A DNA stretch of 53,633 bases. Origin: Candidatus Aegiribacteria sp. GTDB lineage: Bacteria > Fermentibacterota > Fermentibacteria > Fermentibacterales > JCC-6. Positions within the stretch are counted from its first letter, which is position 1. The number at the start of each line of letters is the position of its first letter. The stretch is taken from NCBI GenBank assembly GCA_021108005.1, contig JAIORS010000169.1, positions 1 to 53,633 of the forward strand, written 5' to 3'. The notes beneath the pieces are model-generated. The model was not told where the DNA came from and ran no database searches. It saw only the letters and a list, made by a program, of their open reading frames with translations. Of the stretch, positions 1 to 53,633 are shown one piece after another. The translations under genes were made by a program, and so were the position numbers.

Positions 1-797
1 GGTTTGATGATTCTGTATGCTTCCTGCAGGAATCCGCTGATTTTAAACAATTCAACAAGTCCCTGCAGTGTCATTGCGGTATCAAAACTTTCCGACGCTA
101 TGGGAAGCTGCCGTACATCCCCTCCGATTGCTTCGCTGATTGAACTTCGCCCGATATGTTTGAACCGGTACTGGATATTCCACACGCACTTCAGATCACG
201 TTCAACCGCGGCAATCCGTTTCAGTTCACTGTTCTGAAACGCCTGATGCGTTACACCGTATCCCCCTCCCGAAAGAAGGTCGATAAGATCATCCGGCTCT
301 GTTCTCTGTACCGCGTTCATAAACTCTTTGAAAATGTCAAGATTGACTCCGCCCTCAGCCGGAAACGTAAGTAATCGTTCCGCTCTTCCGTTGTGTTTGA
401 ACCATTCGCCCGAATCCCGGTACCTTGCCTTGCCAAGCAGTTCTTTTGTGACCGCGTTCGGATCTGATTCAACAGCTTTTGTATTTGTACTCCGATTGAG
501 CAATTGTTCGATTGACCTGTCAATCCCGATCTTCTTCAGTCTGTTCATAGAAAGCAGCCCATTAACAGGAATGCCGGGCGGTACTCCCAGAGCTTCATCC
601 ACGGGAGCCTGCCAGGTATTGACTGCCGTGTTCGACAGCAGGGCCGGTCTGCCAAGTATTATAGGATACTGATTATCACATCTCGCGCACTTCATTGTAC
701 CCGATCTGATGTCACTATTTCGCCTGGTCGTATGGTGGATTGATAGATGTCCCTTACATTCGGGACATCTGAGATATTCCAGAGCTGAGCTTCGCAT
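1..797 (-). CDS. Zinc-ribbon (Trm112-like) class I methyltransferase, 3' end cut off by the window
   Basis: The minus strand is open from an ATG at 797 to the window edge (265 codons, no stop), so the C-terminus is missing. A purine-rich GGGGGAGG lies just before the ATG. Cys11, Cys14, Cys37 and Cys40 form a CPEC...CARC zinc ribbon like the Trm112 module found ahead of some methyltransferases. Near residue 170 there is a glycine-rich strand-loop (LIDLLSGGGYG), then AVERDL and later GDVRQLPIASESFD, which fit SAM-binding motif I, the acidic motif II and the LPxxxxxFD motif of UbiE-like enzymes. The substrate cannot be told; the middle region between ribbon and methyltransferase core is not recognised. 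The family call is inference from motifs, without alignment. Confidence 0.6.
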   Translation of the reverse strand, partial: MRSSALEYLRCPECKGHLSIHHTTRRNSDIRSGTMKCARCDNQYPIILGRPALLSNTAVNTWQAPVDEALGVPPGIPVNGLLSMNRLKKIGIDRSIEQLLNRSTNTKAVESDPNAVTKELLGKARYRDSGEWFKHNGRAERLLTFPAEGGVNLDIFKEFMNAVQRTEPDDLIDLLSGGGYGVTHQAFQNSELKRIAAVERDLKCVWNIQYRFKHIGRSSISEAIGGDVRQLPIASESFDTAMTLQGLVELFKISGFLQEAYRIIK

Positions 798-833
798 AAA
801 TCCTCCCCCTATTTTAGTGTATCTGTAAGTTCT

Positions 834-863
834 ATATTAACAAGCAGATAGCTTCATTGTCAA
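834..863 (-). promoter_or_regulatory. Candidate sigma70 promoter for the left-edge methyltransferase gene
   Basis: On the minus strand a perfect TTGACA (858-863) is followed 18 bases later by TAATAT (834-839), about 37 bases before the start codon at 797. The -35 is strong and the -10 is weak (4 of 6). The remaining sequence from 864 to 1035 shows no gene or clear signal. Confidence 0.4.
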
Positions 864-1035
864 GGTTTGACAGGCAGGATCTTTATTCGTATATAGAAAG
901 TAGAAAACGTTCAGGTCGTTTCATATCGGAATGCATTTAACCAGTTATCACAGACTATGTTACTTCTATTTCAGGTAAAATAAAAACGTTTGTCCAGTCG
1001 GTACACCGATGAAAACACAAAAGTATATAGAGGAA

Positions 1036-1584
1036 TCATTCCTTTGGTGATCTTAGAATCCTCCGGTAGCTGCGTCTGACTTCCAGCATGAAGTCGTTGA
1101 ATCTCCCGTCAATGAAATCGGGAAAACTGTGATCGGGGGCTGTGAATATTCCATGACCGTATCTCAGGCAGGTATGAGCCCATACCCCGCGCCCCATGTA
1201 TATCTTGTCGGGAGCACTCTTAAAGGAAGCCAGGACAAGCTTTCCGTAATCCAGATAGCCCGGATCGATGTTCACACTGCGATCGCCATTATTATCGAGA
1301 AAACCGTTCTCGATATCGACGCAGGAATACTTCCAGTCAGCAAGATGTGATGCGTCAAGAAGTTCCATGAAACTGAACCACCGCCTTGTAAGCTCAGTAC
1401 CCATTTCCTTCTCGTAATAATCCGAAAGATCGAAAGGGTACATTTCGCTGATAATATCTATTTCACCGAATCGCGATTCAAGGATGGATTTCGTTTCCTC
1501 TTTTAGCGTTTCATCAGCCGTGATTACGCTTATCATCGGCATAACCTGTGGTGCTTCTACCGGTCCCGACATGATTTTATCCAT
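1036..1584 (-). CDS. DUF4416 family protein
   Basis: The 182-aa protein matches my recollection of the DUF4416 family: an N-terminal PVEAPQVMPMISVITAD strand, then FDLSDYYEKEMG, a central LADWKYSC region and the ending HTFPDF-like segment (here HSFPDFIDGRF). Function of the family is unknown; it is often annotated only as a hypothetical protein. The gene follows the N-acetyltransferase on the same strand and overlaps its end by 28 bases if the first ATG (1584) is used; an ATG four codons in (1572) shortens the overlap to 16. The overlap suggests the two are co-transcribed. No signal peptide or membrane segment is visible. Confidence 0.7.
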   Translation of the reverse strand: MDKIMSGPVEAPQVMPMISVITADETLKEETKSILESRFGEIDIISEMYPFDLSDYYEKEMGTELTRRWFSFMELLDASHLADWKYSCVDIENGFLDNNGDRSVNIDPGYLDYGKLVLASFKSAPDKIYMGRGVWAHTCLRYGHGIFTAPDHSFPDFIDGRFNDFMLEVRRSYRRILRSPKE

Positions 1585-2372
1585 TCCCTTTCCGCCGCCT
1601 GTGCTATATCTCTTCTAAGACCGAAATACGCCTCGATCTTTTCTGAGTAATCATCCCTGAGTTTTTCATTTTTCTTTCCTTCAGCATTCACACTGCGAAG
1701 GTTCATATTATGGGCAGACAGTCTTCCTTCACCGTTTCTGCAGTTAAGGTGAAGGCTGTTCATGCCTGTCGCGTCGAACGATCTCTGCCAGTGAGAAGTG
1801 AATGCATCAGGGCTTACCGGGTTCATTCTGACGCGATATTTCCAGTTCCTTGCGCTGTCGTTGACAGTGTAGAGATCGTACGTTTCGCCGTTATCAACCG
1901 GTTCCCAGATAAGCCTGTCATCGTACATTTCCAACTCCGGGGATTGTCCGGTTTCCAGCGGTACCGGTACGGAAACCAGATATCCTGGATCCGCGAGATA
2001 ACGTGATCCATCACCCGTTATTACGGAAAGGGCACAGTGTATGTTCTCTCCATGATTCATATCAGCCATGACAGGATGGCAGTGAAAACCGGCAAAAGAT
2101 AGAATCGTTCCCAGAGCTTCAGTTAGAGAAAAACAGGTGCCTCCCGCTCCGTTCTCTATGTGTTCTCTTATCACTGTATCAGCCAGCCTCAACCGGTTCT
2201 CTGCTGGAAGCCGCTGTGCTTTCACAAGGAACTTGGTCAGGTTTTCCCAGGGAATGCGTGAGAAATGTGAAATGATTATTCCGAGGGAATTGATGTCCGG
2301 TTTATGGGGCAATGCGCCGAAATGATCGAAAAATACGGATGCGGCCTGTTTCATCCTCTGTTTATCGTTCAT
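1557..2372 (-). CDS. Arylamine N-acetyltransferase family protein
   Basis: NAT-family enzymes transfer the acetyl group from acetyl-CoA to arylamines and related amines through a Cys-His-Asp triad. All three residues are visible in their usual settings: Cys80 in GAGGTCFSL, His112 in NIHCALS and Asp128 in LADPGY. The N-terminal RIPWENLTKFL is also typical of the family. Length (271 aa) is normal. An AAGGGAAA lies upstream of the ATG. Residues 31-53 are duplicated, with one change (Trp42 to Cys), in a remnant at 5438-5506 on the far side of the peptidase gene. The physiological substrate in an anaerobe is unknown; some members have biosynthetic roles. Confidence 0.82.
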   Translation of the reverse strand: MNDKQRMKQAASVFFDHFGALPHKPDINSLGIIISHFSRIPWENLTKFLVKAQRLPAENRLRLADTVIREHIENGAGGTCFSLTEALGTILSFAGFHCHPVMADMNHGENIHCALSVITGDGSRYLADPGYLVSVPVPLETGQSPELEMYDDRLIWEPVDNGETYDLYTVNDSARNWKYRVRMNPVSPDAFTSHWQRSFDATGMNSLHLNCRNGEGRLSAHNMNLRSVNAEGKKNEKLRDDYSEKIEAYFGLRRDIAQAAEREWIKSCRDR

Positions 2373-2449
2373 TCTATCGTTTCCCTTCTTACTATCCCGC
2401 AGGTACGCCTGAACAACCGCTTTCCCGTCGGAAGAGGTATGAAAGTTTA

Positions 2450-2584
2450 ATGGAAGACAACCGCATCCGCAAGCTGTGGTCGGAGCTGAGAGTACAGACC
2501 TCTGACGATAGAATCCTGGAAGATATGAACAGATGCCACACTTCTTCGTTAATTGTCAGATATTCCCTGAAGAATGTTCCTTGA
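2450..2584 (+). pseudogene. Internally deleted remnant of the YhcC-type radical SAM gene
   Basis: Bases 2439-2546 match two separate parts of the intact radical SAM gene at 5522: the first about 11 codons (MEDNRIRK versus MEDKRIRN) and then codons near 142-165 (VQTSDDRILE...MNRCHTS in both). About 400 bases between them, including the iron-sulfur cysteines, are missing. The reading frame happens to stay open for 44 codons to a TGA at 2584, but after RCHTS the sequence is unrelated. It lies directly upstream of and divergent from the NAT gene. A function is unlikely; it is best read as a scar of a duplication followed by deletion. Bases 2585-2673 show nothing recognisable. Confidence 0.75.
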
Positions 2585-2673
2585 CCCAAGAGGTGAGGGA
2601 AGCAGGTCATATACTTCGGAGCATACAGCCAAGCTTGGAGGGGAAGAGAGTGCCGCCTGGCTGATAATGGTGA

Positions 2674-5106
2674 TTATTTATATACAATAACCCTGTTTAC
2701 AGTAACGGAACCTGCAGGATCGATGGATAGTATCAAGTAAAGACCCTGCGGCACTGCATGTGTATCCCATATCAGAGAGTGTGCGCCAGCATCGAGTTCA
2801 CCCGAATGCACCGTCTCTATCGCCCTGCCGGCGGTATCGTAAACGGTTATCTCGAAATTGCCGCTGCTCGATAGTGTAACCGGAAAGGTAACAAGACCGC
2901 TGACAGGGTTGGGATGAGGGGTTCCCACCGAAGTGATGACACCCGCAGGATTATCATTTATTCCCAATCCGTTAATAACACCCTCTGAGGGAATCGCGTT
3001 ATGGGCGGTAACCATCCAGCAGATATCGTTTAAGCTTCCGATAGCGTCGAAAGCAAGGGTGACACTGCCCGTGGTATCGGTGACGCCGCTTACCCAGAGA
3101 CTATCGTGTGTCATGCATACAAGGGCATTCTCAACCATACCGTCCAGTTCACTCACCGAGAAAGCGGCCTGTGTGGAACCACTTGGCAGGCTGGTGGGAG
3201 CACTCACTGTAAGGTCATGAGGAACTGCTGTCCTCATATCCATTGTTGGGTCACCGAACCAGTGGAAAAGATCCCATTCCAACTCAGTACGATCGGTTGA
3301 AAATGGACACATTGGAGCTGAAGCCTCCATCTCCATCTTCGAGCACATCAGAGCCTGTCCGGCAAGGTAGTTCCCTGTGGGATCAGTGTACAGTGCGGGA
3401 GGGTTTACGTACTCATCATTAAAGGATTTATACAAACCGTAGCAGATGTAGTCGTTCCAGTAACTGCAACTTACATCCGTTGCAGCAAGTACACCTACGG
3501 CTCCCCCTTCCATCCGGAAGAAGTTCTCAGCAAAACAGTTACCGGAGAACTGACCGGTCAGGCAATTAACGCTCATAACCATGGGAGTCATCTCACCGTT
3601 TGTTAAGCCTGAGAGTTGTGATATTTTGAAGTACGGGTGACTCCATCCGGTAACACTTCCGTGGTCTCTGTGCTGAACAAGGAAAACTCCGGAGTTAATA
3701 CTTGACAGAATACCTGCCGCGTTACCATCCCAGACTATATCACCGGGAATCTGCTGCCCTGCGCTGGGAAGATCGTTTCTGTAGTAGTAAGGTGGTGAGG
3801 CGGAAGTATTCTTGTTGTATTCGCGCTGAACCGTTTTTCCGTAGATATTCATGTAGGTGTCACGGACCGTCTCACATGTGAAGCAGAACCAGCGTTGCGC
3901 AACCGTGCTGGAACCGCTGGTTGCCTGGAAATATCCCGCGCAGAGAACATTCCCCCAGAAACCAGCGTCCATCAGCGGGTCGAATTGCCATTTGAGGATT
4001 TTTTCCTGCACTATGGGATAATCAATTGTGGAAGTTACGAACCTGCTGTGAAAGATATCGGCCCTGAAATCGCTTGAGCCGTCCATGCATACATATCTGT
4101 TATCGGTATCGACAAAATGGTCACCGTAAAAGTCAAGGGTACCGGTTCCTGCGGTTAAATCTTCATCATCTCCAACGAAAAGAATGAAACTTGGTGGTAT
4201 AACCCATGTATCGTAGGCGTTCTGTATGTAATCCTTGATCTGTGTCTCGTTCCAACTTCCGGCTCCCACAATGGCGGTAAGGTAGCCCTGGTCCATTTTA
4301 GCATCGATGAAAACGTCCATCAAGGTGTCAACAAAACCATCGCCTGCGATTATCAACAGATCGGCTGCGGTGATATCTCTTGCCTGCTCCATGTTATAGG
4401 CTTTCACCGGCTCACAGTTCTCGGAGTTGATGGAATTTCGGGGTTCACCGAGTATTTCCGAATTGATTAGGGTTCTGTACGTATTTATAAAGAATCTGCT
4501 CTGAAGCCTCGGGTCGACATGAACGGTGCCGCCAAGATCAACAGTAACGCGAAGTTTAGGGGTTACCGTCAGGAGCCCTGTTTCAGCATCCCAATGGAAG
4601 GGAATGATATTGAACCTGCCCATATTCACTCCGCGAAGGGTTCCGGAATCCTCGAACACGGCTTCCTGCGAGGGGTATGCGCCATGGCTGTAAGCTTCCG
4701 GCAGGTATGTGAAGGGGACCTGCTCGTAGGAATTATCCACAGGAATGGGCTGCATGGGAGAAGGAGTAATGTTCATGATTACAACCGGCTCCTCAAGCAC
4801 CTCTACGCTGATGGATACGTTGGGGTTGTCAGGTATGGCAGCCATGAAGGATGCCTTTGGAAGCATCGGCGCTCCCTCCGCGTCTGCGTAGGGTGTAAGG
4901 GCCGGTACGCTTATGGAATTGAATGTCATTCCGTTCCCGGTAACCGGGTTGTTCTGGAAACCAGGCAGAGTGATATCCACTACAAAACCGGAGGCGGTAC
5001 ATTCCACCACTTCCAGATTGGCGTGATCAAGGTCGGATATGCCGAAGTCAACCCAATCAGCAACAACCATGGGAACCAGCGCCAGCAAAACAAAGATTGT
5101 TTTCAT
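2674..5106 (-). CDS. Secreted C25 (gingipain-like) cysteine peptidase with C-terminal sorting-type domain
   Basis: The 810-aa protein starts with a signal peptide (MKTIFVLLALVPMVVA, cut probably before Asp17). A gingipain-like propeptide region and catalytic domain follow. His482 in QHRDHGS and Cys515 in MSVNCLTGQF sit where the catalytic His and Cys of gingipains lie, followed by the typical GGAVGVLAATDVS. The last about 85 residues (from VGTPHPNPVSG to NRVIVYK) form an Ig/FlgD-like domain with the PNPV start and GLYLI-like ending of C-terminal secretion or anchoring domains used with type IX-like export. An AGGAT lies before the ATG, and a good promoter is at 5145-5173. It is monocistronic. 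It probably degrades proteins outside the cell for amino-acid uptake; export route is inferred. Confidence 0.87.
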   Translation of the reverse strand: MKTIFVLLALVPMVVADWVDFGISDLDHANLEVVECTASGFVVDITLPGFQNNPVTGNGMTFNSISVPALTPYADAEGAPMLPKASFMAAIPDNPNVSISVEVLEEPVVIMNITPSPMQPIPVDNSYEQVPFTYLPEAYSHGAYPSQEAVFEDSGTLRGVNMGRFNIIPFHWDAETGLLTVTPKLRVTVDLGGTVHVDPRLQSRFFINTYRTLINSEILGEPRNSINSENCEPVKAYNMEQARDITAADLLIIAGDGFVDTLMDVFIDAKMDQGYLTAIVGAGSWNETQIKDYIQNAYDTWVIPPSFILFVGDDEDLTAGTGTLDFYGDHFVDTDNRYVCMDGSSDFRADIFHSRFVTSTIDYPIVQEKILKWQFDPLMDAGFWGNVLCAGYFQATSGSSTVAQRWFCFTCETVRDTYMNIYGKTVQREYNKNTSASPPYYYRNDLPSAGQQIPGDIVWDGNAAGILSSINSGVFLVQHRDHGSVTGWSHPYFKISQLSGLTNGEMTPMVMSVNCLTGQFSGNCFAENFFRMEGGAVGVLAATDVSCSYWNDYICYGLYKSFNDEYVNPPALYTDPTGNYLAGQALMCSKMEMEASAPMCPFSTDRTELEWDLFHWFGDPTMDMRTAVPHDLTVSAPTSLPSGSTQAAFSVSELDGMVENALVCMTHDSLWVSGVTDTTGSVTLAFDAIGSLNDICWMVTAHNAIPSEGVINGLGINDNPAGVITSVGTPHPNPVSGLVTFPVTLSSSGNFEITVYDTAGRAIETVHSGELDAGAHSLIWDTHAVPQGLYLILSIDPAGSVTVNRVIVYK

Positions 5107-5144
5107 AGCTATCCTTTATTGTAAGAGTTTAATTCACTCTGATG

Positions 5145-5173
5145 AGTATACTTTAAGGTTGAAATAAGGTAAA
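5145..5173 (-). promoter_or_regulatory. Candidate promoter of the C25 peptidase gene
   Basis: Minus strand TTTACC (5168-5173), 17-base spacer, TATACT (5145-5150). The -10 matches 5 of 6 and the -35 4 of 6 consensus bases; the predicted start of transcription leaves a leader of about 30 bases with AGGAT before the ATG. Bases 5174-5437 upstream contain no gene that I recognise. Confidence 0.5.
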
Positions 5174-5437
5174 GCAAAGGCTTCGTCCGGTTTGAAATCA
5201 AGATTCTTATTACCCAGTCGAACATGAGCCTGTAGTTGTGCAGAAAATCAATATAGAGAATTCCGGAATAACCGCTTCCGTTCCAACCGGCGGATGGACC
5301 CCTGTTTCCGGTGGCATTGAAACCATTGTATGCGAGCGTAACACTACCGTCGAGTTTTCTGGCACGGATAGAACCTGACCTCTCATCTTTGCCGGTGCTG
5401 AATAAACTGCCATATGCCCGGTTCACACCACTGTTGG

Positions 5438-5506
5438 CGCTGTGCTTTCACAAGGAACTTGGTTAGATTTTCGCAGGGAATACGTGAGAAATGTGATATA
5501 ATTATT
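5438..5506 (-). pseudogene. 69-base remnant of an arylamine N-acetyltransferase gene
   Basis: These 69 bases match 2212-2280 (inside the intact NAT gene, codons 31-53) at 63 positions. Read on the minus strand they still encode the NAT segment IIISHFSRIP then ENLTKFLVKAQR, with Trp replaced by Cys between. No NAT sequence is recognisable on either side. It lies immediately upstream of the intact radical SAM gene in the same relative orientation as the intact NAT lies to the radical SAM remnant at 2450, so both loci descend from one divergent NAT/radical SAM pair. Confidence 0.8.
5494..5502 (+). promoter_or_regulatory. Extended -10 promoter candidate of the radical SAM gene
   Basis: TGATATAAT is a perfect extended -10 (TGnTATAAT) located 20 bases before the ATG at 5522. 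It lies inside the NAT remnant; the corresponding bases of the intact NAT gene read TGAAATGAT, so two substitutions create it. No convincing -35 is present, which extended -10 promoters may lack. Confidence 0.45.
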
Positions 5507-5521
5507 CATTATGAAAGTCTT

Positions 5522-6496
5522 ATGGAAGACAAACGAATCCGCAATCTTAACAGTTTTTTCAGACATGTTTTCGGATGCAAAGTCAAAAAGGTAATCCTGT
5601 GGGGAGGCTTTACATGCCCGAACAGGGATGGGACCTTCAGCAGTATGGGATGTACCTTCTGCAATCCCCTTTCAAGCCGTCCTGAGACTTTTGAAGAGGG
5701 TAAGTCCATCGCGCAGCAGATGGAGGACGGCTGCAGATACATTGCCAGAAGGTATGGAGTGCAATGCTTTCTTCCCTATTTTCAGGACTATACGGCAACT
5801 TATGGGGACCCTGTCGAGTTGGATGCCCTCTATTCAGAGGCGATATCACATCCGGGAGTGGTGGGTCTTTCATTATGCACACGTCCGGACTGCCTTGAGG
5901 AACCAATGCTTGATTATATCGAGGATCTGTCCGGGCGGATATTCCTCTGGGTGGAGCTGGGTGTACAGACCTCTGACGACAGAATTCTGGAAAGCATGAA
6001 CAGATGCCATACTTCCCGTGAAACCATGAATGCTTTCAGAGCCCTGCACTCCAGAAAGATATTCTCCTCCGCTCACATGATAATTGGTTATCCCGGTTCC
6101 AGCGTAGAAACCGTTCTGGCTGATGCCGAGTTCATAAGGAAGACCCGTACAGATGGAGTCAAGCTTCAGAATCTTCATGTAATCAAGAATACTCTCATTG
6201 CGGATCAATTCGCTTCAGGTGAATTCGAACTACTGACAATGGAGGAATATGTTGATCTGGTAATACTTTTCCTTGAACACACTGAACCAAGAGTAGTAAT
6301 ACTCAGACTCACCGGAGAGGCTCCGGAAGAGCTGACCGTCGCCCCCGAATGGTCTCTTTATAAAATGATCGTCCTGAACAGAATCCACGAAGAGATGCAA
6401 CGAAGGGACACATGGCAGGGAAAAGCTCTGGGATTCAATAGATCATCCGTTGAAAGTCCACCGGATAATATCCGTGACCACTGGAGACCGGACTGA
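5522..6496 (+). CDS. YhcC-like radical SAM protein (TIGR01212 type)
   Basis: The family is defined by FTCPNRDGT followed by a GCxFC pair, an unusual wide spacing of the three [4Fe-4S]/SAM cysteines; here FTCPNRDGTFSSMGCTFCN occupies residues about 29-47. Later family features are YFQDYTATYG, GLSLCTRPDC, WVELGVQTSDDRILESMNRCH and LQNLHVIKNT. The reaction catalysed is not known to me. I start at the ATG at 5522 (324 aa) because homology begins there; the 36 upstream in-frame codons derive from antisense NAT sequence. A GAAAG lies 4 bases ahead. A partial duplicate lies at 2450-2584. The downstream gap to asnS (106 bases) has only a weak 5-bp hairpin at 6561-6577. Confidence 0.85.
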   Translation: MEDKRIRNLNSFFRHVFGCKVKKVILWGGFTCPNRDGTFSSMGCTFCNPLSSRPETFEEGKSIAQQMEDGCRYIARRYGVQCFLPYFQDYTATYGDPVELDALYSEAISHPGVVGLSLCTRPDCLEEPMLDYIEDLSGRIFLWVELGVQTSDDRILESMNRCHTSRETMNAFRALHSRKIFSSAHMIIGYPGSSVETVLADAEFIRKTRTDGVKLQNLHVIKNTLIADQFASGEFELLTMEEYVDLVILFLEHTEPRVVILRLTGEAPEELTVAPEWSLYKMIVLNRIHEEMQRRDTWQGKALGFNRSSVESPPDNIRDHWRPD

Positions 6497-6602
6497 AGTA
6501 TTGCAGGATCACCTCCCCTTTCATAGATTAAACTCTCCGAATTCTAAAGATTTGACTGAACCGGATGTTTATTCCGGAACTACCCGTTAACTGGGGGTCC
6601 TG

Positions 6603-7979
6603 ATGATTGAACGCACATCCATTAAATGCATTCTCGATGGAGAATGCAAAGAGGAAAAAGTAACCGTATACGGCTGGGTCCGAACTGCAAGATCAGCTAA
6701 GAACGTTGCATTCGCATCCATAACAGACGGTTCAGTTACTTCCCCCCTGCAGGTCGTATTCGACCGTGAGCAATTCAACGACATCTCAGGGCTGGCCACC
6801 GGAGCCTGCATAAGAGTTACAGGGAGAATCGTCAAATCACAGGGTGCTGAACAATCCCGGGAAATCAGTGCGGATGAACTGGAAATTGTCGGCCCGGCAG
6901 GAGACGATTATCCTCTTCAGAAGAAAAGGCATTCCATCGAATTCCTAAGATCATTGCCACACTTGAGGGCCAGAACAAATACCTTTGGCGCAGTATTCCG
7001 TATGAGCCACCACCTTAGTCTCGCAATCCACAGGTTCTTCGATGAAAACGGTTTCTTCTTTATCCATGCGCCGCTTATAACCACAAGCGATGCCGAGGGG
7101 GCCGGAGAAGCCTTCCAGGTTACCTCTATGCCGCTTGACAGCATTACACTGAAGAACGGTAATGTTGATTATTCGACGGATTATTTTAAGAGACAGGCTT
7201 TTCTTACTGTAAGCGCACAGCTTGAGGCCGAACCTCTTGCCCTGGCAATGGGGAAAGTATATACTTTCGGCCCTACTTTCAGGGCTGATCCATCCGATAC
7301 ACGGTTTCATACGGCGGAATTCTGGATGATCGAACCGGAGATGGCATTCTTCGACCTAGACGATGATGTTTTTCTGATAGAGGATTTCATCAAGTATACA
7401 GCCCGTTATCTTCGCGCAAAGTGTTCCGAAGATATCTCCTTCTTCAGTAAATTTTACGAAAAGGAACTCAAGGAACGATATAGAATGCTTATTGAAAGTG
7501 ATTTCGCGCGGATTACATACACCGATGCATTCGAACTCCTTAAGAAGAACAGCAGCAGTTTCGAAGTCGTACCCGAATGGGGATGTGATATATCCACTGA
7601 ATACGAAAGATTTCTTACCGATGAGTACTTCGGATGCCCTGTTTTTGTAACCGATTATCCGGCAATCATAAAACCTTTCTACATGCGGCTAAACGATGAT
7701 GGGAAAACAGTAGCTTGTACTGATCTTCTGTTCCCACAGGTCGGTGAAATTGTCGGTGGCAGCCAGAGAGAGGAAAGGCTGGATGTGCTGAGCACGAGAG
7801 CAAGGGAGTGCGGTATTGACCTTGATGATTACTCATGGTACTTCGATATAAGAAAATGGGGGTCTGCGCCCCATGCAGGGTTCGGACTGGGGTTTGAAAG
7901 GCTGCTGATGTATCTCACCGGGATGGAGAACATACGTGATGTAATTCCATTTCCAAGATCAAAAGGAAAGATGATATAA
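6603..7979 (+). CDS. asnS: Asparaginyl-tRNA synthetase
   Basis: Class II aminoacyl-tRNA synthetase that charges tRNA-Asn. An N-terminal OB-fold anticodon-binding domain (residues about 19-100, VTVYGWVRTARSAKNVAF) precedes the catalytic core. Motif 2 is FRADPSDTRFHTAEFWMIEPEM (from residue 226), and motif 3 is GFGLGFERLLMYLTG (from about 426), ending in the usual VIPFPR. The ITTSDAEGAGEAFQV segment and the C-terminal layout favour AsnRS over AspRS or LysRS. Length 458 aa is normal. A GGGGG precedes the ATG by five bases. It is followed after 43 bases by nifJ on the same strand. Confidence 0.93.
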   Translation: MIERTSIKCILDGECKEEKVTVYGWVRTARSAKNVAFASITDGSVTSPLQVVFDREQFNDISGLATGACIRVTGRIVKSQGAEQSREISADELEIVGPAGDDYPLQKKRHSIEFLRSLPHLRARTNTFGAVFRMSHHLSLAIHRFFDENGFFFIHAPLITTSDAEGAGEAFQVTSMPLDSITLKNGNVDYSTDYFKRQAFLTVSAQLEAEPLALAMGKVYTFGPTFRADPSDTRFHTAEFWMIEPEMAFFDLDDDVFLIEDFIKYTARYLRAKCSEDISFFSKFYEKELKERYRMLIESDFARITYTDAFELLKKNSSSFEVVPEWGCDISTEYERFLTDEYFGCPVFVTDYPAIIKPFYMRLNDDGKTVACTDLLFPQVGEIVGGSQREERLDVLSTRARECGIDLDDYSWYFDIRKWGSAPHAGFGLGFERLLMYLTGMENIRDVIPFPRSKGKMI

Positions 7980-8022
7980 TAATCGGAACATTGTTTATCT
8001 ATATAGAACAGGACGGAGCAAA

Positions 8023-11000
8023 ATGAGCAAGAAAATGATCACTATTGACGGTAACGAAGCGACTGCCCGTATGGGGCACAAGCTGAGTGAAGTGATAGCT
8101 ATCTACCCGATCACGCCCTCCAGTGGCATGGGTGAATACGCAGACGCGTGGTCATCCCAGGGGGAAACGAATATCCTGGGAACGATTCCACTGGTTCAGG
8201 AGATGCAGAGCGAAGGTGGCGCTTCCGCGGCTGTACACGGAGCACTTCAGACCGGCGCGCTCACGACAACCTTTACAGCGTCGCAGGGCCTTCTACTGAT
8301 GATACCTTCGATGTACAAGATAGCGGCTGAACTTACACCTGCCGTATTTCATGTTTCTGCAAGAAGTCTTGCATGCCAGGCATTGTCAATATTCGGGGAT
8401 CACAGTGACACCATGGGAGTCAGGCAGACGGGTTTCGCCCTTCTCGCAAGCGCCTCAGTTCAGGAAGCAATGGATCTGGCAGTGATAGCTCATGCATCAA
8501 CACTAAAATCAAGGATACCCTTCATTCATTTCTTCGATGGCTTCAGAACAAGTCATGAGATCCAGAAGATAGAAATGGTGCAGGACGATGTTCTTAAAAG
8601 CATGATCGATAAAGAACTTGTTATCGCGGTGAGGAACAGATGCCTCGATCCGAACAATCCAGTATTAAGGGGTACCAGCCAGAACCCTGACGTTTACTTC
8701 CAGGGCAGAGAAACTGTCAATCCATATTACCTTGCTACCCCGGGAATAGTACAGGATTACATGGACAGGTACGCTGAGCTTACAGGAAGACACTATCATC
8801 TTTTCGATTATGTGGGCGCACCGGATGCGGATACAGTAGTAATGCAGATGGCTTCAGGCTGCGAGACAGCACATGAAACCGTTGAATATCTGTGTAGCAG
8901 GGGTGAAAAGGTTGGACTTATCAAGGTTCGCCTGTACAGACCATTTCATAAGGAAGCACTTCTCAACGCCATACCTGATACTGTCAGGAACATCGCAGTT
9001 CTTGACAGAACCAAGGAATCCGGCGCCCCGGGAGAGCCTCTGTATCTTGATGTTGTTACCACGCTGGCGGAGAACGGCAGAAACGATATCAGAGTCATCG
9101 GAGGCCGATATGGATTGTCCAGCAAGGAGTACAGTCCATCCAGAGTTAAAGCTGTGCTTGACGAGGTCAGGAAGCCGCAGCCCAAGAATCATTTCACAGT
9201 CGGTATCAACGATGATGTAACAAACACATCGATTGATGTTGATTCTGAATTCGAGCTTGAGCTTCCCAATACAATCCAGGCAGTGTTCATCGGTCTGGGT
9301 TCGGATGGAACAGTGGGAGCCAACAAGAACAGCATCAAGATAATCGGAGAGGAAACGGATAACTACGCGCAGGGCTACTTTGTCTACGACTCCAAGAAGG
9401 CAGGCTCCAGAACTGTCAGCCATCTCAGGTTCGGTCCCGAACCAATCAGGCAAACCTGTCTTATTTCCGCGGCCAATTTTGTAGGCTGCCACCAGATCAT
9501 TTTCCTTGAGAAGTACGATGTACTTGGATACGCCGCAAAGGGTGCTACTTTCCTTCTGAATTCTCCATACAGCAAAAACGAGACATGGAACATGCTTCCA
9601 AGGTCGGTACAGGAAGCCATGATCGAGAAGGAAATCAAATTCTACGTCATCAACGCCTACGATGTCGCAAAGGATACGGGCATGGGCGCAAGGATAAACA
9701 CTATCATGCAGACATGCTTCTTTGCGATTTCGGGTGTGCTTCCAAGAGACGAAGCAATTCAGAAGATTAAGGATGCCATCAAGAAAACTTACGGTAGAAA
9801 AGGCGATGAAATCGTCCAGAAGAACTACAATGCCGTTGATCAGACACTGGCCAATCTCTTCGAAGTGAACTATCCGGATAAGGTCACAAGCACTATAGTA
9901 ATGCCTCCTACCGTACCGGAAGAAGCTCCGGAGTTCGTACAACGTGTTACCGCAAAGATTATCAGGATGGACGGTGACGATGTTCCCGTTTCCGATATGC
10001 CCGCCGATGGAAGCTGGCCAACGGGAACAACTCAATGGGAAAAACGGAATGTCGCCCTTGAAATCCCCGTGTGGGATTCTGAAACGTGCATTCAATGCGG
10101 ATTCTGCAGCCTGGTCTGCCCTCATGCTGCCATCAGAATGAAGATTTATGATAGTAGTCTTCTTGAGAATGCACATGAGACTTTCAAGTCCACCGACGCA
10201 AAAGGCCGTAAGTTCGAAGGAATGAAATTCACCATTCAGGTAGCCCCTGAGGATTGCACGGGATGCGGAACATGCGTTCATATATGTCCCGCCAAGAGTA
10301 AGACGAATCCAGATGAGAAAGCCATCAACATGGCGAATCAGCTACCGCTTAGAATACCGGAGCGGGAAAACTACAAATTCTTCCTGGATCTTCCAGACTT
10401 CGACCGCAACGAACTGAATCCTTCAATAGTCAAGGAATCACAGCTTCTTCAGCCACTGTTTGAATACTCCGGCGCCTGCGCTGGATGTGGCGAAACCGCA
10501 TATGTGAAGCTCCTCACCCAGATGTATGGAGACAGGGCAGTAATCGCCAACGCCACAGGATGCAGCTCCATTTACGGCGGAAACCTGCCTACCACTCCTT
10601 ACTCCAAAAACCATGACAATAGAGGTCCCGCCTGGAACAACAGCCTGTTCGAGGATGCGGCGGAATTCGGTTACGGGTTCAGGCTGACAGCCGATAAGCA
10701 TACTCAGATAGCCAGAGAACTCCTCAAAAAGCTGGCTTCACACGTGGGTGAAAACCTTGCGGACGCTATCCTGAATGCAGAGCAGAATACAGAGAAGGAC
10801 ATCTCTGATCAGAGGGAAAGGGTTGCGGAGCTTCGGATAGCTCTATCGAAGATTGATTCAATAGATGCAAGGATGCTGGAAAGCGTAGTCGATTACTTCG
10901 TACACAGGAGTGTCTGGACGATAGGAGGAGATGGTTGGGCATACGATATCGGTTACGGCGGTCTTGATCATGTTCTCGCTCAGGGCAGGGATATGAACAT

Positions 11001-11556
11001 CCTGGTTCTGGATACCGGCGTTTACTCGAATACCGGAGGACAGTGCTCCAAGGCTACACCTCTGGCTGCAGTCGCCAAATTCGCTGATTCAGGCAAACCA
11101 CAGCCCAAGAAGGATCTGGCCATGCTCTGCATCGGCTATGGTAATATCTACGTTGCCCAGGTGGCACTGGGAGCGAACTACAATCAGACCGTTAAAGCCT
11201 TTACGGAAGCGGAAAGCTATAAGGGATCAAGTATCATAATAGCTTATACGCATTGTATCGCGCATGGAATTGACATGACCTGCGGCCTTGATGAACAGAA
11301 GAACGCTGTTGATTCCGGCTTCTGGCCTCTTCTCAGGTTTGATCCCAGGAAAATTGATATCGATGGAAAACCTTTGACGCTTGATAGTAAAGATCCGTCG
11401 ATCACTTTCAAGGATTTCGCGTATAATGAAGCCCGTTTCAAGAGCCTGACGAAAACAAAGCCTGAACATGCTGCAATGCTTCTGAAGAAAGCACAGACAG
11501 AGGTTAGCCGCAGATGGAATGTCTACAAACAGATGGCTGAAATGAGCTGGAAATAG
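8023..11556 (+). CDS. nifJ: Pyruvate:ferredoxin (flavodoxin) oxidoreductase
   Basis: Single-chain PFOR (1177 aa) that converts pyruvate and CoA to acetyl-CoA, CO2 and reduced ferredoxin. The order is as in the known enzymes: pyruvate-binding domain (YPITPSSGMGEYAD, residues 28-41), CoA-linked and gamma domains, two [4Fe-4S] clusters (Cys689/692/695/699 and Cys745/748/751/755), then the thiamine diphosphate domain with the proximal-cluster cysteines 819 and 822 and the TPP motif GDGWAYDIGYGGLDH from about residue 969. GGACGGAG lies ahead of the ATG. Reduced ferredoxin from this step could feed the Rnf complex encoded at 39387-44768. A hairpin follows the stop. Confidence 0.96.
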   Translation: MSKKMITIDGNEATARMGHKLSEVIAIYPITPSSGMGEYADAWSSQGETNILGTIPLVQEMQSEGGASAAVHGALQTGALTTTFTASQGLLLMIPSMYKIAAELTPAVFHVSARSLACQALSIFGDHSDTMGVRQTGFALLASASVQEAMDLAVIAHASTLKSRIPFIHFFDGFRTSHEIQKIEMVQDDVLKSMIDKELVIAVRNRCLDPNNPVLRGTSQNPDVYFQGRETVNPYYLATPGIVQDYMDRYAELTGRHYHLFDYVGAPDADTVVMQMASGCETAHETVEYLCSRGEKVGLIKVRLYRPFHKEALLNAIPDTVRNIAVLDRTKESGAPGEPLYLDVVTTLAENGRNDIRVIGGRYGLSSKEYSPSRVKAVLDEVRKPQPKNHFTVGINDDVTNTSIDVDSEFELELPNTIQAVFIGLGSDGTVGANKNSIKIIGEETDNYAQGYFVYDSKKAGSRTVSHLRFGPEPIRQTCLISAANFVGCHQIIFLEKYDVLGYAAKGATFLLNSPYSKNETWNMLPRSVQEAMIEKEIKFYVINAYDVAKDTGMGARINTIMQTCFFAISGVLPRDEAIQKIKDAIKKTYGRKGDEIVQKNYNAVDQTLANLFEVNYPDKVTSTIVMPPTVPEEAPEFVQRVTAKIIRMDGDDVPVSDMPADGSWPTGTTQWEKRNVALEIPVWDSETCIQCGFCSLVCPHAAIRMKIYDSSLLENAHETFKSTDAKGRKFEGMKFTIQVAPEDCTGCGTCVHICPAKSKTNPDEKAINMANQLPLRIPERENYKFFLDLPDFDRNELNPSIVKESQLLQPLFEYSGACAGCGETAYVKLLTQMYGDRAVIANATGCSSIYGGNLPTTPYSKNHDNRGPAWNNSLFEDAAEFGYGFRLTADKHTQIARELLKKLASHVGENLADAILNAEQNTEKDISDQRERVAELRIALSKIDSIDARMLESVVDYFVHRSVWTIGGDGWAYDIGYGGLDHVLAQGRDMNILVLDTGVYSNTGGQCSKATPLAAVAKFADSGKPQPKKDLAMLCIGYGNIYVAQVALGANYNQTVKAFTEAESYKGSSIIIAYTHCIAHGIDMTCGLDEQKNAVDSGFWPLLRFDPRKIDIDGKPLTLDSKDPSITFKDFAYNEARFKSLTKTKPEHAAMLLKKAQTEVSRRWNVYKQMAEMSWK

Positions 11557-11596
11557 TAAACTTGTAATAAGGTAACACGAAATTCGAAATAACCCC

Positions 11597-11627
11597 GGCC
11601 TTGTAAAGCGATACCGCTTCCAAGGTC
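11597..11627 (+). terminator. Hairpin downstream of nifJ
   Basis: GGCCTTG (11597-11603) pairs with CAAGGTC (11621-11627), and AAGCG with CGCTT closes an ATAC loop, giving about 12 pairs with one internal loop. There is no clean T-run after it, so factor-independent termination is uncertain. Its right arm overlaps the first bases of the mobile element's inverted repeat. Confidence 0.45.
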
Positions 11628-11648
11628 GGACTTACTTATCTTACTTAT
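11622..11648 (+). repeat. Left 27-bp inverted repeat of the Y1 unit
   Basis: Begins AAGGTCGGACTTAC. It matches the reverse complement of 12714-12740 at 26 of 27 positions. It overlaps the nifJ hairpin and covers the stop codon of the 96-aa gene. Confidence 0.85.
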
Positions 11649-11935
11649 TTTGACCGTTTAATACTTTTCATCAGAATAATGGATGATGGGTCTAATCGTT
11701 CATTTAGAAACCGACTTACAGATGGTTCTGATATCCCTAAATATCTTGCAGCATCTGCCTGCTGAAGCCCATATACGTTAATTAGTATTTTGGCGAGTAT
11801 GCGTCTGACTCTTGTGGCAGTTCTTGTCCCGCCAGACTTTCTAAGAGTATCAATTGAAACACCAGATATCTCTGAGGCGGTTAGGATAACTTCCTCGATT
11901 TCCTTATGCTCATGACTCCTATTTCTTATTTTCAT
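11645..11935 (-). CDS. Small helix-turn-helix protein next to the Y1 transposase
   Basis: The 96-aa product has VILTASEISGVSIDTLRKSGGTRTATRVRRILAKILI followed by a typical HTH (QQADAARYLGISEPSVSRFL, residues about 57-78). The arrangement resembles the DnaA-C-like domain often fused to the C-terminus of Y1 transposases. Here it is a separate frame starting five bases after the transposase stop, with GAAAG before the ATG. Either it is a translationally coupled second subunit, or an ancestral fusion split by mutation. It would supply DNA recognition to the transposase. No signal peptide or membrane segment. Confidence 0.6.
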   Translation of the reverse strand: MKIRNRSHEHKEIEEVILTASEISGVSIDTLRKSGGTRTATRVRRILAKILINVYGLQQADAARYLGISEPSVSRFLNERLDPSSIILMKSIKRSK

Positions 11936-11940
11936 CTTTC

Positions 11941-12633
11941 TTACACCATATAGTGCTCTGTAAACCGTTTTTGCATATTCTTTTGAACCAGCGATTCTTG
12001 CTGAGCGTGGTGGGATAGTAATCCTATCATTCCCAACTTCATAACGTATGTGCCATTACTTAGGGCTGATTTGTTACAATGAGATCCATCAGAAAGGAAA
12101 TTCATATAGTTTGCTATCCATGATTGATTTCCACCTGAAAACTCCGATTCAAGTAGTTCTGTATCCTGCCATGGGTAGTTGCATACACCTGATATATGTA
12201 CATGCCCACTGGAAATGTACTCATCCAAATTAACTAATTTCTTAATAATACCTGCTCTCAATGGATTTAGATGTATATACCTCACCAGTTCCAGAAGGTA
12301 TGCCTCTTTTTCAACAAGTATAGATTTGAATCTGCTTTGAAAGACATGTCCCTGTCTCTCTGATCTTTTATTGTAATACATTGCGAATCCGGTTAGCAAT
12401 ATCTGCATACACTTTGAGAGACTGCTTTTACGTGGTTCTGCCAAGAGATGAAAGTGATTACTCATAAGTACCCAGGCATGGATTTTCAGATGTTCTTTTT
12501 CAACTAGTTTTTCTAACCTGCAAATGAAATCTTTCTGGTTTTCCGGTAAGGAAAATATATCCCTGCCATCAACAGCTCTCGATATCACATGATGGAATGA
12601 TCCCGGTTCATCAATCCTGAATGTAGTTTTCAT
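11941..12633 (-). CDS. Y1 (HUH) transposase, REP-associated/IS200-like type
   Basis: The 230-aa protein has the HUH motif as His60 and His62 in HAWVLMSNHFHLL, a candidate nucleophile at Tyr86 or Tyr87 in LTGFAMYYNKR, the GHVFQSRFKSI strand and the family hallmark LVRYIHLNPLRAGI (residues 117-130). Such proteins nick and join single-stranded DNA through a 5'-phosphotyrosine bond. Length and motif order fit REP-associated tyrosine transposases better than compact IS200 TnpA proteins. The ATG has no strong ribosome binding site. The gene and its HTH neighbour sit between 27-bp inverted repeats. Confidence 0.82.
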   Translation of the reverse strand: MKTTFRIDEPGSFHHVISRAVDGRDIFSLPENQKDFICRLEKLVEKEHLKIHAWVLMSNHFHLLAEPRKSSLSKCMQILLTGFAMYYNKRSERQGHVFQSRFKSILVEKEAYLLELVRYIHLNPLRAGIIKKLVNLDEYISSGHVHISGVCNYPWQDTELLESEFSGGNQSWIANYMNFLSDGSHCNKSALSNGTYVMKLGMIGLLSHHAQQESLVQKNMQKRFTEHYMV

Positions 12634-12713
12634 AGTTAAAGTTTACACATTTTCTGAATACATTGCAAGTGAATTAAATATTTTATTTCACTAATGCATA
12701 TAAACTGTGGTAT

Positions 12714-12740
12714 ATAAGTAAGATACGTAAGTCCGACCTT
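12714..12740 (-). repeat. Right 27-bp inverted repeat of the Y1 unit
   Basis: Reverse-complement partner of 11622-11648 (one mismatch, G for T). It ends six bases from the CCA end of tmRNA, so the tmRNA transcript would run directly into it. Confidence 0.85.
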
Positions 12741-12745
12741 AGTGT

Positions 12746-13095
12746 TGGTGGAGGCGGCGGGATTCGAACCCGCGTCCGAGGACAGGGACCTGTCGGCTCT
12801 ACATGTTTAGTCCGGATTAATGTCATCCTGCTTCGGCTCCGGTCGGCCTTTTCAGGACTAGCTCCCATTTAATCTTGCTGCTTACGTCTGGAAGCGGGGC
12901 TTCACAGCCAGCTTTCCTTCTTCCGCCCATCCCCCGGTAGGAAAGCTATTCCGGGGGGGACGGCTATTCCTGTTTACGGAATAGCGTGCCGTAATTATGC
13001 GGCAGTTATTTCTATCCGCAAGTTTAACGAGGCAGCGGATACCTCGACATGCAACCGTCAGACCACTTCTGAACCCGTCGATACCTGTCGCCCCC
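12746..13095 (-). ncRNA. ssrA: Transfer-messenger RNA (tmRNA)
   Basis: The RNA rescues stalled ribosomes. On the minus strand the 5' end GGGGGCG (13095-13089) pairs with CGCCTCC (12756-12750) as a 7-bp acceptor stem with one G-U, followed by A and an encoded CCA (12746-12748). The T arm reads GGGTTCGAATCCC. GTATCGACGGGTT and GCATGTCGAGG are the conserved 5' segments, and TATCCGC pairs with GCGGATA to form pseudoknot 1. The length (350 nt) is normal. The expected resume codon GCC after AAATAACT is followed by GCA and TAA, giving only Ala-Ala; no other frame yields a typical tag ending in ALAA. This is listed as a finding. Confidence 0.93.
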
Positions 13096-13117
13096 GTAGT
13101 CTGAATAACACAATTCA

Positions 13118-13145
13118 ATTATGGGTAACATATTTAACCTGTCAA
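13118..13145 (-). promoter_or_regulatory. Promoter of tmRNA
   Basis: Minus strand perfect TTGACA (13140-13145), 16-base spacer and CATAAT (13118-13123). Transcription would start about 16 bases before the mature tmRNA 5' end, consistent with RNase P trimming. Confidence 0.6.
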
Positions 13146-13226
13146 CCCCCGGTACTTGCCAAATACACGTGATTGAGTTATTTAATTGATTCTCATTTGA
13201 ATCAGTAAATACAATTAGGAGTTAAA

Positions 13227-13415
13227 ATGTCCTGGAAATGTGATATTTGTGGTAAAGGACCTTCAGTTGGAAATCGAGTCAGCCATTCGGCCAGACATAC
13301 AAAGCACGTTTGGAAACCGAACCTTCAGAAAGCAAGAATCCTTGTTAACGGCAAACCAAAAATAGTTAAAGTCTGTACAAGCTGCATAAGATCCGGTAAG
13401 GTCCAGAAAGTCTAG
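13227..13415 (+). CDS. rpmB: Ribosomal protein bL28
   Basis: The 62-aa protein is a standard short L28 of the large ribosomal subunit: [28 protein letters not shown], then [21 protein letters not shown]. It keeps two CxxC pairs (CDIC and CTSC), the zinc-binding form of L28. AGGAG lies five bases before the ATG. The gene stands alone between divergent tmRNA and convergent radical SAM genes and ends in a strong terminator. A TTGATT-18-TACAAT element (13186-13215) is too close to the start codon to be a convincing promoter. Confidence 0.95.
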
Positions 13416-13433
13416 TTAAGAGCTTCATATTCA

Positions 13434-13465
13434 GAAAAGCGGGAATGTATTTCATTCCCGTTTTC
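13434..13465. terminator. Bidirectional terminator between rpmB and the radical SAM gene
   Basis: CGGGAATG (13440-13447) pairs with CATTCCCG (13453-13460) around a TATTT loop, extended by GAAAA/TTTTC with a bulged G. A-rich on one side and T-rich on the other, it can stop transcription in both directions and serves two convergent genes. Confidence 0.85.
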
Positions 13466-13480
13466 TTATTGAAATTATTA

Positions 13481-15157
13481 TCAGTTACTAGTCAGAGCTT
13501 CCTCTTCTGATTCCTTTTCAAGATTCTTCAATCTATTCTGATTGAGAGAAAAGGATGCGTGGTATTCACGGGCAAGCCTTGTATGCCCGAAGCCCATGTT
13601 AAGGAAACTCCATTCGAATGAGATTTCAGTATCAATTTCTTCTAAAACCCATCTTATGTTTACGTCTGCCTTTTTAAAAGCGGTATTCCAGCCTACGCCT
13701 GCAAGTTTTTCCTCAAGAACTGCGCTCGTTCTATGGTCTCCCCTTGCAAGAAGAGCTTTAATATGCGCCATTCGTGGATCTCCGAATGTCACAGAAACCT
13801 TATCGATCTTTCTAAACTCGGTTTCGAACCAGTCTATCCACTCCCTAAGATCAGTGGGACTGGCCATCGCAGACCATTGGAAAGCAGTCCATGGTTTCGG
13901 TATAAAGGGATCTATACTGATATGTATAGGTAGCGAAACTCTATCACGAACCTCTTTTACAAAGTCAATTATTGATTCCCTGTCCGCTTCAGTTTCGAAA
14001 GGTAATCCTATCATGAAATAAATCTTGATATTACTTATTGTATCATCTGTATGTTTTTCAACGGATTTAAAAAGCTGTTCGTTCGTAAGCTTCTTCCCTA
14101 TTACTCTCCTTAGTGAATCCGTTCCTGTTTCAGGGGAAAGAACCACAGATTTCTCGTTAAAATCTTGAGGCAGCTCATTCGAATGGATCTGGTCTTCATA
14201 CTTATGTGAGCAGAGCATAACCTTTAGACTTCGTTTCTTCGCCGCTTTGATGATCTTGCGGAGATCGGGATGAGATCTTGGTGAACTGCCAAGCAGTGCC
14301 AGCTTTTTGATATCTGGCAAATTGCTGATAATTCCTTCCAGCTCTTCAAGTTTGCATTCTCTATAAGGAAGGCTTACATATCCTGCCTGACAAAACTTGC
14401 AGTTGAAAGGACATCCCCGAGATATCTCGAGTATTGTTGTATCACTGTCAATACAATCCGGGGAATGTATGAAAGAGGTCATTCCCATGCCATCAGAACC
14501 TGCCCACTGACGCATAATAGAGCTGACAGTACCTGGGATGTCATGCACGGAAGGGATGTACATACCGGGAAGAGCAGCAAGCCTGCGAAGGAGTTTTTTC
14601 TTTGATGCACCCTGAGCACCAAGGCTTTTAATAGTATCAAGAACAGGTCCTATTGAAGGTTCTGTCTCGCCAATTACAAAGGCATCCATGAAAAGTGAAA
14701 GAGGCAGTGGATTAGCTGTGACTGGTATCCCCTCAGCGATAACCAGCGGCCATTTGTTGGTTCTATACTCAGCTCTGAGTTTTATATCAGATAGTTTCAT
14801 CATCTCAAGAACTTTTAGATAATCATCCTCGCCAGAAGTTGTGAAAACAAGGAGATCACACTGACTGATAGGTTTACCAGTTTCAAGTGTTTCCGTTGAA
14901 TATCCGTATCTGCTTCTCCAGTGTAATTCATCCTTATCAGGATAGAATGCTCTTTCACAGCAGGTTTCCGGCCAGGAGGAGAGCTGTTTGAAAATACTCT
15001 GGTATCTGATAGAAGACATCGCGGTGCTGTATTCTTTAGGCGAAGCTAAGATTATTTCGAAAATACCCTGCCGAGAAATGGCATGGGTACTGGTTTCATT
15101 ATCAACTAGCCTGCGTCGACGTTCATCATAGTATTCGGCTGCAGGTTTTCTGCTCAT
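13481..15157 (-). CDS. B12-binding-domain-type radical SAM protein (TIGR03960-like)
   Basis: The 558-aa protein has an N-terminal Rossmann-like cobalamin-binding-type region (about 95-170, ending VTANPLPLSLFMDAFVIGETEP) and a radical SAM core with Cys249, Cys253 and Cys256 in SRGCPFNCKFCQAGY. IYFMIGLPFETEADRE and VSLPIHISIDPFIPKPWTAFQW are typical of the TIGR03960 group. I do not see a clear DxHxxG cobalamin ligand, so B12 binding is doubtful. Most relatives are encoded beside a DUF2344 gene; none is present here. A strong GGAGGG precedes the ATG. The reaction is unknown. Confidence 0.75.
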   Translation of the reverse strand: MSRKPAAEYYDERRRRLVDNETSTHAISRQGIFEIILASPKEYSTAMSSIRYQSIFKQLSSWPETCCERAFYPDKDELHWRSRYGYSTETLETGKPISQCDLLVFTTSGEDDYLKVLEMMKLSDIKLRAEYRTNKWPLVIAEGIPVTANPLPLSLFMDAFVIGETEPSIGPVLDTIKSLGAQGASKKKLLRRLAALPGMYIPSVHDIPGTVSSIMRQWAGSDGMGMTSFIHSPDCIDSDTTILEISRGCPFNCKFCQAGYVSLPYRECKLEELEGIISNLPDIKKLALLGSSPRSHPDLRKIIKAAKKRSLKVMLCSHKYEDQIHSNELPQDFNEKSVVLSPETGTDSLRRVIGKKLTNEQLFKSVEKHTDDTISNIKIYFMIGLPFETEADRESIIDFVKEVRDRVSLPIHISIDPFIPKPWTAFQWSAMASPTDLREWIDWFETEFRKIDKVSVTFGDPRMAHIKALLARGDHRTSAVLEEKLAGVGWNTAFKKADVNIRWVLEEIDTEISFEWSFLNMGFGHTRLAREYHASFSLNQNRLKNLEKESEEEALTSN

Positions 15158-15254
15158 AGATATTACCCTCCATTCATAGATGGGAGTAATATATGATAAT
15201 GAAATACATATTGCTAGATGAGACCTCTACATGCATGTTATACAACTAGCTATA

Positions 15255-16409
15255 CTATCTTCTGAAGAATGGTGGCTGCTTTCTCTTTTCTTCCTTTCCG
15301 CTTGACCTTGCTGCTCCAAGAATGAATGGCAGTTTTTCCCTGTCCATATCCCTTTCGGAACTCTTCGACTTCAAACCTTCTGGCAGTCTAATATCCATAG
15401 AATCAATCTCGGGATATTCAACCTCACCAAAACCAGTGGCAATTACCGTAACCTTCAGCTTATCATCCATGCTTTCAACTATGCTTGTTCCTAGAGACAC
15501 ATCAGCCTGGGATCCCACAGCCTTTGTCACAATTTCCACTGCTTCATGGAATTCAGCAAATTTCATGGATGAAGAAGCCTGGATGCTAACCAGAAGGGAC
15601 TGCGCTCCCTCTATTGATACATTCTCAAGAAGAGGGTCTGATATGGCTCTGCTTGCGGCTTCGGATGCGCGGTGTTCACCATTACAGCAACCGGTGCCCA
15701 TCATAGCTCCTCCACCAGTGGTGATGACTTTCTTGATATCCTGGAAATCAAGATTCATAAGTCCGGGAGAGGAGATTATATTCGCGATACCTTCCACAGC
15801 ATCCTTCAGAGTCCTGTTACCTCTCTCCAGTGCATTACAAAGAGTTTCTTCATCTCCCGCTTCACGTCGCAGACTGTCGTTAGGAATCACAATCAGTGTA
15901 TCCACCTCTTTTCTGAGCGCGGATATCCCCTGCTCAGCCCTGTTTTTCTTAACGGAGCCCTCAATCTCAAACGGCCTTGTAACCACACCTACTGTGATCG
16001 CATTTAGATCCCGTGCTATTCGTGCCACAACGGGAGCTGCTCCGGTACCTGTTCCACCACCCATACCAGCCGTTATGAAAACCATACTGCAACCCTGAAG
16101 GCTTTCGATAATTTCATCCCTGCTCTCCTCAGCGGAACTCTCCCCGGTTTCAACATTTCCGCCAGCTCCCAATCCTCCGGTAAGCTTCGGACCGAGCTGC
16201 ACCTTCAGATCAGGTTCGCAGCTTTGAAGAGCTTGAAGATCAGTATTCATCGCAAGATACTCAACGCCCACTATGTCAGCGCTCAGCATCCTGTCAATTG
16301 CGTTGCATCCGCATCCGCCAAGACCAGCAACTACTATTTTAGGCTTACCGTGAAATTCCTCGGTCACATCAACTATCTGCAGCCTGGGTCCTTCCTCCTG
16401 CGGTATCAT
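15255..16409 (-). CDS. ftsZ: Cell division protein FtsZ
   Basis: Tubulin-like GTPase that forms the division ring. The GTP signature GGGTGTG is at residues 117-123, with [13 protein letters not shown] near the N-terminus and NTDLQAL and TRPFEIEG following. It ends in KQPPFFRR, a fitting C-terminal peptide for FtsA binding after a short linker. I start at the ATG at 16409 (384 aa) because AGAGGAGGG lies four bases upstream; a GTG at 16427 overlapping the ftsA stop is in frame but has no such signal. Last gene of the dcw operon. Confidence 0.95.
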
Positions 16410-16426
16410 TTTCCCTCCTCTGTTCA

Positions 16427-17671
16427 CTATCTGAGTTTCCTTATCATTCCTTTTATTTGTGATGTCACTTTACCTAATGGATTTGATTTCTTTCTTCTCT
16501 CGAACTCATTTTCCTCTTCATGTGAAAGCAGGACAAGTCCCACAGCGTTAGCGAATTCGGCGCTTTCTATCAATGAAGACGACATGTCTATCCCGCCCGG
16601 CTTTCCCACTTCAACAGGGATTCCAATTATCCTGGAAGCCACACTGGTAAAGCCTCTCAGGTGGGAAGTTCCACCGGAGAGAACGATCCCCGCAGGAAGA
16701 TCCGATTCCTGAATACCCACCTGCTTAAGTTCACAGAGAATGTCTCCTATGAGATTGCCAGCACTTCTATATGCAATTTCGTTCACGGTTTCATCCGTAA
16801 TTGGAATAGTACTCCTTCCACCGAATGAGTTCACCGATATTTCTCTGTCACTCGTTTTCAACCGTCCGGCAAGATCGATGAACTCCCTCTTCAGCCTTTC
16901 AGCTTCATGTCTGGGAATACGAATCTGCTGCAGAGCCCTTGTAATCGATTCTCCTCCACCTGGTATTACCGCGAGATGAGCCAGAACACCGGAATGGAAA
17001 ACAGCTAAATCAGTAGTGTCAGCTCCAATATCTGCGAGAACTACGCCCATTTCCATTTCGTCAGGGGTAAGGACAGATCTGGCAGATGCGGAAGCAGCCG
17101 GATAAATAACCGAGACATTCTTACCGGCGTCCAGGATAACCTGCTCAAGATTCAGAACAGCGGTTCTATCAGCTGTAACCATATAAATATCTGCTGTAAG
17201 CCTTTCGGCTCGGAGTCCTACAGGAGGCCTCAGGAGCCTGCTTGAACCGTCTATTGTATATCCGCATTTCTCGGTTCTTAGGACCATGGATTCTCTTGGC
17301 AATTTTATCAGTTGCGCGGTTTCCATCGCATCCTCAATATCTATCCAGGTTACTTTCCCTGATACGAATTCATCCTCTTGCTCAATATTCACCGTTCCCC
17401 TGCCGGGAAAGCCCCGCACATGTGATCCGCTTATTGACACTGCGGTGTCGATTACTTTCCATGATGCTATCGATTCTGCTTCTTCGATAGCTTGCGACGC
17501 TGCTTCAGTAGCACCTTCAAGGTCTACGATCACGCCCTCGATTACACTTCCCGAAGTGGGAGCCTGGCCTGCTCCGGTTATATGCAAAGCTCCCTGTTCA
17601 TCAGCTTCTGCCACAACACAGATAACGTTCTCGCTACCTATATCAATTCCTGCATAAATATCGGTGTTCAT
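16427..17671 (-). CDS. ftsA: Cell division protein FtsA
   Basis: Actin-like ATPase that tethers FtsZ to the membrane and links it to the septal machinery. Visible are the phosphate 1 loop (YAGIDIGSENVICVV, residues 5-19), the phosphate 2 region VVLADIGADTTDLAVF, VIPGGGESITRAL, and GIVLSGGTSHLRG near the C-terminus. The ending GMIRKLR is a basic amphipathic tail that suits membrane binding. Length 414 aa is usual. ATG overlaps the ftsQ stop (ATGA), and ftsZ follows at once. Confidence 0.93.
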   Translation of the reverse strand: MNTDIYAGIDIGSENVICVVAEADEQGALHITGAGQAPTSGSVIEGVIVDLEGATEAASQAIEEAESIASWKVIDTAVSISGSHVRGFPGRGTVNIEQEDEFVSGKVTWIDIEDAMETAQLIKLPRESMVLRTEKCGYTIDGSSRLLRPPVGLRAERLTADIYMVTADRTAVLNLEQVILDAGKNVSVIYPAASASARSVLTPDEMEMGVVLADIGADTTDLAVFHSGVLAHLAVIPGGGESITRALQQIRIPRHEAERLKREFIDLAGRLKTSDREISVNSFGGRSTIPITDETVNEIAYRSAGNLIGDILCELKQVGIQESDLPAGIVLSGGTSHLRGFTSVASRIIGIPVEVGKPGGIDMSSSLIESAEFANAVGLVLLSHEEENEFERRKKSNPLGKVTSQIKGMIRKLR

Positions 17672-18384
17672 ATTTCGTACCCCTGAGATGGTGTACTCTC
17701 CGTTGATTCTCTCAGAATTGCCTGATTGGAGTATCTCATATCAACCTGCTGCAAATTGTCGAAACCGGATACTGAAGATGCAAGCTGTCGGTAACAATCC
17801 CATCTATCAGAAAGTTGATCAGCTCCAAGAAGAACTTCATATCCGTTATTCACGAATACAGAGAATCCTCTGTCCGTATATCTGAAATGTAGACTGTCAT
17901 ATTGAATCTCACCAGCTCTGAACCATGCCGCCAGATTCCTTGAAACTGCAGCCCCTATCCTCTCCCTGGATTGAATTACAGGTATACTGTCGGTAAGAAA
18001 GCGTGGTGGAAGAACTTCACCCATGGAAGAAACAGCCATGATTCCCGACGAATCGCTTACGGCGAAAACAGGTTCCGATATTTTGATATCAAGTATCAGG
18101 CCGCTCAATGGCGCCCGGCTTACATTCACTGAATCTATACCTGGCACAACAGACAGCATCGTTTGAATCTCGGATGGATCAAGTTGCCAGATCGATGTAC
18201 CGAACAGAGATTCAACGACCTCACAAACTGCGGCAGAATCCGCATGTCGTATTCCCCTTATCCTGATATTATCAAGGTCGAATACTCCCCCTCTTTCGAA
18301 CCATCTGTAGCCCATGGCAAGTGCAAAAGCTGAGATCCCCGATATTAGCAGCAGCCAGAATGCCGTCCTGCGTCGATCCTTCAT
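17668..18384 (-). CDS. ftsQ: Cell division protein FtsQ/DivIB
   Basis: Bitopic division protein of 238 aa: short basic cytoplasmic end (MKDRRR), one membrane helix (about residues 8-25), then a POTRA domain beginning FDLDNIRIRGIRHADSAAVCEVV and the beta domain to the end. Identity rests on this architecture and on its place between murC and ftsA. Sequence conservation in the family is low. It overlaps murC and ftsA by four bases each. Confidence 0.85.
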   Translation of the reverse strand: MKDRRRTAFWLLLISGISAFALAMGYRWFERGGVFDLDNIRIRGIRHADSAAVCEVVESLFGTSIWQLDPSEIQTMLSVVPGIDSVNVSRAPLSGLILDIKISEPVFAVSDSSGIMAVSSMGEVLPPRFLTDSIPVIQSRERIGAAVSRNLAAWFRAGEIQYDSLHFRYTDRGFSVFVNNGYEVLLGADQLSDRWDCYRQLASSVSGFDNLQQVDMRYSNQAILRESTESTPSQGYEI

Positions 18385-19703
18385 TCGATCTCCTCCACAA
18401 GTTCTCTTGCATAGCAGTCAACACTGCCGGCGCCCATAAATACTATAATTTCAGCCATTTTCTCCTTCAGGACTTCACGCAATTCGTCAAAAGCGCACAA
18501 CCTGCAATCGCAACCTGATCTTATTGACGCGTCAACAACTAACCGGCTACTGACGCCCGGTATAGGCAGCTCCCTCGACGGATAAATAGGCAATACCAGC
18601 GCCCAGTCGGCTCTGCTGAGTGCCCTGCCCATTTCCTCAGACTGTGATGCGGTTCTTGAGTAGAGATGCGGCTGAAATACAACACCGATCTTTCCATCTG
18701 AAAGCTGAGATACTCCCTGGAGGGCAGCATCAATCTCATCGGGATGATGCGCATAATCGGAAAGAACAACAGCGGAACCATAAACCCCGATTTTTTCAAG
18801 ACGTCTTGATACACCGGGAAAGGATTCAAGAGCTCTAACGGATTCTTCCGTTTTCACTCCGACAGTTGATGAAAGAGCTATGGCCGTTTCTGCATTTCTC
18901 AGGTTATGATCACCAGGAAGAGGTAATTTCGCTTCAATTCCATCTATCAGATATTTCTGCTGCCATGGATCAGCTTCAATGAATCTGCAGAATACCGAAC
19001 CATCCGGCCCGGTTGTGATTACCTTTCTATCTATCCTTTCGGCCCATCTCGCCAGATCTCTGTTTATTAAAGGTACAATTACCGATCCTCCGGGTCTGGT
19101 CATTTCCAGAAATACCCCGAATGCGACTGACAGTGCTTCCGGAGTTCCATAACATTCCAGGTGTTCAATGGCGAAAGAGGTAACGGCGGCAGATTCGGGT
19201 CTTAATCTGAGAAATGTTCTGTCATATTCGTCTGCTTCAACTACCGTACGCATGGATCCTGACCTGAAATTCCCGCCCCACGCTTTAACTTCACCACCGA
19301 CCATAACTGTCGGATTGTAACCAGTTTCCTGAAGTATCCAGCCTGTCATAGCTGTTGTTGTCGTCTTTCCGTGAGCACCGGCTACCGCCAGTAATTCTGA
19401 AGCGTTCGCCAGTTCGGCAAGAGCTTCGCTTCTTCGCAGGACTTCTATTCCTTTTGCCCTGGCCCTCATGATCTCCGGGTGATCCGAGGGTATCGCGGCG
19501 CTGAAGACAACAAGGTCGATTTCTTCAACATGAGAAGGATTATGTTCATCCGAAACAGCGATTCCCGCATTTTTCAATTCGGCAAGATTTTCGCCGGGAC
19601 TTCTGTCACAGCCACTAACCTCAAAACCGCGGTTCTGGTACCAAAGAGCAAGGGAACTCATTCCGCTCCCACAGATTCCTATGAGATGCACTCTGGTATT
19701 CAT
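18381..19703 (-). CDS. murC: UDP-N-acetylmuramate--L-alanine ligase
   Basis: First amino-acid ligase of peptidoglycan precursor synthesis. N-terminal HLIGICGSGMSSLA nucleotide-binding loop, ATP loop GAHGKTTTTAM (109-119), VVEADEYDRTFLRL, and GVSRRLEKIG...LSDYAHHPDEI in the C-terminal part are all MurC signatures. Length 440 aa is normal. It begins directly after the murG stop. No murB or ddl gene lies next to it, unlike in many dcw clusters. Confidence 0.94.
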   Translation of the reverse strand: MNTRVHLIGICGSGMSSLALWYQNRGFEVSGCDRSPGENLAELKNAGIAVSDEHNPSHVEEIDLVVFSAAIPSDHPEIMRARAKGIEVLRRSEALAELANASELLAVAGAHGKTTTTAMTGWILQETGYNPTVMVGGEVKAWGGNFRSGSMRTVVEADEYDRTFLRLRPESAAVTSFAIEHLECYGTPEALSVAFGVFLEMTRPGGSVIVPLINRDLARWAERIDRKVITTGPDGSVFCRFIEADPWQQKYLIDGIEAKLPLPGDHNLRNAETAIALSSTVGVKTEESVRALESFPGVSRRLEKIGVYGSAVVLSDYAHHPDEIDAALQGVSQLSDGKIGVVFQPHLYSRTASQSEEMGRALSRADWALVLPIYPSRELPIPGVSSRLVVDASIRSGCDCRLCAFDELREVLKEKMAEIIVFMGAGSVDCYARELVEEIE

Positions 19704-20774
19704 TTACGAACCCTTCAGCGCGGTATTCATAACGATCTCCGCGATTATTCCTGCCGGGTTATCATGCATTGTTTCCTCCAGGCAATTTTTCATTCTTCTA
19801 ATTTCATCGGTATCTTCAAGCAGATGATCTACTATTTCCCACAGAACATCCGCGTCTGCGCTGTCCTGTAAAACTAAAAGAGCTCCATGCTTGTCAGCTA
19901 TTTCTCTGGCATTCCATTCTTGATGGTTGTCTGCGGCAAATGGATAGGGTATGTAGACCGCTGGAATTCTGAACCATGTCAGTTCAGCGACTGTCATTGC
20001 GCCTGAACGTGCCACTGCAATATCAGCTGCGGAGTAGAGCAATGCCGGATCATCCGTGAAATCAATAACCTGAATCCTCTGAAGGCAGGGTGATTCACTC
20101 TTAGTTCTCTCTTTATCCCTGCTGCCGCACTGAAGCAGTACCTGAATTCCCTCAGGAACTTTCAAAGCTATATCATTAATCGCTCTGGCACCCTGGCTGC
20201 CACCAAGAAAAAGCACTACTGGAACACCATCGGGAATATTCAATTTTTCCCTTGCGAATTCTCTATCGTATCTCCGAAGGGAAAGCCTTACAGGATTACC
20301 GGTGTAAACAGTTGTTTTTCTGAAACCGGAGGCTGATGAGTAGAAGCCTGTCAGCACTTTATCCGCAAAACGGGAGGCCAGCCTGTTCGCCCTTCCGGGT
20401 ATGCTGTTCGATTCATGTATTATTGAGGGAATGCCCAGGCTGCGTGCTGCGGCCACAGGGAAAAAGCAGGGGTAGCCTCCGGTCGCGAAGAGTACGGAAG
20501 CATCCAGTTCTTGAAGCAGTTTTCTTGCCCTTATGAACTCCCTGACTGCCCTGAATGGCAGCAATACAATATCAGAAATACCTCTATCAATCCGTGGAGG
20601 GTTGAGTATATGCACGGTACTTCCTATCTTGCTATACATCCTTTGATCAACGGGCCTGGGCGTTGCAATAAAATCGATTACAGTATCTGGTTTCTTCTCC
20701 CAGATGGCTTCTGCTACGGCAATTGCAGGACTTATATGCCCACCGGTACCTCCTCCGGCTATTACAACCTTCAT
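19704..20774 (-). CDS. murG: UDP-N-acetylglucosamine--lipid I transferase
   Basis: Converts lipid I to lipid II at the inner face of the membrane. GT28 features: N-terminal loop GGGTGGHISPAIAVAEA (residues 7-23), FATGGYPCFFPVAAARSLGIPSIIHESNSIPGRANR, VLFLGGSQGARAIN and RSGAMTVAELTWFRIPAVYIPYPFAADNHQEWNA, the UDP-GlcNAc site. Length 356 aa is normal. The start ATG overlaps the ftsW stop by four bases. Confidence 0.95.
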   Translation of the reverse strand: MKVVIAGGGTGGHISPAIAVAEAIWEKKPDTVIDFIATPRPVDQRMYSKIGSTVHILNPPRIDRGISDIVLLPFRAVREFIRARKLLQELDASVLFATGGYPCFFPVAAARSLGIPSIIHESNSIPGRANRLASRFADKVLTGFYSSASGFRKTTVYTGNPVRLSLRRYDREFAREKLNIPDGVPVVLFLGGSQGARAINDIALKVPEGIQVLLQCGSRDKERTKSESPCLQRIQVIDFTDDPALLYSAADIAVARSGAMTVAELTWFRIPAVYIPYPFAADNHQEWNAREIADKHGALLVLQDSADADVLWEIVDHLLEDTDEIRRMKNCLEETMHDNPAGIIAEIVMNTALKGS

Positions 20775-21892
20775 TCCCGTATCCCCTCACTTGCCACCCT
20801 TGATACTATTCCCAAAGTTCCTATCGTTACCATGAGATTTGAACCACCCCATGAAACAAGTGGGAGCGGCATACCTGTAGATGGAAACATCCTGGTAACA
20901 ACAGCGATATGAATGAACAGCCCCAGGGCAATTGAAGCTATCAAACCTCCAGAAACCAGGTAACCGAACAGGTGATCAGCATTATCAGCAATAGTCCACC
21001 CCGACATCAGCAGTAGAAGCAATAAAGACAGTATCAGTAGAACACCGGCAAACCCCGATTCCTCACCGATTACTGCAAGTATGTAGTCAGAGAACGCCTC
21101 AGGCAGAAAACCTCTCTGCTGCCTTCCCCTGCCAATTCCCCTTCCCATTATTCCGCCGCTGCCCAGTGCGATGCAGGCCTGTTCAGGCTGATAAGTTGAA
21201 GCCTCCGCTGCATCCTCCGGAGAAAACCAGCTGACCAGTCTTTCCCTTCTGTACTCGGACGAAAAGACGACAATAGAAGCCAGGGCAAGCATAACCAGGA
21301 AGAGAACCACCATGTCCCTGAATCTGGATTCAGCAAGAAAAAGAACAATGACCATGACAGAGAGTATGTACATCCCACCCGCGAAATCAGGCTGAAATGC
21401 CACAAGTGCCGCTGGAATCAGAGCAAGAACTGTGAGACAGACTATACCGGCGCCTGTCCTCGCGCGGATGACGCCATCAGATACGAGGGAGGCGGCAAGG
21501 ATTATATATGCAATTCTGGCTATTTCTGAAGGCATTATCCGAAACCCGCTGAATAGAACCAGCCATCTCGATGATCCGTTGATCACCGGTGCCCAGTGAG
21601 ATCCTCTGAGAACCATTAGAAGAACCAACATAGCCAGGGATAGAACGTACAATATCGGAGCTGCCTTCTTCAGTGTGGTCGGTGGCATGCTCCAAGCGAG
21701 CAGCCCTGCGAGAATTCCGATCAATACCTTTTTAACATGAGGCAGTAGAAACACTGTACTTGATTCAGAATCCGTTAGCAGCAGTGATTTAAACGAACTG
21801 GCGGTAAACACGGCCAACGTTCCCAGAATCAGCAATAGAATCGCTGACACAAGCATGGTATTACGAGCTCCGGACGGTTTGAGATTCTTCAA
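20771..21892 (-). CDS. ftsW: SEDS glycosyltransferase FtsW
   Basis: Polytopic (about 10 helices) SEDS protein that polymerises lipid II at the septum together with the class B penicillin-binding protein. Diagnostic segments are FRIMPSEIARI, GSGGIMGRGIGRGRQQRGFLPEAFSDYI and IGEESGFAGV, and the C-terminal PLPLVSWGGSNL. Length 373 aa is usual. Overlaps murD and murG by four bases each. RodA is an alternative by sequence only; the dcw position favours FtsW. Confidence 0.93.
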   Translation of the reverse strand: MKNLKPSGARNTMLVSAILLLILGTLAVFTASSFKSLLLTDSESSTVFLLPHVKKVLIGILAGLLAWSMPPTTLKKAAPILYVLSLAMLVLLMVLRGSHWAPVINGSSRWLVLFSGFRIMPSEIARIAYIILAASLVSDGVIRARTGAGIVCLTVLALIPAALVAFQPDFAGGMYILSVMVIVLFLAESRFRDMVVLFLVMLALASIVVFSSEYRRERLVSWFSPEDAAEASTYQPEQACIALGSGGIMGRGIGRGRQQRGFLPEAFSDYILAVIGEESGFAGVLLILSLLLLLLMSGWTIADNADHLFGYLVSGGLIASIALGLFIHIAVVTRMFPSTGMPLPLVSWGGSNLMVTIGTLGIVSRVASEGIRE

Positions 21893-23226
21893 GTCAAATC
21901 CCCCACAATCTTCCGGAAATGCTCTCCGCGTTCTTCAAAACTGCTGTACTGGTCAAAACTTGCGCATCCAGGGCTCAGGAGCACAATATCACCATCCTGT
22001 GACTGATTCAATGCCTGCTTTATAGCGTTTTCCATTACATCTTCCAGGAAAATTGGCGTAGAACCGGACCAGCAATTTTCCAGCATGGCTGAAGAATCTC
22101 CAATCAGTATGAGCGCCTTTACTCGATCGGCTATCAGGCTTTTGAGCTGTTTGTAATCAGCTTCCTTTGCCAGTCCACCGGCAATCAGTATGACAGGTTC
22201 CGAAAAACTCTTCAGCGCCGCGTTAAGAGAATCAGGATTAGTAGATTTGGAATCGTTTACGAATGAAACACCGTGGTGCTTTCCTATCCATTCAATTCTG
22301 TGGGGAACACCCGGGAAGGATGAAAGCCCTTCAACCATCTGCTGCGGCTCCAGGCCGGCCTTACCGGCAAGACATACGACTGCGAGGGCATTTGACAAGT
22401 TGTGGAGACCGGAAAGAGATATGTCCCGTTTATCAATCACGAATTTTTTTGTTCTGGAATCTGCGTAGTAGATTGAATCCCCCTGGACAAAGGCTCCTGC
22501 TTCAAGGTTCTCTCCAATCCCGAAGTACCATTCAAGGCCGGCTGTTCTACGGGCAAGAGGAACCGATCCGGGATCGTCCCGATTGAGTACAAGCAGGTCG
22601 CTGTTATGCTGATTCATGAATATTCTGGCTTTTGCGTTGATATAGCCCTTTATATCTCCATGACGCTTGAGGTGATCCGGTGTGATGTTGAGAATTGCCG
22701 CGGCGCTGGGACGGAAAGCCTTAATAGTCTGCAGTTGATAGCTGCTTACTTCAAGTACAAAGAAATCCGCACCAGGATTTTCGATAACTGCTGTGCTGAA
22801 TGGATAACCGGTATTACCTGCAACACAAGCGTTCAGGCCAGCTTTTTTGAGAGTATATCCCAGCCATTCCGCAGTAGTGGTTTTTCCATTGGATCCTGTA
22901 ATTGCAAGCACCGGGATATCGGTATTTCGGAAGGCAAGCTCGATCTCTCCTATGACTGGAAGACCCAGTTCCCTGGCAACTGCGGGCAGAGGTGACACAG
23001 GATCAATTCCAGGACTTATTACAATACCATCAAGACTATTCAGACAGTCTATCATATCATCCCCGGTTACCAGCCGGACGCAGTCCCGGCAGACAGCGAC
23101 ATCGTTACTGCTGTCAAGACCTGTTACCGAGAAACCTCTGAGGTTGAGAAGCGCGGCTGCGGCCCTTCCGCTCCTTCCAAGCCCGAATACTCCGACATTT
23201 TTTTGTCCGTCAGTCCAGTATCCCAT
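21889..23226 (-). CDS. murD: UDP-N-acetylmuramoyl-L-alanine--D-glutamate ligase
   Basis: Second Mur ligase, adding D-Glu. VGVFGLGRSGRAAA at the N-terminus binds the nucleotide, followed by SPGIDP, the ATP loop AITGSNGKTTTAEW (108-121), VLEVSSYQL, ILNITPDHLKRHG, GVPHRIEWIG, and FVNDSKSTNPDSLNAAL. Length 445 aa is normal. It overlaps ftsW by four bases and begins three bases after the mraY stop. Confidence 0.95.
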   Translation of the reverse strand: MGYWTDGQKNVGVFGLGRSGRAAAALLNLRGFSVTGLDSSNDVAVCRDCVRLVTGDDMIDCLNSLDGIVISPGIDPVSPLPAVARELGLPVIGEIELAFRNTDIPVLAITGSNGKTTTAEWLGYTLKKAGLNACVAGNTGYPFSTAVIENPGADFFVLEVSSYQLQTIKAFRPSAAAILNITPDHLKRHGDIKGYINAKARIFMNQHNSDLLVLNRDDPGSVPLARRTAGLEWYFGIGENLEAGAFVQGDSIYYADSRTKKFVIDKRDISLSGLHNLSNALAVVCLAGKAGLEPQQMVEGLSSFPGVPHRIEWIGKHHGVSFVNDSKSTNPDSLNAALKSFSEPVILIAGGLAKEADYKQLKSLIADRVKALILIGDSSAMLENCWSGSTPIFLEDVMENAIKQALNQSQDGDIVLLSPGCASFDQYSSFEERGEHFRKIVGDLT

Positions 23227-23229
23227 ATC

Positions 23230-24393
23230 TCACCTGATCTTCAATGTGATCAATCCCAGGAGTCCCAGAATCGCTGCTATTATCCAGAATCGGACAACTA
23301 CTTTGCTTTCCATCCACCCGATAAGCTCAAAATGGTGATGAATTGGCGCCATACGAAAAACCCGTTTTCCGGTTTTCTTGAACCAGCTGACCTGTAAAAT
23401 CACGCTGAAAACCTCCATTACGAAAACCCCTCCCACAAGGAATAGAAGAAGTTCATTCTTCGTTACTATTGCCATAGAACCGATTGCGCCGCCCAGGGCC
23501 AGAGATCCGGTATCTCCCATAAAAACCGATGCCGGAGGCGCATTGAACCAGAGGAAACCCAGGCATGCGCCAGCCATAGCACCTGCAAAAACTGACACTT
23601 CCCCCACTCCGGGCAGATATGAGAATTGCAGGTAATCAGCAAAATTAACATGCCCGAGGAGGTATGCCATAACACCAAATGTTATTATCGAAATAAGGCT
23701 TACCCCTGTCGCGAGCCCGTCCAGGCCATCGGTAAGGTTAACCGCATTTGAACTTCCTGCAAGCACAAGAGCCACAAATAGTATATAGAAGAAGCCCAGA
23801 TCTATACGGATATCCTTGAAGAACGGAACGGTTGTCTCCGTAGATAAGATGTCGATACCCTCTGCGGATTCCAGATCAATGGTTCGCACAGACGGTATCA
23901 GTGACGGATCCGAGGCATTCCCTCCCGGTACAACAGGGCTGAAACAGAGCCACGCACCAAGAGCGATACCCAGAACGAACTGCCCTGCGAGCTTGTATCT
24001 TCCTATAAGCCCTTTGGAGCAGTGTCTTACGACTTTCAAGTAGTCATCAAGCAGCCCTATCAATCCCATCCATATCGTTGAAATAAGCACAACAATCAAG
24101 TATCGGTTATCAAGCCTTCCCCACAGCAGAACCGGTATCAGAACCGATAGAAGAATGAGAAGACCTCCCATTGTTGGGGTACCTTCTTTTTTCAGATGAC
24201 TCTGAGGCCCATCATCCCGTACTGTCTGTCCAATCTGGTGCTTCTTTAGAAACCTGATTACGAAGGGTCCTGCAGCGAACATGATAACTAAAGCGGTAAA
24301 AGTAGCTCCTGCGGCACGAAAAGTGATATAACCGAACAGGTTGAAAATGGAAACGGATTCCCTCAGCGGGTACAAGATCCAGTAAAGCATCAA
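23230..24393 (-). CDS. mraY: Phospho-N-acetylmuramoyl-pentapeptide transferase
   Basis: Membrane enzyme that makes lipid I on undecaprenyl phosphate. Signatures: GTPTMGGLLI, GLLDDYLKV, the catalytic NAVNLTDGLDGLATG, FMGDTGSLALGG and MAPIHHHFEL. At 387 aa it is longer than the usual about 360 because of a hydrophilic stretch of about 40 residues (near 160-200, VPGGNASDPSLIP to VPFFKDIRID) in a loop before the catalytic segment. Similar loop extensions are known to me from Bacteroidetes MraY. Overlaps murF by four bases. Confidence 0.95.
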   Translation of the reverse strand: MMLYWILYPLRESVSIFNLFGYITFRAAGATFTALVIMFAAGPFVIRFLKKHQIGQTVRDDGPQSHLKKEGTPTMGGLLILLSVLIPVLLWGRLDNRYLIVVLISTIWMGLIGLLDDYLKVVRHCSKGLIGRYKLAGQFVLGIALGAWLCFSPVVPGGNASDPSLIPSVRTIDLESAEGIDILSTETTVPFFKDIRIDLGFFYILFVALVLAGSSNAVNLTDGLDGLATGVSLISIITFGVMAYLLGHVNFADYLQFSYLPGVGEVSVFAGAMAGACLGFLWFNAPPASVFMGDTGSLALGGAIGSMAIVTKNELLLFLVGGVFVMEVFSVILQVSWFKKTGKRVFRMAPIHHHFELIGWMESKVVVRFWIIAAILGLLGLITLKIR

Positions 24394-25703
24394 ACACCCT
24401 CCTTCATAGAACGAACCAGTTCACTGAGTTTCAGCGAATTTGAACCCTTTACAAGCACCGTGCATTCGGGAGGAACAGTACTTCTCAGCATCCTCAGTGC
24501 TTCCATCCAGTCATCAGCCGTGATTATTCTCGTTTTTACAGCAGTGCTTCTTACGGAATTGTACACTTCACCTGTCAGAATAATGAAATCCAGCCCAATA
24601 CTGTCCGCTTTCCTCAGTATATCAACGTGAAATCCGGGAGCGTCTTCTCCAAGTTCCAGCATATCGCCAAGAACCGCCCCCCTGTTCCCTTCTATCCCTT
24701 CAAGCACATCAAGGCACGCCCTTGTTGAATCAGGGTTTGCGTTGTAGCTCTCATCAAGGATGGTCAATCCTCCCACTCTGACGATTCTGCCCCTGCCCTT
24801 TGCGGGAACGACTTTCGCAATCGCATCTGTGGCTCTGTCCGGCTGAACATCAAATACGTCTGCCATCAGCACCGCGGAAACCGCGTTCATTATATTGTGA
24901 TCGCCCCGGAATTGTAGTTTCAGCTCCTCTTTCCATGGGTAAACAATGCATTTACCTTCTTCCCGTTCGAACCATGCATCTCCACCGTCCCCAAAATACC
25001 TGATATTCAACGAGCAATCGTGAGCAGTCCTTTTAAGGATTTCTTCATCTACAGGTATGACGCAGGTTCCACCGGGAGCAATTGTCTGTATCAGTTCAGC
25101 CTTAGCTCTTGCTATGTCATCAATAGTATTGAAATATTCCATATGAGCATGTCCTATATTCGTAATAAGACAATCAGTCGGAGAAGCGATTCTGCCTAGA
25201 AGCAGCAGTTCACCGGCATGGTTCATGCCCAGTTCAAGGACGATAATATCCGGATCTTTTTCCGGAGCGTTGAGGATTGTAAGCGGCATTCCAAGATGAT
25301 TGTTCAGGTTGCCACTGGTACTGTATACGCTGAACTTGCATTCAAGTGCGGCAGTAAGAAACAGCCTGGTGGTTGTTTTCCCGCTTGAACCTGTAATAGC
25401 GACAATTCTGGACCCTATACCGCTTCTTCTCCATTCTGCGGCATCAAGAAGTGCCTTCTCAACGTTATCAACGAGTACAATATTCTCACGCAGGTGGCCA
25501 CGAGACACTACAGCAACACCGTTGTTTTCAAGAACAGCATCAACGAACATATGACCATCCGTGCTGCTTCCACTCAGAGCGAAAAACAGACAGTCCCGGC
25601 AAGAATTCCTTGAATCAATTACTGCGGGACCAACTTTTCTGTCAGCGCTCTCCGAAGTTACCAAGCCGCCCATAGCATGTGCGATTTCCCCCAGATGCAT
25701 CAT
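24390..25703 (-). CDS. murF: UDP-MurNAc-tripeptide--D-alanyl-D-alanine ligase
   Basis: Adds D-Ala-D-Ala to complete the pentapeptide. ATP loop AITGSSGKTTTRLF (about 102-115), VLELGMNHAGEL, ITNIGHAHMEYF, GDHNIMNAVSAVLMA and DESYNANPDSTRACLDVL are MurF features. I start at the ATG at 25703 (437 aa), which overlaps the murE TGA; AGAGG lies seven bases upstream. A GTG one codon earlier is possible. No separate ddl lies in the window. Confidence 0.94.
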   Translation of the reverse strand: MMHLGEIAHAMGGLVTSESADRKVGPAVIDSRNSCRDCLFFALSGSSTDGHMFVDAVLENNGVAVVSRGHLRENIVLVDNVEKALLDAAEWRRSGIGSRIVAITGSSGKTTTRLFLTAALECKFSVYSTSGNLNNHLGMPLTILNAPEKDPDIIVLELGMNHAGELLLLGRIASPTDCLITNIGHAHMEYFNTIDDIARAKAELIQTIAPGGTCVIPVDEEILKRTAHDCSLNIRYFGDGGDAWFEREEGKCIVYPWKEELKLQFRGDHNIMNAVSAVLMADVFDVQPDRATDAIAKVVPAKGRGRIVRVGGLTILDESYNANPDSTRACLDVLEGIEGNRGAVLGDMLELGEDAPGFHVDILRKADSIGLDFIILTGEVYNSVRSTAVKTRIITADDWMEALRMLRSTVPPECTVLVKGSNSLKLSELVRSMKEGV

Positions 25704-27148
25704 CACAGCACCTCTCTCAATGCTGCGGCGGCCTCTTCTCGATCATCGAAATGAATCCGTTTCTTCCCAAGGATCTGATAGTTTTCATGTCCCTTGCCGG
25801 CTACTATTACTACATCTCCGGATTCAGCGATACCGATGGCTGATCTGATGGCGGTCCGTCTGTCAGGTTCCACAATTACATTATCGGATAACCCGGAATC
25901 GAGTCCTGCGATTATTTCATTGATAATGACACCGGGCGGTTCAGTTCTGGGATTATCGCTTGTAATCACTACAATATCCGCAATGCTTTCCGCTATGTGC
26001 CCCATGACAGGCCGCTTGGATGAATCCCTGTCACCACCTGCGCCAAAGACTGCGATAACTCTGTTTTCAGTTAGTTCCGAAGCTTGAGTCAATATTCTTT
26101 TTAAAGCATCGGGAGTATGGGCATAATCAACCGCAACCAGGAAATCCTGCCCCAGATTCACCGACTGAAACCTTCCCGGTACACCTGAGAAATCACCGAG
26201 GGATTCAGACGCTGATACTGGATCGATACCAAGCTCAACAGCTGCTGACAGAGCGCCTGCAGCATTGTAAATATTGAACTTGCCGGGAATAGACATCTCA
26301 ACCGGGATTGAAGCATTATCCGTATGAAACAGGAATGAGATTCCACCAAGTCCACCGGACATCTCACCGATACGGTATGTATCTCTTTCCCTGATTCCGA
26401 ATGTTACCGCATTCTCTATCTCGGGATATCCGGCTGAGTATGTACCTATGATCGCTCTGCCATCCTTCTTGATAAGGTCAAACAGATGCTTCTTGCAGTT
26501 GAGATACTCCTCCATGTTTCGATGATAATCCAGATGATCCTGTGTAATATTCGTGAACAGAGCCAGGTCAAATTCCACATCGTCCACCCTGCTGAGGGAA
26601 AGAGCATGACTCGACACTTCCATAACGCAGCACCTGTCATTCTTCTGAACCATTTCTCTCATCATTCTAGCAGTATCCAGGGAGCCGGGTGTAGTAACTG
26701 TTGCCCTTACGCTCTCCCCGCCAATGAGGTGACCGATTGTTCCCATTATCCCGCACTGCATGTCATGCTTCTGAAGAATCCAATGAAGCATTCTGGCAGT
26801 CGATGTTTTTCCATTTGTGCCAGTTATGCCTACGGTAACAAGTTCATCCCATGGATTACCGAAGAATCTGGCGGATATCAAGGACAGAATTCTTCTATTA
26901 TCATGATCTGGATTAACGCATATACGGGGTTCTTTAAAAACCTGCCGTTCGGTAAGAACAGCTGCCGCACCGTTGCTGATAGCCTGCTTTATGTAAAGAT
27001 GTCCGTCGGTCTTGAAACCCCTTATCGCCACAAACAGGGATCCCGGGACAACTTTTCTTGAGTCTTCCTCAATTGAAGTTATCTCAACAGGCGCAAGCTT
27101 TCCGGGAATCCGGATTCCGGTTTTCCGAAGAAGATCTGACAGGATCAT
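25703..27148 (-). CDS. murE: UDP-MurNAc-tripeptide synthetase, meso-diaminopimelate type
   Basis: Third Mur ligase. ATP loop VGITGTNGKTSTARM (106-120), CVMEVSSHALSLSRV, FTNITQDHLDYH, VAVDYAHTPDAL and FGAGGDRDSSKRP are typical. The substrate-selecting motif DNPR (near residue 398, TSDNPRTEPP) marks the meso-A2pm-adding enzyme, so the cell wall should be the Gram-negative A1-gamma type. Length 481 aa is normal. Overlaps ftsI by four bases (ATGA). Confidence 0.95.
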   Translation of the reverse strand: MILSDLLRKTGIRIPGKLAPVEITSIEEDSRKVVPGSLFVAIRGFKTDGHLYIKQAISNGAAAVLTERQVFKEPRICVNPDHDNRRILSLISARFFGNPWDELVTVGITGTNGKTSTARMLHWILQKHDMQCGIMGTIGHLIGGESVRATVTTPGSLDTARMMREMVQKNDRCCVMEVSSHALSLSRVDDVEFDLALFTNITQDHLDYHRNMEEYLNCKKHLFDLIKKDGRAIIGTYSAGYPEIENAVTFGIRERDTYRIGEMSGGLGGISFLFHTDNASIPVEMSIPGKFNIYNAAGALSAAVELGIDPVSASESLGDFSGVPGRFQSVNLGQDFLVAVDYAHTPDALKRILTQASELTENRVIAVFGAGGDRDSSKRPVMGHIAESIADIVVITSDNPRTEPPGVIINEIIAGLDSGLSDNVIVEPDRRTAIRSAIGIAESGDVVIVAGKGHENYQILGKKRIHFDDREEAAAALREVL

Positions 27149-28860
27149 TCTATTACCCCTGCCATAAGGTTTCTGTTCCCAACTCTATGACCCAGAGCAA
27201 GTTCAGGTTCAACTGCAAGAATTCTTGATGTAATGTCAGAAAACACGGGAGCCGCCGAAGCGCTCCCCCATCTGTATTCGTAATCGGGGCCGTCTATTAT
27301 CACAGCGAGGACAAAACTCGGATTATCAGCGGGAACCATTCCCACAAATGCGCTCAGGTAATCACTATCTCCGCTCAGCCTTTCCGCCGTACCTGTCTTT
27401 CCGCCCACGGCAACTCCGTCAACAGCGGCACTGGCACCGGTTCCTTCCTCAACAACAGCCCTCAGCGTTCGTCGTACAGTCTCCGCGGTTTCATGTGAGA
27501 GGGGATGGGATCGTACGATTGATTCCTCGCTCATCCATTGATCTCCATCCAGGCTGGCTTCCAGAAGCCTCGGATAGTAAAGGGTTCCCCCGTTGGCAAT
27601 CACACTGTATGCCAATGCAAGCTGAATAGGAGTAACCGTTACCTCCTGCCCTATGGCAATCTGAGCGGAAGACACTCCGGACCATCCAGGAGACCCGGGA
27701 TAGGGCAATATTCCCCTCGACTCATCAGGATATTCGATCATCGTCTGCAGACCGAATCCGAATCGGCTGCAGTACTGACAGAGAGTCGTGTCTGAAAGAA
27801 ATCGGGAGAGCATTACCGTACCCACATTGCTGGAATTAATTAATATTTCATCGCGGGTAAGAATCCCCATTTCGTGCGCATCGGAGATATTGTGATCTGC
27901 AACACTTATAAACCCGTCGCTGCAATTGAACATGTCATCTTCGTTTATCAGACCCTCTTCAATGCAGGCTGCATATGCTACAATTTTGAATGTTGAACCC
28001 GGTTCATGGTAGCCCTGAAAGCAGTGGTTCATAGCCAGAGACCCGTTTTCAGCCCTTACCGGCACACTGCCGGCTGCAAGAACCTCCCCGCTTGCCGGAT
28101 CAACCAGCACCGCAGCGGCCCAATCGCAGTTGAACCGGTCAGTGGCTATTTCAAGTTCCTCCATAATAATACACTGGAATCTTGCATCTATAGTGAGCAT
28201 GATGTCCTGTCCATCAACTGCTGGAGTATTGTCTGCATCGGGATCAGTAAGGTTGTATCTGCCTGTGGCACTTTTCTCTATAAACAGCCTGCCGTCAATT
28301 CCCTGCAGGTCTGAGTTGAACCATGCTTCTATTCCTTCTGAATTCTCAGCTGTAAACCTTCCAACTATTCCGGCTCCAATATCACCCATAGGATAAGTGC
28401 GCTCCTGATTAACATTAACGCTTACACCCGGAGGCAAACCCGAATTCATCAGGACAATCGCGTCCTGATAAGGAACATCGATTGCTAAAATCTGATTGCC
28501 GGAACGTCTTTCAGCGGGGAAGTCCACCAACGAATACTCACCCAGCTTCCGTACAAGACTATCGATAAGAACGATTCCTTCTGAAGGAACTTCGGGCCAG
28601 TAGATCTGAAAAGTGGCAACGGCTCTGTTACCGGCCAGAAGGTAACCGTTTCTGTCCAGTATTCTTCCCCTTCGTGCTTCCACATCAATAAGTGTCGTAT
28701 GCTGATTGCATGCTACATCGGAATAGTGCTGATGGTGTACGATCTGAATATTGACAAGCCTCCCGACAATAATAAGAAAACCAATCAGAGTTGAAACCAT
28801 AAGCATCTTCAGTCTCGCGGAGCGCCTTTCGGGGGAAATTTCACTGTTCCATACAGACAT
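27145..28860 (-). CDS. ftsI: Septal class B penicillin-binding protein (FtsI/PBP3 type)
   Basis: Transpeptidase that crosslinks septal peptidoglycan. One N-terminal membrane helix (about 18-37), then the dimerisation domain with RRGRILDRNG (63-72), and the transpeptidase domain with S289-T-F-K292, S343-S-N345 and KTG (in GGKTGTAERL). No PASTA domain follows. I start at the ATG at 28860 (571 aa), with GGGGGTGAG upstream and a 20-base overlap with ftsL; an in-frame ATG at 28899 would overlap by 59 bases. Position after ftsL and before murE supports FtsI. Confidence 0.93.
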   Translation of the reverse strand: MSVWNSEISPERRSARLKMLMVSTLIGFLIIVGRLVNIQIVHHQHYSDVACNQHTTLIDVEARRGRILDRNGYLLAGNRAVATFQIYWPEVPSEGIVLIDSLVRKLGEYSLVDFPAERRSGNQILAIDVPYQDAIVLMNSGLPPGVSVNVNQERTYPMGDIGAGIVGRFTAENSEGIEAWFNSDLQGIDGRLFIEKSATGRYNLTDPDADNTPAVDGQDIMLTIDARFQCIIMEELEIATDRFNCDWAAAVLVDPASGEVLAAGSVPVRAENGSLAMNHCFQGYHEPGSTFKIVAYAACIEEGLINEDDMFNCSDGFISVADHNISDAHEMGILTRDEILINSSNVGTVMLSRFLSDTTLCQYCSRFGFGLQTMIEYPDESRGILPYPGSPGWSGVSSAQIAIGQEVTVTPIQLALAYSVIANGGTLYYPRLLEASLDGDQWMSEESIVRSHPLSHETAETVRRTLRAVVEEGTGASAAVDGVAVGGKTGTAERLSGDSDYLSAFVGMVPADNPSFVLAVIIDGPDYEYRWGSASAAPVFSDITSRILAVEPELALGHRVGNRNLMAGVIE

Positions 28861-29155
28861 GCTGCTCACCCCCGGATACATCAGAATCCAGTCTGACAAC
28901 CGAGAAATTCTGAAGAGGTACGGGTGCCAGTCCCAATTCTGTACCTACTTTCTGAAGTCGTTCAGGATTAAGGAGAGCTGCCCTTTCAACCAGTAATTCG
29001 TCCCGTTTCCAGCTGAGCTGACGGTCCAGTTCAGCAAGATTCTTATATCTCATGGAGAGCAGCAGTCTCCAGTTGTAAATACCAGCTTCAAGCACGATAA
29101 GAAGTAAGAATCCCCCTGCGATAACCAGAAGAATCCTGCGTACTCCTGATTTCAT
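28841..29155 (-). CDS. ftsL: FtsL-like cell division protein
   Basis: The 104-aa bitopic protein has a basic N-terminus, one membrane helix (about 8-26) and then a charged, heptad-like coiled-coil region (NLAELDRQLSWKRDELLVERAALLNPERLQKVGTELG). FtsL proteins are poorly conserved in sequence; this size, topology and the location between rsmH and ftsI are the evidence. It would form the FtsQLB-like complex with FtsQ. Overlaps rsmH by four bases. Confidence 0.75.
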   Translation of the reverse strand: MKSGVRRILLVIAGGFLLLIVLEAGIYNWRLLLSMRYKNLAELDRQLSWKRDELLVERAALLNPERLQKVGTELGLAPVPLQNFSVVRLDSDVSGGEQHVCMEQ

Positions 29156-30063
29156 ATCCTTATCCCCATACGTAACCTTGCTGATCTGGCTCTGCTGTTT
29201 TCCTTTACCTCGTCCTCACCTGGAATAATCCATTTGGGTGAATGCTGCTTGTATAAAGGATCATCCCTGAAAAGCAATTTGATCCTTCTGTCCTCGATAG
29301 AATGAAACGTGATAAATGCAATTCTGGCACCTGTGTCGGTCCAGCTATCAAGGGTATCTATAAGCGTGTTCAGTTGATCAAGCTCTTCGTTAACGGCAAT
29401 TCTAAGAGCCTGGAATACCCTTGAAAGCACTTTATAGGAACTGCCTTTTACAGAGCCATTTATTATCGCAGCAAGCTCAAGGGTTGTTCTTACAGGCCTG
29501 TTTGTTACAATCGCTTTTGCTATCCTTCTACTTCTCCCCTCTTCACCGTATCTGTAGATGATATCGGCTATATCTTTTTCGGACATTCTGTTAAGCAGTT
29601 CTGCCGCGGTTTTGCCCGAAGAATCATCGAATCTCATATCAAGGGGACCTTCGAACCTGTATGAGAATCCCCTCGATGGTTCATCAAGCTGTATTGATGA
29701 AAGACCCAGATCAAAAAGAGCAGCTGACGCCTTCGGTAATCCCATTTCGTTCATGATATCGGGTATCTCCGTATAACTCCCGCGCCGTACGGTAACTTCA
29801 GGATTATCGCCGAACCTGCTTCTGAGGATCGATACGGCCGCAGGATCGCGATCAATAGCCAGAAAACTCATTCCCGGTATTGCTCTTGAAAGCATTGCCA
29901 GATGCCCCCCTGCCCCAGCAGTTCCATCTACAAAAAGCCCTTCATTCGGGCCATCCGCAAAAAAATCAACTACCTCATTGGCCATAACTGGCACATGAGG
30001 CAGTACACCCATTTCATTCCGGAAACTGTCCCGACTGTCTTTTTTCGATCTTCCTGCACCCAT
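29152..30063 (-). CDS. rsmH: 16S rRNA (cytosine-1402-N4)-methyltransferase
   Basis: Methylates C1402 in the decoding centre of 16S rRNA. The N-terminal HVPVMANEVVDFF, SAM loop FVDGTAGAGGHLAML, ALFDLGLSSIQLDEPSRGFSYRFEGPLDMRFD, and near the end ITFHSIEDRRIKLLFR are diagnostic. The first 18 residues before the conserved start are extra and basic. GAGG lies before the ATG. Second gene of the dcw operon, 36 bases after mraZ. Confidence 0.95.
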   Translation of the reverse strand: MGAGRSKKDSRDSFRNEMGVLPHVPVMANEVVDFFADGPNEGLFVDGTAGAGGHLAMLSRAIPGMSFLAIDRDPAAVSILRSRFGDNPEVTVRRGSYTEIPDIMNEMGLPKASAALFDLGLSSIQLDEPSRGFSYRFEGPLDMRFDDSSGKTAAELLNRMSEKDIADIIYRYGEEGRSRRIAKAIVTNRPVRTTLELAAIINGSVKGSSYKVLSRVFQALRIAVNEELDQLNTLIDTLDSWTDTGARIAFITFHSIEDRRIKLLFRDDPLYKQHSPKWIIPGEDEVKENSRARSARLRMGIRI

Positions 30064-30099
30064 TGAAACCAGGCCTCCTGCAAGTGGAGAGATTTCAAC

Positions 30100-30540
30100 T
30101 CAGTAAATGTCTATATCGATTTCCTCAATTGCTTCTTCCAGAGAGGATACCTGTTCCTCTTTCCGTCCGGCATAACGCTGGGCAGCCCAGAGTTCGATTG
30201 AGTCAAGAAAACCTATGAAAACGACTTCGTGTGTTATCCCGGAAACTTCGATCAAATCGGAAGGAATAGTAATCCTGCCCTGGCCATCTATATTCACAGG
30301 TCGAATGTACTGGGAGAACTCGCGAATGATGTCTCTGTTCCTTCTGCTGTTTCTGGAAAGTGATGCAAGCGCATCTCTGACCTTCTGCCACTTCTCCGGC
30401 GGATAAAGAATGAGGCTTCCTTCCATACCCTTCCCAATGAAGAGACCTTCTTTGGGCAGCTGCCTTCGGAACTGAGCGGGTACACTTACCCGGCCCTTAT
30501 CATCAAGCGTATGTAAATGCTTTCCTGTGTATTCGCTCAT
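30100..30540 (-). CDS. mraZ: Transcriptional regulator MraZ
   Basis: The 146-aa protein has two SpoVT/AbrB-type halves: YTGKHLHTLDDKGRVSVPAQFRRQL and RPVNIDGQGRITIPSDLIEVSG. MraZ forms a ring-shaped oligomer that binds repeated TGGG boxes ahead of its own gene and represses the dcw operon. Such boxes are present at 30566-30610. GGAGG lies eight bases before the ATG. First gene of the operon. Confidence 0.95.
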   Translation of the reverse strand: MSEYTGKHLHTLDDKGRVSVPAQFRRQLPKEGLFIGKGMEGSLILYPPEKWQKVRDALASLSRNSRRNRDIIREFSQYIRPVNIDGQGRITIPSDLIEVSGITHEVVFIGFLDSIELWAAQRYAGRKEEQVSSLEEAIEEIDIDIY

Positions 30541-30558
30541 ACGTTATCCTCCAGTCCA

Positions 30559-30586
30559 ATTCTATCCCACAATTTCCCACTGTCAA
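30559..30586 (-). promoter_or_regulatory. dcw operon promoter
   Basis: Minus strand perfect TTGACA (30581-30586), 16-base spacer, TAGAAT (30559-30564, 5 of 6). It lies 19 bases before the mraZ ATG, so the leader is very short. Two MraZ boxes sit inside the spacer. Confidence 0.75.
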
Positions 30587-30610
30587 CCCATTCTATGGGA
30601 TAGTATCCCA
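30566..30610 (-). promoter_or_regulatory. MraZ boxes (TGGG repeats) at the dcw promoter
   Basis: TGGG occurs on the minus strand at 30566-30569, 30576-30579, 30587-30590 and 30607-30610, with steps of 10, 11 and 20 bases. A fifth, inverted copy at 30596-30599 makes a TGGGATA-g-TATCCCA palindrome with the last. Repeats of TGGG at about one helical turn are the known MraZ target, so the operon is probably autoregulated. Bases 30611-30787 show no gene. Confidence 0.75.
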
Positions 30611-30787
30611 CATAAACTCGACGTTGAGATATATTACTCTTCTATAATGTTGTTACATAATATTTTATAGATGGAATTGGTTACACTGAATGTGTGTGTG
30701 GATTCCTGCTTCTAATGAAGATACATTGTACGATGTTTTTGGCGGACTGGAAATACCGATTCAGTAAGCCTGCAGAACCACAGGTCG

Positions 30788-33037
30788 TTACTCAGATTTC
30801 TTCCTGGTAAGGTCTTTTATACGGCGCTTTTTCCTTGATTCATCCTGATAGTAATAGTGATACCTGTAAGTGTAGTAGCTATACGAGGTGTAAATATTTA
30901 TGGGATCGAATTGATTCAGAACGGCACCTGCGCAGTAGCCGGATCCTCTCTGAAGTTTCTCCCACGCTGATTTCAGCACTTTACGATCGATCTTCTTCAC
31001 ACCCACAACCATAAGCGTAGCATCCACTTCAGGGCTCAGCACAATGGGATCGGTTACAACCGCAACCGGGGGACTATCAAGAATAACCATGTCGAATGAT
31101 TCTCGGAGCCTCGCCAGGAAATTCCTGAATCTTTTGCTACCGAGCAATTCTGAGGGATTATGCGGTATATATCCGCATGTAAGAACAGATAGATTTTCAA
31201 CACCTGTGGCTTTAACAGCTTCTTCTATAGGAACAACACCAGCTATCGCTTCCGAAAACCCTGGTTCCCGCTCAAGGCCGAAGATTTTATGCATCACGGG
31301 ACGCCTCAGATCAGTATCCACCAGTAAAATCCTGGCTCCGGTCTGAGCAAAAGCCACAGCAAGGTTACCGGCTGTAGTGGATTTCCCCTCCCTTGGGCCT
31401 GCGCTGGTGACAAGAATCGAATGAATCCCCTTCTCGGCTGCGCTGAAACGGAGGCTTGTTCTGAGATCTCTGTACGCCTCGCTGGCGGCCTGCCTTGGAG
31501 CGGTTATCATTATCAGCCCCTGTTCACCTCCGTGAAGCGTAACATCGGATTTGTGAACCTTCGGAATAACACCTATAACAGGAATGCCAAGATTCTCAAT
31601 ATCCTCGGGATTTTTAATAGAAGAATCCAGTTGCTCCTTCAGGAAAATGAACCCGATTCCCGCGGCAAGTCCCGCGAATATTCCGAGTATCAGATTTCGC
31701 TTTTTATTAGGCTTGATCATGCCGCCGGGAAGAGCGGTATCTACGATTGTTACATTACCTATCTGACCTGCCTCGGCAATCCTGACTTCTTCGAATTTGG
31801 TTCGAAGCAGCAGGTAGATATTCTCGCTTACCGTCCAGTTTCTCTCAAGCCTGGTAAGTCTCAGTTCCAATTCGGGAAGAATCGATATGCTGTCTTCAAG
31901 ATCCAGTATGATACTTCTCAGAACAGATTCTCTGATTCTCTCAGCTCTGAGCTGCGATTCAACCGTTACCAGATCTGATACAATTCCCTGAAGAGATTGG
32001 GCTGGATCGTTGGGATACTGACTGTAAGCAGCTTCTTCAAGTGCCCGTGTAAGAGCTTCCCTTCTGGTGGAGATTTGACTGTCCATATCCATGATAACAT
32101 TGTCATTCTCTGAACTGCCTCTGGCAATCAGCGAAGCCCTGGATGATTCTAGAGTCGCTATATCCCGTTCAAGCTGCGCGATAAAAGTGGAATTCATACA
32201 TGTGATATCCTCCGCGAAACCCGCGCGGCCAATCTCGAGCTGATCTGAGTAATAAACCTTCTGTGCCTGCAGCGCTCCCTGCTCCGTCCTTGATGTGGCT
32301 GCAGCGGTCTCGAAGGTGGACAGGTTTCTTACGATCTGAGCTGTTTCGGTACTCAGGCTTACTATTCCATATTCCTCTTTGAACACGGTCAGAGAATCCT
32401 CAGATTCAGCGAGTTCCAATGAAATAATGTCAAGCTGTTCAGCAAGGAATTCCTTGACTATTGTGTTCTCACCCCGTTCATCGGCAAGATTCTTCCTGTA
32501 GTAGGTCTGGACAACAAGGTTGGCCATTGTGGCTGCGGCAACGGGAGAATAACCGGTCGCTGAAAGAATGAAAAAATCCGTATCCTTCATATTGCTGACT
32601 GAGATGCTCCCCCTGGCCAATCCAATAAGTGAACCCCTCAGATTGTTCTGCGGTATCCCCAGGTCACCGTAAATGATAGCCAACAGACTATCCGTATTCG
32701 GAGATCTCATAATAGAATCAGCTACCGCCTCGGCCATGCTTCTGCTGTGTATGATCTGTATCTGGTTGTTCCGCTTGGGATCCATTTCGAACCAGAGCAC
32801 ACTCGACATATTGAGAGTCTGTGTCATGTTACTGCTGAGATCGTAAATAAATGTGGCTGATGATCTGTATACGGGCCTCGTTCTTGAAGTTATCCAGATA
32901 CTCGCAGTTATGGAAACTATCAGGAATCCCAGAACGAGCCATTTGTTATGATAAAGAAGCCACAGGTATTCCGATATGTTTATAGATTCCCGTTCTTCCT
33001 GGAAAGTACTGTCATTCATCGGTCTGTCATTATCCAT
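30788..33037 (-). CDS. Wzc-like polysaccharide copolymerase/tyrosine autokinase
   Basis: The 749-aa protein joins a Wzz-type chain-length domain to a BY-kinase. A helix at about 30-50 and a second at about 455-475 flank a long periplasmic coiled-coil region with a GNVR-like segment. The cytoplasmic part has Walker A in TSAGPREGKSTTAGNL (about 540-555), Walker A' ILLVDTDLRRP and Walker B MVILDSPP. The tail has nine tyrosines within 17 residues before a basic end, the phosphorylation cluster of such kinases. It would control capsule or exopolysaccharide assembly with the SLBB protein upstream. An ATG at 33019 gives an ATGA overlap; 33037 has the better ribosome binding site. Confidence 0.88.
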   Translation of the reverse strand: MDNDRPMNDSTFQEERESINISEYLWLLYHNKWLVLGFLIVSITASIWITSRTRPVYRSSATFIYDLSSNMTQTLNMSSVLWFEMDPKRNNQIQIIHSRSMAEAVADSIMRSPNTDSLLAIIYGDLGIPQNNLRGSLIGLARGSISVSNMKDTDFFILSATGYSPVAAATMANLVVQTYYRKNLADERGENTIVKEFLAEQLDIISLELAESEDSLTVFKEEYGIVSLSTETAQIVRNLSTFETAAATSRTEQGALQAQKVYYSDQLEIGRAGFAEDITCMNSTFIAQLERDIATLESSRASLIARGSSENDNVIMDMDSQISTRREALTRALEEAAYSQYPNDPAQSLQGIVSDLVTVESQLRAERIRESVLRSIILDLEDSISILPELELRLTRLERNWTVSENIYLLLRTKFEEVRIAEAGQIGNVTIVDTALPGGMIKPNKKRNLILGIFAGLAAGIGFIFLKEQLDSSIKNPEDIENLGIPVIGVIPKVHKSDVTLHGGEQGLIMITAPRQAASEAYRDLRTSLRFSAAEKGIHSILVTSAGPREGKSTTAGNLAVAFAQTGARILLVDTDLRRPVMHKIFGLEREPGFSEAIAGVVPIEEAVKATGVENLSVLTCGYIPHNPSELLGSKRFRNFLARLRESFDMVILDSPPVAVVTDPIVLSPEVDATLMVVGVKKIDRKVLKSAWEKLQRGSGYCAGAVLNQFDPINIYTSYSYYTYRYHYYYQDESRKKRRIKDLTRKKSE

Positions 33038-33444
33038 ATCAGATTCACCGCAACAATAATCTTGTATGAGAAATCAATTGCGGTTTTCCACCACTCGAAA
33101 CTGTTGGTAGGTATGTGTATTGTGGCTCCAGGTTCAAGAACCGGAATGGGGTCGCCCTCAGCATCCAGGAAGTGATCGAGATTGTATCTTATTTCGCTGT
33201 CTTCGTAAATTATTCTTACATCGCTGAGTTTCGCCTGTGACGTAGGTCCTCCCGCAACGGATATACCTACTATCAGATCAGCTTCAACGGGAACAAGGTG
33301 CGTGCCGGGACTTCTCACCTCTCCCCATACGTGAATACTCATTAGGACTTCATCAGTCTCAACTCCGGGAACTGTATATCTCTCAAGCCCGGAAGCGTAA
33401 AGAATAAAAACAACTGTAATCACAAGAACAGCGGAAATTCTCAT
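33016..33444 (-). CDS. Single-SLBB polysaccharide export-related protein
   Basis: The 142-aa protein has an N-terminal hydrophobic signal/anchor (about 3-19), then a beta-grasp SLBB domain (IHVWGEVRSPGTHLVPVEADLIVGISVAGGPTSQAKLSDVRI), a second half-repeat ending PVLEPGATIHIPTNS, and a hydrophobic C-terminal helix (about 122-138). It lacks the larger N-terminal domain of Wza-type outer-membrane exporters. It sits directly before the Wzc-like gene, overlapping it, and after the dehydrogenase with a four-base overlap. A periplasmic or membrane-anchored adaptor for polysaccharide export is likely. Confidence 0.72.
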   Translation of the reverse strand: MRISAVLVITVVFILYASGLERYTVPGVETDEVLMSIHVWGEVRSPGTHLVPVEADLIVGISVAGGPTSQAKLSDVRIIYEDSEIRYNLDHFLDAEGDPIPVLEPGATIHIPTNSFEWWKTAIDFSYKIIVAVNLIWIMTDR

Positions 33445-34754
33445 GCCTTAACTACTTTCTCCTTACCACCCGTTATCTCTGAACATGCGTTTCTTGTATC
33501 AATAATAAGGGATGAATTGTCAACTATCCACTGATAATCATAACAAGAATGATTTGTAATGATTATAGCACAATCGTATCTATTGAGAGTATCCTCGGTA
33601 AGTTCTACCGAAACAGGCCTGCGTTGAGTCTGTCTTGTTTCACCGATACTCCCGACATAGGGATCGTTGTAATCAACTACCGCTCCCATTTCGAGGAGTT
33701 CGTCCATAACCTTGAGAGCCGGAGTCTCTCGAATATCATCTATATCAGGTTTGTATGCCATGCCAAGGATTAGTATCCTGCTTCCGTTTACGCTTTTCTG
33801 CCTGTCATTAAGAGCCTTCGTTATTATCGAGACAACGAAGGTGGGCATTGCGGTGTTGACCTCCCCTGCCAATTCGATAAAACGTGTAGGCATTCCGAAC
33901 TGATGTGCTTTCCAGGTCAGGTAGAAGGGATCGATTGGAATGCAGTGCCCCCCAAGTCCCGGCCCGGGGAAAAACGGGGTGAAGCCGAAGGGTTTCGTTG
34001 AAGCAGCCTCAATGACTTCCCAAATATCAACACCCATCCTTGAAGCGAGCATTTTCAGCTCATTTACAAGGGCGATGTTTACGGCCCTGTAGGTATTCTC
34101 GGTTATCTTCGCCATCTCGGCAACCTCTGGAGAACTGACGGTAACAACATCATCAACCGCAAAGGAGTAGACCATCTTCGCAGCCACTGAACCTTCGGGA
34201 GTTAATGCGCCAACGAGTTTCGGTATTGTCCTTGTGTTGTATGTCTTGTTACCGGGATCCTCCCTCTCGGGAGAAAACGCAACGAAGAAATCCTCTCCGG
34301 CCTTGAGGCCGCTTTCTTCCAGGATCGGCACAAGCTGTTCCCTGGTTGTACCCGGGTATGTTGTCGATTCGAGCACAATAAGCTGGCCGGGCTGCAAATA
34401 TTTGGAAATTTCTCTACCGGTACTGGTAACGAAACTGAGATCGGGTTCTCTGGATTTACCAAGAGGGGTGGGAACACAGATGATAACGGCATCCGAATCC
34501 TTCATTTGCGAGAAATCAGTTGTACATTCTATCCTGCCGGTTTCAACAGCAGCGGAGATCCGCTCAGATGGGATGGTCTTCAGGTAACTTCTGCCCTCGC
34601 CAATAAGCCTGGGCTTCTCCGGATCAACATCAATACCAGCAACCCTGCATCCTCCCTGAACGAATTCCAGAGCCAGCGGAAGCCCGACATAACCAAGGCC
34701 AATAATTGCAACGGATGGATATTCAGAGCCGTTCAGTCTGTCAGTGAATTTCAT
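33441..34754 (-). CDS. UDP-N-acetyl-hexosamine 6-dehydrogenase (WbpA/WecC type)
   Basis: NAD-dependent oxidation of a UDP-HexNAc to the uronic acid. Rossmann loop IIGLGYVGLPLALEF (18-32), VPTPLGKSREPDLS, ESTTYPGTT, SPEREDPGN, and the catalytic Cys (about residue 270) in GPGLGGHCIPIDPFYLTWKA. The SPERxxPG and GHCIPIDP forms are those of UDP-GlcNAc/ManNAc dehydrogenases, not of UDP-glucose enzymes. Length 437 aa is usual. It overlaps ugd and the SLBB gene by four bases each, so all four genes form one operon. Confidence 0.87.
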   Translation of the reverse strand: MKFTDRLNGSEYPSVAIIGLGYVGLPLALEFVQGGCRVAGIDVDPEKPRLIGEGRSYLKTIPSERISAAVETGRIECTTDFSQMKDSDAVIICVPTPLGKSREPDLSFVTSTGREISKYLQPGQLIVLESTTYPGTTREQLVPILEESGLKAGEDFFVAFSPEREDPGNKTYNTRTIPKLVGALTPEGSVAAKMVYSFAVDDVVTVSSPEVAEMAKITENTYRAVNIALVNELKMLASRMGVDIWEVIEAASTKPFGFTPFFPGPGLGGHCIPIDPFYLTWKAHQFGMPTRFIELAGEVNTAMPTFVVSIITKALNDRQKSVNGSRILILGMAYKPDIDDIRETPALKVMDELLEMGAVVDYNDPYVGSIGETRQTQRRPVSVELTEDTLNRYDCAIIITNHSCYDYQWIVDNSSLIIDTRNACSEITGGKEKVVKA

Positions 34755-36055
34755 ACATTTCTCCCGATTCCATAGTAAGTAAATCCAAGATTTTTCAATT
34801 TGATAGGGTTGAACACATTTCTGCCATCGAAAATAACAGGTTTTCGCATTATCTCAGTCATTCTCGGGAAATCAGGCTCTCTGAATTCCGTCCATTCTGT
34901 AACAAGAACCATGGCGTCGGCTCCCGTTACCGCATCATACACTGATGATGCGTATCTTACCGAATTACCAAGTACGCCCGAAACGTTTTCAATTGCCTGA
35001 GGATCGTAGACCGCAACAGTTGCTCCATTTTCAAGCAATCCTTTAATAACGGTAAGAGCCGGAGCCTCCCTGATATCATCCGTATTCGGTTTGAAGGAGA
35101 TTCCCCAAACCCCAATTGTGATGCCGTTCAGATCATCGCCGAAGTGGTCTTTAACTTTCCTGACAAGAAGCTTCTTCTGATCCATATTAACATCAGTCAC
35201 AGCTTTTAGAACTCTCAGTTCGACACCATTTTCAATCGCTGTTTTCTGGAGTGCCCTGATATCCTTGGGGAAGCAGGAACCACCGAATCCGGCCCCGGGA
35301 AACAGAAAACTGGAGCCAATTCTTCTGTCGGATCCAATTCCAATTCTGATATCATGAACGTCCGCGCCAACGGAGTCACACATATTGGCAATTTCGTTCA
35401 TAAATGAGATCCTGGTCGCAAGGAGACTGTTGGCGACGTATTTCGTCATTTCAGCGCTTCTGTTGCTCATGACTAAAACCGGGTTATTCGTTCTGACAAA
35501 GGGGGAGTACAGTTCTTTCATTACTTCCGCGACTTCTGAGGAATCGGTACCTATCACCACTCGATCGGGTTTCATGAAATCATCTATGGCCGAACCCTCC
35601 TTCAGAAATTCAGGATTACTGACCACGTGCACAGCATACTCAGTTCCCTTCCGAATCTGCGCATAGACACGGTCAGCGGTTCCGACCGGGACAGTGCTTT
35701 TATTCACAACAATTCTGGATCCATCCATGTACTTCGCTATATCCGAAGCAACAGCCAGTACATGTTTAAGATCCGCTGAACCATCTTCATCAGGAGGTGT
35801 TCCCACAGCAATAAAAACAATGGAACTCTTTTTCACAGCCTGCGAGATATCAGTTGTAAAAACAAGTCGATTCTCTACAGTGTTACGCTCTATCATGGAT
35901 CTTAGTCCGGGTTCATAAATGGGGATTATACCTTTATTTAAATTACTTATCTTTTCTATGTTGTTGTCTACGCAGATAACATCGTTACCCATCTCCGAAA
36001 GACAGGTTGCAGCGACAAGTCCTACGTAACCGCTTCCCACAACTGCAATGTGCAT
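34751..36055 (-). CDS. ugd: UDP-glucose 6-dehydrogenase
   Basis: Makes UDP-glucuronate for polysaccharide synthesis. VVGSGYVGLVAATCLSEMGNDV (5-26), AVGTPPDEDGSADL, NKSTVPVGTAD, SNPEFLKEGSAIDDFMKPDRVVIG, and the catalytic Cys (about residue 259) in GAGFGGSCFPKDIRAL are all signatures of this enzyme. Length 434 aa is normal. GGAGG lies five bases before the ATG. First gene of the capsule-type operon. Confidence 0.94.
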   Translation of the reverse strand: MHIAVVGSGYVGLVAATCLSEMGNDVICVDNNIEKISNLNKGIIPIYEPGLRSMIERNTVENRLVFTTDISQAVKKSSIVFIAVGTPPDEDGSADLKHVLAVASDIAKYMDGSRIVVNKSTVPVGTADRVYAQIRKGTEYAVHVVSNPEFLKEGSAIDDFMKPDRVVIGTDSSEVAEVMKELYSPFVRTNNPVLVMSNRSAEMTKYVANSLLATRISFMNEIANMCDSVGADVHDIRIGIGSDRRIGSSFLFPGAGFGGSCFPKDIRALQKTAIENGVELRVLKAVTDVNMDQKKLLVRKVKDHFGDDLNGITIGVWGISFKPNTDDIREAPALTVIKGLLENGATVAVYDPQAIENVSGVLGNSVRYASSVYDAVTGADAMVLVTEWTEFREPDFPRMTEIMRKPVIFDGRNVFNPIKLKNLGFTYYGIGRNV

Positions 36056-36095
36056 TTTTCCTCCAGTAAGTTTCCGTTGTTGTCAGGGACTGGTA

Positions 36096-36124
36096 ACCAT
36101 ATAATAAAATATGTGTACTGTAAA
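36096..36124 (-). promoter_or_regulatory. Candidate promoter of the ugd operon
   Basis: Minus strand TTTACA (36119-36124), 17-base spacer, TATGGT (36096-36101). It lies directly after the selB stop codon and gives the ugd operon its own start; the -10 is weak. Confidence 0.4.
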
Positions 36125-38005
36125 CTAATATTCCCTGCAGATTCTTCTTTCGCCTTTTCTTACCGTCCAGCCAAGGCCGTCAAAGAATTCTGCCCACCTC
36201 AGAGCGGTTTTCCTTGAAACACCCAGGAAATCCCTCAATTCCCCAAGAGTAAAACCGTTTTCTCCGTACATTTCATTTATCTTACGGATCTGTACTCCCG
36301 CGTTTTCAGACGAAATCAAAATATTGTCAGCAAGTTTATGCAGTAGCCCACGTTCAATAAGAGCCCCGGCCAGCAAGGAGTCCTGAATATCTTCGATGCT
36401 GGTTCCCCGGTTCTCACCTTTTTCAACCTTTGAGATCACGTCATTAACAGCTGCGGTATATTTTTGCGGGATTTCTCTTTCATGAGCGGAAAGCGCGAAC
36501 CAGTCATCCCTTCTCTCAAGTTCTCCAGACTCTATCAGCCTGTTCAGCACTGCTTTCACAAACCAATGAGGATATTCAGATAGGATTCTCGATGGTTCAG
36601 ACAGCTGCAGTCCGGGGCTTACCGGATTTATTTCATGGTGTTCCGCAAGATGTGACAGAAGCTTTCCGCAGGCTTCATCAAAGTGGATTTTTCGCACCAC
36701 ATGATGGGCTGAACTATCAATTAGAAGTTCAACTGTCCCTTTCTGGCCCATTTCCAGAAGTGTGTTCCGAATATCATCCAGGGCAAGCGAGGTTCTCTTC
36801 TCCGCATTTTCAGCTGTAATACCGTTGATACCGGAATCATCAAGCATCTCTTCCAGAATGCTCTCAATATCACCTGATTCCAGTGCTTCAAGATGAGAAG
36901 TTCTTTCAAGAGCGTATTTTTTTCTTACTTTATGTGTACCGGTTTCAAGAATTGTACCGCCGCCAATCGTAATAACCGGTGAATAATTCCTTACAACGAA
37001 TTTATCACCTGGAAGTGCCACCAACGGTGTTTCAAGCTGAAAGTGAACGTATCCTGTTATTCCCGGGCTTATCACATCAGTTTCAACGGGAACTGCGCGG
37101 GCCATTACCTCAGCTGTTCCGGCATGAAGTCTTACGCGCTGATACCTTTTAAGGGGCTCAGCTGTTTCCAGCATTGTAAGACTGGTGTCAAGGCTCCCTT
37201 TCACCTGGAGAAAACCGGGTTCCGCCACACAGGATCCCCTGTGAACATCATCTTTGCGAAGACCGACAAGGTTCAGCGCAATCCTGTCACCGGCCGCTCC
37301 TGTCTTCACTTCGCTGTTCGCGTTCACTCTCATTGAACGGACTCGGTATTTTTTCCCGCCGGGCTGTAGTTCGATTTCATCTCCTACCGATACACTGCCG
37401 GAAATGGCCGTTCCGCCAATGATGGTCCCGAATCCTTCAAGTACGAAAACCCTGTCTATGTCCAGTCTGAATTTCCCATGCGACTGCCTGTGAGATGTTT
37501 CTTCCGTAAGCCTTAGAAGAGCTCCTCTGAGTTCTTCCATCCCCTGGCCCGTTATCGATGAAACTCTAAAAACAGGGGTTCCCCGGAAAACTGAATTTTC
37601 GAAATACTCCTCAATTTCGGATACAACCAGTTCCTGCATTTCATCGCCAACAAGATCGCATTTCGTCAGGGCAACAATACCATTATCAACACCAAGAAGC
37701 CGGAGAATATCAAGATGTTCTCTTGTCTGAGGCATTATTCCCTCATCGGCCGCGATAACAAGGAGGAAACAGTCGACTGTAGCTGTCCCGGCAACCATTT
37801 GCCGGATGAATTTCTCGTGTCCCGGAACATCAATAAAGGATATGACGCCGCCATCCGGAGTGGGCATGAACACATACCCAAGTTCGATGGTAATGCCTCG
37901 CTCCTTCTCTTCTTTAAGTCTATCGGGATCGCTTCCAGTCAAGTATTTAACGAGCTGGCTCTTTCCATGGTCAATATGACCAGCGGTACCTACAATTACG
38001 CCCAT
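36125..38005 (-). CDS. selB: Selenocysteine-specific elongation factor
   Basis: Delivers Sec-tRNA to UGA codons with a downstream SECIS hairpin. EF-Tu-like GTPase with P-loop GTAGHIDHGKSQ (residues 7-18), ERGITIELG, DVPGHEKFI and TKCD, followed by beta-barrel domains and four winged-helix repeats in the last about 250 residues; FTLGELRDFLGVSRKTALRWAEFFDGLGWTVRKGERR is the last. Length 626 aa is normal. It overlaps selA by ten bases. selC and selD are not seen in this window. Confidence 0.94.
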   Translation of the reverse strand: MGVIVGTAGHIDHGKSQLVKYLTGSDPDRLKEEKERGITIELGYVFMPTPDGGVISFIDVPGHEKFIRQMVAGTATVDCFLLVIAADEGIMPQTREHLDILRLLGVDNGIVALTKCDLVGDEMQELVVSEIEEYFENSVFRGTPVFRVSSITGQGMEELRGALLRLTEETSHRQSHGKFRLDIDRVFVLEGFGTIIGGTAISGSVSVGDEIELQPGGKKYRVRSMRVNANSEVKTGAAGDRIALNLVGLRKDDVHRGSCVAEPGFLQVKGSLDTSLTMLETAEPLKRYQRVRLHAGTAEVMARAVPVETDVISPGITGYVHFQLETPLVALPGDKFVVRNYSPVITIGGGTILETGTHKVRKKYALERTSHLEALESGDIESILEEMLDDSGINGITAENAEKRTSLALDDIRNTLLEMGQKGTVELLIDSSAHHVVRKIHFDEACGKLLSHLAEHHEINPVSPGLQLSEPSRILSEYPHWFVKAVLNRLIESGELERRDDWFALSAHEREIPQKYTAAVNDVISKVEKGENRGTSIEDIQDSLLAGALIERGLLHKLADNILISSENAGVQIRKINEMYGENGFTLGELRDFLGVSRKTALRWAEFFDGLGWTVRKGERRICREY

Positions 38006-39390
38006 AACTCCTGCGCAGTAGAATTCACCAGCGAAGCAAGCTGCTCCAGTTCACCGGGCTGAATGGTTCTCATATCGAGTTTGATGAATCCATCTTCAAT
38101 TCTCGAAGCAACAGCCGGATTTCCAAGCCGCAGCTTTCTGGCCAGAGCTTCGTTATCCGGACTCTTCAAACCCGCGCAGATTGAAGGAATGGCATGATCG
38201 GGCAACGAACCGCTTCCTATAAAACTGTCCGATTCCATAACGGTTGTAGAACATGAACCAGGCAGGTTCAGAAGGGATAGAAATTCATCAGCTTTCTTCC
38301 GGAGTTCTATAACAGAAACTGAAAACATTCTATATAGAGGGTGATTATGAACAAGGTATTCAATATCCTCTCTGAACAGTATCAAAGACGCCTCAAGTGC
38401 GGCTATTGTGAGTTTCCCCACCCTGAGAGCCCTGGCAAGAGGATGTTTTTTAATCTTCTGAATGTACTCCTTCTTACCTGTGATTATTCCGGCCTGTGGA
38501 CCGCCTATGAGTTTATCCCCGGAACTTGTAACAACCGCGGCACCTGCCTTGATGCTGCTGCAAACAGTTGGTTCCGACGGAAGACCAAAATTCGAAAGAT
38601 CGATGTACGAACCTGCGCCGAGATCATCCACTACGGGAATACCGAATTCGCCTCCAAGTTCAACCAGCTGTTCAAGGGGAACCTCTCCGGTAAAACCTCT
38701 TATCCTGTAGTTGGAAGGATGAACACGCAGAATGATGGCTGTATTCTCATTTACAGCATCACGGTAATCCCAAAGATGGGTTCGGTTGGTGCAACCCACT
38801 TCGTTCATGATTGCACCGCTCTGCTTCATAACTTCAGGAATCCTGAATGAACCCCCGATTTCAACCAGCTGTCCTCGGGACACTATTACTTCCCTGCCCC
38901 TCGCAAGGGCCGAGAGTACAAGAAGAGTAGCTCCCGCATTGTTGTTAGCGATAGTGGCCGCTTCCGATCCCGCAAGTTCACAGATGAGCTTCTCCGTATG
39001 TATGTCGCGGTGTCCCCTTCTTCCTGTCTCGCAGTCCCACTGGAGAACACTGTAACCTTGAGCTACTCTGGTTACCGCTTCCACCGCGCTGTCAGGAAGA
39101 CAAGCTCTTCCTATGGCGGTGTGAAGGATAATGCCCGTCGCGTTGATGACATTCTTCATGCTTGAAGTAGTAATCATATGCAGTTCAATAACTGCAAGTT
39201 CCTTCAACTTCTCAGGAGTTGGAGGATTCGCGCCTTCAAGTATTTCTGTTCGTGCTTTTTCAAGGGCACTTCTACAAGCCTTCCGGATCGCTGCCGGTGC
39301 CCCGCTTTGAGTCTCACCGGCCAATTCTTCCGCAAGTTCATGTACTGCGGGTAATTCTCTTAATAATTTATTGAGTTCTTTCTCTGTCAT
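37996..39390 (-). CDS. selA: L-seryl-tRNA(Sec) selenium transferase
   Basis: PLP enzyme converting Ser-tRNA(Sec) to Sec-tRNA(Sec). N-terminal tRNA-binding region, then NVINATGIILHTAIGRACL (79-97), NNNAGATLLVL, REVIVSRGQLVEIGGSFRIPEVM, NYRIRGFTG and the PLP lysine (about residue 292) in TSSGDKLIGGPQAGII. Length 464 aa is normal. The ATG overlaps the rnfB TGA (ATGA), tying it to the Rnf operon. Confidence 0.95.
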   Translation of the reverse strand: MTEKELNKLLRELPAVHELAEELAGETQSGAPAAIRKACRSALEKARTEILEGANPPTPEKLKELAVIELHMITTSSMKNVINATGIILHTAIGRACLPDSAVEAVTRVAQGYSVLQWDCETGRRGHRDIHTEKLICELAGSEAATIANNNAGATLLVLSALARGREVIVSRGQLVEIGGSFRIPEVMKQSGAIMNEVGCTNRTHLWDYRDAVNENTAIILRVHPSNYRIRGFTGEVPLEQLVELGGEFGIPVVDDLGAGSYIDLSNFGLPSEPTVCSSIKAGAAVVTSSGDKLIGGPQAGIITGKKEYIQKIKKHPLARALRVGKLTIAALEASLILFREDIEYLVHNHPLYRMFSVSVIELRKKADEFLSLLNLPGSCSTTVMESDSFIGSGSLPDHAIPSICAGLKSPDNEALARKLRLGNPAVASRIEDGFIKLDMRTIQPGELEQLASLVNSTAQELWA

Positions 39391-40448
39391 ACCTGGAATT
39401 CTCTATTCTGCTGATAGGATTTGGCTCCTATCAGGTTTATTGAATTTTTCGGACATTTGGGGACACAGAGTCCGCAACCAATACATTTATCGCTGTTTAC
39501 TACATGTCTTTCCTTCAGTTCTCCTTCTATGGCATCCACAGGACATACTTTAGTACAAAGAGTGCAACCTATACAGCTGCTGTCGATATATGCCTTTGGT
39601 CTTGCAGTGGCATTGTCGATTATTGCGCCGGTGGGACATTCCGAAGCACAAAGACCGCAATTAATACACTTCTCCGGATCGATCACCGCGAGGAAATCAT
39701 CAACTGTAATAGCATCAACAGGGCAGGCTTTTTCACATTTCCGGCATCCTATACATGCCATGGTACAGGCTTTTCTTGCAAAACCACCTTTATCAAGACT
39801 TGAGCAGGCAATCACCACTTCGTGATCCAGAGGCCAGAGTTCTATAATATGCATCGGACACGCGTCGATGCACTTGCCACATCCGGTGCATTTAACTTTG
39901 TCGACAACAGGTAAACCGTTCTCCCCCATTTCAATGGCATTGAAGGGACAGACGATTGCGCAGTCACCGAATCCAAGACAGCCGTATGAACACGTCTTCT
40001 GGCCACCCATGATCATTGCAGCGGAAACGCAATTCCCCGGACCATGATACTCGAATTCGTCTCTGGCGGAATGGCCACCGTTGCAGTGAACAAGAGCTAT
40101 CAGCCTTACGCTTTCAGATATTTCCTTTCCAACAGCATCGGCAACCTGTTGATTCATCTCAGCGCTGGCGGCAACACAGCCATCAGCTGGTGCATCGCCC
40201 TTTGCCACGGCCTCCGCGAACTGCATGCAACCGGGAAAACCGCATCCCCCGCAGTTTGCGCCCGGTAGAATACAGTTGATCTTTTCAACCAGAGGATCCC
40301 GAGAAACCGCCAGTTTTCGAGCGGCAAAAGCAAGCCCCAGTCCAAATATGAGCCCCATCGCACCAAGCACTATTGCCGGGTTGCCAATTGACTCAGCCAG
40401 TGATTCCTGTCCAATCAGTATTTCTGTAACGAGCATCTGGATATGCAT
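39387..40448 (-). CDS. rnfB: Rnf complex subunit RnfB, multi-cluster form
   Basis: Electron-input subunit of the ferredoxin:NAD oxidoreductase. An N-terminal membrane helix (about 20-40) is followed by the four-cysteine domain C-x6-C-x2-C-x4-C (in INCILPGANCGGCGFPGC), a CSYGCLGFGDCAIVCP cluster and five further CxxCxxCxxxCP motifs, so at least seven Fe-S clusters are predicted. This is close to acetogen/clostridial RnfB and longer than proteobacterial forms. I start at the ATG at 40448 (353 aa) after GGGGGG; a TTG at 40469 would overlap rnfA. Confidence 0.93.
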   Translation of the reverse strand: MHIQMLVTEILIGQESLAESIGNPAIVLGAMGLIFGLGLAFAARKLAVSRDPLVEKINCILPGANCGGCGFPGCMQFAEAVAKGDAPADGCVAASAEMNQQVADAVGKEISESVRLIALVHCNGGHSARDEFEYHGPGNCVSAAMIMGGQKTCSYGCLGFGDCAIVCPFNAIEMGENGLPVVDKVKCTGCGKCIDACPMHIIELWPLDHEVVIACSSLDKGGFARKACTMACIGCRKCEKACPVDAITVDDFLAVIDPEKCINCGLCASECPTGAIIDNATARPKAYIDSSCIGCTLCTKVCPVDAIEGELKERHVVNSDKCIGCGLCVPKCPKNSINLIGAKSYQQNREFQV

Positions 40449-40449
40449 C

Positions 40450-41094
40450 TCATCCCCCCAGTCCGGCAAAACCGAGGAAGGCGATGGACATTATTCCTGC
40501 CACAAGAAACGCGACAGGTTTCCCCTTGAGAGCAGGAGGAACATCTGCCATCTCGAGCTTCTGCCTGAGACCAGCCATCAGAATCAGAGCAAGTGTAAAC
40601 CCTATTCCCGCCGCTATAGCATTAACAAGTGAATACCCAAGGCTGTATTTCTCATCGATATTGAGAACCGCAACTCCAAGAATTGCGCAATTGGTTGTAA
40701 TCAAGGGAAGGAATATCCCCAGAGCCTTGTAAAGAGCGGGACTGAATTTCTGCAGTATCATCTCTACCAGCTGCACCAGGGACGCGATAATCAGTATGAA
40801 GGCAATGGTACTGAGATAGGTCAGTTCCATTGGAACCAGAAGAAGATTGTAAACCGTCCAGGAGCCCAGAGTTGCCAGTGTCATTACGAATATTACCGCA
40901 GCCCCCATGCCAATGGCAGAATCCAGCTGTTTAGATACGCCTAGAAACGGACAGATTCCCAGGAATCTTGAAAGTACGAAGTTGTTCACGAAAATGGAAG
41001 CGATTATTATGGCCATCATCTTTCCGAGATCGAACCCCTGGCTGCCCGAATCAGGTGCCGCCAGAAGGGTTGTAAGCAGTACTGTTGAATTCAT
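40450..41094 (-). CDS. rnfA: Rnf complex subunit RnfA
   Basis: Polytopic subunit (six helices) of the ion-pumping core. FVNNFVLSRFLGICPFLGVSKQLDSAIGMG (from about residue 36) and LPLITTNCAILGVAVLNI carry the two conserved Cys of the RnfA/NqrE family, thought to hold a membrane [2Fe-2S] centre with RnfE. Length 214 aa includes a slightly long N-terminus. It shares a base with the rnfE stop (TAATG). Confidence 0.93.
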   Translation of the reverse strand: MNSTVLLTTLLAAPDSGSQGFDLGKMMAIIIASIFVNNFVLSRFLGICPFLGVSKQLDSAIGMGAAVIFVMTLATLGSWTVYNLLLVPMELTYLSTIAFILIIASLVQLVEMILQKFSPALYKALGIFLPLITTNCAILGVAVLNIDEKYSLGYSLVNAIAAGIGFTLALILMAGLRQKLEMADVPPALKGKPVAFLVAGIMSIAFLGFAGLGG

Positions 41095-41702
41095 TACTGA
41101 CGACCTCCTTTTCGTTTTTCAAGAATATTGAAAAACCCCAGAATGAAACAGAGAAGAATGAACGCTCCGGGAGCAAGTATTGCAATAAGCAGTGGCTGAT
41201 TCTGATAGGCTGTTCCAAGAACATTGATATTCAGCCATGTTCCGTTTCCAAGCAGCTCACGGAATGAAGCCAGAATAACCATTGCCAGGGTGAATCCTAT
41301 ACCCATTCCAACTGCGTCGGCAATTGAGTTAATAACAGGGTGCCTGTTGGCGTAACCTTCCGCCCTGCCGAGTATTATACAGTTCACCACAATCAAAGGA
41401 ATGAATATCCCCAGGCTTTTGTGCAGGTCCGGAAGGTACGCGTTCATTATCATATCAACCAGAGTAACGAAAGTTGCGATAATTACTATATAGCACGGAA
41501 TTCTTACCTTTGAGGGAATAACATTACGGAAAAGAGATACAAGGAAGTTGGAGCATATCAGCACGAATGTTGCTGCCGCTCCCATTCCAAGAGCGTTTTC
41601 AACGGAAGTTGTAACCGCAAGGAAGGGACACATGCCCAGCGCAAGCTTGAAAACGGGGTTTTCACGGTATATCCCATTGGTCAGGTCTCTTGCGAGGCTC
41701 AT
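41094..41702 (-). CDS. rnfE: Rnf complex subunit RnfE
   Basis: Polytopic membrane partner of RnfA. NGIYRENPVFKLALGMCPFLAVTTSVENALGMG and IPLIVVNCIILGRAEGYANRHPV are the RnfE/NqrD signatures, again with two conserved Cys facing the membrane iron centre. Length 202 aa is normal. It overlaps rnfG by four bases. Confidence 0.93.
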   Translation of the reverse strand: MSLARDLTNGIYRENPVFKLALGMCPFLAVTTSVENALGMGAAATFVLICSNFLVSLFRNVIPSKVRIPCYIVIIATFVTLVDMIMNAYLPDLHKSLGIFIPLIVVNCIILGRAEGYANRHPVINSIADAVGMGIGFTLAMVILASFRELLGNGTWLNINVLGTAYQNQPLLIAILAPGAFILLCFILGFFNILEKRKGGRQ

Positions 41703-42334
41703 TCCGCACCTCCTTCCCCGACAGGTTGCGCTGCGCCATCAGCAGAGTTGAAAAGACCGGCTTCGCTCATTGCCTCAAGACCGGTTCTTACCGAATTTGT
41801 TACAGCTCTGGAGGTGATCGTGCAGCCCGTCATGGCATCGATTCCGCCTCCGTCCTTTGTGAGAAGACATCCCGATGCAGTTAACCCAGTGAACTTATCG
41901 ATGAGTTTCGATGGGTTTTCAACATTGGCTCCCAGACCTGGAGTCTCCTGTTGATAGAGGATTGTTGTGCTGAAAATACTTCCATCAAGCTCCACTGCCA
42001 CCATGGTCTGTACAGTACTTGAATAACCCTTTCCATAGGCGATGAATACGTAACCCACTCTTGAAGTATCGGGCGGTACGGAAACTTTCACGACATTCAG
42101 TGTATTGTCGCAGATCGTATATGGATTTTCAAGTCCGGCTATGAGAAGGGAATCAAAAGCCAGGCTGTCGCCGGGACTGAGATTTCCAGCTACTTCATTC
42201 ATCGCGTTCTGTTTTTCCAGTTCTTTTTGTACAGCTATGATTGGTGCAGTCCTGCTGTTTACAAGCCCTAATGCCGCTGCCGCAACAAGGGCGACCAGCA
42301 TCAGAACCAGACCGACTTTAAGCATCTCAGCCAT
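41699..42334 (-). CDS. rnfG: Rnf complex subunit RnfG
   Basis: Membrane-anchored flavoprotein with one N-terminal helix (about 6-26) and a periplasmic FMN-binding domain. The covalent-FMN site is the Thr in DAMTGCTITSRAV, a variant of the S/TGATxxS motif with Cys in place of Ala. GLGANVENP fits the family. Length 211 aa is normal. GGGGAGG precedes the ATG; it overlaps rnfD by eight bases. Confidence 0.91.
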   Translation of the reverse strand: MAEMLKVGLVLMLVALVAAAALGLVNSRTAPIIAVQKELEKQNAMNEVAGNLSPGDSLAFDSLLIAGLENPYTICDNTLNVVKVSVPPDTSRVGYVFIAYGKGYSSTVQTMVAVELDGSIFSTTILYQQETPGLGANVENPSKLIDKFTGLTASGCLLTKDGGGIDAMTGCTITSRAVTNSVRTGLEAMSEAGLFNSADGAAQPVGEGGAE

Positions 42335-43457
42335 TCTCTTTCACCTCCCCGAATTCCTTTGGCAGCGTATATCTATCGATCAGTGGCGTAAGCAGATTCA
42401 TAAGCAGTATCGAGTATGAACATCCTTCCGGGTATCCACCCCATCTTCTTATCACCATAGTTATCAATCCTGCGCCAATGCCGAAGATAATTCTTCCCCT
42501 GGATGTCACCGGGGTTGTCACCATATCGGAAACCATGAAAATTCCCCCGAGCACGACTCCACCGGCAAGAACGTGGAAAAGAGGGTCTCCGTTGAACCAG
42601 CCGCTGCCACCGAACACCCAGGCAAAAACCGCCACGGTTCCAAGGTAACTGATGGGCAGTCTGAGTTCAAGAACCCCTCTCATGACAAGATAGATACCTC
42701 CAAGCAGAAGGAGGAGCACTGAAGTCTCTCCCAGACAGCCTCCCCTTCTCCCGATCAGAAGATTCATATATGTGGAGTTGTCGGATAGAGCACTGCGAAT
42801 ACTCGCAGCCTTTCTCTCAAGGTATTCAGCCTCTGCGGTATCCCCTTCCCGATGATAATTCTCAGCACTTGAATCCAGATCGAAAGATTGCTTGAGAATA
42901 TTCAGGGGAGTGGCACCTGATATAGCATCCGCATCGGGAATTGAATTCCATTCTACCTGAACGATACCAGTTGTCTCCCACGTATTGTCAGCACTGCTTC
43001 TCCAGGCCTCCGGCGCAGTCCATCCGGCTGTCATGAGGATTGGAAAACTCGCCATGAGGAAAGCCCTTCCAAGCAGAGCAGGGTTCACGATATTTTGTCC
43101 AAGCCCCCCGAAAGCCTGTTTGCCAACCACTATGGCAAAAGCGGTACCTATTACCGGAAGCCAGAATGGAACCCCCGGCGGAAGGTTGTAAGCAAGCAGC
43201 ATGCCTGTTACAATTGCACTGCCGTCCAGTGCGAAATTGACAGGTCTCTTCATGAATTTCAGGCATAGATACTCTGACAGTACTGCGGCTGCGGCACTGA
43301 TAAATACGATCAGCAACGCTCTGGGCCCGAAGAACCAGGTTGCGGCAGCAAGCGCTGGAAGAAGCGCAATAATCACATCGAACATTACTTTCCTTGTAGT
43401 CTGAGCTGAACCCACATGGGGTGACATCGCCAGCTCAAATCGTCTGGTCTGTGCCAT
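42327..43457 (-). CDS. rnfD: Rnf complex subunit RnfD
   Basis: Polytopic subunit with a second covalently bound FMN, at the Thr in DAISGATPLNIL. SPHVGSAQTTRKVMFDVIIALLPA at the start, ALDGSAIVTGMLLAYNLPPGVPFWLPVIG and FGGLGQNIVNPALLGRAFL are RnfD/NqrB hallmarks. Length 376 aa includes an extended hydrophilic loop before GRRGG. GGAGG lies before the ATG, which follows the rnfC stop directly. Confidence 0.93.
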   Translation of the reverse strand: MAQTRRFELAMSPHVGSAQTTRKVMFDVIIALLPALAAATWFFGPRALLIVFISAAAAVLSEYLCLKFMKRPVNFALDGSAIVTGMLLAYNLPPGVPFWLPVIGTAFAIVVGKQAFGGLGQNIVNPALLGRAFLMASFPILMTAGWTAPEAWRSSADNTWETTGIVQVEWNSIPDADAISGATPLNILKQSFDLDSSAENYHREGDTAEAEYLERKAASIRSALSDNSTYMNLLIGRRGGCLGETSVLLLLLGGIYLVMRGVLELRLPISYLGTVAVFAWVFGGSGWFNGDPLFHVLAGGVVLGGIFMVSDMVTTPVTSRGRIIFGIGAGLITMVIRRWGGYPEGCSYSILLMNLLTPLIDRYTLPKEFGEVKENG

Positions 43458-44768
43458 TTACGCCTCCTTTCCCCTGTTTGCCCTTATAGCTTCCTGGGCT
43501 CTCTTAATGTAATGAACAAGGTATCTTCCGGCTGGACACACATAACTGCATGTACCGCACGCCATGCAATTCAGCGCTCCGTATTTCCTGGCAAGATCCC
43601 ATTTCTCGTTTTCAGCTGCCGATGCTATCATGCTTGGTGCAAGCCTTAACGGGCATGCATCCATGCACTTACCGCAACTAATACATGGGCTTTCAGTAAC
43701 ATCTCTTACTTCTGCTCCGATCAGTGCTAGAACACCACTGGTTCCCTTTGTTACAGGAACGCCATCGGTATAAAGCGAGATGCCCATCATCGGTCCACCA
43801 CTTATCAGTCTCTCAACGTTTTCAGTGTAGCCACCGGATTCTTCGATGAGGTCAGAGAAAAGCGTACCCACACATACATCGTAATTGGCCGGTGATTCAA
43901 CACCTCTACCTGTTACCGTTACTATCCTTCGAAGAGAGGGTTCACCGTCCCTTACAGCTTTTGCAACTGCGGCCGCCGTTCCAACATTCTGTACTACTAC
44001 TCCCACATCAAGAGGAAGCCCTCCGGCAGGAACTTCCCTGCCGATGGCGGCATCGATGAGCTGCTTCTCAGCCCCCTGGGGATAGCTGACTTTCAGCGGA
44101 AGAACATCGCATCCCTTTTCCTCCATGATCCTTATAGCATCGGGCTTGTTGATCTCAATACCTATCAAGCATTTTTCTACTCCGAGCGCGTAAGACAGTA
44201 TTTCCATTCCAAGAATTATATCGTCAGGATTCTCAAGCATGAGCCTTTGGTCGGCAGTAAGGTATGGCTCACACTCCACCCCGTTAATAATAAGTGTATC
44301 AATATTCTTATCGGGAGGTGGAGACAGCTTCACGTAAGTAGGAAAACTTGCTCCCCCCATACCGCAGATACCGGCCATTTTGATCCGCTCAATTATCTCA
44401 GCGGGTGAATGCTTTCTGTAATCGTCCCACTTCTTGAAAACCTGTCCTCCATCTTCCGATTCTGTCTCGATGACTACTACAGGACCGGTTCTTCTGTGTG
44501 GCATGGGGAATTCCTCAATAGACTTAACCGTACCGTTCACAGGTGAATGCGTTGGTAAACTAATAAAGCCGTTCTGAGTACCTATCTCCTGTCCCCTGAT
44601 TACTTTGTCTCCTTTGGAAACCGAGGGTTTCGATGGTGCTCCAAGATGCTGGCATAACGGCACTCGAACAATTTCCGGAGCAGGCAATCTTTTTATCGAT
44701 TGTCCCGATGATAGATTCTTATTGCCCTGGGGATGGGTTCCCCCCCTGAATGTTCTGGCTTTGGTCAT
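43458..44768 (-). CDS. rnfC: Rnf complex subunit RnfC
   Basis: Peripheral NADH-binding subunit with FMN and two [4Fe-4S] clusters. The N-terminus FRGGTHPQGNKNLS, the flavin/NADH region GICGMGGASFPTYVKL and INGVECEPYLTADQRLM, and the clusters CISCGKCMDACP and CMACGTCSYVCPAG are diagnostic. Length 436 aa is as in clostridial RnfC. GGGGAGG lies before the ATG. First of six genes in the order C-D-G-E-A-B, the order found in acetogens, 52 bases after nrdR. Confidence 0.95.
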   Translation of the reverse strand: MTKARTFRGGTHPQGNKNLSSGQSIKRLPAPEIVRVPLCQHLGAPSKPSVSKGDKVIRGQEIGTQNGFISLPTHSPVNGTVKSIEEFPMPHRRTGPVVVIETESEDGGQVFKKWDDYRKHSPAEIIERIKMAGICGMGGASFPTYVKLSPPPDKNIDTLIINGVECEPYLTADQRLMLENPDDIILGMEILSYALGVEKCLIGIEINKPDAIRIMEEKGCDVLPLKVSYPQGAEKQLIDAAIGREVPAGGLPLDVGVVVQNVGTAAAVAKAVRDGEPSLRRIVTVTGRGVESPANYDVCVGTLFSDLIEESGGYTENVERLISGGPMMGISLYTDGVPVTKGTSGVLALIGAEVRDVTESPCISCGKCMDACPLRLAPSMIASAAENEKWDLARKYGALNCMACGTCSYVCPAGRYLVHYIKRAQEAIRANRGKEA

Positions 44769-44820
44769 GTGCCTCCCCTAATAATTCTAACTCTATAAAT
44801 AGAAATGAGATAGGTCCGAC

Positions 44821-45276
44821 TTATTCTTCCTTCAGTAACCTGTCAAGTTCTTCTTTAAATTGTGAAACATCCTTGAATTTCCTGTAAACACTTGCGAATC
44901 TGACATAAGCAACCTGATCAACCTCGTGAAGAAGCTCCATTACACATTCACCAATAAATTTCACCGTAACTTCCTCCTGGAACTCATCCGTTACCCGTGC
45001 GATTGTCCGGTCGACCAGGTCCCGCAGATCTTCCGCGGCAACAGGCCTTTTCTCGCAGGCCCTGTCAATTCCCTTCTCAAGCTTCTTCCGATCGAAGGAC
45101 TCCCTCCTGCCGTCGTTCTTCACCACAACAGGAAAAGACTTCTCGATATACTCGTAAGTTGTGAAGCGATACCCACATTCGGCGCACTCCCGCCTTCTTC
45201 TTGTGGCCTCTCCATCCCTTACCGTACGGGAATCAATTACTCTGTCATCCATGCTTGAGCATCGGGGACATTTCAT
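44821..45276 (-). CDS. nrdR: Transcriptional repressor NrdR
   Basis: Zinc-ribbon and ATP-cone repressor of ribonucleotide reductase genes. The N-terminal MKCPRCSSMDDRVIDSR and RRRRECAECGYRFTTYE hold the zinc cysteines, and KNDGRRESFDRKKLEKGIDRACEKRP begins the ATP cone. Length 151 aa is standard. GGAG lies eight bases before the ATG. No ribonucleotide reductase gene is nearby, so it acts in trans; it may be co-transcribed with rnfC. Confidence 0.95.
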   Translation of the reverse strand: MKCPRCSSMDDRVIDSRTVRDGEATRRRRECAECGYRFTTYEYIEKSFPVVVKNDGRRESFDRKKLEKGIDRACEKRPVAAEDLRDLVDRTIARVTDEFQEEVTVKFIGECVMELLHEVDQVAYVRFASVYRKFKDVSQFKEELDRLLKEE

Positions 45277-45360
45277 TTATGAACTCCAGACATTGTTTTA
45301 GAAAATACAGGATTCACATATGTCAGACTGTACAAGTATCCAGAATAATAGTAAATATCC

Positions 45361-45389
45361 TTGACGAGGTACACCGTTATCAATAGAAT
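45361..45389 (+). promoter_or_regulatory. tRNA operon promoter
   Basis: TTGACG (45361-45366), 17-base spacer, TAGAAT (45384-45389). It lies 14 bases before tRNA-His, the expected place for a stable RNA promoter. Confidence 0.7.
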
Positions 45390-45403
45390 CAGCGGGTTCC
45401 AAT

Positions 45404-45480
45404 GGTGGGAGTAGTTCAGTTGGTAGAGCCCCTGATTGTGGATCAGGTGGTCGCCGGTTCAAGTCCGGTCTCCCACCCCA
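45404..45480 (+). tRNA. tRNA-His (GTG)
   Basis: Acceptor GTGGGAG/CTCCCAC with the extra G at -1 (45404) facing C73, the histidine identity pair; anticodon loop TTGTGGA gives GTG; T loop GTTCAAG; CCA encoded (45478-45480). Confidence 0.95.
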
Positions 45481-45484
45481 CAAT

Positions 45485-45560
45485 GCGCTCCTAGCTCAAT
45501 TGGCAGAGCAACGGACTCTTAATCCGTAGGTTCCGGGTTCGATTCCCGGGGGGCGTACCA
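45485..45560 (+). tRNA. tRNA-Lys (CTT)
   Basis: Acceptor GCGCTCC pairs with GGGGCGT (two wobble pairs); D stem GCTC/GAGC; anticodon stem ACGGA/TCCGT with loop CTCTTAA, anticodon CTT; T arm CCGGGTTCGATTCCCGG; CCA encoded. Confidence 0.93.
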
Positions 45561-45569
45561 GAGAACAGA

Positions 45570-45594
45570 GCCGCGGGGTCTAGTGCCCCGCGGC
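45570..45594 (+). other. Strong hairpin between tRNA-Lys and tRNA-Arg
   Basis: GCCGCGGGG (45570-45578) pairs perfectly with CCCCGCGGC (45586-45594) around a seven-base loop. No T-run follows, so it is more likely a processing or spacing element in the tRNA transcript than a terminator. Confidence 0.6.
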
Positions 45595-45614
45595 AACACA
45601 TACATAAAAACAGT

Positions 45615-45691
45615 GCGCCCGTAGCTCAGCTGGATAGAGCAGCGGACTTCTAATCCGCAGGCCACAGGTTCGAATCCTGTCGGGCGTACCA
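45615..45691 (+). tRNA. tRNA-Arg (TCT), integration site of the island
   Basis: Acceptor GCGCCCG/CGGGCGT, anticodon stem GCGGA/TCCGC with loop CTTCTAA (anticodon TCT), T arm ACAGGTTCGAATCCTGT, CCA encoded (45689-45691). The gene is intact. Its 3' 42 bases are the antisense of the last codons of the serine recombinase, marking the left end of the island. Confidence 0.94.
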
Positions 45692-47230
45692 AAGTTCAAA
45701 AAGGCTGTTGGAATCATTTCCTTCAGCCTTCTTTGCTTCATAGACTCGGTTTGTATCTACAATCATATCATACGGATGTCGGAATTCTACCGAGAGATTT
45801 CCACCTTTCCAAAGGCAGTTCGAAAGTAGATTATTAAGAAGTCTTCTTTTCTCTGAACTATCTCTCTTAGAGTACGTAGTACGGGCATTTCTGATAAGTT
45901 CGAGAAGATCAACACTTCGCTCAAACTCTGCAGGATCTTCAGATTCATGTTTGACGATAGCTGAGAAGATATCCTCCATTTGATTCCTGCATATCTGTGA
46001 TTTCTCATTGAACATCTGAGGAGTAATGATACCTTCAAGCTTATCTTCATACATTGTATCCAGCTTCACCTGGAGTTTATCGTACTCAGCTTGAAGAATT
46101 GATATAGCTTTTTTCCTGTAGCTTCGTTTCTTCTTACTCATTTCCAAGTAATTATCTCTGAGAAAGTCTATTACCTCTTGATTGAACTCCAAAAGCCCCA
46201 GGAAATCACAGAATAGGCTATCTAAGACCGTTTCTCTTGTATACGGCTCATTACACTTACCCTTGTATCCTGTGCAATGGTAATAGATGTATTTGCCCTT
46301 CTTTAGCTCTCCAGTCATCATGCAGCCACAATGACCGCATCTTAATAGCCTTGAAAACGCAAAATCATGCTTCATTCGTCTTATCTTGCTGGAATTGCGG
46401 TCTAGCATAGTATCTTGAACCTTCTGCCAAAGTTGTCTGGAAACGATTGGTTGATGTTTGCCTGAATAGGTGACTTCGTTCCAGTCAAAATCACCATAGT
46501 AGATTTTGTTCTTGAGCATTTTATGTATTGCAGATCGGGCAAGAGGATTTCCAGATCCTCGTTGATTCAATCCCGCATCTCTGGCAATCTTTGACAGTTC
46601 AGATACTGAGCAATCACCTTCGGAGTATTTCTCAAATAGCATCCTGATGATTGCAGCTCTATCTGGATCTGGTTGAATGATCTTCTTGCCACTTCGTGAA
46701 ACTGCATTCAGATAACCAACAGGAGCATATGAAGGCCATAAACCCTGTCGAGCTTTCTGTTGCATTCCTTTAGTGACTTCCTCAGAAAGGTTATCAACGA
46801 ATTGCTTTGCCATTAATACTCGAATACCATGCATGAATTTCGCTGAAGATCTCGACTCAGAGGAGATGATCGTATTCTCCTTAACCAGGTGTATTTCCAG
46901 TTCAAGTTCATCAATAGTTACCCAGTCTTTGATGTTACGGTAGAGCCTGTCGGTCTTTTCAACTAAAACGGTCTTGCAGTTATCATTCTCTTTAAGGTAT
47001 GAAAGCATAGCATTGAATTGCGTTCTACCTGCTTGTTTAGCAGTTTCAACATCTTCGAAGACTCTTGCTATAGAGAAACGGTTGTTCTTAGCATACTCCC
47101 TGATCAACCTCTTTTGAGCAGGTATAGAATAACCTTCACGCTCTTGATCCTTGGATGATACACGGACGTAAAGGACTGCTTGAATCCTTCTGCCATGTAC
47201 CTTTTCTGCTCTTAATCTCTTGTTTTCCAT
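45650..47230 (-). CDS. Large serine recombinase (integrase)
   Basis: The 526-aa protein integrates and excises the island through a phosphoserine bond. Catalytic Ser25 lies in AVLYVRVSSKDQ, with EKTDRLYRN and the resolvase domain up to about residue 150. A recombinase domain follows (WPSYAPVGYL to KMLKNKIYYGDFDW), then a zinc ribbon (CGHCGCMMTGELKKGKYIYYHC) and a coiled coil (about 370-440). The last 13 or so codons (ending YARQDSNLWPAD) are read from the antisense of tRNA-Arg, a feature of elements integrated at a tRNA end. GGTGAAAGC precedes the ATG. Confidence 0.93.
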   Translation of the reverse strand: MENKRLRAEKVHGRRIQAVLYVRVSSKDQEREGYSIPAQKRLIREYAKNNRFSIARVFEDVETAKQAGRTQFNAMLSYLKENDNCKTVLVEKTDRLYRNIKDWVTIDELELEIHLVKENTIISSESRSSAKFMHGIRVLMAKQFVDNLSEEVTKGMQQKARQGLWPSYAPVGYLNAVSRSGKKIIQPDPDRAAIIRMLFEKYSEGDCSVSELSKIARDAGLNQRGSGNPLARSAIHKMLKNKIYYGDFDWNEVTYSGKHQPIVSRQLWQKVQDTMLDRNSSKIRRMKHDFAFSRLLRCGHCGCMMTGELKKGKYIYYHCTGYKGKCNEPYTRETVLDSLFCDFLGLLEFNQEVIDFLRDNYLEMSKKKRSYRKKAISILQAEYDKLQVKLDTMYEDKLEGIITPQMFNEKSQICRNQMEDIFSAIVKHESEDPAEFERSVDLLELIRNARTTYSKRDSSEKRRLLNNLLSNCLWKGGNLSVEFRHPYDMIVDTNRVYEAKKAEGNDSNSLFELWYARQDSNLWPAD

Positions 47231-47346
47231 GCTTTCACCTCTTCAATCTCTAAACCTATCTGTTTTCTGCTTTCTTCAAGGCTTTCAAAGAGCCTTTCAG
47301 AAAGCATTCAACAGAATTCCAATGCTCGAATAGCTTATCCCAACCT

Positions 47347-48666
47347 CTAAATAGCTGATGAAGCAATATCATTAATAGCTCTATCTCCTGGGTGTAAAAT
47401 CTTACTTTCCCGATTTATCTGATGTGTGTTTGCGGTGTTAGTAATAGAGGGTGATTCAGACTTTTCGGGAAAGGTTACATCTATATCTTCAATTGGTTGG
47501 TCAATGACATCAATAAGTTCTCTTACATCCTCAGTCAAAAACCAAACGCTCCTCTTGCTTTGCTTTGTCTCTGTAAGAATTCGATGTGATACCAAATCTT
47601 CACATACTCGTCTTACAGTAGTATTTGGATGACCAATAACTGTTACTAGTCCCTTCAGATCCATTTCTCCGTTCTCGCATATACTCCAAATAACTCTTCT
47701 CCTAAGTTCCGGCATCGAAGATAATCCAACTTCATGAGCCAGTTCCCAAGCTTCTTGGACATTACATCCAATAAGAATTGAACCCTTGAAAAGACTCATC
47801 AATGCTTGGGCAAATCTTGGAGAAGCTTCTATATGATGAATGTGTGTAATTTCTCTCTTATAACCATCTCTCTCTATCGTACTTCTAGCACAGGTAACCA
47901 AGGAAGCGAGTAATGCAATTCGCTCTCGAATGAAATCGTCGACTTCAGGTTCATATTTGAATTCAAGAACATGATCTACTAGAGTCTTCGTCATATTCCT
48001 AAGAGTATTTCTGACGAGACTCTTTTTGCATTCTCTACTCAAAACCATTCTGGCCTGTTCAATCGAAGTCGCTAAATCGGTTTTGATTCTGAACATTGTG
48101 AAGCGTTCACCCATTGAACTCATTGCTTCATGTTGAGAGTCGATCTTCTGAGTTACCGCCCCGATGAAGCCGATCTTGCCTTCCCAGACGGTATGCCATC
48201 CCCCATCTGTTCCAAATGCTCTTCTCATGCGACCGTCATAGATATCTCTAAGAGCTGCAAAACTTTCTAATCGAGTTTCATTGTTCATTGAAAGAACACT
48301 AGTAAAATCCTTACATATGAGAATCCCAAAATCACCAATTTCCTTGAGAAGACCGCCTTTTGCATTTTTCGCAACCTCTCTCTTAGGAGTTCCAGAAAGC
48401 AATGCTGCTTTTGTAAAAGTACCAATCTCAAAAACATCATTGAGATCCCGAAGCATATTTAGTATTTCTGTTTTACCACTTGAAGGAGAAGAGACAATTA
48501 GAAGCCATACAGGAGCACCTTCAAGGTAATTCCCTATGAACGTAGCTAAAACGATTCTCAGTGTAAGCGGATCATTCAAGTACACCCATTTGGAGAATTT
48601 CACCTCAAGGTTAAGTAAGTATTCCCTTGATTGCTCATAGATTGAAGCCTTTGATGCAATAGACAC
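47347..48666 (-). CDS. AAA+ type ATPase with likely C-terminal winged helix
   Basis: The 439-aa protein has Walker A at residues 59-66 (SSPSSGKT) and a Walker B-like GILICKDFTSVL about 55 residues later, then IGFIGAVTQKID and SSMGERFTMFRI, an arrangement like the sensor and arginine-finger region of helicase-type AAA+ proteins. Residues about 310-380 (LRRRVIWSICENGEMDLKGLVTVIGHPNTTVRRVCEDLVSHRIL) look like a winged helix. Similar proteins occur in phages and plasmids near replication genes, so a replication or origin-melting role is plausible but not shown. The start is a GTG with a weak site. I cannot name a family with confidence. Confidence 0.5.
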   Translation of the reverse strand: MSIASKASIYEQSREYLLNLEVKFSKWVYLNDPLTLRIVLATFIGNYLEGAPVWLLIVSSPSSGKTEILNMLRDLNDVFEIGTFTKAALLSGTPKREVAKNAKGGLLKEIGDFGILICKDFTSVLSMNNETRLESFAALRDIYDGRMRRAFGTDGGWHTVWEGKIGFIGAVTQKIDSQHEAMSSMGERFTMFRIKTDLATSIEQARMVLSRECKKSLVRNTLRNMTKTLVDHVLEFKYEPEVDDFIRERIALLASLVTCARSTIERDGYKREITHIHHIEASPRFAQALMSLFKGSILIGCNVQEAWELAHEVGLSSMPELRRRVIWSICENGEMDLKGLVTVIGHPNTTVRRVCEDLVSHRILTETKQSKRSVWFLTEDVRELIDVIDQPIEDIDVTFPEKSESPSITNTANTHQINRESKILHPGDRAINDIASSAI

Positions 48667-48689
48667 ACCTGGATTTGTATATAAGCTTA

Positions 48690-48884
48690 TTAGTATGCTC
48701 CCTTCTTAGTCGGGAGATCTTCGTATTGTTGAAGAGCATCCTCTCTATTCCAATCAAGCAAGATCTGTACAAAATTGAACAGAGTTTCAGAAGTTTCACG
48801 TGCATCTTCCTCGGAAAGTTGTTTTAAGGAACGAACCTGCCAGAAATGAAGTGCATTCATAGTAGTCTTTTCTTTGCTGGACAT
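48690..48884 (-). CDS. Small hypothetical protein
   Basis: The 64-aa product (MSSKEKTTMNALHFWQVRSL...) is charged, mostly helical by appearance, with no membrane segment or known motif. GAGGGATGG lies before the ATG, which supports translation. It lies 23 bases upstream of the AAA+ gene on the same strand, so the two are probably co-transcribed and may work together. Confidence 0.5.
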   Translation of the reverse strand: MSSKEKTTMNALHFWQVRSLKQLSEEDARETSETLFNFVQILLDWNREDALQQYEDLPTKKGAY

Positions 48885-48935
48885 TTGAGAACCATCCCTC
48901 GTATATACACTTCAGAATGGCTCTGATAGCTATGC

Positions 48936-49181
48936 TTATTCATTATATTCTTGCTTCAACGCTCCCATGGCGGGAATCGCTTTTACTTCATTGATTTCAT
49001 TTACCGAAATCAGGAACCTGTAATTTCGTCCATACTCAATGTTGACTTCTCTCTTATTCTTGCTCGTTACCCTCGCTTTTATAACAATCTTTCCATAGCC
49101 ATATTTCGCACAATCCAATAGACATTCAAGCATCTTCTCTGAACATTCCAGGTACTGCTTGTTCTTACTGTCTATGTGCAT
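48936..49181 (-). CDS. Small hypothetical protein under the island operator
   Basis: The 81-aa protein starts MHIDSKNKQYLECSEKML and continues with alternating strands (GKIVIKARVTSKNKREVNIEYGRNYRFLI). No family is recognised. It is the first gene after the operator at 49201-49220, so it is probably the first gene of the repressed leftward transcript together with the small gene and the AAA+ ATPase. By position it could be an early regulator or an excision-type protein; nothing in the sequence shows which. Confidence 0.5.
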   Translation of the reverse strand: MHIDSKNKQYLECSEKMLECLLDCAKYGYGKIVIKARVTSKNKREVNIEYGRNYRFLISVNEINEVKAIPAMGALKQEYNE

Positions 49182-49200
49182 AGGTATCGCAATTCATTTA

Positions 49201-49220
49201 TGTACAGTACCCACTGAACA
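49201..49220. promoter_or_regulatory. Operator 1 of the XRE regulator
   Basis: TGTACAGT-ACCC-ACTGAACA is an inverted repeat (one mismatch between arms) 19 bases before the 81-aa gene. It matches the perfect palindrome at 49741-49760 at 17 of 20 positions. The two copies enclose the regulator gene. Confidence 0.7.
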
Positions 49221-49239
49221 CATGAGGTAAAAAAACTCA

Positions 49240-49713
49240 TCATGTTCGCTTTCCATTTCTCAACGACATGTGAATTTCCTTAACTTGCTCCGTAAGCATG
49301 GAAATCTCTTCATCTTCTGTCTCATCAAGGAGTTTTCCATATTCATCAGCGATAAGTATTTGTAAGCAGGGCAAAACAAGTACATCCATAATACTTTTCT
49401 GTTTAAGACCAATGAATGATTCTGCTAACAGTTTTGGGATTTCAGGATGATCACTGAGAAGATCTGAAAGTGAATGAGTAGGTCTTCTGGCTAATCTAGC
49501 AAGCTTAATGGGATCTTCATTTAGTTCCTGAGCAAGGTGAGTAATAAGAAAGATGTTAGAAGGAGGAGGGAGCTTCCCCTGCTCGATTTGAGAAAGATAA
49601 GAAGGACTAATGCCGACTCTTCTTGCGAGCTCGCGAAGGCTCATATCACCTTCACGATGGCGAAGCTCCCTTATTCGAATACCGAAATCGGGTTTGAATT
49701 CCATTAGAGTCAA
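49240..49713 (-). CDS. XRE-family transcriptional regulator
   Basis: The 157-aa protein has a lambda-repressor type HTH (SLRELARRVGISPSYLSQIEQGKLPPP, about residues 24-50), then a helical region (LAQELNEDPIKLARLARRP) and a C-terminal part of unknown fold. It probably represses its own gene and the leftward genes, because matching operators lie at both promoters. A TTG start at 49713 has AAGGA seven bases upstream; an ATG three codons later (49704) lacks such a site. It is the likely master regulator of island maintenance. Confidence 0.85.
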   Translation of the reverse strand: MTLMEFKPDFGIRIRELRHREGDMSLRELARRVGISPSYLSQIEQGKLPPPSNIFLITHLAQELNEDPIKLARLARRPTHSLSDLLSDHPEIPKLLAESFIGLKQKSIMDVLVLPCLQILIADEYGKLLDETEDEEISMLTEQVKEIHMSLRNGKRT

Positions 49714-49740
49714 AGCAAAATCCTTTCTGACATCTTTCTC

Positions 49741-49760
49741 TGTTCAGTATCTACTGAACA
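49741..49760. promoter_or_regulatory. Operator 2 of the XRE regulator, over its own promoter
   Basis: TGTTCAGTA-TC-TACTGAACA is a perfect palindrome. On the minus strand a TTGACA lies just upstream (about 49769-49774), so a bound repressor would cover the -10 region of the regulator's promoter. A half site (TGTACAGT, 49846-49853) lies ahead of the rightward cassette, and another (TGTTCAGT, 53452-53459) ahead of the gene at 53148. Confidence 0.75.
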
Positions 49761-49866
49761 CATATTCTCTTGTCAAGTGCGGAATACAGCATTGACTTAG
49801 ACTATAGTTATGTTACAGAATCTGAGTAACACGACATTTAATGGATGTACAGTTCATGAGTACTAA

Positions 49867-50586
49867 GTGAATGAAGTAATCGAAGGAGGAACTCAAATAG
49901 GCTCATCAAGGAAACCTAGAATTATTAGGTATGGTGAGAAGAATGTGTTACGCCTTGAGGAAGAATTTTTTGAGAAATATCCGTGTGAATCATACACAGA
50001 ACAATGGATTAGAAATCATCCGGAATGGACTAAAGCTGCAGCAGCCTTGGTTGAATCTCTGCATAAAAGAGAGGTTTCGAGAACACAATCAGCTACAAAG
50101 AAGGCTCATCTTGTGTTAACTGCATCTTTTGTTGCATTAGGCGTTATTGGATGGATTATAGCCACATTCCTTGGTGGTATATTCCCAATTGAAGTTACTT
50201 CAGTGTCTTTGTGGCAAGGTGTTATTACGCCAATTATTAGCTTAGCATCAGCAAGTCTAGCAGCAGTGTTTCTGATATATGCAATTTGGTGGGCTCTAGA
50301 TGCTCTTAAACCAATAGTGTTTTCTGACATTAAAATAGAGAATGCTCTTCGACTAAAGAACAAAAAAAGTACGAACCAAGATGAAAAAGAAAAGAATCTG
50401 GATGAATCTTTTGATTTGCGGGAGTTCTGCACAAGAAGAATTTATCTTGATTGGCAGTGTATCTATGTAAGAGAGAGCTTAAATGAGAGTCTACTTCTTT
50501 CCTTTTCACGGGCTTGGCATCGTCTAGCCTTTGGAATAACTTTGCTATTATGTTCATGGTTAAGTGGATTAATATCTAGAATGTGA
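49867..50586 (+). CDS. Membrane protein of the rightward cassette
   Basis: The 239-aa protein has a soluble N-terminal part (about 1-78, with EEEFFEKYPCESYTEQWIRNHPEW), two membrane helices (about 81-103 and 118-145), a charged cytoplasmic stretch rich in Lys and Glu (about 155-180), and a third helix at the end (about 217-237). No family is recognised. The start is a GTG at 49867 with no clear ribosome binding site, so it is uncertain; a GGAGG lies inside the frame at about 49884 without a usable start codon after it. It is the first of five same-strand genes. Confidence 0.6.
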   Translation: MNEVIEGGTQIGSSRKPRIIRYGEKNVLRLEEEFFEKYPCESYTEQWIRNHPEWTKAAAALVESLHKREVSRTQSATKKAHLVLTASFVALGVIGWIIATFLGGIFPIEVTSVSLWQGVITPIISLASASLAAVFLIYAIWWALDALKPIVFSDIKIENALRLKNKKSTNQDEKEKNLDESFDLREFCTRRIYLDWQCIYVRESLNESLLLSFSRAWHRLAFGITLLLCSWLSGLISRM

Positions 50587-50593
50587 GGATAGA

Positions 50594-50836
50594 ATGACTG
50601 CGAAGAAAACAAACTCAAGTAATGAAGCTTCGATGGAAACTTCATCAAGTGATACTTCAACTTCAGAAACAGCATCATCAACTAGTGATTCTCCAGAACC
50701 CATTGCTAGTATAGCACCCATTGATAGGCATGGAAGAATTGTTACTGCAAGTGTGAAAACCAATGAAAATTCCACTAAAGTAATATTTGCTGTAAGAAAA
50801 TCTGAAGAAAACTCTAATTCATCAGATAAAGAATAA
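50594..50836 (+). CDS. Ser/Thr-rich small protein
   Basis: The 80-aa product begins with a low-complexity, acidic Ser/Thr-rich half (MTAKKTNSSNEASMETSSSD...), then a more ordered stretch (IASIAPIDRHGRIVTASVKTN, KVIFAVRK) and a charged tail. No family, signal peptide or helix is recognised. GAGGATAGA lies before the ATG, and it starts eight bases after the membrane protein stop, so it is translated with it. It directly precedes the Ntn-hydrolase-like gene; whether it is a substrate, adaptor or inhibitor is unknown. Confidence 0.5.
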   Translation: MTAKKTNSSNEASMETSSSDTSTSETASSTSDSPEPIASIAPIDRHGRIVTASVKTNENSTKVIFAVRKSEENSNSSDKE

Positions 50837-50891
50837 TACTTCTGCCTCAAAGGCTCAGTATTCATTCGATAGCAAAATGTAAGGATAGTAA

Positions 50892-51668
50892 GTGTCAATA
50901 CTTATTGTAGAACTTCTAGATTGCGGTATTGTCTTTGGTGCTGATCAAAATGTTGACATTCCCAATCAAGATGATCCAAATAAAGAAATAAAAATATTCA
51001 AGTGGCCCCGGGAAGATGTTCTGTTTGGGTATGTTGGAGTTGCAAGATTGGGGGGATTAGACATAAAAAAATGGTTAGATAGCCAACTTTCACAATTTAC
51101 AAACAGAATGAGATTATCAGAAATAGCAGAGCATCTAAGGGATCAAATCGAGAAGCAATATTTAGAGGATAATTATTCTACTAATCCACCACTTATTGTT
51201 CATCTAGGAGGTTATGAATATTCAGAGTGGGGTTATATTCCTCAGATATGGCATATAGCTAATGTGAAAAGGCTTGGTAGATTCAATTACCTTGAGTTTA
51301 CGAGAGAATTCTACTGTGTGGATGGTTTCGCTGTAGAAATGAGGAAAAGAGAAGTATCGGATTTAGAAATACAGGATTATCTTTGTGTACTAGCTAAGCA
51401 ATTCAATCCATTTTGGTTTCATCAGGGCTTTGACTATATGGCCTTTAATATACTTGAACAAGCAGTCAAGCAAGCATATAAAGGTCTATGCTCAGTACAT
51501 CCTGATTCTGATTTTGTATTACCCCGGAATATTGAAGATTGGGAGAAACAAGTCCGATTTTCAATTCTCATGTATGGAGCGTATTTTCAGGCATATAAAC
51601 CAAGAAATGAACAATACGTCGGAGGTGAAGCTGATACTCTTGCAATACCATGGCCAAAATTCAAGTAA
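50892..51668 (+). CDS. Proteasome-beta/HslV-like Ntn hydrolase
   Basis: The 258-aa protein begins M-SILIVELLDCGIVFGADQN. Counting from Ser2 as residue 1 (Met is normally removed before Ser), Asp falls at 17 (GADQ) and Lys at 33 (EIKIFKW), the positions of the catalytic Thr1-Asp17-Lys33 set of proteasome beta subunits; a Gly-rich turn (FGYVGVARLGG) follows as in the beta fold near Gly47. The nucleophile would be Ser instead of Thr. The C-terminal about 100 residues (DYMAFNILEQAVKQAYKGL...) may correspond to the helical layer plus an extension. The start is a GTG after GGATA. No AAA+ unfoldase of Clp/HslU type is next to it. The assignment rests on motif register, not on alignment. Confidence 0.6.
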   Translation: MSILIVELLDCGIVFGADQNVDIPNQDDPNKEIKIFKWPREDVLFGYVGVARLGGLDIKKWLDSQLSQFTNRMRLSEIAEHLRDQIEKQYLEDNYSTNPPLIVHLGGYEYSEWGYIPQIWHIANVKRLGRFNYLEFTREFYCVDGFAVEMRKREVSDLEIQDYLCVLAKQFNPFWFHQGFDYMAFNILEQAVKQAYKGLCSVHPDSDFVLPRNIEDWEKQVRFSILMYGAYFQAYKPRNEQYVGGEADTLAIPWPKFK

Positions 51669-51729
51669 TTTGAGTTCTTTAGCAGATTACAAAGCATAAC
51701 TATTAATTCATATAAGGAAGGGGCAGACA

Positions 51730-52035
51730 ATGGGTGAATGGGCTGATTATTGTATAGTTGCAATTAGATATGGAAATTCACGCAAAGAAATTTCACATCT
51801 TAAGGTGAGAAGAGATCTCTCTAGTCATTTTGGATCTCCTGAAACTTGGACAAAGGAAGAGACTAGAATAAAGATCACAGACTTCTTCAGGGATATAATT
51901 ACCATGACTTATGATGGTGAAAATTGGAATAAAGGAGCAAAGGTTCAAGCTGTAAGAATTGATAATAACTATTATCTCCGAACAAATGCGAATAGTATCA
52001 AGGAAGATAACCTTGGAGAACTTCCTGAATTCTAA
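51730..52035 (+). CDS. DUF3892-like small protein
   Basis: The 101-aa protein has the general layout I associate with DUF3892: an N-terminal strand (DYCIVAIRYGNSRKEISHLKV), a helix beginning TKEETRIKITDFF, and the ending NNYYLRTNANSIKEDNLGELPEF, close to the family's yLrT...DNL..LP ending. The function of that family is unknown. A strong AAGGAAGGGG lies before the ATG. Fourth gene of the cassette, 61 bases after the hydrolase gene. Confidence 0.6.
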   Translation: MGEWADYCIVAIRYGNSRKEISHLKVRRDLSSHFGSPETWTKEETRIKITDFFRDIITMTYDGENWNKGAKVQAVRIDNNYYLRTNANSIKEDNLGELPEF

Positions 52036-52091
52036 AAGAAGAGGGTTCAGTTCCTATTGAGATTATGTAGAGTAAAATAGTCTGGAAAAAC

Positions 52092-52814
52092 ATGTCAGAA
52101 GTTCCTAATAAAACTGAATCAAGGGCAAACTGGTCGCTGGGAATGTCCATACTAGCATTAGTAGTGTCAATAATAGCTGGGATTTACTTTCCATATTTTC
52201 TGGAAGATCGCGAACTTTCTTTACTAACATCCGGTTTTAGTTATATCACTCACACAACTATAGAGAATGATAGCACAATAACGAATATTCTTGCCTGCGA
52301 TCTCACATTTACTAATAATGGTAATCGAACAGAAGTTGTCCTAAGTACGAAGTTTGTCTTACCTTTTTTCCTTAACTTTTGTGAGTTCGCTGGATTTTAC
52401 TGGAATGTGCAGTACCAGCAGGTCCAGTTACCTCCGTTTTCTATCAAACCTGGAGAAAAACTGGTATTTAGACTAGAGCAACTCATTGATGATAATGCTA
52501 TTCTTGGGCCATCCATCAATAATCCAGGCTATACTGGATTTGGCTTTAATCTGGCAAATAGGATAATTGCGCTTGAAGTTTTACTGGTCGGGCAATATGG
52601 AGTACCCCAATTTAACGTAATTCCAATTGCAGGGGCATTCCTCAATCCAAACACTTCGAATTTATCTTGGAGACTATTTTCGAGTTTTGATGATTTCTAC
52701 AGTTATGGTGGTGTGACGCTTACTAGAAATCTACTTGATACAGAACACTTCGCATGGGAATATTTCCCTAAACGAGATGCTCCATATATTCAAAATAACA
52801 CTCTTGTACATTAG
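52092..52814 (+). CDS. Membrane-anchored protein of the cassette
   Basis: The 240-aa protein has one N-terminal membrane helix (about 14-36, NWSLGMSILALVVSIIAGIYFPYF) followed by a beta-rich domain with CDLTFTNNGNRTEVVLST and LPPFSIKPGEKLVFRL, the pattern of an Ig-like or bacterial-surface fold. No catalytic motif is seen. It would sit on the outer face of the cytoplasmic membrane or be cytoplasmic, depending on helix orientation. GGA lies before the ATG. Last gene of the cassette. Confidence 0.6.
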   Translation: MSEVPNKTESRANWSLGMSILALVVSIIAGIYFPYFLEDRELSLLTSGFSYITHTTIENDSTITNILACDLTFTNNGNRTEVVLSTKFVLPFFLNFCEFAGFYWNVQYQQVQLPPFSIKPGEKLVFRLEQLIDDNAILGPSINNPGYTGFGFNLANRIIALEVLLVGQYGVPQFNVIPIAGAFLNPNTSNLSWRLFSSFDDFYSYGGVTLTRNLLDTEHFAWEYFPKRDAPYIQNNTLVH

Positions 52815-52842
52815 CACTAGATAATTTGTATGGATTACATCG

Positions 52843-52889
52843 TGAAATAACTATTTCATCTCGAGATGCGTCAACTAGCGTACTAGTTG
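52843..52889. repeat. Two short palindromes after the cassette
   Basis: TGAAATA-ac-TATTTCA (52843-52858) and CAACTAG-cgta-CTAGTTG (52872-52889) are perfect 7-bp inverted repeats. Neither has a T-run. They may end the cassette transcript or be recombinase-related sites near the island's right end. The rest of 52815-52953 shows no gene. Confidence 0.5.
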
Positions 52890-52953
52890 TTAAAGCGTCC
52901 ACTACGGTCCACTATCTCATCATTCTAGAACCCTAATTTCAACATTGGTACAA

Positions 52954-52982
52954 GTTCGGAAAGTGTCCAATACCGGGTACCA
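52954..52982 (+). repeat. Copy A of a 29-bp direct repeat, at the proposed right attachment site
   Basis: Matches 53517-53545 at 23 of 29 positions (shared core AGTGTC and GGGTACCA). Its end continues into TACCAAAG, shared with the tRNA-Arg 3' junction. A shorter, weaker relative (AGCGTCCACTACGG) lies at about 52893. Confidence 0.55.
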
Positions 52983-53023
52983 AAGAAAACGGAGCGGCGG
53001 GAACCACCTCTCCGGTTTTCTTT
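52982..53023 (+). terminator. Strong terminator, probably the displaced end of the tRNA operon
   Basis: AAAGAAAACGGAG pairs with CTCCGGTTTTCTTT (one bulge) around a 15-base loop, giving 13 pairs with T-rich descending arm. It follows directly on the TACCAAAG that also follows tRNA-Arg at the left end. Confidence 0.75.
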
Positions 53024-53065
53024 AATGCGCTGTGGATTCGGACTTCAGATCGCAGATCTGACTGG

Positions 53066-53131
53066 TGAGTTTATCCTGAGCGAGTGAAACGAGTCGAAGG
53101 GAATCCCGTCGGGGGTAGACGTACAAACTCA
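53066..53131. repeat. Imperfect palindromic intergenic repeat
   Basis: TGAGTTT (53066-53072) and AAACTCA (53125-53131) enclose TCCTGAGCGAGTG and CGAGTCGAAGGG, words that recur in the dispersed repeats of many unrelated bacterial genomes. Only one copy is present in the window. No open frame is associated with it. Confidence 0.45.
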
Positions 53132-53147
53132 TCAAACTGGAGTGTAT

Positions 53148-53438
53148 TCAAGAGATAACCTTTATTGGATGTTCGAACTCATTACTTAACTCGAATGAAA
53201 TGCTACCAATTCTCATATGATTGATGCCCTCGTTGCCATAATCAGTGAAAAGACGAAGTCTATCCCCAGCAGTTGCAGGAGTACAACCAGCTTCCATCCA
53301 ATCATCTCTATTCATCGAAACAAGCTCAGATGCCATTTTTTTAGAAACAAGGAATTTTGATGCATCAGGATTCTTGTCCATTAAATCATTTAACTGTGCA
53401 AAAAAAGCATTTGCTGGTGTCTTGTACTGTTGAGACAT
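53148..53438 (-). CDS. Small hypothetical protein
   Basis: The 96-aa product (MSQQYKTPANAFFAQLNDLM...) has a helical first half and a strand-rich second half (MRIGSISFELSNEFEHPIKVIS). No family, signal or membrane segment is recognised. GGAAAA precedes the ATG. A half copy of the XRE operator (TGTTCAGT, 53452-53459) lies just upstream, which could mean that the gene belongs to a related element and not to the old chromosome. It lies between the two 29-bp direct repeats. Confidence 0.5.
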   Translation of the reverse strand: MSQQYKTPANAFFAQLNDLMDKNPDASKFLVSKKMASELVSMNRDDWMEAGCTPATAGDRLRLFTDYGNEGINHMRIGSISFELSNEFEHPIKVIS

Positions 53439-53516
53439 TGTTTTTCCTTTCTGTTCAGTGATATTTTCAATGACTATTACAATAGAATATACCCGATACC
53501 CGTTTCTAAGGAAAAA

Positions 53517-53545
53517 GTTCTAAGAGTGTCTACTACGGGGTACCA
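53517..53545 (+). repeat. Copy B of the 29-bp direct repeat
   Basis: Partner of 52954-52982 (23 of 29). The two copies enclose the terminator, the palindromic repeat and the gene at 53148, about 530 bases. The remaining sequence to the window end (53546-53633) shows nothing that I recognise. Confidence 0.5.
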
Positions 53546-53633
53546 TATTCCAGAATTTTCGAAATTCTCCGAAAATGACGGCTCTACACCATTAACAGGG
53601 GCACCTATCCAATTTAAGCACATAAGGCTCTGA

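What the first reader, a model, noticed from the sequence alone, without database searches (positions are those of the whole stretch)
49867..52814. Undescribed five-gene cassette: two membrane proteins, a Ser/Thr-rich peptide, an Ntn hydrolase and a DUF3892-like protein
Seen: five same-strand genes with 8 to 61 base gaps fill the right half of an integrase island, opposite to the integrase/repressor half. Known: anti-phage and other defence systems are often cargo of such islands and often join a membrane effector to a protease. Inference: this may be a defence or conflict system in which a proteolytic step controls a membrane protein. I know of no named system with this set.
Basis: inference. 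Interest (0 to 1): 0.72.

Follow-up and report, generated by a model that had tools for sequence, protein, structure and literature searches.

The report
Proteasome-like protease cassette in satellite island
A small mobile island in an uncultured bacterium carries five unexplained genes, one of them a distant relative of the proteasome's cutting subunit, in the place where related islands carry known virus-defence genes, so it may be a new kind of protease-controlled defence, although it has so far been seen in only one genome.

Summary
Five same-strand ORFs (49867-52814; gaps 7, 55, 61 and 56 nt) fill the right half of a 7.3 kb island in the 3' end of a tRNA-Arg, bounded by a GTACCAAAG repeat; a sister species shows the original flank. 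The left half has a large serine recombinase, a phage-type replication ATPase and an HTH repressor, so the island resembles a capsid-less phage satellite. The host phylum is Candidatus Fermentibacterota.

The 258-aa protein has no detectable sequence relative, but it is very probably a divergent proteasome-like Ntn hydrolase. Its first 50 residues align without gaps to HslV, with Ser1, Asp17, Lys33 and the oxyanion glycine in register (1 of 200,000 shuffles scored as well). A template-free model, though of low confidence, matches proteasome beta subunits. DUF3892 is confirmed.

The cargo genes tested are absent from 41 other genomes of the phylum. Elements with the same recombinase/repressor backbone carry other cargo instead, including Upx and paired ThsB/TIR defence genes.

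A defence role with a proteolytic step is plausible, not shown. Co-occurrence of the set could not be shown, and only one genome has it.

The parts
45615..45691 (+). tRNA-Arg(TCT), integration target; its 3' end is the left attachment site
   Evidence: ARAGORN; sister species share sequence up to the tRNA 3' end and diverge after it
45686..45694 (+). left copy of attachment repeat GTACCAAAG
45650..47230 (-). large serine recombinase; its last codons are the antisense of the tRNA
   Evidence: Resolvase, Recombinase and Zn_ribbon_recom Pfam domains, phrog_95 integrase 1.7e-82
47347..48666 (-). P-loop replication-type ATPase (PSSGKTE motif); relatives in phage contigs lie next to or are fused to DNA primase
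   Evidence: A3 alignment; sister islands 36-38% identity; viral contigs with primase and terminase genes
48690..48884 (-). small ORF, 64 aa, backbone; weak counterpart in sister island L066
   Evidence: E 0.003
48936..49181 (-). small protein, 81 aa, backbone, conserved in sister islands L062 and L066
49201..49220 (.). operator-like dyad TGTACAGTACCCACTGAACA upstream of the 81-aa gene
49240..49713 (-). HTH (Cro/C1 type) repressor
   Evidence: HTH_31 5.7e-12; sister islands
49741..49760 (.). operator-like perfect dyad TGTTCAGTATCTACTGAACA between repressor and cargo
49867..50586 (+). cargo gene 1: membrane protein, 239 aa, three predicted TM helices (about residues 80-110, 117-150, 219-238), candidate effector
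   Evidence: weak phrog_944 6e-4 and PycTM 0.004
50594..50836 (+). cargo gene 2: 80-aa Ser/Thr-rich (36%) probably disordered peptide
   Evidence: no family hit
50892..51668 (+). cargo gene 3: proteasome-like Ntn hydrolase, 258 aa; predicted nucleophile Ser2 (Ser1 after Met removal), Asp18, Lys34, oxyanion Gly49; no propeptide (TAA directly precedes the GTG start)
51730..52035 (+). cargo gene 4: DUF3892 protein, 101 aa, candidate sensor
   Evidence: PF13031 4.8e-10, above cut-off; phrog_32719 2.9e-13
52092..52814 (+). cargo gene 5: single N-terminal TM helix plus soluble domain, 240 aa
   Evidence: no family hit
52976..52984 (+). right copy of attachment repeat GTACCAAAG; the host tRNA terminator and flank follow

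Best explanation
The island is a small phage-satellite-like integrative element: serine recombinase, phage-type replication ATPase and repressor, with no capsid or packaging genes recognised. It sits in tRNA-Arg, and the five genes are its exchangeable cargo, most likely a defence or conflict cassette. Proposed working: the DUF3892 protein senses an infection cue (an RNA or altered ribosomes). This engages the proteasome-like Ntn hydrolase, whose N-terminal serine is freed by ordinary Met removal and needs no propeptide. It then cleaves one of its neighbours, the Ser/Thr-rich peptide or a cytosolic part of a membrane protein, releasing or opening the membrane effector so that the infected cell stops or dies. 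Shown: island anatomy, cargo swapping on a shared backbone, defence genes as cargo of sister islands, DUF3892, catalytic residues of the hydrolase. Inferred: that the five genes act together, the order of the steps, the substrate and the anti-phage effect.
For: Island limits and empty flank in a sister species. Backbone genes shared, cargo not, with elements of sister species. Sister cargo: Upx E 3e-152 directly beside the repressor in L059, and DUF6338 plus Ser/Pro-rich peptide plus RES domain further along; two ThsB-type TIR proteins in L066. Ten core genes of the window give no PADLOC hit at 1e-8. Hydrolase: ungapped register with HslV at S1/D17/K33/G48, z 4.8, 1 of 200,000 shuffles, best of 813 ORFs; template-free single-sequence model matches proteasome beta and Anbu chains (Z 8.7, 89 residues, 2.3 A), while gene 5 handled the same way gave pTM 0.20 against 0.41. 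DUF3892 has been proposed as a sensor of viral RNA or modified ribosomes in predicted immune proteins (PMC12419801). Proteolytic activation of a partner effector is an established defence mechanism (PMC12799240).
Against: No second copy of the set was found; each cargo gene tested (1, 3, 4, 5) is absent from 41 other genomes of the phylum. DUF3892 occurs without such neighbours on plasmids. No known defence profile hits the cargo above chance. The HslV alignment does not stand out in hhalign, and the fold model has mean pLDDT 39. Nothing tests proteolysis or phage resistance.
Confidence: 0.42

Rival explanations
1. The five genes are unrelated cargo genes (morons) collected one by one, for example a DUF3892 gene plus a membrane-protein/peptide pair plus a hydrolase, without a joint function.
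For: No co-occurrence found elsewhere; DUF3892 stands alone on Klebsiella, Lacticaseibacillus and haloarchaeal plasmids. A sister island joins Upx with a separate DUF6338/RES group, so mixed cargo is known here. Gaps of 55-61 nt and a weak terminator-like hairpin at 52025-52050 leave room for separate units.
Against: All five are on one strand with short gaps and no strong internal terminator or promoter; genes 1 and 2 are 7 nt apart.
Confidence: 0.3
2. The cassette serves the element itself: superinfection exclusion, interference with a helper phage, or addiction (toxin-antitoxin-like), with the hydrolase destroying a labile inhibitor of the membrane protein.
For: The island has a satellite-like anatomy with a phage replication ATPase and repressor dyads; satellites often carry phage-interference genes (general knowledge). 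The labile Ser/Thr-rich peptide next to a membrane protein would fit an inhibitor.
Against: No toxin, antitoxin or interference family was recognised. This rival overlaps with defence in its effect.
Confidence: 0.18
3. Peptide processing and export: the Ser/Thr-rich 80-aa peptide is a substrate that the hydrolase trims and the membrane proteins export as a signal or bacteriocin-like product.
For: Order membrane protein, small peptide, hydrolase resembles peptide-maturation operons; the peptide is low-complexity.
Against: No transporter, radical-SAM, lanthionine or leader family was recognised; the membrane proteins have 3 and 1 TM helices, unlike exporters.
Confidence: 0.07

Closest known systems
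Proteasome-like family (HslV, Anbu, BPH, connectase and 22 uncharacterised homolog groups; PMC8665760)
   Same: N-terminal Ser/Thr nucleophile, Asp17, Lys33 and oxyanion Gly in the same register; no propeptide, as in the newly described groups
   Different: No significant sequence or profile match to Pfam PF00227 or to HslV; C-terminal half has no detectable relative; sits in a mobile cassette, whereas that paper found no genomic context suggestive of function for its groups
DUF3892 fused to Min-Wnt in predicted antiviral proteins (PMC12419801)
   Same: DUF3892 domain above the Pfam cut-off
   Different: Stand-alone protein, no Min-Wnt domain; partners are a hydrolase and membrane proteins
Protease-activated defence effectors (Hachiman/AVAST nuclease-protease pairs, caspase-nuclease, PMC12799240; bacterial gasdermins)
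   Same: Would work alike: a protease switches on an effector
   Different: Proteasome-like Ntn hydrolase in place of trypsin-like or caspase-type protease; membrane proteins in place of nuclease; no homology shown
Phage satellites and small integrative islands with defence cargo (PICI-like; general knowledge)
   Same: Integrase, repressor, phage-type replication ATPase, tRNA target, exchangeable cargo, about 7 kb, no structural genes
   Different: No packaging-interference genes recognised; helper dependence unknown; serine instead of tyrosine recombinase

Membership tests
Proteasome-like Ntn hydrolase | N-terminal Thr/Ser nucleophile exposed after processing | tested here: met
   Start GTG-TCA gives Met-Ser; an in-frame TAA directly precedes the start, so no propeptide. 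Met removal itself is inferred
Proteasome-like Ntn hydrolase | Asp17 and Lys33 of the catalytic triad | tested here: met
   Asp18 and Lys34 (17 and 33 after Met removal), ungapped to HslV; criteria from PMC8665760
Proteasome-like Ntn hydrolase | Oxyanion-hole glycine near 47 | tested here: met
   Gly at 48 after Met removal, aligned with HslV Gly48 in VLxG[FY]xG
Proteasome-like Ntn hydrolase | Four-layer beta/alpha Ntn fold | tested here: inconclusive
   Single-sequence model pLDDT 39, pTM 0.41; top VIA matches are proteasome beta/Anbu chains, Z up to 8.7 over about 90 residues, which is near the background for unclear models; Foldseek best E 0.064
HslV | HslU ATPase partner encoded beside it | tested here: not met
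   No HslU-like gene in the cassette; the genome has a separate HslV on contig C154
DUF3892 (PF13031) | Score over the Pfam gathering cut-off | tested here: met
   40.2 bits against 22.3
Min-Wnt/DUF3892 antiviral proteins | Min-Wnt domain fused to DUF3892 | tested here: not met
   The protein is 101 aa and the match spans residues 9-99
Pycsar (PycTM effector) | Nucleotide cyclase partner PycC | tested here: not met
   No cyclase in the island; the PycTM match of gene 1 is weak, E 0.004
Thoeris | ThsA/ThsB (TIR) genes | tested here: not met
   None in the window cassette; TIR ThsB only in sister island L066
Phage satellite (PICI-like) | Integrase, repressor and replication gene without structural genes | tested here: met
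   no head/tail family above chance in the island
Phage satellite (PICI-like) | Induction and packaging by a helper phage | not testable with these tools
   needs culture; host is known only from metagenomes

The most novel reading that the evidence does not exclude
A new defence system type in which a stand-alone, propeptide-free proteasome-like Ntn hydrolase, linked to a DUF3892 sensor, controls one or two membrane effectors; it would be the first genomic context that points to a function in immunity for such a proteasome-like homolog.
Probability: 0.27. Interest if true: 0.78.

Novelty: new variant of a known kind. Interest (0 to 1): 0.5.

Why it matters
Many proteasome homologs outside the proteasome itself have no known role, and the survey that listed 22 new groups found no genomic context suggestive of a function (PMC8665760). 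A proteasome-like hydrolase in a slot where sister elements carry Upx and Thoeris-type genes gives a testable hypothesis: immunity by regulated proteolysis with a proteasome-type enzyme. It also shows a family of small satellite-like islands with swappable defence cargo in Candidatus Fermentibacterota, a phylum known from metagenomes.

Tried and rejected
Profile libraries (Pfam, NCBIfam, PADLOC, PHROGs) and PDB sequences gave nothing for the hydrolase. tblastn against plasmids and phages found no relative even at E 10, nor did exact-peptide scans of viral and genome contigs. I widened the peptide patterns with made-up alignments of conservative variants of the hydrolase (A1, A2; artificial rows, used for pattern making only); still no relative in viral contigs. 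hhalign of the single sequence against an HslV alignment was not above shuffles, although its best local alignment was in catalytic register, which led to the fixed-register test. Gene 5 could not be modelled. I compared genes 1 and 5 with the membrane protein of sister island L062 because they look alike; no similarity. Other phyla could not be reached by whole-genome search. Gasdermin, CBASS and CRISPR membership: no family hit for any cargo gene; not pursued further.

Full report
WHAT IS THERE. The window is contig C169 of a metagenome genome of 3.2 Mb. Relatives of its backbone ATPase in named genomes are all Candidatus Sabulitectum, which places the phylum as Candidatus Fermentibacterota. 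Codon-position composition is that of AT-rich coding sequence, and the region drops to 36-40% GC against 46-50% around it.

THE ISLAND. tRNA-Arg(TCT) lies at 45615-45691. Sister species share sequence with the window up to the 3' end of this tRNA and then diverge. GTACCAAAG at its end (45686-45694) recurs at 52976-52984. To the right of the second copy comes a terminator-like hairpin and a stretch (GTGGATTCGGACTT...GAGTCGAAGGGAATCC) that aligns to what directly follows tRNA-Arg in L020, a species of the same genus. So the insert is about 45695-52984, 7.3 kb. The last codons of the recombinase lie antisense within the tRNA.

THE BACKBONE. On the - strand: large serine recombinase (phrog_95 1.7e-82), a P-loop ATPase, two small proteins and an HTH repressor. 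The ATPase has no Pfam hit, but an alignment with its counterparts in sister islands found relatives at 22-36% identity in viral contigs. In three of those that I read, the neighbourhood is phage-like: terminase and HNH genes in L103, a CHC2/Toprim primase gene directly upstream in L104, and fusion to a primase beside a terminase in L106. It is therefore a phage-type replication ATPase (inference), and the island looks like a capsid-less satellite. A dyad, TGTTCAGTATCTACTGAACA, occurs at 49741-49760 and in a near copy at 49201-49220, bracketing the repressor gene; both fit the consensus exactly while 0.34 matches with up to three mismatches are expected. The consensus was written from these two sites, so the count only shows that no others exist. 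The repressor probably acts on itself and on the backbone operon (inference).

THE CARGO IS EXCHANGEABLE, AND SISTER CARGO IS DEFENCE. Eighteen of 42 genomes of the phylum have recombinase matches; the ten nearest are 38-41% identical and most were read with their surroundings. Recombinase and HTH are shared, and ATPase and small proteins in part. None of the five cargo genes is found in these islands. Whole-genome searches with genes 1, 3, 4 (family) and 5 find no copy in the other 41 genomes. In their place L059 has a 1224-aa Upx protein (PADLOC E 3e-152) directly divergent from the repressor, and further along DUF6338 (6e-35), a 72-aa Ser/Pro-rich peptide and a RES-domain protein. L066 has two ThsB-type TIR proteins (Pfam 1.7e-19 and 4.7e-5). 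L061, L062 and L064 carry unrecognised genes, several of them apparent membrane proteins. Ten core genes of the window gave no PADLOC hit at 1e-8. The sample is small and several contigs end inside the element, so this is guilt by position, not proof.

THE HYDROLASE. No profile or sequence search finds a relative. Two partly independent tests support the proteasome-like fold. First, with Met removed, residues 1-50 align without a gap to HslV of the same phylum: S1/T1, D17, K33 and G48 coincide, with KIxK and VLxG[FY]xG around them. The mean BLOSUM62 score is 12.75 against -52.4 (sd 13.7) for shuffles; 1 of 200,000 shuffles reaches it, and it is the best of 813 ORFs and of all registers within the protein. 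The proteasome-like family is defined by Thr1/Ser1, Asp17, Lys33 and Gly47 (PMC8665760). The start codon is preceded at once by an in-frame TAA, so there is no propeptide; that paper reports propeptides only in proteasome beta and HslV. Second, a template-free model from the single sequence is poor (pLDDT 39, pTM 0.41), yet of the 50 best VIA matches nearly all are proteasome or Anbu chains (Z 7.1-8.7, about 90 residues at 2.3-3 A), with model residue 33 or 34 falling on chain residue 34 in several rows. Foldseek alone is not significant (E 0.064) and the Z is near the background for unclear models. Gene 5, treated the same way, gave pTM 0.20. I put the Ntn assignment at about 0.9; which of the known groups it belongs to, if any, I could not test. 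The N-terminal residue would be Ser, not Thr. Active proteolysis is inferred; connectase shows that a member can instead be a ligase.

DUF3892. The match is real. In the literature it is fused to Min-Wnt effectors in predicted antiviral proteins and suggested to sense viral RNA or modified ribosomes (PMC12419801). On plasmids it stands alone in varied settings, so it does not by itself mark a system.

MEMBRANE GENES AND PEPTIDE. Gene 1 has three predicted TM helices with charged stretches between them and weak hits to phrog_944 (6e-4) and PycTM (0.004), which I treat as shared TM layout. Gene 5 has one N-terminal TM helix and a soluble domain. Gene 2 is Ser/Thr-rich and without family. L059 shows the same order of membrane protein followed within about 10 nt by a short low-complexity peptide, without sequence similarity.

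HOW IT MOST LIKELY WORKS. DUF3892 senses, the hydrolase cuts a neighbour, a membrane effector acts. The plan follows known protease-gated defence (PMC12799240), with a different protease class. Each step beyond gene identity is inference. The main rival is that the cargo is a mixed bag.

LIMITS. Outside the phylum I could only look for near relatives (plasmids, phages, exact-peptide scans), so 'only in one genome' means 'no near relative in reach'.

Noticed in passing
window 53098-53124 and 53536-53560: To the right of the island, further degenerate copies of the tRNA-Arg 3' end (AATCCCGTCGGGGGTAGACGTACA; GGGGTACCATATTCCAGAATTTTC) flank a 96-aa ORF (53148-53438), suggesting older insertions in tandem at the same tRNA; L020 has an intact second tRNA 3' copy at the matching place.
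   Followed up: partly
L059:7456-11130 and 4739-7194: Sister island carries Upx beside its repressor and, further along, DUF6338 + 72-aa Ser/Pro-rich peptide + RES-domain protein: a membrane protein plus short disordered peptide again.
   Followed up: partly
L066:5748-6811: Sister element carries two ThsB-type TIR proteins without a recognised ThsA on the short contig.
   Followed up: partly
L062:9197-9937: NYN/HEC-09-like protein (PADLOC 4e-15) near a sister island; whether inside its limits is not settled.
   Followed up: no
L054 (G009:C88): Another species of the genus has a related recombinase, broken at its 5' end and followed by transposase-like genes, in the very same tRNA-Arg.
   Followed up: partly
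L103:4243-5649, L104:9962-11284, L106:6408-8666: The island's ATPase family, without Pfam or PHROG model, occurs in phage contigs next to or fused to CHC2/Toprim primases: an unnamed phage replication ATPase family.
   Followed up: partly
window 11941-12633 and 12746-13095: A REP-associated (Y1) transposase-like gene lies beside the tmRNA gene (tag AASLNLRIEITAA by ARAGORN).
   Followed up: no
window 49201-49220 and 49741-49760: Matching operator-like dyads bracket the repressor gene.
   Followed up: partly

Follow-up and report, generated by a model that had tools for sequence, protein, structure and literature searches.

The window, by which we mean the whole analyzed stretch of DNA (53,633 nucleotides, from Candidatus Aegiribacteria sp.), encodes a very divergent protein that almost certainly belongs to the proteasome-like Ntn hydrolases, is carried by an integrated mobile element and is encoded next to a DUF3892 protein. 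The fold, the catalytic residues, the relatives, the pairing with DUF3892 at two loci and the defense context of several relatives are supported by the computational analysis, and we infer, with about an even chance of being right, that the Ntn hydrolase and the DUF3892 protein form a defense or conflict effector module directed against phages or other elements. Proteins of this kind and their catalytic residues are already known from the homologs of Fuchs et al. 2021; the new observations are the DUF3892 neighbor, found at this gene and at that of the relative L023, and the location of five of the approximately 14 independent loci of relatives within restriction or other defense clusters.

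The gene and its predicted active site are given below in mature numbering, with conservation taken from the final alignment, A4, which consists of 18 rows, 17 of them full-length.

50892..51668, + strand: gene for the proteasome-like Ntn hydrolase, 258 aa, GTG start; Ser1/Asp17/Lys33/Gly48
50881..50885, + strand: AAGGA, similar to a ribosome-binding site, read in the sequence 6 nt 5' of the GTG start
50895..50897, + strand: codon of Ser1, the predicted nucleophile; Ser or Thr in 17/17 full-length A4 rows
50943..50945, + strand: codon of Asp17; Asp in 16/17 full-length A4 rows, Glu in L063
50991..50993, + strand: codon of Lys33; invariant, 18/18 A4 rows
51036..51038, + strand: codon of Gly48, in the oxyanion-hole region (equivalent of proteasome Gly47); 18/18 A4 rows, with identical spacing in the genome's own HslV

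An in-frame TAA (50889-50891) lies immediately 5' of the GTG, which rules out an upstream start and places Ser at residue 2, to become Ser1 once Met is removed. The protein is predicted to lack a propeptide; by the rule for Met-Ser, Met1 would be cut off by methionine aminopeptidase, and the N-terminal Ser, judging from the sequence, would then be free to act as the nucleophile. The first-pass annotation had placed Ser, Asp and Lys at 1, 17 and 33 together with GIVFGAD and a glycine-rich turn, and the codon positions read in the sequence agree: Ser1, Asp17, Lys33, Gly45 and Gly48 are all present in the mature numbering, and both turns, GIVFGAD and GYVG, are in place. On its own, the spacing does not rise above chance, two of the 988 possible start codons of the window being compatible with S/T1-D17-K33, and hence homology had to be demonstrated. 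The second compatible start belongs to an unrelated 96-aa ORF (53148-53438) with a chance S1-D17-K33 arrangement, a caution against arguments from spacing only.

Compared as a single sequence with Pfam, NCBIfam, PADLOC, PHROGs, PDB, plasmids, phages, viral contigs and genome contigs, the Ntn protein gave no match; PF00227, the Pfam family to which Anbu belongs, was not matched even at E<=1, and hand-made DNA patterns yielded only chance matches in viral contigs. A search of 383 genomes with the Ntn sequence identified one true relative, L023, and further relatives were recruited with profiles of two, four and nine sequences; L002, L003 and L024 were rejected as relatives, their matches being judged to be due to chance. 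In a five-sequence comparison, pairwise BLAST joins the Ntn protein to L023 (7e-9) and L030 (2e-7), and the identity to the nearest relatives is about 20%. When the A4 profile was compared with the PDB, the best 60 of 71 chains were all proteasome subunits (best E 9.6e-5). The model of the archaeal proteasome beta subunit is matched at 3e-4 by a relative in L049, which scores 0.005, under the cut-off, against PF00227. With the query left out, the profile recovers its ORF, and no other of the 312 ORFs of the window, at E=5e-12, and it still does so at 9e-7 when L023, L030 and L031 are omitted as well; against 2000 shuffled sequences, the best E of the leave-out profile is 0.23.

The AlphaFold (AF2) model obtained using A4 has a pLDDT of 67.7 (about 85 for residues 1-125) and a pTM of 0.68, with low confidence over most of residues 126-212 and poor segments at 142-183 and 195-212; from the single sequence, the pLDDT is 39. 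A Foldseek search with the A4-based model listed 50 matches, all of them Anbu or 20S subunits (E 1e-6, probability 1.0). When profiles are compared directly, HslV alone gives a weak match (E 1e-4 with a probability of 58%, and 2e-3 with 12%), and therefore the case rests on the PDB-wide profile and the fold matches, which agree on the proteasome-like Ntn fold put forward in the first-pass annotation, a four-layer alpha-beta-beta-alpha sandwich. It is highly unlikely that the protein is a degenerate enzyme or that the resemblance arose by chance. The long terminal branch of the protein in the tree (2.5 changes/site) and the single sequence that lacks a direct Pfam or PDB match are compatible with such an explanation, but the active-site columns are intact in A4, the leave-out profile recovers the query at 5e-12 and the Foldseek probability for proteasome-fold chains is 1.0; chance resemblance, in particular, is already largely refuted. 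The relatives retain the Ser/Asp/Lys set, with either Ser or Thr at position 1, so that neither outcome named in the first-pass annotation as refuting, a different fold or homologs devoid of this set, was observed.

Two further claims made at first reading, a long C-terminal extension and a Ser nucleophile that marks a distinct branch, did not hold. The VGGEADTLAI end aligns with the core strand TVGGPIDVLLIT of the relatives, a VGGpiD strand near the C-terminus being common in the A4 rows, and the extra length in the A4 alignment comes from residues inserted internally, at about 126-212; these appear to fall between H3 and H4, where the AF2 model is poor. Ser1 is found in 10 of the 17 full-length rows, spread over mixed clades, and the tree includes at least three Ser/Thr interchanges at position 1; the Ntn protein itself clusters with the Thr1 proteins L023 and L030 (support 100/99), its deep placement being unsure with long branches.

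In the survey by Fuchs, Alva and Lupas 2021, 22 orphan homologs of the proteasome are described that have Thr1/Ser1, Asp17 and Lys33 and lack propeptides, and for which the authors reported no gene neighborhood that hints at a function; the PMI-type homologs among these have H3-H4 insertions that could block double rings, and some of the homologs are phage-borne (PMC8665760). By the published description, the Ntn protein resembles group II, especially the PMI type (multiple insertions), in Thr1/Ser1, Asp17, Lys33 and the oxyanion Gly, the lack of a propeptide, the common core, a probable H3-H4 insertion and the patchy distribution in bacteria, and differs from the group in the pairing of its gene with DUF3892 and in the presence of relatives in defense loci. 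By analogy, the extra residues that seem to separate H3 from H4 make the usual stacked double ring unlikely, and the protein probably is a monomer, a small oligomer or a single ring with restricted specificity.

Anbu is the best structural match of the model (5nyw, E 1e-6, TM about 0.56 by query), but the identity is about 15% and the Ntn chain stops just past the last strand (E248-253), without the long C-terminal H5 coiled-coil helix. With respect to HslV and the 20S beta subunits, the spacing of the catalytic residues and of Gly45/Gly48 is identical to that in the genome's own HslV (L004), with which the first 48 residues align without gaps and have A16, D17, V20, K33, I34, K36, V42, L43, G45 and G48 in common. 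Unlike HslV and 20S beta, the Ntn protein does not match PF00227, contains the internal insertion, has Ser in place of Thr and is encoded without a nearby HslU or proteasomal ATPase. The only PF00227 gene found in the genome encodes a normal HslV and adjoins HslU on another contig, in accord with the earlier statement that the Ntn gene has no unfoldase partner in its vicinity. Connectase belongs to the same superfamily and shows that its members need not assemble into rings; in contrast to connectase, the Ntn model has the H1-H2 helices and no S3/S4 helical insertion.

The mobile element that carries the Ntn gene is delineated by the following features.

45615..45691, + strand: tRNA-Arg(tct), left edge of the element and candidate attachment site (ARAGORN; GC drop)
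45650..47230, - strand: large serine recombinase (Pfam Resolvase 4.7e-23, Recombinase 1.1e-14, Zn ribbon 6.9e-11)
49240..49713, - strand: helix-turn-helix regulator of the element (Pfam HTH_31 5.7e-12)

With its 3' end, the recombinase ORF overlaps the tRNA-Arg, which is the likely attachment site. Past this edge, the GC content drops from about 0.49 to 0.36-0.40, and none of 41 further genomes from the phylum contains the Ntn gene, two chance matches aside. The recombinase, the tRNA-Arg edge, the GC drop and this absence sustain the initial view of the gene as cargo of an integrated mobile element. The contig ends at 53633, short of the right end of the element, and no att repeat was found inside the window. 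The element also encodes a 439-aa P-loop protein (47347-48666) that has no family match above the cut-off and might be replication- or helicase-like.

Five same-strand ORFs extend from 49867 to 52814, with the Ntn and DUF3892 genes among them; the neighbors of the Ntn gene are as follows.

49867..50586, + strand: 239-aa protein with at least 2 predicted membrane helices (hydropathy), possible operon partner; PADLOC PycTM E=0.004 and PHROG membrane protein E=0.0006, both weak
50594..50836, + strand: 80-aa low-complexity ORF between the 239-aa membrane protein and the Ntn gene, maybe not a gene
51730..52035, + strand: DUF3892 gene, 101 aa (PF13031, E=4.8e-10)
52092..52814, + strand: 240-aa protein with an N-terminal membrane helix (hydropathy), possible operon partner; no family match

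The DUF3892 gene starts 61 nt 3' of the Ntn gene, and in the L023/L035 relative, a DUF3892 gene is located about 65 nt away, on the opposite side of the Ntn gene. These two DUF3892 neighbors are 32% identical and both end in DNL.ELPEF, and the two Ntn genes, in the window and in L023, come from different phyla. Because DUF3892 is rare (above the cut-off in 4 of 258 genomes), it is unlikely that the pairing occurred twice by chance. DUF3892 was rejected as an obligate partner of the Ntn hydrolase, given that the further DUF3892 loci examined all lack a neighboring Ntn gene. A dsRBD/HPF-like fold has been proposed for DUF3892, along with a role in sensing viral RNA or altered ribosomes, and in the DUF3892-Min-Wnt conflict proteins this domain is likewise tied to a candidate effector (PMC12419801); there, DUF3892 is fused to a lipocone effector, whereas here it is encoded by a separate gene beside the Ntn hydrolase.

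The 239-aa two-helix membrane protein (49867-50586) is itself a possible effector. Bacterial proteases switch on gasdermins, and in a similar manner, the Ntn hydrolase might be a protease that switches on an adjacent membrane effector, either the 239-aa two-helix protein or the 240-aa protein. We consider this improbable: the genes are on the same strand and closely spaced (49867-52814), and the 239-aa protein combines two predicted helices with a weak PycTM match, but neither membrane protein was recognized beside the relatives examined, the matches are weak and any cleavage site is hypothetical.

Five loci of relatives are defense-associated. The surroundings of L035 include type II restriction genes (a GHKL-type REase and a C5 MTase), Vsr, AbiD (1e-88) and GmrSD/HEC-05; in L036, the Ntn gene comes after a type II REase (6e-113) and an Eco57I MTase; in L084, it is located between hsdS and hsdM; in L085, it is 6 nt 3' of a type IIG restriction enzyme; and in L086, it has an E1-like ThiF gene (1.8e-26) on one side and genes of type I restriction on the other, an arrangement suggestive of a bacterial defense locus that combines conjugation with a hydrolase. 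Five of about 14 is estimated to be well above the 1-2% of a genome expected, a background that is itself a rough, unmeasured estimate. Toxin-antitoxin-type neighbors (SocA/MqsA-like, Fic) were detected in L083 and L087, and the remaining approximately seven lineages are found among ordinary genes or in loci that are cut off. About half of the relatives are in non-defense settings (S-adenosylhomocysteinase, TyrRS, tandem pairs), and hence the wider family is not defense-specific. PADLOC gave no match to a known system for either the Ntn or the DUF3892 protein. The defense interpretation is further weakened by the pairing with DUF3892 in two loci only and by the fact that islands gather unrelated genes.

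Several of these loci have additional features. Between hsdS and hsdM, the L084 locus (235-5536, G127) has a PIN-like gene (by eye) and uncharacterized genes in addition to the Ntn gene; the Ntn homolog of L085 (7927-11922, G485) is 366 aa with a long extra C-terminal part; and the ThiF/E1-like protein of L086 (5696-8525, G369) contains a JAMM-like HSHP...SRDD motif (by eye).

The adjacency of the ThiF/E1-like gene to an Ntn gene in L086 would fit conjugate processing and thus also bears on the idea that the Ntn protein acts specifically as an amide ligase or transpeptidase, similar to the archaeal connectase, a ligating member of the proteasome-like family (PMC8665760), that joins or recycles a peptide tag and degrades no proteins. 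Such a role appears quite unlikely, considering that the AF2 model has helices at the H1-H2 positions, which are missing in connectase, and no long S3/S4 insertion, and that no E1, E2 or JAMM gene was recognized among the island proteins scanned. Somewhat less doubtful, although still on the unlikely side, is a peptidase that serves the upkeep of the element itself, for example by degrading a regulator, and has no part in defense. An HTH regulator and a recombinase are encoded on the same element, half of the relatives are in ordinary chromosomal contexts, the viral structure matches of the model include Gordonia phage Nymphadora, and phage-borne homologs (PPH, AAH) without a known defense role have been described (PMC8665760). 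Against element upkeep, five relatives lie inside restriction or other defense loci, and these do not belong to a single kind of mobile element.

For the defense module, we tentatively hypothesize a mechanism in which DUF3892 is the sensor. The Ntn gene would be cargo of the serine-recombinase element, probably co-expressed with DUF3892; the DUF3892 protein would detect the intruder and the Ntn hydrolase, once activated, would serve as the effector and cut a single target or a few, with a predicted effect on phages. After Met removal, the free alpha-amine of Ser1 would act as the general base and Ser1 Ogamma would attack the amide bond, with Lys33 and Asp17 tuning the nucleophile and the backbone of Gly48 forming the oxyanion hole. 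It is conceivable, although we would not bet on it, that this is an undescribed class of defense modules, with DUF3892 as the sensor and, under its control, a Ser1 proteasome-like hydrolase as the effector, and, more broadly, that some orphan bacterial proteasome homologs are immune effectors repeatedly recruited into restriction and defense loci. The orphan homologs thus gain a concrete, testable functional hypothesis, with a DUF3892 partner and with relatives placed in restriction loci of types I, II and IIG and close to genes for AbiD and E1-like proteins; if it is true, the proteasome fold joins the folds that are common to prokaryotic immunity and eukaryotic protein turnover.

Elsewhere in the family, tandem Ser1 Ntn paralogs were observed in two genomes of one family (L049:1483-3042 and L059:667-2214) and perhaps form a hetero-oligomer. 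In three genera of one family (L046, L047 and L048), a Ser1 homolog is located beside S-adenosylhomocysteinase and/or a metallophosphoesterase (by eye), and because these neighbors are kept in all three genera, some branches of the relatives look chromosomal.
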